A DNA stretch of 24,273 nt. Origin: a virus. Each line of letters opens with the position of its first letter. Position 1 is the stretch's first letter. Of the stretch, positions 1-24,273 are shown piece after piece. Position numbers and translations under genes: made by a program. The stretch covers positions 1 to 24,273 of the IMG/VR virus record IMGVR_UViG_3300042308_000248. The stretch is one strand, 5' to 3'. The notes beneath the pieces are model-generated. The model did not search any database, was not told where the DNA came from, and worked only from the letters and a program-made list of their open reading frames with translations.

Positions 1-1
1 T

Positions 2-1240
2 ACTGGTAACACTGGTGGTACTGGTCCTCAAGGTAACACTGGTGCAACTGGTGAAATACCAACCAATTATGTAATTTCATTTAATGGACTCACAGGTGCG
101 GTTACTGGTGTAGCATCTATTCGTGGTCTTACTGGTGCTGTTGGAATTACCAACGGCAACGGAATTGATCTGAGTTTGTCTGGAAACACATTAACATTCA
201 GTAATACTGGTGTTTTAACGGTAAATGGTTTAACTGGTACTGTTATAAATATTGCTCGTACAACTGATACTTTAGCACAATTTGCATCAACTACATCAGC
301 ACAACTTGCTTCGATTATTTCCAATGAAACTGGTGGTGGTGGTGTACTAGTATTCAATACAAGCCCAACTATAACAACAAGTATAACAACTGCAAGTACC
401 TCATTTGCTCTCGTAAACACAACTGCAACTACATTGAATTTGGGTGGTGCTGCTACTACTTTGACAATGGGTGGTACTTCAGGTACTGCATCTATTAGAA
501 ATTCTACGCTTACTTTAGGTAATACAAATAATACTATTCAAACAAATAGTGGAACAACAAATTATCTTGCAATTTCTCCATACGGTAATCTTTTATTAAC
601 ACCCACTACAAGTGGACTCAATTTTGGATCATTGACATCATTGGTTGTAACAAATGGTGGTAATGCACAAGGGCAAGTTCAAATTTCTGGTGGTGATCTC
701 TATCTTGGTACAAAAACAACCAATAGTGAAGATTTTATCCCCGTTAATATAATATTTGAAGGTGCATCCGATAATGCTAATGAAACTACACTAACTGTAG
801 TAGACCCAACAGCAGCTCGTACAATTTCACTTCCTGATGCGTCTGGTACAGTTGCGCTTACTAGTGGTGTCGTTACTTCATTCAATGGACTTACGGGTGA
901 TGTGCTTGCCGATGCAGTTCCATGGTCAGTCATTACTGCCGATCAAACCGCAGTAATAAACAAAGGATATTTTACAAACAAGGCAACTCTTCTTACACTT
1001 ACTCTTCCAACCACGGCAGCAGTTGGTTCTGTACTTCGTGTAAGTGGAATGACTGCAAGTGGTTGGAAGATTGCACAAAATGCATCTGAAGTCATTCATT
1101 TCGGAAATATTGATACCACAGTAGGTGTTAGTGGATATATTCAAAGTACATTGGCAAGAGATGCTGTTGAATTGATATGCTGTGTTGCCGATAATGAATG
1201 GAATGTTCTTAGTTCAGTAGGAAATATCACAATCGTATGA
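2..1240 (+). CDS. Collagen-like tail fibre/adhesin protein, 5' partial
   Basis: The reading frame is open from base 2 to the TGA at 1238-1240 (412 residues visible), so the true start lies upstream; the TTG at 176 is only an internal codon. The visible N-terminus is a run of Gly-X-Y triplets (TGN, TGG, TGP, QGN, TGA, TGE), the signature of collagen-like phage fibre shafts. Next come low-complexity Thr/Asn/Gly/Ser segments of beta-structured fibre type, with the spacer motif NGLTGxV at bases 83-106, 225-245 and 877-900. The last ~110 residues are less repetitive, contain two adjacent Cys, and may be a folded tip or trimerisation domain. The stop overlaps the next start by ATGA, indicating coupled translation. 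Role in host attachment is inferred from composition and neighbours; receptor and exact virion position are unknown. Confidence 0.8.
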   Translation, partial: TGNTGGTGPQGNTGATGEIPTNYVISFNGLTGAVTGVASIRGLTGAVGITNGNGIDLSLSGNTLTFSNTGVLTVNGLTGTVINIARTTDTLAQFASTTSAQLASIISNETGGGGVLVFNTSPTITTSITTASTSFALVNTTATTLNLGGAATTLTMGGTSGTASIRNSTLTLGNTNNTIQTNSGTTNYLAISPYGNLLLTPTTSGLNFGSLTSLVVTNGGNAQGQVQISGGDLYLGTKTTNSEDFIPVNIIFEGASDNANETTLTVVDPTAARTISLPDASGTVALTSGVVTSFNGLTGDVLADAVPWSVITADQTAVINKGYFTNKATLLTLTLPTTAAVGSVLRVSGMTASGWKIAQNASEVIHFGNIDTTVGVSGYIQSTLARDAVELICCVADNEWNVLSSVGNITIV

Positions 1241-1950
1241 GTGTATTTACAGGAATATCTTCCATGACTGGTGTGCGGAGTATTACTAATACACCTACTG
1301 TTATTAGATCAGGTTTGGTTCTCAATCTTGATGCAGGAAATGTTGCAAGTTATTCTGGATCGGGAACTACTTGGACTGATTTAAGTGGTAATGGTAATAA
1401 CGGTACAATAGTTAATAGTCCTACATATGTATCTGCTGGAGCCAGTAGTTATCTTAGTTTCGGAAGTGGTGGAACACAGAGAACCAGTTTCACTTATCAA
1501 ACACCAGTGCAATCAGCAGCTACGGCTTTTACTTGGGACATCTGGACATATCCTACTGCAAATCAAGATGGCTATGTTCTCATGGGCTACAGAGGAACTA
1601 CACCATTACAGTTTTACAAATTAACCACTCAAAAATTTGAGATGTATCCTGCTGAAGTATTTTATCTGTTCACTCTCAATGTCTGGCAAAATATCACCGC
1701 AATTTATGACGGGACACAAAGCGGAACATCTAACATGAAACTTTATGTAAATGGCACACAAGTAGGATTACGAGACGCTGATCAACCAGATTTGAGGACT
1801 AGTGCTATGCCATTTTATGTTGGTGGAGATCCTATTGCTGGTGAATATGCTACTGCAAGAATTAATCAAGTTTCAGTTTATAATCGCGCTTTGTCGGCAG
1901 GCGAAATTACCACAAACTTTAATACTTTTAAAGGAAGATTTGGTCTATAA
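1237..1950 (+). CDS. LamG/concanavalin A-like lectin-fold virion protein
   Basis: This 237-residue protein has the hallmarks of the laminin-G/concanavalin A-like jelly-roll fold. There is an opening strand with SGLVLNLDAGN at about residues 25-35, the TWTDLSGNGNNGT segment at about 44-56, a central FTWDIWTYP strand, an NMKLYVNGTQVG strand, and the closing INQVSVYNRALSAGEI segment. In the LamG_3 family the DLSGNGN and VYNRALS segments are typical landmarks. Such domains in phage fibres usually bind surface sugars or proteins. It starts at an ATGA overlap with the preceding fibre gene, so the two are probably made together. No signal peptide or membrane segment is seen. The fold is confident; the ligand is unknown. 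Confidence 0.8.
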   Translation: MSVFTGISSMTGVRSITNTPTVIRSGLVLNLDAGNVASYSGSGTTWTDLSGNGNNGTIVNSPTYVSAGASSYLSFGSGGTQRTSFTYQTPVQSAATAFTWDIWTYPTANQDGYVLMGYRGTTPLQFYKLTTQKFEMYPAEVFYLFTLNVWQNITAIYDGTQSGTSNMKLYVNGTQVGLRDADQPDLRTSAMPFYVGGDPIAGEYATARINQVSVYNRALSAGEITTNFNTFKGRFGL

Positions 1951-1953
1951 ATA
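1946..1953 (+). promoter_or_regulatory. T4-type late promoter octamer before the long fibre gene
   Basis: A perfect TATAAATA octamer overlaps the stop codon of the LamG gene and lies 12 bases before the ATG at 1966. In T4 this octamer occupies -13 to -6 of late promoters, which would put +1 near 1959. About five such octamers are expected by chance in both strands of this AT-rich window, so the placement just ahead of a structural gene is the argument, not the match alone. Confidence 0.5.
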
Positions 1954-1965
1954 TAGGTAGCACAT

Positions 1966-3735
1966 ATGGCAAAGCAATCATCAGTCAATCTCGATATTAC
2001 AAACAATGCAGATGGATTTGACATCTCAGGTGGTACTACAGTTAGAAAACTGGGTATTACTGGTGGAGATGTAACCATTGCTGGTTCGGGTTCTGCTGTT
2101 GTTACCTTTCCCACTACTTCAACTACTATTGCTGGTCTTGGTATAACGCAATCATTTAGTGCGCTACAATCGTTCTCTGCAGGCATTAGTGCTTCTGGTG
2201 CAACCTTTAGTGGTAACATCTCTGCACCAAATATTGTTACTTCGGTCAATGGTGCAACAGGTTCCGTAACCACCTATGCAGGAACCACAGGAAACATTCA
2301 GTTTCGTTATGGCTCTGGTGTTACTGCAAATAATTATTTTGGACTTACTGTAGGATATCTTGGTCAAATTACAGATATATTCACTCTATCAGGTGCAACA
2401 AATGGAAATGATCTTTTTGGTAATCAACAAGCAATGGGATTGGAGTTTGAAAGAGGTGTTTATGGATTAGGTCTTGATGAAAGTGGTGGCGTTGCTATAA
2501 CAGCAAAGGGGATTTTTAATGATGGTGGATATCTTTATGGTGCTAATCTACATCTAGCAACACCAACGAGTGATGTTGGTAGTTCAATTATATTTCATGC
2601 ATCTGGTGGTGATCAATTTTCGGTAACTCCAACATATGTATATAGTGGTGCTCAACATGTTTTTAACAATGGTATCAACTCACAGCAAGCTGGTTATACA
2701 AATAATTTTGCAGGACCTATTACTGGTGTCACTGCTTCCTTTACTGGACTATTGAGCGCATCAAAAGGCATTAGTGCTGCTGGTGGTGTAACTCTTTCCG
2801 GAACATTACAGGGAACCACTGCAACATTCTCTGGTGATATTGCAGTAAACGGTGGTGATATCACAACTACATCAACAACTGCAACACTGTTTAATGCAAA
2901 TGCTACTACTCTTAATATTTTAAATACACAATCTTCAGGTTTTACACTTAATATAGGGAATGAAACATCATTTTCTGGCACAAAAACAATTAATATAGCA
3001 GGAAATCTTAGTGGTGGTGCAGATTCCCAAATAACAATTGGATCAGCAAATACTTCTAGTAAAGTTTTTATTTTGGGTGGTATTACACTTGGTGGTGTTG
3101 CTGGAGCAACTGTTCGTGTAAGCTCTTCGTCTTTTGATGTTAGTTCTCCTTCTACATTTTCTAATACCGTAGCAATGACAAGCACCTCATCCCATACAGG
3201 TCTTGCAAGTTTTGCTGGTGGACTTAGTGCTTCTGGTGGTATTACTTTAAATGGTTATCTAACAGGAAGCACTGGGTTCCTCTTTGGTCCAACATCAGCA
3301 TTTTTACAATTTATTCCATCTACATCAGCTACCAATGGTGGTATGTGGTTAAAAAATGGACTATTCCAAATTGGTGGAAATGTAATAGGATCTGGTAATG
3401 GAACTGTTGATTTTTCTCCAAATAATGAAAGATTTCATATATTTGGATATTCCGATTTTAATAATTCTTATAATTACCAAGCTGGTAGACCCGCATTAAG
3501 AATAAATTCGGCTCCAACACAATCAGTACCAATCTTTGCAGCATATAAACAAACAAGTGATGGTCAACAGTTATCAGGTAGTTTTACTACAACCAATATG
3601 GTTGCAGGTATTGACCAAAATGGTGCACTCTTCAGTACTGCTGGTATTAGTGCTGCAGGTGGTATTACCTTTACCAATAATGTTCAAGCAAATGGCTATA
3701 TACTTACTAGTAATGCTAGGAGTTGGTTTTTATGA
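1966..3735 (+). CDS. Long repetitive tail fibre protein
   Basis: A 589-residue Gly/Ser/Thr/Asn-rich protein of tail-fibre type. It opens with a short non-repetitive N-terminus (MAKQSSVNLDITNNADGFD), then carries low-complexity beta-rich sequence with four copies of a GISASG/GISAAGG-type unit at residues 73, 268, 419 and 560, and one VNGATGSV spacer like those of the collagen-like neighbour. These features are typical of trimeric beta-helical phage fibres. A weak AGGT ribosome site at 1955-1958 and a late-type octamer lie just upstream. The stop overlaps the next gene by ATGA at 3732-3735. No enzymatic motif or clear chaperone domain was recognised. It most likely belongs to the distal adhesin, but could be another decoration fibre. 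Confidence 0.75.
   Translation: MAKQSSVNLDITNNADGFDISGGTTVRKLGITGGDVTIAGSGSAVVTFPTTSTTIAGLGITQSFSALQSFSAGISASGATFSGNISAPNIVTSVNGATGSVTTYAGTTGNIQFRYGSGVTANNYFGLTVGYLGQITDIFTLSGATNGNDLFGNQQAMGLEFERGVYGLGLDESGGVAITAKGIFNDGGYLYGANLHLATPTSDVGSSIIFHASGGDQFSVTPTYVYSGAQHVFNNGINSQQAGYTNNFAGPITGVTASFTGLLSASKGISAAGGVTLSGTLQGTTATFSGDIAVNGGDITTTSTTATLFNANATTLNILNTQSSGFTLNIGNETSFSGTKTINIAGNLSGGADSQITIGSANTSSKVFILGGITLGGVAGATVRVSSSSFDVSSPSTFSNTVAMTSTSSHTGLASFAGGLSASGGITLNGYLTGSTGFLFGPTSAFLQFIPSTSATNGGMWLKNGLFQIGGNVIGSGNGTVDFSPNNERFHIFGYSDFNNSYNYQAGRPALRINSAPTQSVPIFAAYKQTSDGQQLSGSFTTTNMVAGIDQNGALFSTAGISAAGGITFTNNVQANGYILTSNARSWFL
2182..3672 (+). repeat. Four dispersed GISAxGG-type repeats within the long fibre gene
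   Basis: A short unit reading G-I/L-S-A-S/A-G-G/A-V/I/A-T recurs at bases 2182, 2767, 3220 and 3643, each time near an NG/SG turn. The DNA copies are similar but not identical (ggcattagtgc, ggcattagtgc, ggacttagtgc, ggtattagtgc). They look like conserved turns in a beta-helical shaft and give short homology for recombination between fibre genes. Confidence 0.6.
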
Positions 3736-5462
3736 AGAGTAGAAGTAACCGTACAAATAATGGTGTAATTGGAAGTAATAATTTAAATAATGGTTCCAAT
3801 GGTGTATTAAACAATAATAAAAATACTGGATTAAAATCTTATTTTATTACTGCTCCATATGTAAGACCTTCTGACTGGCTTGCAATGCCTACAGTAAATG
3901 TAGGAGATCAAAAGATTTGTATTCTTCATGCAGTCTTTGATACTGGTACTAACTTTGTATCATTTAGAATTACAACAGATACTGGCACATATACAGTTGA
4001 TTGGGGAGATGGAACGACTACTTCCTATACAAGTGGAAATGTTGCTTCAAGAAATTATGATTATGCTACTGTCGGTGTAGTTAATCCTACGCCAAGCAGT
4101 AGAGGTTATCGAATGGCTATGATTACGATAACACCAACAACTGGTGGTGCAACTATTACTTTATTTAATTTTCGTGATCATCAACATCCTTCCTGTGTAG
4201 TAACAAATCAATATTCATCTGGATTTTTAGATATATTGATATCTGCACCAAATGTAACATCTGTAGCTTTCAGTGGAAATGGTGCTGGTTATGTTCAACA
4301 TGGTATTTTAGAACGATTTAACTGGATTGGAACAAGTACTGTATCCAGCTATAATTTATTTTTTTGGTGGTGCTATTCATTACAAGAAGTAGTAAATACA
4401 CCAACAGAGAATGTTACGAATGTATATGGAATGTTCTACCATTGTTTTTCTTTAACAAAAATTCCTCAAATTTTGAATACATCAAAGTGTACTACTTTTG
4501 GATATATGTTCTATAATTGCAGTTCTCTTCAATATCTTCCATGGATGGATACCTCTAATGGAACAAGTTTTGATGTTTTTGCTTATGGTGCCCAGAGTGT
4601 TAGATATTGTCCTCCTTACAATTTGAATAAAGCCACTACTACCTATTTGATGTTTTATAATTGTTATAATCTTGTTGAAGCTCCTCCATTTAATTTACCA
4701 GTAGCAACAAACATAAGTTATATGTTTGGAAATTGTAGAGGTATTAAAAAGATTGGAACTTTAACAACTAGTTCATCTTTAACAAATATAGGTCAACTTT
4801 TTCTTAGTTGTGCGTCATTGGTGGAAGCACCTATAATAACAAATACTTCTAATGCTACAACCTGTTCGGAAATGTTTTCTGGTTGTTCATCTTTAAAAAC
4901 TCTTCCTTTGTTTGATACGTCCAAGGTAACAAATTTTAGTTATATGTTTAGTTATGCTAGCGCATTAGTATCAATTCCTAATTTCAATACTTTATTAGGG
5001 CAAAATTTTACACAAATGTTTTATTATACTTTATCATTACAGACTTTGCCAGCTATTAATACAAGTGCAGGAACTAACTTTACAAGTTTTGCAGAACTGG
5101 CTGGATCACTTAGAACATTTACAGGATTAACCTTAACCGGTGCTCCAACACTAACTAATATGTTTACATCTTGTCAAGCTTTAAAAATTATTCCAACAAT
5201 GGGTGTAAGTTCTGGTGCGGTTATGCCAGCTTTTAATAATTTAAGTTCATTACAAAGTTGTGGTATTACGGGAATTGGACAAAATGTAAATTTTACAAAC
5301 TGTCAAATGGGTGCAACGGCTTTGAATGCTTTATATACAAGTCTGGCTACTGTAGGAGCCAGTGGAGCCGGAGCTAAAACTATTACCATAACAGGAAACT
5401 GGGGAGCTGCAACCGATACTCCCTCTATTGCCACCAATAAAGGATGGACTGTAACAGGATAA
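3732..5462 (+). CDS. BspA-type leucine-rich repeat (DUF285-like) surface protein
   Basis: A protein of 576 residues from ATG 3732. I prefer this start to the in-frame TTG at 3723 because it gives an ATGA overlap with the preceding stop and has an AGGAG ribosome site at 3719-3723. The N-terminal third contains YTVDWGDGTTTSY, a PKD-like strand often found ahead of such repeats. The centre is about twelve tandem units of 24-25 residues with the pattern MFxxCxSLxxxPxxxTSxxT, the DUF285/BspA-like leucine-rich repeat. The C-terminus (ALNALYTSLATVG to the final KGWTVTG) is a cap commonly seen on these proteins. BspA-like repeats mediate protein or surface binding in bacteria; here a role as receptor-binding adhesin is inferred from the fibre gene context. 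Confidence 0.85.
   Translation: MKSRSNRTNNGVIGSNNLNNGSNGVLNNNKNTGLKSYFITAPYVRPSDWLAMPTVNVGDQKICILHAVFDTGTNFVSFRITTDTGTYTVDWGDGTTTSYTSGNVASRNYDYATVGVVNPTPSSRGYRMAMITITPTTGGATITLFNFRDHQHPSCVVTNQYSSGFLDILISAPNVTSVAFSGNGAGYVQHGILERFNWIGTSTVSSYNLFFWWCYSLQEVVNTPTENVTNVYGMFYHCFSLTKIPQILNTSKCTTFGYMFYNCSSLQYLPWMDTSNGTSFDVFAYGAQSVRYCPPYNLNKATTTYLMFYNCYNLVEAPPFNLPVATNISYMFGNCRGIKKIGTLTTSSSLTNIGQLFLSCASLVEAPIITNTSNATTCSEMFSGCSSLKTLPLFDTSKVTNFSYMFSYASALVSIPNFNTLLGQNFTQMFYYTLSLQTLPAINTSAGTNFTSFAELAGSLRTFTGLTLTGAPTLTNMFTSCQALKIIPTMGVSSGAVMPAFNNLSSLQSCGITGIGQNVNFTNCQMGATALNALYTSLATVGASGAGAKTITITGNWGAATDTPSIATNKGWTVTG
4431..5300 (+). repeat. About twelve tandem 24-25-residue leucine-rich repeats
   Basis: Units begin near 4431 and 4506 and then recur about every 72-75 bases. 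Most open with MF or F followed by two residues and Cys, then SL, a Pro about six residues later, and a TS pair. Units 3, 10 and 12 are degenerate (FAYGAQ, FAELAG and FNNLSS replace MFxxC). The DNA has diverged enough that little exact nucleotide repetition remains, so this is an old expansion rather than a recent slippage array. Confidence 0.8.
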
Positions 5463-5465
5463 ATT

Positions 5466-5705
5466 ATGGATACTTCAGGATTTTTTAAAAATGATTCCGG
5501 TATGGTTTTAAATGGACCTAATTTTGTTTTGGGTGGTTCATATAGTCTATACAAAGCACAAAAAGATACCTATACTTATCCTATTGAAGGATGGTATTGG
5601 TTTGATACCGAAGAAGAAGCATATAATTATTTTGGAATTCCAATCCCAACACCACCCGCACCACCTGTTCCAACTCCACCATACATCCCACCACCGATTC
5701 CATAA
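5466..5705 (+). CDS. Small virion-associated protein with a proline-rich tail
   Basis: A 79-residue protein in two parts. Residues 1-55 are a compact aromatic-rich segment (DTSGFFKNDSGMVLNGPNFV, then a GWYWFDTEEEAYNYF helix). Residues 56-79 are almost entirely Pro, Thr, Ile and Val in PPxP-type spacing. An AGGA site lies about 5 bases ahead of ATG 5466. The gene starts 3 bases after the leucine-rich repeat gene stop and so is probably cotranslated with it. The segment resembles short conserved proteins found beside fibre genes in T4-like environmental phages. The proline tail may act as a rigid spacer or docking peptide; no function can be assigned. Confidence 0.7.
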   Translation: MDTSGFFKNDSGMVLNGPNFVLGGSYSLYKAQKDTYTYPIEGWYWFDTEEEAYNYFGIPIPTPPAPPVPTPPYIPPPIP

Positions 5706-5708
5706 ATA
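5701..5708 (+). promoter_or_regulatory. Possible late promoter octamer (one mismatch)
   Basis: CATAAATA differs from the T4 late octamer only in its first base. It overlaps the stop codon of the small proline-rich gene and lies 15 bases before ATG 5724, predicting +1 near 5714. The same variant occurs on the minus strand ahead of the HNH gene. A single-mismatch octamer is common by chance, so this is weak. Confidence 0.3.
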
Positions 5709-5723
5709 ACATAGGACAATCAC

Positions 5724-6044
5724 ATGCCAGAAACATATAAAAGTTTTGGAACAATTTTAGGTACTACAGCAGCAACTTCAATTTATGCAGGTGTTACTGG
5801 AACCGCATTAGTAAATGCTGTTAATGTTAGCAATGTTAATGCAAACGCATCAACAACAATAACTGTAGAAATGTTAAAGGGATCGACTGCTTATTCAGTT
5901 ATAAGTAATGTCTACATTAATCCAGGCACATCATTACAGGTATTGGATGCTCCATTGGTTTTAGAATCTGGTAACACGCTCAGAGCAACATCAGGTTTAA
6001 CAGGATATTTTCATACCTTGGTTTCTGTACTTGAAATAACTTAA
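5724..6044 (+). CDS. Small beta-rich virion protein, function unknown
   Basis: A 106-residue protein with alternating hydrophobic/Thr/Ser/Asn pattern predicting a beta sandwich. It contains a run of NAVNVSNVNANAS and a YINPGTSLQV strand pair, followed by LESGNTLRATSG. The pattern is typical of small phage structural proteins that give immunoglobulin-like or tail-associated folds. No catalytic motif, signal peptide or membrane segment is visible. An AGGAC ribosome site lies about 6 bases before the ATG. It sits between the adhesin genes and the dUTPase, in line with the structural module. I do not recognise the family. Confidence 0.65.
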   Translation: MPETYKSFGTILGTTAATSIYAGVTGTALVNAVNVSNVNANASTTITVEMLKGSTAYSVISNVYINPGTSLQVLDAPLVLESGNTLRATSGLTGYFHTLVSVLEIT

Positions 6045-6058
6045 TTAAAGGAAATAAT

Positions 6059-6352
6059 ATGGCACTTGAAAAATCAATAACTTTAGATAATGGATATGAA
6101 GCAAACTATTGGGTTGTAAATAATGTTGAAATTTATAAAAATACAAATACACAAATTAGTGTATTGTTATATTTAAATGAACAGACCAAACAAGATGGTA
6201 AACGAAATGTGTATGCAAAATCATATGGTGTTTCTGGTGAAGCCTGGAACACTTATTTTGCCAATAGTGTATTAGACACAGCAAATCCATTTAAGTCTGC
6301 ATATGATTATCTCAAAACACTTGATGAATTTCAAGGTTCAATAGATGTTTGA
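6059..6352 (+). CDS. Small conserved-looking phage protein, function unknown
   Basis: A 97-residue soluble protein with a strong AAAGGAAA ribosome site just before ATG 6059. The N-terminal part looks beta-rich (SITLDNGYEANYWVVNNVEIYKN reads as alternating strands), and the C-terminal part is helical around ANPFKSAYDYLKTLDEF. The style, a short protein opening with NGYEANYW, is common at the end of phage structural operons. Its stop codon TGA lies inside the -35 box of the next promoter. No function is assigned. Confidence 0.65.
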   Translation: MALEKSITLDNGYEANYWVVNNVEIYKNTNTQISVLLYLNEQTKQDGKRNVYAKSYGVSGEAWNTYFANSVLDTANPFKSAYDYLKTLDEFQGSIDV

Positions 6353-6376
6353 CATTTGATTATTACATGATATAAT
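6349..6376 (+). promoter_or_regulatory. Consensus sigma70-type promoter giving a leaderless dUTPase mRNA
   Basis: TTGACA at 6349-6354 and TATAAT at 6371-6376 are both perfect consensus hexamers with a 16-base spacer. The ATG of the dUTPase is at 6383, exactly 7 bases beyond the last base of the -10, which is the usual position of +1. No Shine-Dalgarno site exists between the -10 box and ATG. The first member of a four-promoter family with identical spacing. Confidence 0.85.
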
Positions 6377-6382
6377 AGTTGC

Positions 6383-6898
6383 ATGTTCCTAGACTACTTC
6401 AAAGTTTCTCCAAATATTCCAGATCCAAATTTTCAGACCAGAATGGCTGCATGTTTTGACCTTGCCGCATATATTCCAGCAAATGAAAAAGTAAAAATTT
6501 ATGACGGAAAAAAGGAAAATTTGTTTCTTCCAGACCATGATGGAGAAAAGGGTCAATACATTACCCTAATGCCTTCTGAAAGGGCTCTAGTTCGCACAGG
6601 CTTGACTTTTAATGTGCCCCAAGGATATTCTGTCCGAATACACCCTAGATCTGGAATGGCTCTTAAATACGGTCTTACGCTTGCAAATTGCGAAGGTGTA
6701 GTAGACGAAGATTACACCTATGAGACCAAACTTATCATGATTAATACTAGCACAGATCCTGTTAGAATCTATGATAGAGATCGTATTGCACAGGGTGAAC
6801 TAGTGAAGTACGAACAGCCAAGACTCATGGAAATTTATACAGAACCGAGTCTGAAGTCAGATCGTATCGGTGGGTTCGGTAGTACTGGAGTCAGTTGA
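6383..6898 (+). CDS. dut: dUTPase (deoxyuridine triphosphate nucleotidohydrolase)
   Basis: A trimeric-type dUTPase of 171 residues that hydrolyses dUTP to dUMP and pyrophosphate, preventing uracil incorporation and supplying dUMP to the ThyX encoded further right. All five family motifs can be seen: CFDLAA (motif 1), PRSGMA (motif 2, with the catalytic Ser), GVVDEDYTYE (motif 3, with the catalytic Asp), RIAQGEL (motif 4) and GGFGSTG (motif 5, the mobile C-terminal arm). A short insertion around the KENLFLPDHDGEKGQY segment lengthens the protein relative to the usual ~150 residues. The gene has its own consensus promoter and apparently no 5' leader. Its last 42 bases overlap the end of the minus-strand lipoprotein gene, over motif 5. 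Confidence 0.95.
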   Translation: MFLDYFKVSPNIPDPNFQTRMAACFDLAAYIPANEKVKIYDGKKENLFLPDHDGEKGQYITLMPSERALVRTGLTFNVPQGYSVRIHPRSGMALKYGLTLANCEGVVDEDYTYETKLIMINTSTDPVRIYDRDRIAQGELVKYEQPRLMEIYTEPSLKSDRIGGFGSTGVS

Positions 6899-7126
6899 TT
6901 TCTTTTTAGAAAATTTAATTGACTTAAATTCTTTCCAGACCAACCAGACTACGAATACGACAACTGGAAAATACCAGAATGCCCATTCTGATGCCTTGTC
7001 TGGAGTATTGAAAAAAGAATTTTCAGAGACTGTGTGAATATGTTCACCAGTCTTTGTCTTTAATGTGACAAATTCAGGACTTGTGCATGAGGCGAGAAAA
7101 ATAATGATTGGAAGTAAATATTTCAT
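6857..7126 (-). CDS. Lipoprotein with C-terminal transmembrane segment, candidate unimolecular spanin
   Basis: An 89-residue protein. Residues 1-14 form a lipoprotein signal peptide ending in the lipobox LASC, with Cys14 as the lipidation site; the +2 residue is Thr, not Asp, which favours outer-membrane sorting in Gram-negatives. Residues 48-64 (WAFWYFPVVVFVVWLVW) are a clear transmembrane helix followed by a Lys-rich tail, so the C-terminus should be cytoplasmic. An outer-membrane lipid anchor plus an inner-membrane C-terminal helix in one chain is the architecture of unimolecular spanins such as T1 gp11, which fuse the two membranes at lysis. The ~33-residue ectodomain is unusually short for that. 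It overlaps the upstream holin-like gene by ATGA, with a GGGAG ribosome site. It may instead be an inner-membrane lipoprotein. Confidence 0.7.
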   Translation of the reverse strand: MKYLLPIIIFLASCTSPEFVTLKTKTGEHIHTVSENSFFNTPDKASEWAFWYFPVVVFVVWLVWKEFKSIKFSKKKSTDSSTTEPTDTI

Positions 7127-7554
7127 TTGTTGCTCCCTGCTGCTGAACCAAAGTAGAACCCAACAACGGCAAGTAGAACTTGACGGTTTTCTTCAGCCAA
7201 GAAATATCCTGGAATTTCAATAAAGTATTTACGAGTTGTTTCTGGGATAAATCCAAAGATCGAATCAGGTTGTTTCTGTGAAATTTCTACAAATGTAGGA
7301 ATCCCAAAGAACGGTAAGACGAATGGAGCAGCCACAACTGCAAAGAGACAGGAAAGTACAATAAGGCGGCGAACGTTCTTACCAACGTCAATTGGTACAC
7401 GCTGGACAGCCTTATCTTGATTTTCAGTAGTTTGAGTATTTGCCTTGAGCATTTGCTCAAACATTTCTTTTTGATCTTGAGCCCGTTGAGCCCAGTATTT
7501 GAAAAGAAATCCAGTAGCAGTTCCACCAATTAATGATATGAGTTGTTCAGACAT
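7123..7554 (-). CDS. Holin-like small membrane protein
   Basis: A 143-residue membrane protein. There is a weakly hydrophobic N-terminal segment (LISLIGGTATGFLFKYWA), a charged helix rich in Gln/Lys/Glu at about residues 25-60, a strong helix RLIVLSCLFAVVAAPFVLPFF, an ectodomain of about 40 residues, and a final helix VLLAVVGFYFGSAAG near the C-terminus. This layout resembles three-segment holin families, in which the last helix often ends in a GFYFG-like motif. Holins pore the inner membrane to time lysis. The late promoter upstream and the spanin-like lipoprotein fused by ATGA downstream support a lysis role, but no endolysin lies in this window. A GAGGT ribosome site precedes the ATG. Assignment rests on topology and context. 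Confidence 0.65.
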   Translation of the reverse strand: MSEQLISLIGGTATGFLFKYWAQRAQDQKEMFEQMLKANTQTTENQDKAVQRVPIDVGKNVRRLIVLSCLFAVVAAPFVLPFFGIPTFVEISQKQPDSIFGFIPETTRKYFIEIPGYFLAEENRQVLLAVVGFYFGSAAGSNK

Positions 7555-7562
7555 AATATACC

Positions 7563-8168
7563 TCAGTTCTTTTGATGTGAAAGTTGAATCTCGATTGACT
7601 CTTTGATAGCCTTGAAATGTTTCATTAAAATATCATGTTCTTCCATCTGTGGTTCAAATTTTTCATTCCATTGAAGCAAAACAAATCCAACATTTGCTCC
7701 TTTGTTTTTTAATGGAAGACACGCATAATCTGAAACGTTTTCATCTTCAAAGAACCCTTTAGTGTAACTTTCAGGTAATGATCGAAGAGGATAAATTAAA
7801 CTTTTGTTTTCTACTACATGGACTAATAAGGGAATAAACATTGAACATAAACTTCCTTTGAGAAGCCCTACCTGTGAGGTATAACCTTTGTGAGTTGATT
7901 CGTGAGTTACAGAAAATTTACGCATGGAAATTCCATCCATTGTATATTCCCCGTTATGAAACTGTAAAATACTTGCTCTCATGGACTTAGTGGTAATTCT
8001 AAGTTCTGTTAATAATTCATGTATTTCGGTATGTATTGCAATATAATTGTCTGTTTTTATTCTAGACTTTACAAATTTCATAATTCCATATACACCACCG
8101 ATTACACCTACCATAATAAGAGAAATAATGTCTATAAATTTGGTATAATCGATGAGAGATAACAGCAT
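7563..8168 (-). CDS. Membrane-anchored GAF-like phage protein
   Basis: A 201-residue protein with one N-terminal transmembrane helix (about residues 10-32, FIDIISLIMVGVIGGVYGI) followed by a basic FVKSRIK stretch and a cytoplasmic domain. The domain begins with a helix, then SILQFHNGEYTMDGISMRK, later VSDYACLPLKNKGANVGFVLLQW, a pattern of strand and hydrophobic core like GAF/PAS-type sensor folds. The QFHNG motif recurs in membrane-linked phage and bacterial proteins that I remember only as uncharacterised. It is the first gene behind the minus-strand late promoter, with a GGAG ribosome site, and is followed 8 bases later by the holin-like gene. A role in sensing the moment of lysis is tempting but unsupported. 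Confidence 0.6.
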   Translation of the reverse strand: MLLSLIDYTKFIDIISLIMVGVIGGVYGIMKFVKSRIKTDNYIAIHTEIHELLTELRITTKSMRASILQFHNGEYTMDGISMRKFSVTHESTHKGYTSQVGLLKGSLCSMFIPLLVHVVENKSLIYPLRSLPESYTKGFFEDENVSDYACLPLKNKGANVGFVLLQWNEKFEPQMEEHDILMKHFKAIKESIEIQLSHQKN

Positions 8169-8195
8169 ATTTTAAAACTCCATTGGGTGCATTAA

Positions 8196-8203
8196 TATTT
8201 ATA
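8196..8203 (-). promoter_or_regulatory. T4-type late promoter for the lysis cassette
   Basis: On the minus strand a perfect TATAAATA occupies 8203-8196. By T4 geometry +1 would be at 8190, giving a 22-base leader with a GGAG ribosome site about 9 bases before the ATG at 8168. It lies just 3 bases from the divergent plus-strand -35 box at 8207, so the two promoters are back to back. Confidence 0.65.
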
Positions 8204-8206
8204 TTC

Positions 8207-8234
8207 TTGACATCCCCATAATAGGGTATATACT
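8207..8234 (+). promoter_or_regulatory. Sigma70-type promoter giving a leaderless Nmad1-like mRNA
   Basis: TTGACA at 8207-8212 (perfect) and TATACT at 8229-8234 (one mismatch), 16-base spacer. ATG 8241 lies 7 bases past the end of the -10, the expected +1. No ribosome site can fit between. Same geometry as the dUTPase promoter. Confidence 0.8.
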
Positions 8235-8240
8235 ACTGCC

Positions 8241-8555
8241 ATGACTAGAGATGAACTATTTCAACTACACGAAGACGTTTGCCGCCGAGCATTAGTAATA
8301 ATGCGTCACAAGTCCGCAGATTATGCATCCGGAACAGATCCGTTTGCTAATTTTAAGAGAGGAGAGATTCTTGGCTTTGCAAGTGCCGAAGAAGGGTTAA
8401 TGTTGCGAGTAGTCGATAAAATCTCACGTATTTCCACCTTCCTCAAGAAGGGTGAATTAAAAGTGGGAAATGAGACTGTTCAAGACAGCATTCTTGACGT
8501 AATTAACTATATGATTCTACTTCAGGGATTGCTGGAAGATAAAGAAACAAAATAA
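8241..8555 (+). CDS. Nmad1/DUF1599-like all-alpha nucleotide-associated protein
   Basis: A 104-residue all-helical protein. The KSADYASGTDPFANFKRG segment (about residues 24-41), the LRVVDKISRISTFL helix and the terminal DSILDVINYMILLQGLL helix match what I know of DUF1599, called nucleotide modification associated domain 1. That family is distantly related to all-alpha NTP pyrophosphatases (MazG-like), with acidic residues in the helices placed to bind metal. It may hydrolyse or process a nucleotide, but activity is unproven. It is first in the replication block, transcribed from a promoter whose +1 is the ATG, and its TAA overlaps the polymerase start (TAATG). Confidence 0.75.
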   Translation: MTRDELFQLHEDVCRRALVIMRHKSADYASGTDPFANFKRGEILGFASAEEGLMLRVVDKISRISTFLKKGELKVGNETVQDSILDVINYMILLQGLLEDKETK

Positions 8556-11062
8556 TGAAATTTTATACAGCATGTGCACTTAAGGGGAACAAGGTTCTTG
8601 TTCGTGGCTATAACAACGGTGTTCGTTTTACGGATACCGTTACCTATAAGCCATCATTGTATATGCGTACTGACACTCCCAGTAAACACAAAACCTTGAC
8701 CGGTGTCAATGTTGGTCGTATTAAGTTTGAGAATTTGTATGAGGCTCGTGAATTCCTTGATCAATACAGAGAACTAGAAGATTGTCCAATTTATGGAAAC
8801 ACTGATTTCATCACTCAATATATCATGGAGACTTATCCGTCTGAGGTGGAATACGATCTTTCCAAGATCAAAGTAGCCTACTTGGACCTTGAATGTGAGA
8901 CGGAAGGGGGGTTTCCCAATCTTGATGCGCCTAATGAACGCATCAACTTGGTGACGATTCGTATCTCTGGTGTCAATTATGTTATCACCATGAAACCCCT
9001 GAACCTTCCGGATTGTAGAGTTGTGCTTGTTGCATCCGAGAAGGAGTTGATCAAGAAGATCTTTGACATTCTTCGTCAATGTGATGCAGATATTCTGACT
9101 GGCTGGAACATCAAACTCTTTGATATGCCCTATATCATTGGTCGTGCCAAACTCTTCTTTGAAGAAAAGGAGATTCAGGCATGGATGCCCTTTGGCTTCA
9201 TGAAGATGCGTATTACCAATATTGGTGGTAAAGACTATACTCTATATGAGTTTCCGGGATATACCATCCTGGATTACATGGATTTATATAAGAAATTTTC
9301 TGGAACCAACCAGGAGAGTTACGCTCTAAATAATATAGCAAAGGTAGAACTAGATGAACAAAAACTGGACTATACCGAATATGGGTCGTTGCGTGAGTTT
9401 TATACGCAAAACTTTCAAAAGTTTGCTGAGTACAATGTCCAAGACGTGGTCTTGGTTGAGCGACTTGAGGATAAATTAAAGTTAATTGATCTTGCAGTTT
9501 CGATTGCATATGAAGCCAAGATCACCTTTGATACCGTCTTCTTCGCCACACGTATTTGGGAAACCATTTGTTGTGACTATCTTGCCAAGCAAAACATTGT
9601 TCCACCATTAAAGACAAAGTATGCCAAGGATGATCAGTTCATTGGTGCATATGTCAAGGATGTAATTCCTGGTCTGTATAAAAATGTTGTGAGTTTCGAT
9701 GCAACATCTCTATATCCATCTATTATCATTGGTTGGAACATTTCACCCGAGACATGCATTGTCAAGAATTCATCATTGAATGCAGATGACTTTTTGCGTA
9801 GTAAACGCAAAGAGATTCCAGACATGATTCAAGATGCTATTGATCAGAATGCATGCTTGGCATGCAATGGTTCAGTCTTCTCCAATAGCGTCAAGGGATT
9901 CATTCCTACTTTGATTGAGATCACTTTCAATCAACGACAAGAAGCCAAGAAGAAGATGATTAAGTTGGAAAAAGAATATGAAATCTCCAAGGATAAGAAA
10001 CTTACTCCCTTGATTGCGGCTCTTAAGATTCGTCAGTCTGTTAAGAAGATTCTAGCAAACAGTCTGTATGGCTGTCTTGGTAATCCTGCATTCACATACT
10101 CTTCTCCGGAACTCGCAACTGCAGTTACTGTTACTGGTCAGGTTATCATTCGATCTGCTGAAGATCAGATGAATGCCTATATCAATAGAGTTATGAAGAA
10201 TACTGACTCAAAGGATTATGTTATTGCCGTTGATACAGATTCTGTTTATCTAAATCTTGAAGATATTATTACTAAAGTTTCTAGCAAGAGTGATATCGGT
10301 GACATCACAACCTTTATTGATAATATCTGTGAAAAGAATATTCAAAAAGAATTGACTGGGACAATGAAAGAGTTGACCACGAAACTTAATTGTCTCACCA
10401 ACAAGATTTCATTCAAGCGTGAAGCCATTGCATCAAGTGGAATGTTTATTGCCAAGAAGCGATATGCGTTACTGATGACAGATCTTGAAGGTGTTCGCTT
10501 CAGTGAACCAAAGTTAAAGATCATGGGTCTTGAGACAGCACGAAGCAGTACTCCCGGTATTGTTCGTACTAAACTCAAAGATTGCATCATGATCATCATG
10601 ACCAAGACCCCCGAGGAGTTGCGTAAGTATGTGGATGCATTTTATGATGAATTTATGGAACTACCTATAGATGTTATAGCATCTCCTCGGGGTGTTAAGG
10701 GTATCAGCAAGTATACTGACTTCTCAGACATATATAAGTCAGGTACCCCGATTGCTACCAAGGCTGCATTGTTACACAATGCATACGTCAAGAAGATAAA
10801 TTTGGATAAAGAACTTCCACCTATTAAGGAAAACGACAAGATCAAGTTTATATTTGTTCGTGTTCCAAATCCATATGGTATGGGCGGCAGAGATGCAGTA
10901 ATGGGATTCATTGGCAAGGCTCCTCCACAATTTAATCTTGAAAAGTATATTGATCGAAAGAAACAATTTGATAAAACTTTTGGTGAACCTCTTGACAATA
11001 TTTTACAAGCAATTAAGTGGTCAATAAATCAACAAGTAACACTTGAATCCTTCTTTGGATGA
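8555..11062 (+). CDS. 43: DNA polymerase, family B (T4 gp43-like)
   Basis: Replicative DNA polymerase of 835 residues (T4 gp43 has 898). The proofreading exonuclease motifs are complete: Exo I YLDLE with Asp111 and Glu113, Exo II NIKLFD with Asp190, and Exo III YNVQD with Tyr293 and Asp297. Polymerase motif A is DATSLYPS beginning at Asp382, motif B is KILANSLYG at 498-506, and motif C is DTDS with Asp560 and Asp562. All catalytic carboxylates are present, so it should be active in both polymerisation and editing. It starts one base into the preceding stop (TAATG), so translation is coupled to the Nmad1-like gene. The clamp and clamp-loader genes that in T4 lie near gene 43 are not in this window. 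Confidence 0.97.
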   Translation: MKFYTACALKGNKVLVRGYNNGVRFTDTVTYKPSLYMRTDTPSKHKTLTGVNVGRIKFENLYEAREFLDQYRELEDCPIYGNTDFITQYIMETYPSEVEYDLSKIKVAYLDLECETEGGFPNLDAPNERINLVTIRISGVNYVITMKPLNLPDCRVVLVASEKELIKKIFDILRQCDADILTGWNIKLFDMPYIIGRAKLFFEEKEIQAWMPFGFMKMRITNIGGKDYTLYEFPGYTILDYMDLYKKFSGTNQESYALNNIAKVELDEQKLDYTEYGSLREFYTQNFQKFAEYNVQDVVLVERLEDKLKLIDLAVSIAYEAKITFDTVFFATRIWETICCDYLAKQNIVPPLKTKYAKDDQFIGAYVKDVIPGLYKNVVSFDATSLYPSIIIGWNISPETCIVKNSSLNADDFLRSKRKEIPDMIQDAIDQNACLACNGSVFSNSVKGFIPTLIEITFNQRQEAKKKMIKLEKEYEISKDKKLTPLIAALKIRQSVKKILANSLYGCLGNPAFTYSSPELATAVTVTGQVIIRSAEDQMNAYINRVMKNTDSKDYVIAVDTDSVYLNLEDIITKVSSKSDIGDITTFIDNICEKNIQKELTGTMKELTTKLNCLTNKISFKREAIASSGMFIAKKRYALLMTDLEGVRFSEPKLKIMGLETARSSTPGIVRTKLKDCIMIIMTKTPEELRKYVDAFYDEFMELPIDVIASPRGVKGISKYTDFSDIYKSGTPIATKAALLHNAYVKKINLDKELPPIKENDKIKFIFVRVPNPYGMGGRDAVMGFIGKAPPQFNLEKYIDRKKQFDKTFGEPLDNILQAIKWSINQQVTLESFFG

Positions 11063-11070
11063 GTTATAAT
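11043..11070 (+). promoter_or_regulatory. Putative leaderless promoter inside the 3' end of the polymerase gene
   Basis: TTGAAT at 11043-11048 (four of six matches) and a perfect TATAAT at 11065-11070, 16-base spacer. An in-frame ATG at 11077 is exactly 7 bases beyond the -10. The same geometry as the three other leaderless promoters makes this more credible than its -35 alone would. Confidence 0.6.
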
Positions 11071-11076
11071 GATAAT

Positions 11077-11310
11077 ATGAATGAGAGAATAGAAAAACAA
11101 ACAATCAAGGAATTTGAAGTAACATTTATGCAAAATTATCAAAAAAAGTATAATCACTATACAAAGGCAAAACCTCCTACTATAGACTATCCAATTATTA
11201 AAATAAAAGACGATATAATTAAAAAATTGCGTGAAGAAATTACTTCATTGAATGAAGAAATTAAAGATTTGAAGACAGATCTAAAATCTTTTATTGAAAT
11301 GGAAAGTTAA
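11077..11310 (+). CDS. Small coiled-coil protein, function unknown
   Basis: A 77-residue highly charged protein. Residues 43-77 (IKIKDDIIKKLREEI onwards) show heptad-like spacing of Ile/Leu and predict a coiled coil, so it probably dimerises. The N-terminus is basic and helical. Two starts compete: ATG 11059, overlapping the polymerase stop as ATGA but lacking a ribosome site, and ATG 11077 six codons later, which is exactly at the predicted +1 of a TATAAT promoter. I list the second because it fits the geometry of three other genes here; both forms may be made. No homology recognised. Its place beside gene 43 suggests a replication accessory, as inference only. Confidence 0.6.
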   Translation: MNERIEKQTIKEFEVTFMQNYQKKYNHYTKAKPPTIDYPIIKIKDDIIKKLREEITSLNEEIKDLKTDLKSFIEMES

Positions 11311-11313
11311 GAA

Positions 11314-11616
11314 ATGGTAAAGACCTTTAAATCTAGATATGGTGATGAACGAATCCTCACAAAACGTAAAGACGGAAACTATAGTATCGAAGGTCACACC
11401 TTATTTTCTAGGGGTGGCGATGGTTTATTTGACTTTGAAGGTGGTCCATGCGTTATGGTTGGTGCTAGACTACTTGACATTGTCAATGACGTAGATGACG
11501 TAATCGTAGAATCAATTACTATTGATGACACCATAGTTGAAGAAAACTATGCGCGGATTATCATTACAACCAAAAATTATAAGAAAGGTAAGAAGCAAAG
11601 TGACAAAGAAATCTAA
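11314..11616 (+). CDS. Small phage protein in the replication block, function unknown
   Basis: A 100-residue protein beginning 3 bases after the preceding stop. The N-terminal half is Gly/aromatic rich (RKDGNYSIEGHTLFSRGGDGLFDFEGG) and predicts beta strands, the middle is acidic (NDVDDVIVESITIDDTIVEE), and the C-terminus is basic (KNYKKGKKQSDK). An acidic beta-rich body with a basic tail could bind nucleic acid or protein, but no family is recognised. The last 17 bases overlap the next gene if that starts at GTG 11600. A coding region is supported by spacing, overlap and strand. Confidence 0.65.
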   Translation: MVKTFKSRYGDERILTKRKDGNYSIEGHTLFSRGGDGLFDFEGGPCVMVGARLLDIVNDVDDVIVESITIDDTIVEENYARIIITTKNYKKGKKQSDKEI

Positions 11617-11983
11617 AGTTACTATTACTAAAACAATTCCGTGGCAATATGAATATAATATTTTAAGAATTCCATATCAAGAATTTATAGATTCAATTGA
11701 AGAGATGCCATTTAAGTTGTTAATGCATGAGTACCGGTCACACTGTGAGTATCGGGGTACTAAGTTAAATAGTAAACCAGAATTCAGTAAAGAAAATAGT
11801 ACTGATCTATATAAAAGAATTATTGCTATTGAAGATTTACTTGAAAAGTGTTATCACAGACTTAGTGATGCTGTAGAGGCATCTCAGTATTGGGAAAACG
11901 AAAATTGGAAACACGCACAAAAAGAAAAGGAAAAGAATGTCAAAGTATCTAACAAATCTACTAAGCAAATTAAACAATCCTGA
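11600..11983 (+). CDS. Small basic helical protein, function unknown
   Basis: The frame is open from 11537, but I choose GTG 11600 (127 residues) because an AAAGGT ribosome site lies about 10 bases before it and the overlap with the upstream gene falls to 17 bases. The protein opens with a Lys-rich stretch (TKKSKVTITK) and contains a helical core with IPYQEFIDSIEEMPFKLLMHEYR and IAIEDLLEKCYHRLSDAVEASQYW, ending in a Lys-rich tail. Helical, basic and located immediately before uvsX, it could be a nucleic-acid-binding accessory. It overlaps uvsX by 47 bases, a long overlap that argues for cotranslation. Nothing in the sequence fixes a function. Confidence 0.6.
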   Translation: MTKKSKVTITKTIPWQYEYNILRIPYQEFIDSIEEMPFKLLMHEYRSHCEYRGTKLNSKPEFSKENSTDLYKRIIAIEDLLEKCYHRLSDAVEASQYWENENWKHAQKEKEKNVKVSNKSTKQIKQS

Positions 11984-12959
11984 TGCAGCCATTGTAGCCG
12001 ATGGTATTGATGGGGCTGATGTTACAGGCTTTATTGATACTGGTTCATATGTTCTGAATGCTTTGCTTTCAGGATCTATATATGGTGGACTACCAGCAAA
12101 CAAAATCTCTTGTCTTGCAGGAGATCCTGCTACTGGAAAAACTTTCTATGCAATTGGAATCGCTACGCAATTTCTCAAAGACCACAAAGATGGTGTTGTC
12201 ATCTACTTTGACACGGAGCAAGCAATCACTTCAGACATGTTTGCACAGCGGGGAATTGATTCCAAAAGAATTGCAGTTGTTCCTGTTGCAACAATCGAAG
12301 AGTTCAAGAACCAGGCTCTCAAGATCGTCAATGATGTACTTGAAACACCTGAAGAAGACCGCAAGCCAATCTTTATGGTTCTTGATTCTTTGGGAATGTT
12401 ATCGACAAACAAAGAAATGAATGATTCTGCTGAAGGTAAGGATGTGCGTGATATGACCAAGGCACAACTTACTAAGGCTACTTTCCGTGTTCTTACATTG
12501 AAACTTGGTAAGGCAAAGATACCACTTCTTCTTACAAACCATACATATCAAGTTATTGGTTCATATGTTCCTACTAAGGATCTTGGTGGTGGTACTGGTA
12601 TTAAGTATGCAGCAAGTAACATCATCATGTTATCAAAGAGTAAGGACAAGACTGATGATGGTATCGTTGGTAACTTTATTAAATGTACCAATTATAAGAA
12701 TCGTTTTGTCAAAGAAAATATGCATGTTCAGACAAGACTTAACTATACGTCTGGATTAAGTAGATATTATGGCTTGACAGACCTTGCAATTGAGTATAAT
12801 ATATTCAAGAAGGTTTCGACACGAGTAGAACTTCCAGATGGTACAAAAGCATTTGAGAAAAATATAGATGAAGATCCTGAAAAGTATTTTACAAAAGATA
12901 TTCTTGACAAGTTGGATATAGAAATTCAAAAAGGATTTAAGTATGGGCAAGGCAGTTGA
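11937..12959 (+). CDS. uvsX: UvsX-like RecA-family recombinase
   Basis: A 340-residue RecA/UvsX-type strand-exchange protein that forms filaments on single-stranded DNA and drives recombination-dependent replication and repair. Walker A is GDPATGKT at residues 62-69, the catalytic-type Glu is in DTEQ at 92-95, and Walker B is FMVLDS with Asp150. A GGGTGIKYAAS segment lies where RecA-like proteins have the L2 DNA-binding loop. The N-terminus is short and lacks a RecA-style long helix, as in UvsX. An AAAGGAAAAG ribosome site lies before ATG 11937. The gene order uvsX - small ORF - 41 - 61 matches T4, where gene 40 sits in the gap. Overlaps both neighbours. Confidence 0.93.
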   Translation: MSKYLTNLLSKLNNPDAAIVADGIDGADVTGFIDTGSYVLNALLSGSIYGGLPANKISCLAGDPATGKTFYAIGIATQFLKDHKDGVVIYFDTEQAITSDMFAQRGIDSKRIAVVPVATIEEFKNQALKIVNDVLETPEEDRKPIFMVLDSLGMLSTNKEMNDSAEGKDVRDMTKAQLTKATFRVLTLKLGKAKIPLLLTNHTYQVIGSYVPTKDLGGGTGIKYAASNIIMLSKSKDKTDDGIVGNFIKCTNYKNRFVKENMHVQTRLNYTSGLSRYYGLTDLAIEYNIFKKVSTRVELPDGTKAFEKNIDEDPEKYFTKDILDKLDIEIQKGFKYGQGS

Positions 12960-13266
12960 ATATAAATTTATTCCTGAAGTATCAATAGACAGTACACAAA
13001 CTTGCCCTATTGAAATTACATCGGGTAAATTTTCTGGCATCATTTATCGTTATGGGCAAATTTCCTTTAAAGAAACTGATAATGACGAATTAAATGTAAC
13101 GATGGATATTGAAATCATTACATCACCAGATGGATTTGATCAACAAGATAAAGATTTTACAAATATTGCTGGTGAAATATTTGTTAATATTGTAGAAAAT
13201 CAAGTAGAAGCAGAACCCAGAGATCTTGAATCAGATGTTCATGAAGATCCACTGGACAAACCCTAA
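12943..13266 (+). CDS. Protein at the position of T4 gene 40, function unknown
   Basis: A 107-residue acidic protein overlapping the end of uvsX by 17 bases, with an AAGGA ribosome site. Residues 1-80 predict alternating beta strands (VEYKFIPEVSIDS, CPIEITSGKFSGIIYRYGQISF, LNVTMDIEIITSP), then a short helix, and an acidic disordered tail (EAEPRDLESDVHEDPLDKP). In T4 the gene between uvsX and 41 is gene 40 (114 residues, a head-assembly accessory), so size and position agree, but I cannot claim sequence similarity. The tail also contains the -35 box of the gp41 promoter (TGGACA), so the end of this gene is constrained by regulation. Confidence 0.7.
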   Translation: MGKAVEYKFIPEVSIDSTQTCPIEITSGKFSGIIYRYGQISFKETDNDELNVTMDIEIITSPDGFDQQDKDFTNIAGEIFVNIVENQVEAEPRDLESDVHEDPLDKP

Positions 13267-13280
13267 ATCAGTGATATACT
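13253..13280 (+). promoter_or_regulatory. Sigma70-type promoter giving a leaderless gp41 helicase mRNA
   Basis: TGGACA at 13253-13258 (one mismatch) and TATACT at 13275-13280 (one mismatch, preceded by TG as in extended -10 sites), 16-base spacer. ATG 13287 is 7 bases past the end of the -10. The six intervening bases are aaaaac, with no ribosome site. Confidence 0.75.
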
Positions 13281-13286
13281 AAAAAC

Positions 13287-14705
13287 ATGGAAACAGTTAT
13301 TTTAAAGAACTTGGTCCTCAATGAGGACTATGCTCGCAAGGTTGTCCCGTTCCTTCAGGATGAATACTTTCACGACAAGTCTGAAAAGACTGTATTCAAT
13401 ATCGTAAGTAAGTTTCTTCTCAAGTACAATAACATTCCTACTAAGGATGCTGTACTCATTTCACTTGGAGATGACAAGACTCTTGGAGAAAGTGAATTCA
13501 AGAAGTGTGTTGCTATCTCTGATGAGATGTATAAGGAAGGTGAGAAGTCTGATACTGAGTGGCTTGTAGAACATACTGAAAAGTTCTGCAAAGAGAAAGC
13601 CATTTACAATGGTATCATGGCATCCATTGGTATCATTGAAGGTAAGGATAAGGAACAGACTCAGAATGCAATTCCTGAGATCATGTCTAAGGCTCTGTCT
13701 GTATCCTTTGATACTCGGGTAGGACACGACTTCTTTGAAGATGTTGATGAACGCTATGAGTACTATCATCGTGTAGAAGAGCGTGTACCATTTGATCTTG
13801 AGATGTTTAATCTCATCACCGGTGGTGGAGTTCGCAAGAAGACTCTCAACGTTGTCATGGCAGCATCGGGTGTTGGTAAGAGTGCATTCTTATGCCATCA
13901 TGCTGCTGCGTGTCTTACACAGAATTTGAATGTGCTGTATATCACACTTGAAATGTCTGAAGAAGAAATTGCTAAACGTATTGATGCAAATCTTTTAGAT
14001 ACAGACATTCATGTTCTTGAGAAGATGCCTCTTGCTATGTACGAGAACAAGGTAAACAATCTCAAGAAGACTTGCCGTGGTAAACTTATTATTAAAGAAT
14101 ATCCTACTGCTGCTGCCAATGTCACACACTTCCGTAATCTTATGGAAGAACTGAAGATCAAGAAGAAGTTCAAGCCTGATATTATTATTGTTGATTATCT
14201 AAACATCTGCTCATGTGCAAGATTCAAGATGGGCAACGGTATGAATAGTTACACCTATGTAAAGGGTATTGCAGAAGAACTTCGTGGTCTTGCCAAGCAG
14301 TTCAATGTACCACTATGGTCTGCCACTCAGGTAAATCGTGAAGGTGCAAAGAGCAGTGACATGGAGATGACAGACACATCTGAAAGTTTTGGTCTACCAC
14401 AAACTACAGACTTCTTCATTGCACTCATTGAGACTGAAGAGTTAGCACAGAATGGTCAACTCATGGTGAAGCAGTTAAAGAACCGTGGTAATGATACAAC
14501 TAAGAATCGTAAGTTTCTTATTGGTGTAAACAAATCCAAGATGAAGTTCTATGATGTAGAAAATTCAAATAATAATCTTGTCAATGCCAACAATACAAAT
14601 GAAGAAAGTTTTGGATCAGGTTCTGGTCCACTAGTATTTTCAGATGATTTTGGAATTAAAAAGAACAAGGCATTAAACTGGGTTTTTCAAGACGCACCAA
14701 AATGA
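13287..14705 (+). CDS. 41: Replicative DNA helicase (T4 gp41, DnaB-like)
   Basis: A 472-residue hexameric helicase (T4 gp41 has 475) that unwinds the fork and carries the primase. The N-terminal domain is helical; the C-terminal RecA-like domain has Walker A SGVGKS at 194-199, the ITLEMSEEEIAKRI motif following it, Walker B IIIVDYLN with Asp303, the ATQVNREG sensor region, and the arginine-containing QLKNRGND region. These match the DnaB_C family closely. The last 70 residues end in a less conserved acidic tail. The ATG is at the predicted +1 of its promoter. The stop overlaps the primase start by ATGA, so helicase and primase are produced together, as suits a 1:1 primosome assembly. Confidence 0.95.
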   Translation: METVILKNLVLNEDYARKVVPFLQDEYFHDKSEKTVFNIVSKFLLKYNNIPTKDAVLISLGDDKTLGESEFKKCVAISDEMYKEGEKSDTEWLVEHTEKFCKEKAIYNGIMASIGIIEGKDKEQTQNAIPEIMSKALSVSFDTRVGHDFFEDVDERYEYYHRVEERVPFDLEMFNLITGGGVRKKTLNVVMAASGVGKSAFLCHHAAACLTQNLNVLYITLEMSEEEIAKRIDANLLDTDIHVLEKMPLAMYENKVNNLKKTCRGKLIIKEYPTAAANVTHFRNLMEELKIKKKFKPDIIIVDYLNICSCARFKMGNGMNSYTYVKGIAEELRGLAKQFNVPLWSATQVNREGAKSSDMEMTDTSESFGLPQTTDFFIALIETEELAQNGQLMVKQLKNRGNDTTKNRKFLIGVNKSKMKFYDVENSNNNLVNANNTNEESFGSGSGPLVFSDDFGIKKNKALNWVFQDAPK

Positions 14706-15688
14706 GCATATATATTGATAAGAAATATGTGAATATGGTTTCTGGTTCACTTCAGAAGTTTAAGTGGAAGAAAGATAACCTAGCCACATGCAGATGTTTC
14801 GCATGTGGTGACTCAAAGAAAAATAGATCCAAGACAAGGGGATATTTCTTTGAGAACAAAGGAAAATATGTTTATAAATGTCACAATTGCGGTATTGCTT
14901 GTAATTTATATTCTGTTCTTGAAAGTATCAGCCCATCTCTCTGCAAAGAATATGCGTTTGAAAATTTCAAGGACAAAAATCCAGAACCGATTGAACGAGA
15001 GGAAGCAATTGTGCGTGAACCTATGTTCACGAATCTCGGAACAAGGCTTGACTTACTCGATCCAACCCATAAAGCAGTAAAATATGTTCAATCTAGAGAA
15101 ATTCCTAAAGAGAAGTATAGTAGTTTTTATTACTGCGCTGATTTCAGTAGGATCATGGCGGATTTTGACCGTGAAGGGACCAAGGAAGACAGACTCGTCA
15201 TACCGTTCTATGACGAGGATGGGTCACTACTTGGCGTACAGGGGCGATCCTTTGAAGAAAAGAGGGATTCCATACGCTACATTACCCTCAAGAAAGACGG
15301 CGAAGAACGGCTTTGGTACAACCTAGATAAAGTAGATCCAAGAGAAACTGTTTACGTTACAGAAGGTCCTATTGACTCCATGTTTATTCCAAATGGAGTT
15401 GCAATGCAGGGTGCAGGTTGGTTAGACACGATTCCTAAAAAAATTGCAAAAGCAAATATAGTTTTTGTTTTTGATAATGAACCTAGAAATATTGAAATAG
15501 TAAATTTAATTGGTAGATATATTGATGCTGGACGAAATGTAGTAATCTGGCCAAGTGAAATTGATAAAAAAGATGTCAATGATATGGTTAAAGTCTATGG
15601 AACGAATCTAACCATGAAGTTGATTATTAATAATGTTTATTCTGGACTTAAAGCTAAAATGAAGTATACTTACTGGAAGAAGGTTTAA
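14702..15688 (+). CDS. 61: DNA primase (T4 gp61-like)
   Basis: A 328-residue primase (T4 gp61 has 342) that makes short RNA primers at the fork. The N-terminus carries a zinc-binding domain with Cys32, Cys35, Cys60 and Cys63 in CFACG and CHNCG. The middle has the TOPRIM-type catalytic core: TEGPIDSMF with Glu221 and FVFDNE with Asp258, the two acidic sites that bind metal. It overlaps gp41 by ATGA, and has no strong ribosome site, so it depends on coupling. A Lys-rich C-terminus (KAKMKYTYWKK) follows. The order 41-61 is as in T4 but without intervening genes. Confidence 0.92.
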   Translation: MSIYIDKKYVNMVSGSLQKFKWKKDNLATCRCFACGDSKKNRSKTRGYFFENKGKYVYKCHNCGIACNLYSVLESISPSLCKEYAFENFKDKNPEPIEREEAIVREPMFTNLGTRLDLLDPTHKAVKYVQSREIPKEKYSSFYYCADFSRIMADFDREGTKEDRLVIPFYDEDGSLLGVQGRSFEEKRDSIRYITLKKDGEERLWYNLDKVDPRETVYVTEGPIDSMFIPNGVAMQGAGWLDTIPKKIAKANIVFVFDNEPRNIEIVNLIGRYIDAGRNVVIWPSEIDKKDVNDMVKVYGTNLTMKLIINNVYSGLKAKMKYTYWKKV

Positions 15689-15689
15689 A

Positions 15690-15923
15690 ATGGATAATAA
15701 TGAAGATATGACAGAAGAAGATATCTTAAAGGCTAGTGAAGCCTATCTGACTTTTGTGCAAAGATTTGGTGAATATGTAAAAGAAATGGACCCAGGTTTA
15801 TGGTCCCGAGCACGAGAATACGCTGCAGACTTTACAAAGATTGATGGTGTGAGAGTTGAACTTGTAGATGTAGATGAGGATGAAGATGACCGAGATAGCA
15901 CAAATAAAAATGGCGCAGACTAA
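15690..15923 (+). CDS. Small acidic protein, function unknown
   Basis: A 77-residue protein, helical for its first 50 residues (EEDILKASEAYLTFVQRFGEYVKEM then WSRAREYAADF) and ending in an extremely acidic tail (VDVDEDEDDRDS). It starts one base after the primase stop with a GAAGAAGG ribosome site. It overlaps thyX by 14 bases. Acidic small proteins next to phage replication genes can be DNA mimics or protein inhibitors, but nothing here shows that. No family recognised. Confidence 0.65.
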   Translation: MDNNEDMTEEDILKASEAYLTFVQRFGEYVKEMDPGLWSRAREYAADFTKIDGVRVELVDVDEDEDDRDSTNKNGAD

Positions 15924-16614
15924 GTACTTTGTCCTAGATCACGGTCACGTTGATCTAGTGGATTATATGGGTTCGGATTTAAGTGTGGCAAATGCAGCAA
16001 GAGTTTCTTTTAATAAAGAAAGTTCTTGGGATTATGCTGATAGCCATGTTCCAATTCGTTCTCTATCTGATAAAGATGCAAAACTAATTCGTTATCTGGC
16101 AAAGCATAATCACTTTACACCATTCTGTCATCCACAGATCAGTGTTCGTATCAAGTGCCCTATCTTTGTTCGTGCTCAACTAGGAAAGCACCAAGTTGGT
16201 CTTGTGATGAATGAAGTCAGTCGTAGGTATGTCACTTATGAGCCTGAGATTTATACTCCTATGTGGAGAAATTCTCCTACTGATGGAGCCAAGCAAGGTA
16301 GCAGTGGTCCTATTGAAGATCTGGATCATTGTATTAAACTTCGTCAAGAATATGATGGAGTTGCAAAAGAATGTTTAGATCTTTATAATAAACTTTTGGT
16401 AGATGGTGTTGCTCCTGAGCAAGCCCGTTCAATATTACCACAAGGAACTTATACAGAATTTGTATGGACTGGTTCTCTCTATGCATTTGCCCGTGTTTAT
16501 AATTTGAGAATCGATGCACATGCCCAATGGGAAATTCAAGAATATGCAAAAGCAATTGACAAATTAATTGCTCCCCTTTTCCCGGTTTCGTGGCAGACTC
16601 TAACAACTAAATAA
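15910..16614 (+). CDS. thyX: FAD-dependent thymidylate synthase ThyX, divergent
   Basis: Makes dTMP from dUMP using methylenetetrahydrofolate, FAD and NADPH. The frame is open from 15874, but ATG 15910 (234 residues) is the better start because the extra 12 residues lie inside the preceding gene. The region KHQVGLVMNEVSRRY (about 93-107) aligns with the ThyX signature RHRxxSxNExSxRY, keeping NE, S and RY, while the leading Arg-His-Arg is replaced by His-Gln-Val at those columns or Lys-His-Gln one column earlier. Upstream ARVSF and the HNHFTPFCHPQISVRIKCP strand, and downstream EQARSILPQGTYTEFVWTG, also fit ThyX. It acts with dUTPase and NrdJ in one nucleotide supply line. Confidence 0.88.
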   Translation: MAQTKYFVLDHGHVDLVDYMGSDLSVANAARVSFNKESSWDYADSHVPIRSLSDKDAKLIRYLAKHNHFTPFCHPQISVRIKCPIFVRAQLGKHQVGLVMNEVSRRYVTYEPEIYTPMWRNSPTDGAKQGSSGPIEDLDHCIKLRQEYDGVAKECLDLYNKLLVDGVAPEQARSILPQGTYTEFVWTGSLYAFARVYNLRIDAHAQWEIQEYAKAIDKLIAPLFPVSWQTLTTK

Positions 16615-16637
16615 GACACCCACTTAAGGATTTAACT

Positions 16638-18527
16638 ATGGCAGAAATTTTATCACCATTTCAATCGTTTATTTTTATCTCTCGCTACTCTCGTTGGCTC
16701 AATGACCAAAATCGTCGTGAGACTTGGGATGAATGTGTAGACCGTTGGTGGAAATACTTTACGAATAAAGTTCCACAACTTGCAGAACGTCCTGATGTCA
16801 AGGAAGCAATTCTGAACTTAGAAGTTCTTCCTTCTATGCGTAGTCTTATGACTGCCGGTCCTGCATTGGATCACGACAATACTTGTTTATACAATTGCTC
16901 CTATCTACCAATTGATTCTATTGACTCATTTGCAGAACTATTTGTTATTCTTATGAATGGCACAGGTACTGGCTATTCTGTAGAAAGAAAATACACTGAT
17001 AAACTTCCAACTGTTGCTAGCAAGATTGTAAAGAATTTTGATAATGTAATTGTTGTTGAAGATTCAAAGGAAGGTTGGGGAGATGCTATTAAAATATTAT
17101 TTAATGATCTCTATTCTGGTAAGCACCCTAAGTGGGACTTGTCAAAGATTCGACCATCTGGTGCACGACTTAAAATTTTTGGTGGTCGTGCTAGTGGTCC
17201 CGCACCTTTAGACAATCTATTCAAGTTTGTCGTGAAGGTTTTCTACAATGCACAAGGACGCAGACTGTCTGCACTTGAATGTCATGATGTTTGCTGTGCT
17301 ATTGCTAATGCAGTAATTGTTGGTGGTGTTCGTCGTTCTGCTATGATTTCATTGAGCGATCTTGCTGACCGTGAAATGGCTCTTTGCAAGAGCGGTGCAT
17401 GGTGGGAACAGGCTGGCTTTCGTTCTTATGCTAATAACTCTGCTGTTTATAATGGTCGTCCTCCAATGGGTCAATTCCTAGAAGAGTGGACATCACTATA
17501 CAATAGTCACAGTGGTGAACGTGGAATGATCAATCGTAAGGCACTGCAAGAACAGGCTGAAAAGTCTGGTCGTGATCCTGACTGTGAATATGGAACTAAT
17601 CCATGTTCCGAGATCATTCTTAAGCCATTTGAATTCTGTAATCTTTCTACAGTTGTAGTTCGTCAAGACGATACTGCAGCAATACTGAAGAGAAAGATTG
17701 AGATTGCTACAATCATCGGTACAGTTCAATCAACCTTTACTCACTTTCCATATCTTCGTCCGGAGTGGAAGAAGAACTGTGAAGAGGAAAGACTACTTGG
17801 AGTATCTATGACAGGAATTTTTGATAACAAGCTTACGAGTGGCTTAGAAGGTAAGCCAAAGCTTGTTCGTCTTCTTGAGACTCTTCGTGATCATGCGACT
17901 GCGACGAATCTCAAGTGGGCAGAGAAGTTGGGAATCAACCCTAGCAAGTCAGTGACTTGCGTGAAGCCTGAAGGTACTACATCGTGTTTGGTGGACTCTG
18001 CCTCGGGTCTGCATCCTCGCTATGCGGATTATTATTTCCGCCGAATTCGTCTGGACAAGAAAGATCCTTTATATAACTTGATGAAGGATCAAGGAGTCCC
18101 GTGCGAGGATGATGTGATCAACCCAACTTCTACTGCCGTCTTTACATTTGCTATGAAGGCTCCAAAGGGAACCATGACCACTGAGGAACTTCGTGCATTA
18201 GACCATCTTGATCTGTGGAAAACTTATCAAGAACACTTCTGTCATCACAAGCCATCAATCACCGTCAACTATAAGGACTCTGAATTCCTTGAAGTGGGCA
18301 ACTGGCTTTGGGAAAACTTTGATATTGCAACAGGAATAGCATTCCTTCCCGGTGGTGATAGTCACACCTACGCTCAGGCACCCTTTGAGCAGATTGATTC
18401 TGCAACCTATGCAGCACATCCTAAGGTTAAAGTTAATTTTAAGGATCTGTCTACATACGAGGCAGAAGACAATACTGAATCCGCAAAGGAGTTTGCCTGC
18501 AGCGCAGGTGGATGTCAGATCGTCTGA
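16638..18527 (+). CDS. nrdJ: Class II (adenosylcobalamin-dependent) ribonucleoside-triphosphate reductase
   Basis: A 629-residue monomeric-type class II reductase, smaller than the Lactobacillus enzyme (739). It makes deoxynucleotides using a B12 cofactor rather than a separate radical subunit, consistent with no nrdB here. The thiyl-radical Cys is in NPCSE (Cys323), its redox partners are likely Cys334 in EFCNL and one of Cys83/Cys87 in NTCLYNCSY, and the C-terminal reducing pair is Cys621/Cys626 (CSAGGC), the Cys-x4-Cys spacing of the Lactobacillus enzyme. KPEGTTSC near 440 is the substrate-binding loop region. An AAGGA ribosome site lies before ATG 16638. Host must supply adenosylcobalamin and a thioredoxin-like reductant. 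Confidence 0.93.
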   Translation: MAEILSPFQSFIFISRYSRWLNDQNRRETWDECVDRWWKYFTNKVPQLAERPDVKEAILNLEVLPSMRSLMTAGPALDHDNTCLYNCSYLPIDSIDSFAELFVILMNGTGTGYSVERKYTDKLPTVASKIVKNFDNVIVVEDSKEGWGDAIKILFNDLYSGKHPKWDLSKIRPSGARLKIFGGRASGPAPLDNLFKFVVKVFYNAQGRRLSALECHDVCCAIANAVIVGGVRRSAMISLSDLADREMALCKSGAWWEQAGFRSYANNSAVYNGRPPMGQFLEEWTSLYNSHSGERGMINRKALQEQAEKSGRDPDCEYGTNPCSEIILKPFEFCNLSTVVVRQDDTAAILKRKIEIATIIGTVQSTFTHFPYLRPEWKKNCEEERLLGVSMTGIFDNKLTSGLEGKPKLVRLLETLRDHATATNLKWAEKLGINPSKSVTCVKPEGTTSCLVDSASGLHPRYADYYFRRIRLDKKDPLYNLMKDQGVPCEDDVINPTSTAVFTFAMKAPKGTMTTEELRALDHLDLWKTYQEHFCHHKPSITVNYKDSEFLEVGNWLWENFDIATGIAFLPGGDSHTYAQAPFEQIDSATYAAHPKVKVNFKDLSTYEAEDNTESAKEFACSAGGCQIV

Positions 18528-18534
18528 TTTACTT

Positions 18535-18607
18535 TCCTCTGTAGCTCAGTTGGTAGAGCAGAGAGCTGTTAACTCTCGGGTCACTGGTTCAAATCCAGTC
18601 GGAGGAG
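18535..18607 (+). tRNA. tRNA-Asn (anticodon GUU)
   Basis: A complete cloverleaf of 73 bases. Acceptor TCCTCTG pairs with CGGAGGA (one G-T pair), D stem GCTC/GAGC, anticodon stem GAGAG/CTCTC with loop CTGTTAA and anticodon GTT at 18568-18570, T arm ACTGG-TTCAAAT-CCAGT, discriminator G. The acceptor, T arm and loop closely resemble bacterial tRNA-Asn. CCA is not encoded (the next bases are CAT), so it must be added by the host. It follows nrdJ by 7 bases and is probably cut from the same transcript. The asparagine-rich fibre and late proteins could benefit from extra tRNA-Asn. Confidence 0.97.
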
Positions 18608-18616
18608 CATACAAAT

Positions 18617-18644
18617 AAACCCCTAGGAGAAATCCTGGGGGTTT
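18617..18644 (+). terminator. Strong hairpin terminator after nrdJ and tRNA-Asn
   Basis: A 12-base-pair stem (AAACCCCTAGGA against TCCTGGGGGTTT, one G-T pair) closed by a GAAA tetraloop. The bases after it are TTTATAAATATT rather than a pure T run, and the 3' end of the stem is fused to a late promoter octamer. It separates the early/middle nucleotide block from the following late-type gene. Confidence 0.85.
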
Positions 18645-18651
18645 ATAAATA
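18644..18651 (+). promoter_or_regulatory. T4-type late promoter fused to the terminator, +1 at the ATG
   Basis: A perfect TATAAATA whose first T is the last base of the terminator stem. If it occupies -13 to -6 as in T4, +1 is 18657, the A of the ATG. No ribosome site (the gap is ttggt) is present, so this would be a leaderless late transcript. Confidence 0.7.
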
Positions 18652-18656
18652 TTGGT

Positions 18657-20555
18657 ATGCTGTCATTTAAACAATACTTAATAGAAAAACAAGAAGATAC
18701 CAAATATGGTGGTATGAATGTACCATTAGATCTTGCTGATTTTCCTGATAATCAAAATGGTTCAATGATAAGTCCAGTAAATTTTTCTGGTACAGCTTTG
18801 AATCCTGTAAAATATACACGAACAGATCGTGATGCTTATGATACAGCATTAAAACTTAAAAATGAGAAAATTTTAGCAAATAATCAAAAATTTGGATTAT
18901 CTGATGAAATTGATGAAACTCCTTTTGAAGATGCATTTAATAATACTAGGAAATATATTGAAAGTACGGTGATGGATCCAGGTAATAAGGAGAACGAGCC
19001 ACGTTCACCTGAGGATATGAAATCATCCAGGACATTCTCCAGTACAGGAACTATGAATCAACCTCCAGATTTAGGACAAAAAGGATGGTTGGGTTCTATA
19101 TTAAATCCAGATAATCCACTTGACGCTGGATCATTGCATACTGATTTGTTAAGACAAGTCAAAGATAAAGGAACTCAGATATCTCAAAGATTTAATGATT
19201 TCACAAATTTTTTACGTAGTAATGATCCTTTTGATTATGCATTTTCAAAAAATTATAGAGAAAGAAAAAAATTAAATAGTCCATTATGGCAAGCACACAA
19301 TGAAGCCGGAGAAAAAGAAGCAAGAAATGCAAGGTTAGGTGTAACTCCTTCAGTTGTTAATCCAAATCCACCTGAAAATTATCATGACTCACAAGATTAT
19401 TTTGATAGAATAACAGGAATTGCAAATACTTTATATAATGCTAATACTATGTTCGTAAAGAAAGAAAATCAAAAATTATCTCCATTTGATATGATTTCTT
19501 TAGAATTTGGAAAAGATAAAACCAAAGAAAGAAATGACTTTTTAGCAAAACAAAAAGAATATTTGAAACGTTCTGGACCAAATGATTTAGATTATAGTGA
19601 TCAAGCAAAATTAGCTAGACAATATGCAGATTTAAGAGATCCAAAACATGATGAAGCAATGCTTTATAAGCCATTAGAGATAACTCATTTTGATAAAACT
19701 GGTTACAGATACTTTGATCCACCCGAAGCTTTCTTAGGAAGAAACAACGTAAAATACCCTGAATTAGTTGATGCTAAATTAACATGGAATGTTCAACATC
19801 TTCTAGATCCATATTCTACTTTTAATAAAGCTCAACGAGATAAGAAAACACCACAATTACCAGTTGATCAATCTGTTCAAAAACTAATTGATAATCAAAT
19901 GAGTAATGCGCCAAATACTTTTGAAACTACAATTGATATGAATAAAGATAATATTAAAGATTGGGATCAATATATTCAGGTTATGAATCATGAAGGTCAA
20001 CATGCAATAGGAACTCAATTACGAGGAGTTGCTGCAGTTGAAAATGCAGTTAGTTCTAATTTAGAAAAAAAACCAGAATATAAATCTCCTGCTACTATTA
20101 AATATGGTATTGAACCTTCGACAAGTGGAATTGCTTTAGGATCTGGTTATGAAGAATTAGAAAAAAGAGGAATTTTAGATAGTTGGGAATTGACTCCAGA
20201 ACAAAAAGAGACTGTAAAAACTGCATTAGATCAGATGGATACTCCAACTCCTTCACCAGATAATAGATTTAAAACTCCTAATAATTATTTTTGGAGTAGA
20301 GCTGAAATGCCTGCATTTATGAGAGATATTAAAGGTAGATTATTAAAATCAACAGGTAGTTATCCTATGAGTGATCAAACAGATGAAGAAATAGAAAAAG
20401 ATAGAGATAGAATGTATAAGCTTCTTCAACAAAATGGACCAGGTGAAGATCTAGCACCGGTAAAAGCTCTTGAAATGATGGGAACCCCAGAAGGTAAAGC
20501 CATATATAGAGGTGTAGAAAAATCTTCATCGAAACAAGATAGACGATATGCCTAA
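18657..20555 (+). CDS. Late protein with HEGQH zinc-protease motif and putative capsid-targeting N-terminus
   Basis: A 632-residue hydrophilic protein. Residues 1-11 (MLSFKQYLIEK) resemble the capsid-targeting peptide of T4 internal proteins (MKTYQEFIAEA), and LIE at 8-10 fits the (L/I)-x-E cleavage site of the T4 gp21 prohead protease, which would cut after Glu10. Residues 18-31 hold GGMNVPLDLADFPD, repeated in the last gene of the window. Much of the middle is low complexity and charged. Residues 445-449 are HEGQH inside QVMNHEGQHAIG, an HExxH zinc-metallopeptidase signature. Few other landmarks. It may be a capsid-packaged, injected protein with protease activity, or a structural protein with a chance motif. 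Arg is nearly always AGA, unlike the replication genes. Confidence 0.65.
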   Translation: MLSFKQYLIEKQEDTKYGGMNVPLDLADFPDNQNGSMISPVNFSGTALNPVKYTRTDRDAYDTALKLKNEKILANNQKFGLSDEIDETPFEDAFNNTRKYIESTVMDPGNKENEPRSPEDMKSSRTFSSTGTMNQPPDLGQKGWLGSILNPDNPLDAGSLHTDLLRQVKDKGTQISQRFNDFTNFLRSNDPFDYAFSKNYRERKKLNSPLWQAHNEAGEKEARNARLGVTPSVVNPNPPENYHDSQDYFDRITGIANTLYNANTMFVKKENQKLSPFDMISLEFGKDKTKERNDFLAKQKEYLKRSGPNDLDYSDQAKLARQYADLRDPKHDEAMLYKPLEITHFDKTGYRYFDPPEAFLGRNNVKYPELVDAKLTWNVQHLLDPYSTFNKAQRDKKTPQLPVDQSVQKLIDNQMSNAPNTFETTIDMNKDNIKDWDQYIQVMNHEGQHAIGTQLRGVAAVENAVSSNLEKKPEYKSPATIKYGIEPSTSGIALGSGYEELEKRGILDSWELTPEQKETVKTALDQMDTPTPSPDNRFKTPNNYFWSRAEMPAFMRDIKGRLLKSTGSYPMSDQTDEEIEKDRDRMYKLLQQNGPGEDLAPVKALEMMGTPEGKAIYRGVEKSSSKQDRRYA

Positions 20556-20650
20556 ATATTTTAGGCAGAAGTGGTTGGGCTTCCACGCAATCCTTTTGAA
20601 ATAATCGAAGTATACTTCATCAGACTGCTAAGGAACCACCACTTCTGACC
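20550..20650 (+). other. Structured intergenic element (hairpins), possible RNA
   Basis: First, GCCTAAA/TTTAGGC (20550-20556 with 20560-20566) forms a 7-bp hairpin spanning the stop codon of the preceding gene. Second, CAGAAGTGGT (20566-20575) pairs perfectly with ACCACTTCTG (20638-20647), and after small bulges GG with CC and TTCC with GGAA extend the stem. Third, GAAGTATACTTC at 20607-20618 inside the loop is a perfect 12-base palindrome. The outer stem is followed by A-CCA. The resolvase ribosome site AAGG follows at 20651. It could be a regulatory leader, an RNA, or a processing or terminator structure; no known family is recognised. Confidence 0.5.
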
Positions 20651-20665
20651 AAGGTATAAGTACAT

Positions 20666-21214
20666 ATGTTCCACATGTTAATCGGCATTGATTACTCTAT
20701 AACCTGCCCCTGCCTTTGTCTTTATGATGAACGTAGAGAATTTAAGTTTGAAAATTGTTTCTTTTATTATTTGACAAATACCAAAAAGTATGCTGATAAA
20801 ATTGCCCCAAATATTACTGGGGAATCTTTTCAGGAATATATTCTGGATGTTGATAGATTTGACACTATATCTCAATGGGCTTCCAATCTTTGTATTGGGG
20901 CTGGAGATATAGCCGTAGAAGGATATTCATTCGGTTCTAAAGGTCGAGTATTCAATCTAGCGGAGAATATGGGAATCTTGAAGCATAAGCTCTACAAGCT
21001 CGCCATTCCCGTGACCATCATTGAGCCATCCCGAGTCAAGAAATGCGCTACGGGCAAAGGTAACGCTGACAAACAGGCAATGTACGAAGCCTTCTCAATA
21101 GAAACAAAAACCAATCTTTTATCGGTCTTTAATCAGAAAACTTTGAGTAATCCTGTTACGGATGTTATCGACAGTTATTATATTTTAAAGGCAATGATTC
21201 AGTCTAAAAATTAG
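20666..21214 (+). CDS. RuvC-like Holliday junction resolvase
   Basis: A 182-residue RNase H-fold nuclease that would cut four-way junctions, as T4 does with the unrelated endonuclease VII (gp49), to debranch DNA before packaging. The likely catalytic carboxylates are Asp9 in GIDYS, Glu85 in VEGYSFG, and Asp166/Asp169 in TDVIDSYY, spaced as in RuvC. GNADKQAMYEAF around 132-143 matches the helix that in RuvC-type proteins often contains a basic DNA-binding patch. An AAGG ribosome site lies at 20651-20654. A second ATG at 20675 is possible. It ends in a 4-base convergent overlap with the zinc-ribbon gene. Confidence 0.85.
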   Translation: MFHMLIGIDYSITCPCLCLYDERREFKFENCFFYYLTNTKKYADKIAPNITGESFQEYILDVDRFDTISQWASNLCIGAGDIAVEGYSFGSKGRVFNLAENMGILKHKLYKLAIPVTIIEPSRVKKCATGKGNADKQAMYEAFSIETKTNLLSVFNQKTLSNPVTDVIDSYYILKAMIQSKN

Positions 21215-21516
21215 CGAACAATACGTCCAGCATTCATTCTGGCACTATTATCTAATTTTTCATGAAATCTCTTAGGTACTTGACCGCTACCCTTAATTTT
21301 GTCAATTACGTCTTTAAATTGACTTCCAACTACTTTTGAAGGTGTCAGAGTGGAATCCATTGCAAGTGATGGTGTGTTTGCTTGCCAATCCTTTATAATT
21401 TTCTTTTTACTGCACTTTGGGCAGGGTTTCTCTAAAGGAGTATTACGCTCTGATAGATTTAAGATTTCATCAAAAGTATGGTCACAATTTTCACATTTAA
21501 AAGCATAATTAGGCAT
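21211..21516 (-). CDS. FmdB-type zinc-ribbon protein
   Basis: A 101-residue protein opening with MPNYAFKCENCDHTFDE, then CPKC, giving two CxxC knuckles within the first 40 residues, the FmdB/CxxC_CxxC_SSSS zinc-ribbon pattern. The remainder is a Ser/Thr/Lys-rich linker and a C-terminal basic segment (PKRFHEKLDNSARMNAGRIVR). Zinc ribbons of this class are thought to bind nucleic acid or protein; the function is not established. An AGAAGG ribosome site lies just ahead. The start overlaps the HNH stop by 8 bases, so the two are cotranslated. Confidence 0.8.
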   Translation of the reverse strand: MPNYAFKCENCDHTFDEILNLSERNTPLEKPCPKCSKKKIIKDWQANTPSLAMDSTLTPSKVVGSQFKDVIDKIKGSGQVPKRFHEKLDNSARMNAGRIVR

Positions 21517-22003
21517 TTTTTTTCCTTCTAAAGGTAATTAGCATGGCTTCAAACAAGAATCCATAAGAAGGTTCTTTTGGTTTGATTTTTAATTCCATTT
21601 TGGCTTCTTTAAGGGTTCTGTTTCCTTTTGCCAAATTACAGCATCTACATGCTGCTACCATATTTACCCAAGATGATGCACCACCTTTTGATTTTGGTAT
21701 AATATGATCAACTGTTGCATCTTTGTTATTTAAAGCAACTCCACAGTATTGACAACAAAATTGATCTCTACGTAAAATATTTTGCCTAGAAGAAGCTGCC
21801 TTTCTATAAGGCAATTTTACATAATATTTTAAAATTAAAACTTTAGGAATCTTTATAATTTTGGAAATAGAGACAACTTCAAAACATTCATTACTTTCAT
21901 CACTCCAAACTTTATCTCGGGCAATGAGTTTGTATGCTTTTCCAATAGTAATAATATTAAGAGGAGTATTGTCTTGATTTAGCAAGAGTACTTGTTTCTT
22001 CAT
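21509..22003 (-). CDS. HNH endonuclease
   Basis: A 164-residue protein from ATG 22003 (MKKQVLLLNQDNTPLN). An in-frame ATG at 22045 would add 14 residues, but family members usually start near the LNxxxxPLNI strand, which here begins right after 22003. The C-terminal half is the zinc-supported HNH fold: CQYC, then ATVDHIIPKSKGGASSWVNMVAACRCCN, with the Asp-His pair, the central Asn, and the CxxC knuckle pairs for zinc. The N-terminal PLNI and VKLPYRKAASSRQNILRRD segments match a stand-alone bacterial/phage HNH family rather than an intron homing enzyme. It may be a free-standing homing nuclease, packaging nuclease or host-DNA nuclease. Confidence 0.88.
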   Translation of the reverse strand: MKKQVLLLNQDNTPLNIITIGKAYKLIARDKVWSDESNECFEVVSISKIIKIPKVLILKYYVKLPYRKAASSRQNILRRDQFCCQYCGVALNNKDATVDHIIPKSKGGASSWVNMVAACRCCNLAKGNRTLKEAKMELKIKPKEPSYGFLFEAMLITFRRKKNA

Positions 22004-22013
22004 ATTCTTTAAG

Positions 22014-22021
22014 TATTTATG
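22014..22021 (-). promoter_or_regulatory. Possible late promoter octamer for the HNH/zinc-ribbon pair (one mismatch)
   Basis: On the minus strand CATAAATA lies at 22021-22014, one base from the T4 late consensus. Predicted +1 near 22008 would leave only a 5-base leader before ATG 22003. Weak on its own, but the short leader echoes the other promoters here. Confidence 0.35.
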
Positions 22022-22043
22022 TAAATCTAAATATTTAATAACC

Positions 22044-24273
22044 ATGGATAATAAACAAGATAGACAATTTTATTGGGAAGTCAAGCAATTTATGGGGAAT
22101 TCTCCAAATCCTGTTCCACAGGAAAAGAAAAATTCTCCTTCATTGGTTGAAAACATAAAAAATGTATTAAACAAGAATGAGTTGTATAGACCATCTTCGT
22201 TTAATCCATCTATTAGTTCTCCAAATACTATTAATAATGCTATTGGTGCAATGGAACAATCTAAGAATTTAGGGGCTTCACATAGTGCAGCACATGGTAG
22301 TAATGTCTATGGAAATGCTTTTGCTAATACTCCAAAAAATTTAAATGAAAAAGCAGGTGATTGGAATTGGAGAGAACACACCAAAGAAGAAAATATAGCA
22401 CAGGGAATAAAAGTTAGAGATAAACAAGATATAGATGATAGAAAAAAACTTGATAAATTTCGTAGAGAAAACCCAGATGCATATCAACAACAACTACAAG
22501 ATAAAGCAGCAGGACAAGAAAGAGCATTAACTACTGTAAATGCAAATAAAAGAATTAGTCCAATGTACTGGGTTACTCAGGATGATTTTAAAAAGGCAAC
22601 TGGTGAAGATTATGATGCAAGAAATGCAAAACACAGACAATTATTTTTTGATTTAAATTCTTCAGGTGAATCAAATGTTGCTCCAACCGCTGGTGTAGGA
22701 CAGGGGCCTGCATACGATAGTCTTGCATACCATACCATGCGTCGTAGACCAGCCAATATTCCACAATTTGGAACTCCACAGGCTAGGTATGATACTGTAG
22801 ATGGTACCATAGCCAATACAACATCACAATCACGAGGCAAAGCTCAATGGGATGCCGATGATGCTGCAGCATTAAAACGTATTGATGCGGAAGCAGCTAA
22901 ACGAGATGCAGAAATTAGAGCAGAAGCTAGAAGAATTGTTGGTGCTGAACAAAAAGCTGCTGCCTTGAAAAATGCTACAGATACAAAAGAAAAAAGACAA
23001 GGCTACATAGATCAAATTAGTGATACTCTAAACAAAGATGGTTCTAGAACAATTAAAGAACCTATACGAGGAGATGGTGGTGGAAATTTTGATGTTCAAC
23101 TTAGAGATAATAATGATGAAAATTTGTATGGAAGTGGAACAGCTGCTGATCCTATTAGATATAGTCCTTATGTAGACCGATCCAAACCTGGAACAGGTAT
23201 ATCAGACGCTCAACGTTCTGTTACTGATACTGCAACAAATACACTTCAAGATATGATGAGAAGCGGATCTGATTGGATGAAAAAACAATCACTGAATTCT
23301 CCAGGTGTTCGCTATCCTGAAACTGGAGTAAATCCTGATGTTAACCGTGGAGAGTCTCCAATTTATCCTGAAGGTCAAGTAGATTCTACTTATAGACAAC
23401 CTCCTGGTGTTGGAGTATCCAATATTATTAATAATCTGGTTACATCTGTTGGAGCTTCTGGAAAAAATGTTGCAGCTGAATTACAAAGAATAATGAAGTT
23501 AAATACAGCACAAACTAATCCAAATGTTATACAAGATAAGTTGTATGGTGATATATCTGCTCCGATGATGGATACACAAGCAAAAACTCCTTCAGAACCA
23601 CCAGCATACTCATATACAATTCCAAGTCCGTTTAATCCAGATATAAAAACTGAACTAGATGCTGAAGATTATAATATAAAAGATGATAGTGAATCCACTG
23701 GTGGAATGAATGAACCAATGGATCTCTCTGATTTTCCTGATAAAAAAGAAACAACATCAAAACCTGCTGGAGATTATGTAAAAGATATTATTAAACCTTT
23801 CCAAGATGCTGCTGATCAACAATCAACACAAGATAAAATTAATGATATATTAAAAAATCTTGGTACATCAGATAGCAAAAAGACATCTAGAAGAAGTAAA
23901 AGAAAACGTAAAGAAACCACAAGAGTGGCTATGGTAGGCGAAGCAGTTGTAATTCCTCCTCCTTTTTTTAGTGGAAAAGAACTTCGTACAGACTTAATTG
24001 GTAATCCAAATCCAGTTCCTACATTTACTAGTATAGGCAAAGGTGTAGCCAATACAGTAATGAATCCTGTAGATTCTGCAAAATCTGCAGTAAACATGGC
24101 AAAAAAAGGTGTTTCTGCTGTTGAATATGCTGTAAAAAATCCAATTCCAGCAGCAACAACTGTTGGAAAAACTGCTTTACAAGTAGGCGGTGCCTTAGTT
24201 GTCCCTTTAGTTGCTGGTGAATTAGCTCGTAGAGGTGCAGAACTAGGTACTGATTATATTGGTATGGATCCAG
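22044..24273 (+). CDS. Very long low-complexity protein, 3' partial
   Basis: The frame is open from ATG 22044 to the last base (743 residues so far, no stop), so the C-terminus is outside the window. The sequence is hydrophilic and rich in Asn, Asp, Pro, Lys and Ala. There is an Ala-rich helical stretch at about residues 268-312 (DDAAALKRIDAEAAKRDAEI). Residues 553-566 hold GGMNEPMDLSDFPD, shared with the HEGQH protein. A basic cluster (SRRSKRKRK) lies around 615-623, and the visible end is an Ala/Val-rich, partly hydrophobic segment (TALQVGGALVVPLVAGELA). No enzyme domain is recognised. It may be an internal or injected virion protein. Arg is mostly AGA, as in the other late-type gene. Confidence 0.7.
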   Translation, partial: MDNKQDRQFYWEVKQFMGNSPNPVPQEKKNSPSLVENIKNVLNKNELYRPSSFNPSISSPNTINNAIGAMEQSKNLGASHSAAHGSNVYGNAFANTPKNLNEKAGDWNWREHTKEENIAQGIKVRDKQDIDDRKKLDKFRRENPDAYQQQLQDKAAGQERALTTVNANKRISPMYWVTQDDFKKATGEDYDARNAKHRQLFFDLNSSGESNVAPTAGVGQGPAYDSLAYHTMRRRPANIPQFGTPQARYDTVDGTIANTTSQSRGKAQWDADDAAALKRIDAEAAKRDAEIRAEARRIVGAEQKAAALKNATDTKEKRQGYIDQISDTLNKDGSRTIKEPIRGDGGGNFDVQLRDNNDENLYGSGTAADPIRYSPYVDRSKPGTGISDAQRSVTDTATNTLQDMMRSGSDWMKKQSLNSPGVRYPETGVNPDVNRGESPIYPEGQVDSTYRQPPGVGVSNIINNLVTSVGASGKNVAAELQRIMKLNTAQTNPNVIQDKLYGDISAPMMDTQAKTPSEPPAYSYTIPSPFNPDIKTELDAEDYNIKDDSESTGGMNEPMDLSDFPDKKETTSKPAGDYVKDIIKPFQDAADQQSTQDKINDILKNLGTSDSKKTSRRSKRKRKETTRVAMVGEAVVIPPPFFSGKELRTDLIGNPNPVPTFTSIGKGVANTVMNPVDSAKSAVNMAKKGVSAVEYAVKNPIPAATTVGKTALQVGGALVVPLVAGELARRGAELGTDYIGMDP

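Follow-up and report, generated by a model that had tools for sequence, protein, structure and literature searches.

A fragment of a T4-like phage (IMGVR_UViG_3300042308_000248, positions 1 to 24,273; this whole stretch of 24,273 nucleotides is called the window below) carries four genes in which a sigma70-type promoter is followed by the ATG at one and the same distance. Is this geometry a property of a promoter class, how far does it extend among related phages, and would the transcripts be leaderless? In what follows, N16 or N17 denotes the spacer between the -35 and -10 boxes, and N5 to N8 the number of bases between promoter box and ATG.

Four promoters with one geometry

A sequence-only reading had described -35, N16, -10, N6 and ATG ahead of four genes, and this layout, box sequences included, proved correct to the base (Table 1). 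No Shine-Dalgarno (SD) site is visible ahead of the four starts. The label Nmad1-like holds weakly: a DUF1599 match exists, but its bit score lies below the cut-off. The start of the DNA polymerase gene overlaps the stop codon of this gene (TAATG). No match to the short ORF was found in Pfam or PHROG, nor to the 632-aa ORF in PHROG. The ORF at 14702, which we take to be gp61, begins by an ATGA overlap with the gp41 gene and has no Pfam match.

Table 1. Positions of the promoters and genes of the window
Feature	Positions	Strand	Details
dUTPase promoter and ATG	6349..6385	+	-35 TTGACA 6349-6354, N16, -10 TATAAT 6371-6376, N6, ATG 6383
dUTPase, 171 aa	6383..6898	+	Pfam PF00692, E 6.6e-17; phrog_135
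Nmad1-like gene promoter and ATG	8207..8243	+	-35 TTGACA 8207-8212, N16, -10 TATACT 8229-8234, N6, ATG 8241
Nmad1/DUF1599-like protein, 104 aa	8241..8555	+	PF07659, 20.3 bits, cut-off 25; phrog_1485 (unknown function)
Family B DNA polymerase (pol), T4 gp43-like	8555..11062	+	Pfam PF00136; polymerase tree
Short ORF promoter and ATG (pol 3' end)	11043..11079	+	-35 TTGAAT 11043-11048, N16, -10 TATAAT 11065-11070, N6, ATG 11077
Short ORF, 77 aa (83 aa if begun at ATG 11059)	11077..11310	+	Open reading frame
Gene 41 helicase promoter and ATG	13253..13289	+	-35 TGGACA 13253-13258, N16, -10 TATACT 13275-13280, N6, ATG 13287
DnaB-like replicative helicase gp41, 472 aa	13287..14705	+	Pfam PF03796; phrog_19
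T4-type late promoter TATAAATA	18644..18659	+	Box 18644-18651, N5, ATG 18657 of 632-aa ORF

The pattern TTGACA-N16-TATAAT-N6-ATG, with at most 2 mismatches, matched the window 4 times, against a mean of 0.25 and a maximum of 2 in 100 dinucleotide-preserving shuffles, none of which reached 4. Chance in A+T-rich DNA could appeal to the looser scans: at 3 mismatches or fewer the 5 matches were not significant (shuffle mean 2.74; 11/100 shuffles reached 5), and a generic promoter scan of positions 5500-24273 showed no enrichment (69 versus 68.7). Within the window, it is thus the combination of near-consensus boxes with a constant spacing to the ATG that is significant. The four-site pattern is not chance, a reading refuted by these shuffles, by the offset controls and by the conservation at homologous loci described below, and to which we attach practically no probability.

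Conservation at homologous loci

Upstream of dUTPase, N16/N6 was present in 50/55 distinct homologues, the other five being remote. In the same way, 59/67 distinct gp41 upstreams presented N16/N6 and one N16/N7; the promoter was absent from three gp41 upstreams (58% identity). The Nmad1-like locus is looser than these two, with N6/N16 in 12, N7/N16 in 8 and N8/N16 in 28 of 60 distinct upstreams. Among 81 distinct pol 3' ends, N16 boxes were found in 70 and an ATG at N6 or N7 in 40, leaving 41 without an ATG at either offset. Since the Nmad1-like offset is often N8 and about half of the pol ends lack the N6/N7 ATG, such promoters are not all strictly leaderless.

The short ORF, which the sequence-only reading called coiled-coil, could also begin at an in-frame ATG at 11059 that overlaps the stop codon of pol. 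The start at 11077 is favoured, because 31 of the 40 homologous pol ends with the promoter-N6/N7-ATG geometry lack this upstream ATG.

A spike at N6 in related records

The distance from sigma70-type promoters to ATG was counted in 11 related records (1064 promoter-like sites). It was N6 in 152 cases and N7 in 41, with a mean of 20.1 per offset and a maximum of 31 over N8-N30. The earlier expectations of a promoter class with identical start-codon geometry, and of its enrichment at start codons on a genome scale, are thus borne out in these 11 relatives. The counts argued from (offsets, spacers, homologous upstreams) rest on plain consensus rules; a weight matrix is circular for dut, gp41 and the Nmad1-like gene, on whose upstreams it was trained. 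In seven of the relatives, the spike was found at spacers 16 (54/258) and 17 (47/256) as compared with 15 (1/123) and 18 (5/145), while reversed sequences gave 3/129 and 1/138 at spacers 16 and 17, respectively. The peak was absent from related record G009 (2/98 sites; 80000/83215 bases scanned) and weak in G008 (5/88). G011 was scanned over 60000/67996 bases. The outgroup G012 (2 N6 of 17 sites; 80000/87583 bases scanned) was excluded from the spacer/GC, non-late promoter, base and N6-offset counts.

Seven cultured T4-like genomes showed no spike, with 15 sites at N6 versus a mean of 14.5 (605 sites). The sigma70-N6 class was absent from T4, Syn9, HTVC008M (140000/147284 bases scanned), Melnitz (140000/141548), AG-345-P14, phiM12 and ACP17, the last two having little power with 35 and 11 sites, and, by pattern, from S-PM2. 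In the polymerase tree, which carries a long-branch warning, the window falls in a clade of 17 rows (support 100/100) separate from the Kyanoviridae examples Syn9, HTVC008M, Melnitz and AG-345-P14, which cluster at 99/98; the branching thus does not place it within Kyanoviridae.

These data bear on a reading by compaction only, in which promoters merely abut genes in a dense genome and the messages carry leaders of a few bases or start elsewhere. The -35 boxes indeed sit inside the ends of preceding genes, in the last codons of pol and in the ORF before gp41, and the minor N7 peak and the N8 of many Nmad1-like homologues agree with it. However, compaction would give a broad spread of offsets and not a one-base spike missing from cultured T4-likes, and we regard it as very improbable.

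Two promoter architectures

The relatives contain two architectures: N16 with TATAAT or TATACT, dispersed and of the window type, and N17 with TACAAT, in a GC-rich island. Low-GC leaderless ORFs (52 placements) had spacer 16 in 50 cases and 17 in none, which upholds exact N16 as a property of the window class; high-GC ones had spacer 17 in 54 and 16 in 9. By protein family, all 17 low-GC families were N16 only, and the commonest spacer of the 36 high-GC families was N17 in 33 (two of them ties) and N16 in 3. The median GC of the leaderless ORFs was 0.58 with N17 versus 0.39 with N16. In the high-GC class, CA/AC dinucleotides made up 0.337 of codons 2-8, compared to 0.132 ± 0.010 elsewhere in the same genes. 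The window and one relative (G001) share loci, so that a few genes are double-counted in the per-gene spacer, CA/AC, SD and base counts.

N16 alone, considered as a signature, had to be corrected, since the island uses N17 and N16 is found elsewhere. Additionally, promoters of the same spacing occurred without an N6/N7 ATG, 71 with N16 in low-GC and 31 with N17 in high-GC surroundings; the spacing is therefore a property of the promoter and not of leaderlessness.

A predicted leaderless module

In seven relatives, SD sites preceded 1/38 leaderless-type genes versus 293/807 other genes (p 2e-6), a figure that the gene caller, which rewards both SD and leaderless starts, may inflate among the other genes. 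A pyrimidine stood at position -1 in 45/50 and 62/63 cases versus 463/807, in line with transcription starting (+1) at the A of the AUG.

We consider it highly probable, judging from the sequences, that this clade uses a promoter and start-codon module through which the host sigma70 polymerase produces mRNAs that lack a leader and are translated by recognition of their 5' AUG. Host RNA polymerase with a sigma70-type factor would bind the two boxes. With exactly six bases between the -10 box and the ATG, the A of the ATG is the expected transcription start, and the ribosome would then recognise the 5'-terminal AUG instead of an SD site. N16 promoters would stand at dispersed operon heads (dUTPase, the Nmad1-like gene before pol, the short ORF, gp41), later genes of each operon being presumably reached by SD sites or stop-start overlap. 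N17/TACAAT promoters would drive successive genes, many of them short, of the GC-rich and probably early island, where the CA-rich first codons may boost leaderless translation.

The sequence-only reading had proposed that these genes are translated by 70S ribosomes under altered initiation. Such a programmed switch, in which the phage alters the ribosome or initiation factors and 70S then favours leaderless messages, appears unlikely. The Thermus phage phiYS40, which is not known to be T4-like, offers a precedent. Most of its middle and late mRNAs are leaderless, with IF2 raised and IF3 lowered, according to excerpts of PMC3594737; it is likewise a phage with many leaderless mRNAs, there in a Thermus host, here predicted from sequence. 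A leaderless (N7) gene of one relative (G006) also resembles a TrmH/RlmB-type RNA methyltransferase, at 46 bits, below the model cut-off. Nevertheless, IF3 and IF1 were each found in 0/12 and bS21 in 0/10 records, which may be fragments, and SD-led genes are present alongside leaderless-type genes in the same genomes, which leaves altered initiation without support.

Does the host set the pattern?

The phage could also mirror a widely leaderless host, using ordinary host-style promoters with no phage-specific programme. We give this reading slightly less than an even chance, and it is compatible with the preferred module. A shared tRNA-Arg segment led to seven Phycisphaerae genomes, in which TANAAT-N6-ATG occurred 101 times versus 24 for N4 and 5 in reversed sequence, 62 of the 101 coming from one genome (G019). 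The high GC of the N17 ORFs agrees with mirroring, as does a PEP-CTERM-like tail on one protein of a relative (14.1 bits, below the cut-off of 16). However, the tRNA-Arg 31-mer matches at least 117 stretches, including many Alphaproteobacteria besides Phycisphaerae and others, and the N6 sign is not specific, with 13 N6 versus 0 N4 in a Burkholderiales genome (G022) and 38 versus 12 in a Gemmataceae genome. The full sigma70 pattern at 2 mismatches or fewer gave at most 6 matches in any Phycisphaerae genome, and of three Phycisphaerae (600 kb), two had a weak peak at offsets 5-6 and one had none; the peak was likewise missing from 200 kb of Gemmataceae. As a pointer to the host, the planctomycete genome counts are only suggestive. 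A gp41 search of genome contigs gave no relative, and WhiB was found in 0/10 records.

T4-type late promoters at N5

In the relatives, T4-type late promoters peak at N5 ahead of the ATG. The one TATAAATA site of the window is a predicted promoter of this type; the late-type scan gave 1 forward match and 4 in the reversed control. N5 as a speciality of the clade was weakened, since late-like sites rise weakly at N5 in HTVC008M (11/132) and T4 (8/174) and N5 does not stand out in related records G002 (4/146) and G003 (4/70).

With the N17/TACAAT class and the late N5 promoters, the scheme is broader than first described. It is conceivable, and we hold it tentatively, that this T4-superfamily clade fuses promoter and start rigidly across its transcription programme, with N17 early promoters and a CA-rich enhancer, N16 at replication operon heads and N5 late. 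A large share of operon-first genes would then rely on leaderless initiation, free from SD-dependent competition for 30S.

Relation to known systems

The sigma70-type (early) and late TATAAATA boxes are common to T4 and this clade. In T4 middle promoters (MotA/AsiA) a MotA box replaces the -35, which is present at the window sites. TA-led leaderless bacterial genes have a -10 box about 12 bp ahead of the start codon and no SD (Zheng et al. 2011, PMC3160421, in excerpt); all four window sites, at N6, share this -10 position and the SD absence, the carrier here being a T4-like phage clade. In Deinococcus-Thermus, -10-motif genes adjoin ORFs and most have no classical -35, as excerpts of PMC12340547 describe, whereas the phage sites have a near-consensus TTGACA-like -35 at a rigid N16 or N17. 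Lambda cI (named in the consulted part of PMC9031893; lambda phage in that of PMC3160421) would share initiation at a 5'-terminal AUG, as a single gene there and a genome-wide class here. Leaderless messages are thus already known; as far as the consulted parts of open-licence PMC papers go, no published description of such a class for T4-like phages was found, and its rigid clade-wide layout looks new.

An AUG placed with base precision at the predicted +1 in 53 protein families of an uncultivated T4-like clade constitutes a natural comparative series on what a leaderless start may require, namely exact spacing, a -1 pyrimidine and CA-rich first codons. The promoter-N6-ATG geometry also provides a simple rule for start calling; in seven of the relatives, a codon-based gene caller overlooked many genes of the GC-rich island.

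Promoters at a fixed distance from the start codon

The sequence-only reading had placed four promoters in the window, each with 16 bases between the -35 and -10 boxes (N16) and six between the -10 box and the ATG (N6), and these sites are exact to the base. Allowing at most two mismatches gives four matches in the window, always at an ATG opening a reading frame, against a mean of 0.25 in shuffled sequences, which never gave four; with up to three mismatches, the window count is not significant. The enrichment at start codons expected genome-wide was then found in 11 related virus records, where 1064 promoter-like sites have 152 ATGs at N6, 41 at N7 and a mean of 20.1 at each offset from N8 to N30 (largest 31). 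The seven cultured T4-like genomes (605 sites) show no N6 spike (15 vs 14.5), and S-PM2, checked for the pattern only, has one match at up to two mismatches. Among the first seven of these relatives, spacers 16 (54/258) and 17 (47/256) carry the spike, compared with 1/123 at 15 and 5/145 at 18; the reversed-sequence control gave 3/129 and 1/138 for spacers 16 and 17. The N6 counts vary from 2/98 (G009) and 5/88 (G008) to 24/58 (G011), so the richness of the class is unequal across relatives.

The fixed-distance promoter/ATG class is real and conserved in most of the clade. It is a variant of the already known leaderless genes, and its rigid layout in T4-like phages looks new; a literature search, with subscription journals mostly outside its scope, turned up no description of such a class for T4-like phages. 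The regulatory programme and the altered ribosomal initiation of the sequence-only reading remain hypothetical.

Probable transcription start at the A of AUG

The usual sigma70 start site is a purine about 7 bases past the -10 box, with a pyrimidine in front of it. A pyrimidine directly precedes the ATG in 45/50 low-GC and 62/63 high-GC leaderless genes, compared with 463/807 other called genes. Shine-Dalgarno (SD) sites were found in 1/38 leaderless genes vs 293/807 other genes (Fisher p 2e-6), the latter figure being possibly inflated by a start caller that gives preference to SD-led and leaderless starts. Most likely, the host sigma70 polymerase would produce messages starting with AUG, and the ribosome would then recognise this 5'-terminal AUG. 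Leaderless initiation in other systems is described, in PMC9031893, as mostly proceeding via direct 70S binding.

That the phage alters initiation in favour of its own leaderless messages is improbable: phiYS40 offers a precedent for phage-driven change of initiation (PMC3594737), but genes for IF3, IF1 and bS21 were not found in the related records (0/12, 0/12 and 0/10), some of which may be fragments. Mimicry of a host itself using leaderless genes is a live rival, with only slightly less than an even chance, and the host hints, weak and unspecific, point toward Phycisphaerae.

Two promoter architectures

Tallied by ORF with exact -35 boxes at N6, spacer lengths in the low-GC leaderless ORFs are 16 (50 cases), 18 (one) and 21 (one), and never 17; in the high-GC ORFs they are 17 (54) and 16 (nine). 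All 17 low-GC protein families are N16; the commonest spacer of the 36 high-GC families is N17 in 33 (two ties) and N16 in three. The -10 box is TATAAT or TATACT in 41/50 of the low-GC N16 class, and TACAAT or TATCAT in 45/54 of the N17 set. Promoters without an N6/N7 ATG prefer the same spacers (16 in 71 and 17 in 38 for low-GC surroundings; 17 in 31 and 16 in 11 for high-GC ones), and spacing is therefore a promoter trait.

The N17 class sits in a GC-rich stretch of consecutive genes, many of them short, each with its own promoter. The island reaches 0.50-0.65 GC per kb in G007, and the G001 ends 0.48-0.56, in genomes of about 0.36-0.40; some of its genes are divergent. ACC, AAC and AGC are abundant among the first codons. 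CA/AC dinucleotides in codons 2-8 of the high-GC class amount to 0.337; other windows within these genes give 0.132 ± 0.010, and 60 further high-GC genes give 0.176. The rise is smaller in the low-GC class (0.171 vs 0.112 ± 0.011). CA repeats near and after the start codon are reported, in PMC9031893, to boost leaderless translation. An AT-rich stretch 11-25 bases upstream of the N17-class -35 box may resemble an UP element. An exact search with part of the N17 module returned 13 stretches on 12 IMG/VR contigs.

Additionally, a repeat, CTACTATC...GATAGTAG, with mutually reverse-complementary ends and inverted repeats inside, has 25 copies in 5/12 relatives (G001, G006, G007, G010, G011) and is absent from the window and seven cultured T4-like phages. 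The G007 copies, as read, are apparently intergenic in the GC-rich island.

Conservation at the four loci

The window, which spans its entire virus record of 24,273 bases, encodes a family B DNA polymerase, a UvsX/RecA-like protein, a DnaB-like gp41 helicase, dUTPase and ThyX. G001 (IMGVR_UViG_3300042894_002308, IMG/VR, 135,768 bases) has an identical polymerase. One group of the polymerase tree (support 100/100) unites the window with 16 further rows, in which some records occur twice, and lies separate from T4, phiM12, ACP17 and four Kyanoviridae examples.

Allowing up to two mismatches per box, N16/N6 is present in 50/55 distinct 36-base dUTPase upstreams, the other five being remote homologues (35-42% identity), and in 59/67 distinct gene 41 upstreams. 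Of the other eight gene 41 upstreams, one is N7, and seven belong to homologues of 58% (three) and 48-55% identity (four). In L023, L078 and L165, otherwise related contigs, the gp41 homologue has 58% identity and lacks the leaderless promoter, although the L023 polymerase is 94% identical, which suggests that gp41 was replaced there. The 60 Nmad1-like upstreams are less strict, with N16 combined with N6 in 12, N7 in 8 and N8 in 28, six of other kinds and six with none. At the polymerase 3' end, N16 boxes occur in 70/81 distinct sequences and an ATG at N6/N7 in just 40, suggesting an old promoter that is leaderless in only part of the clade; the short ORF behind it varies by genome, and elsewhere in the list of polymerase ends the next start comes later. 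In the window, this -35 box lies inside the final polymerase codons (LESFFG), which resemble a sliding-clamp binding tail, so the DNA may be under double constraint.

Predicted leaderless genes and late promoters

Coordinates of features and genes with leaderless starts
Feature	Location	Details
dUTPase	window 6383	ATG
Nmad1-like	window 8241	ATG
Short ORF after polymerase	window 11077	ATG
gp41	window 13287	ATG
Polymerase end containing the -35 box	window 11043-11062
GC-rich island	G007:25000-36000
Repeat, example copy	G007:26758-26836	within L230 (G007:20001-40000)
Late sigma factor gp55	relatives	phrog_234; N6
UvsY	relatives	phrog_231; N7
'Peptidase'	relatives	phrog_459; N6
CobS-like ATPase	relatives	E 2.3e-21, under model cut-off; N7
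GMP reductase	relatives	N7
TrmH/RlmB-like methyltransferase	relatives	under model cut-off; N7
Protein with PEP-CTERM-like end	G001:8131, G002:98549, G006:45440	143-147 aa; leaderless
Permuted tmRNA (RF04321)	L217:1335-1613, L231:11942-12195, L220:7434-7712	relatives

The two copies of the protein with a PEP-CTERM-like end that were scanned gave 14.1 bits with TIGR02595 (cut-off 16) in G001 and no match in G006.

T4-type late boxes (ATAAATA) in seven relatives have their peak offset at N5 before ATG (57/305). The T4 late box occupies -13 to -6, so N5 again places +1 on the A of ATG, and a pyrimidine precedes the ATG at 101/113 of the late-box N5 sites. The peak is weaker in HTVC008M (11/132) and T4 (8/174) and not prominent in G002 and G003; the window has one forward site vs four in the reversed control. 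The relatives also carry, with the permuted tmRNA, up to ten tRNAs.
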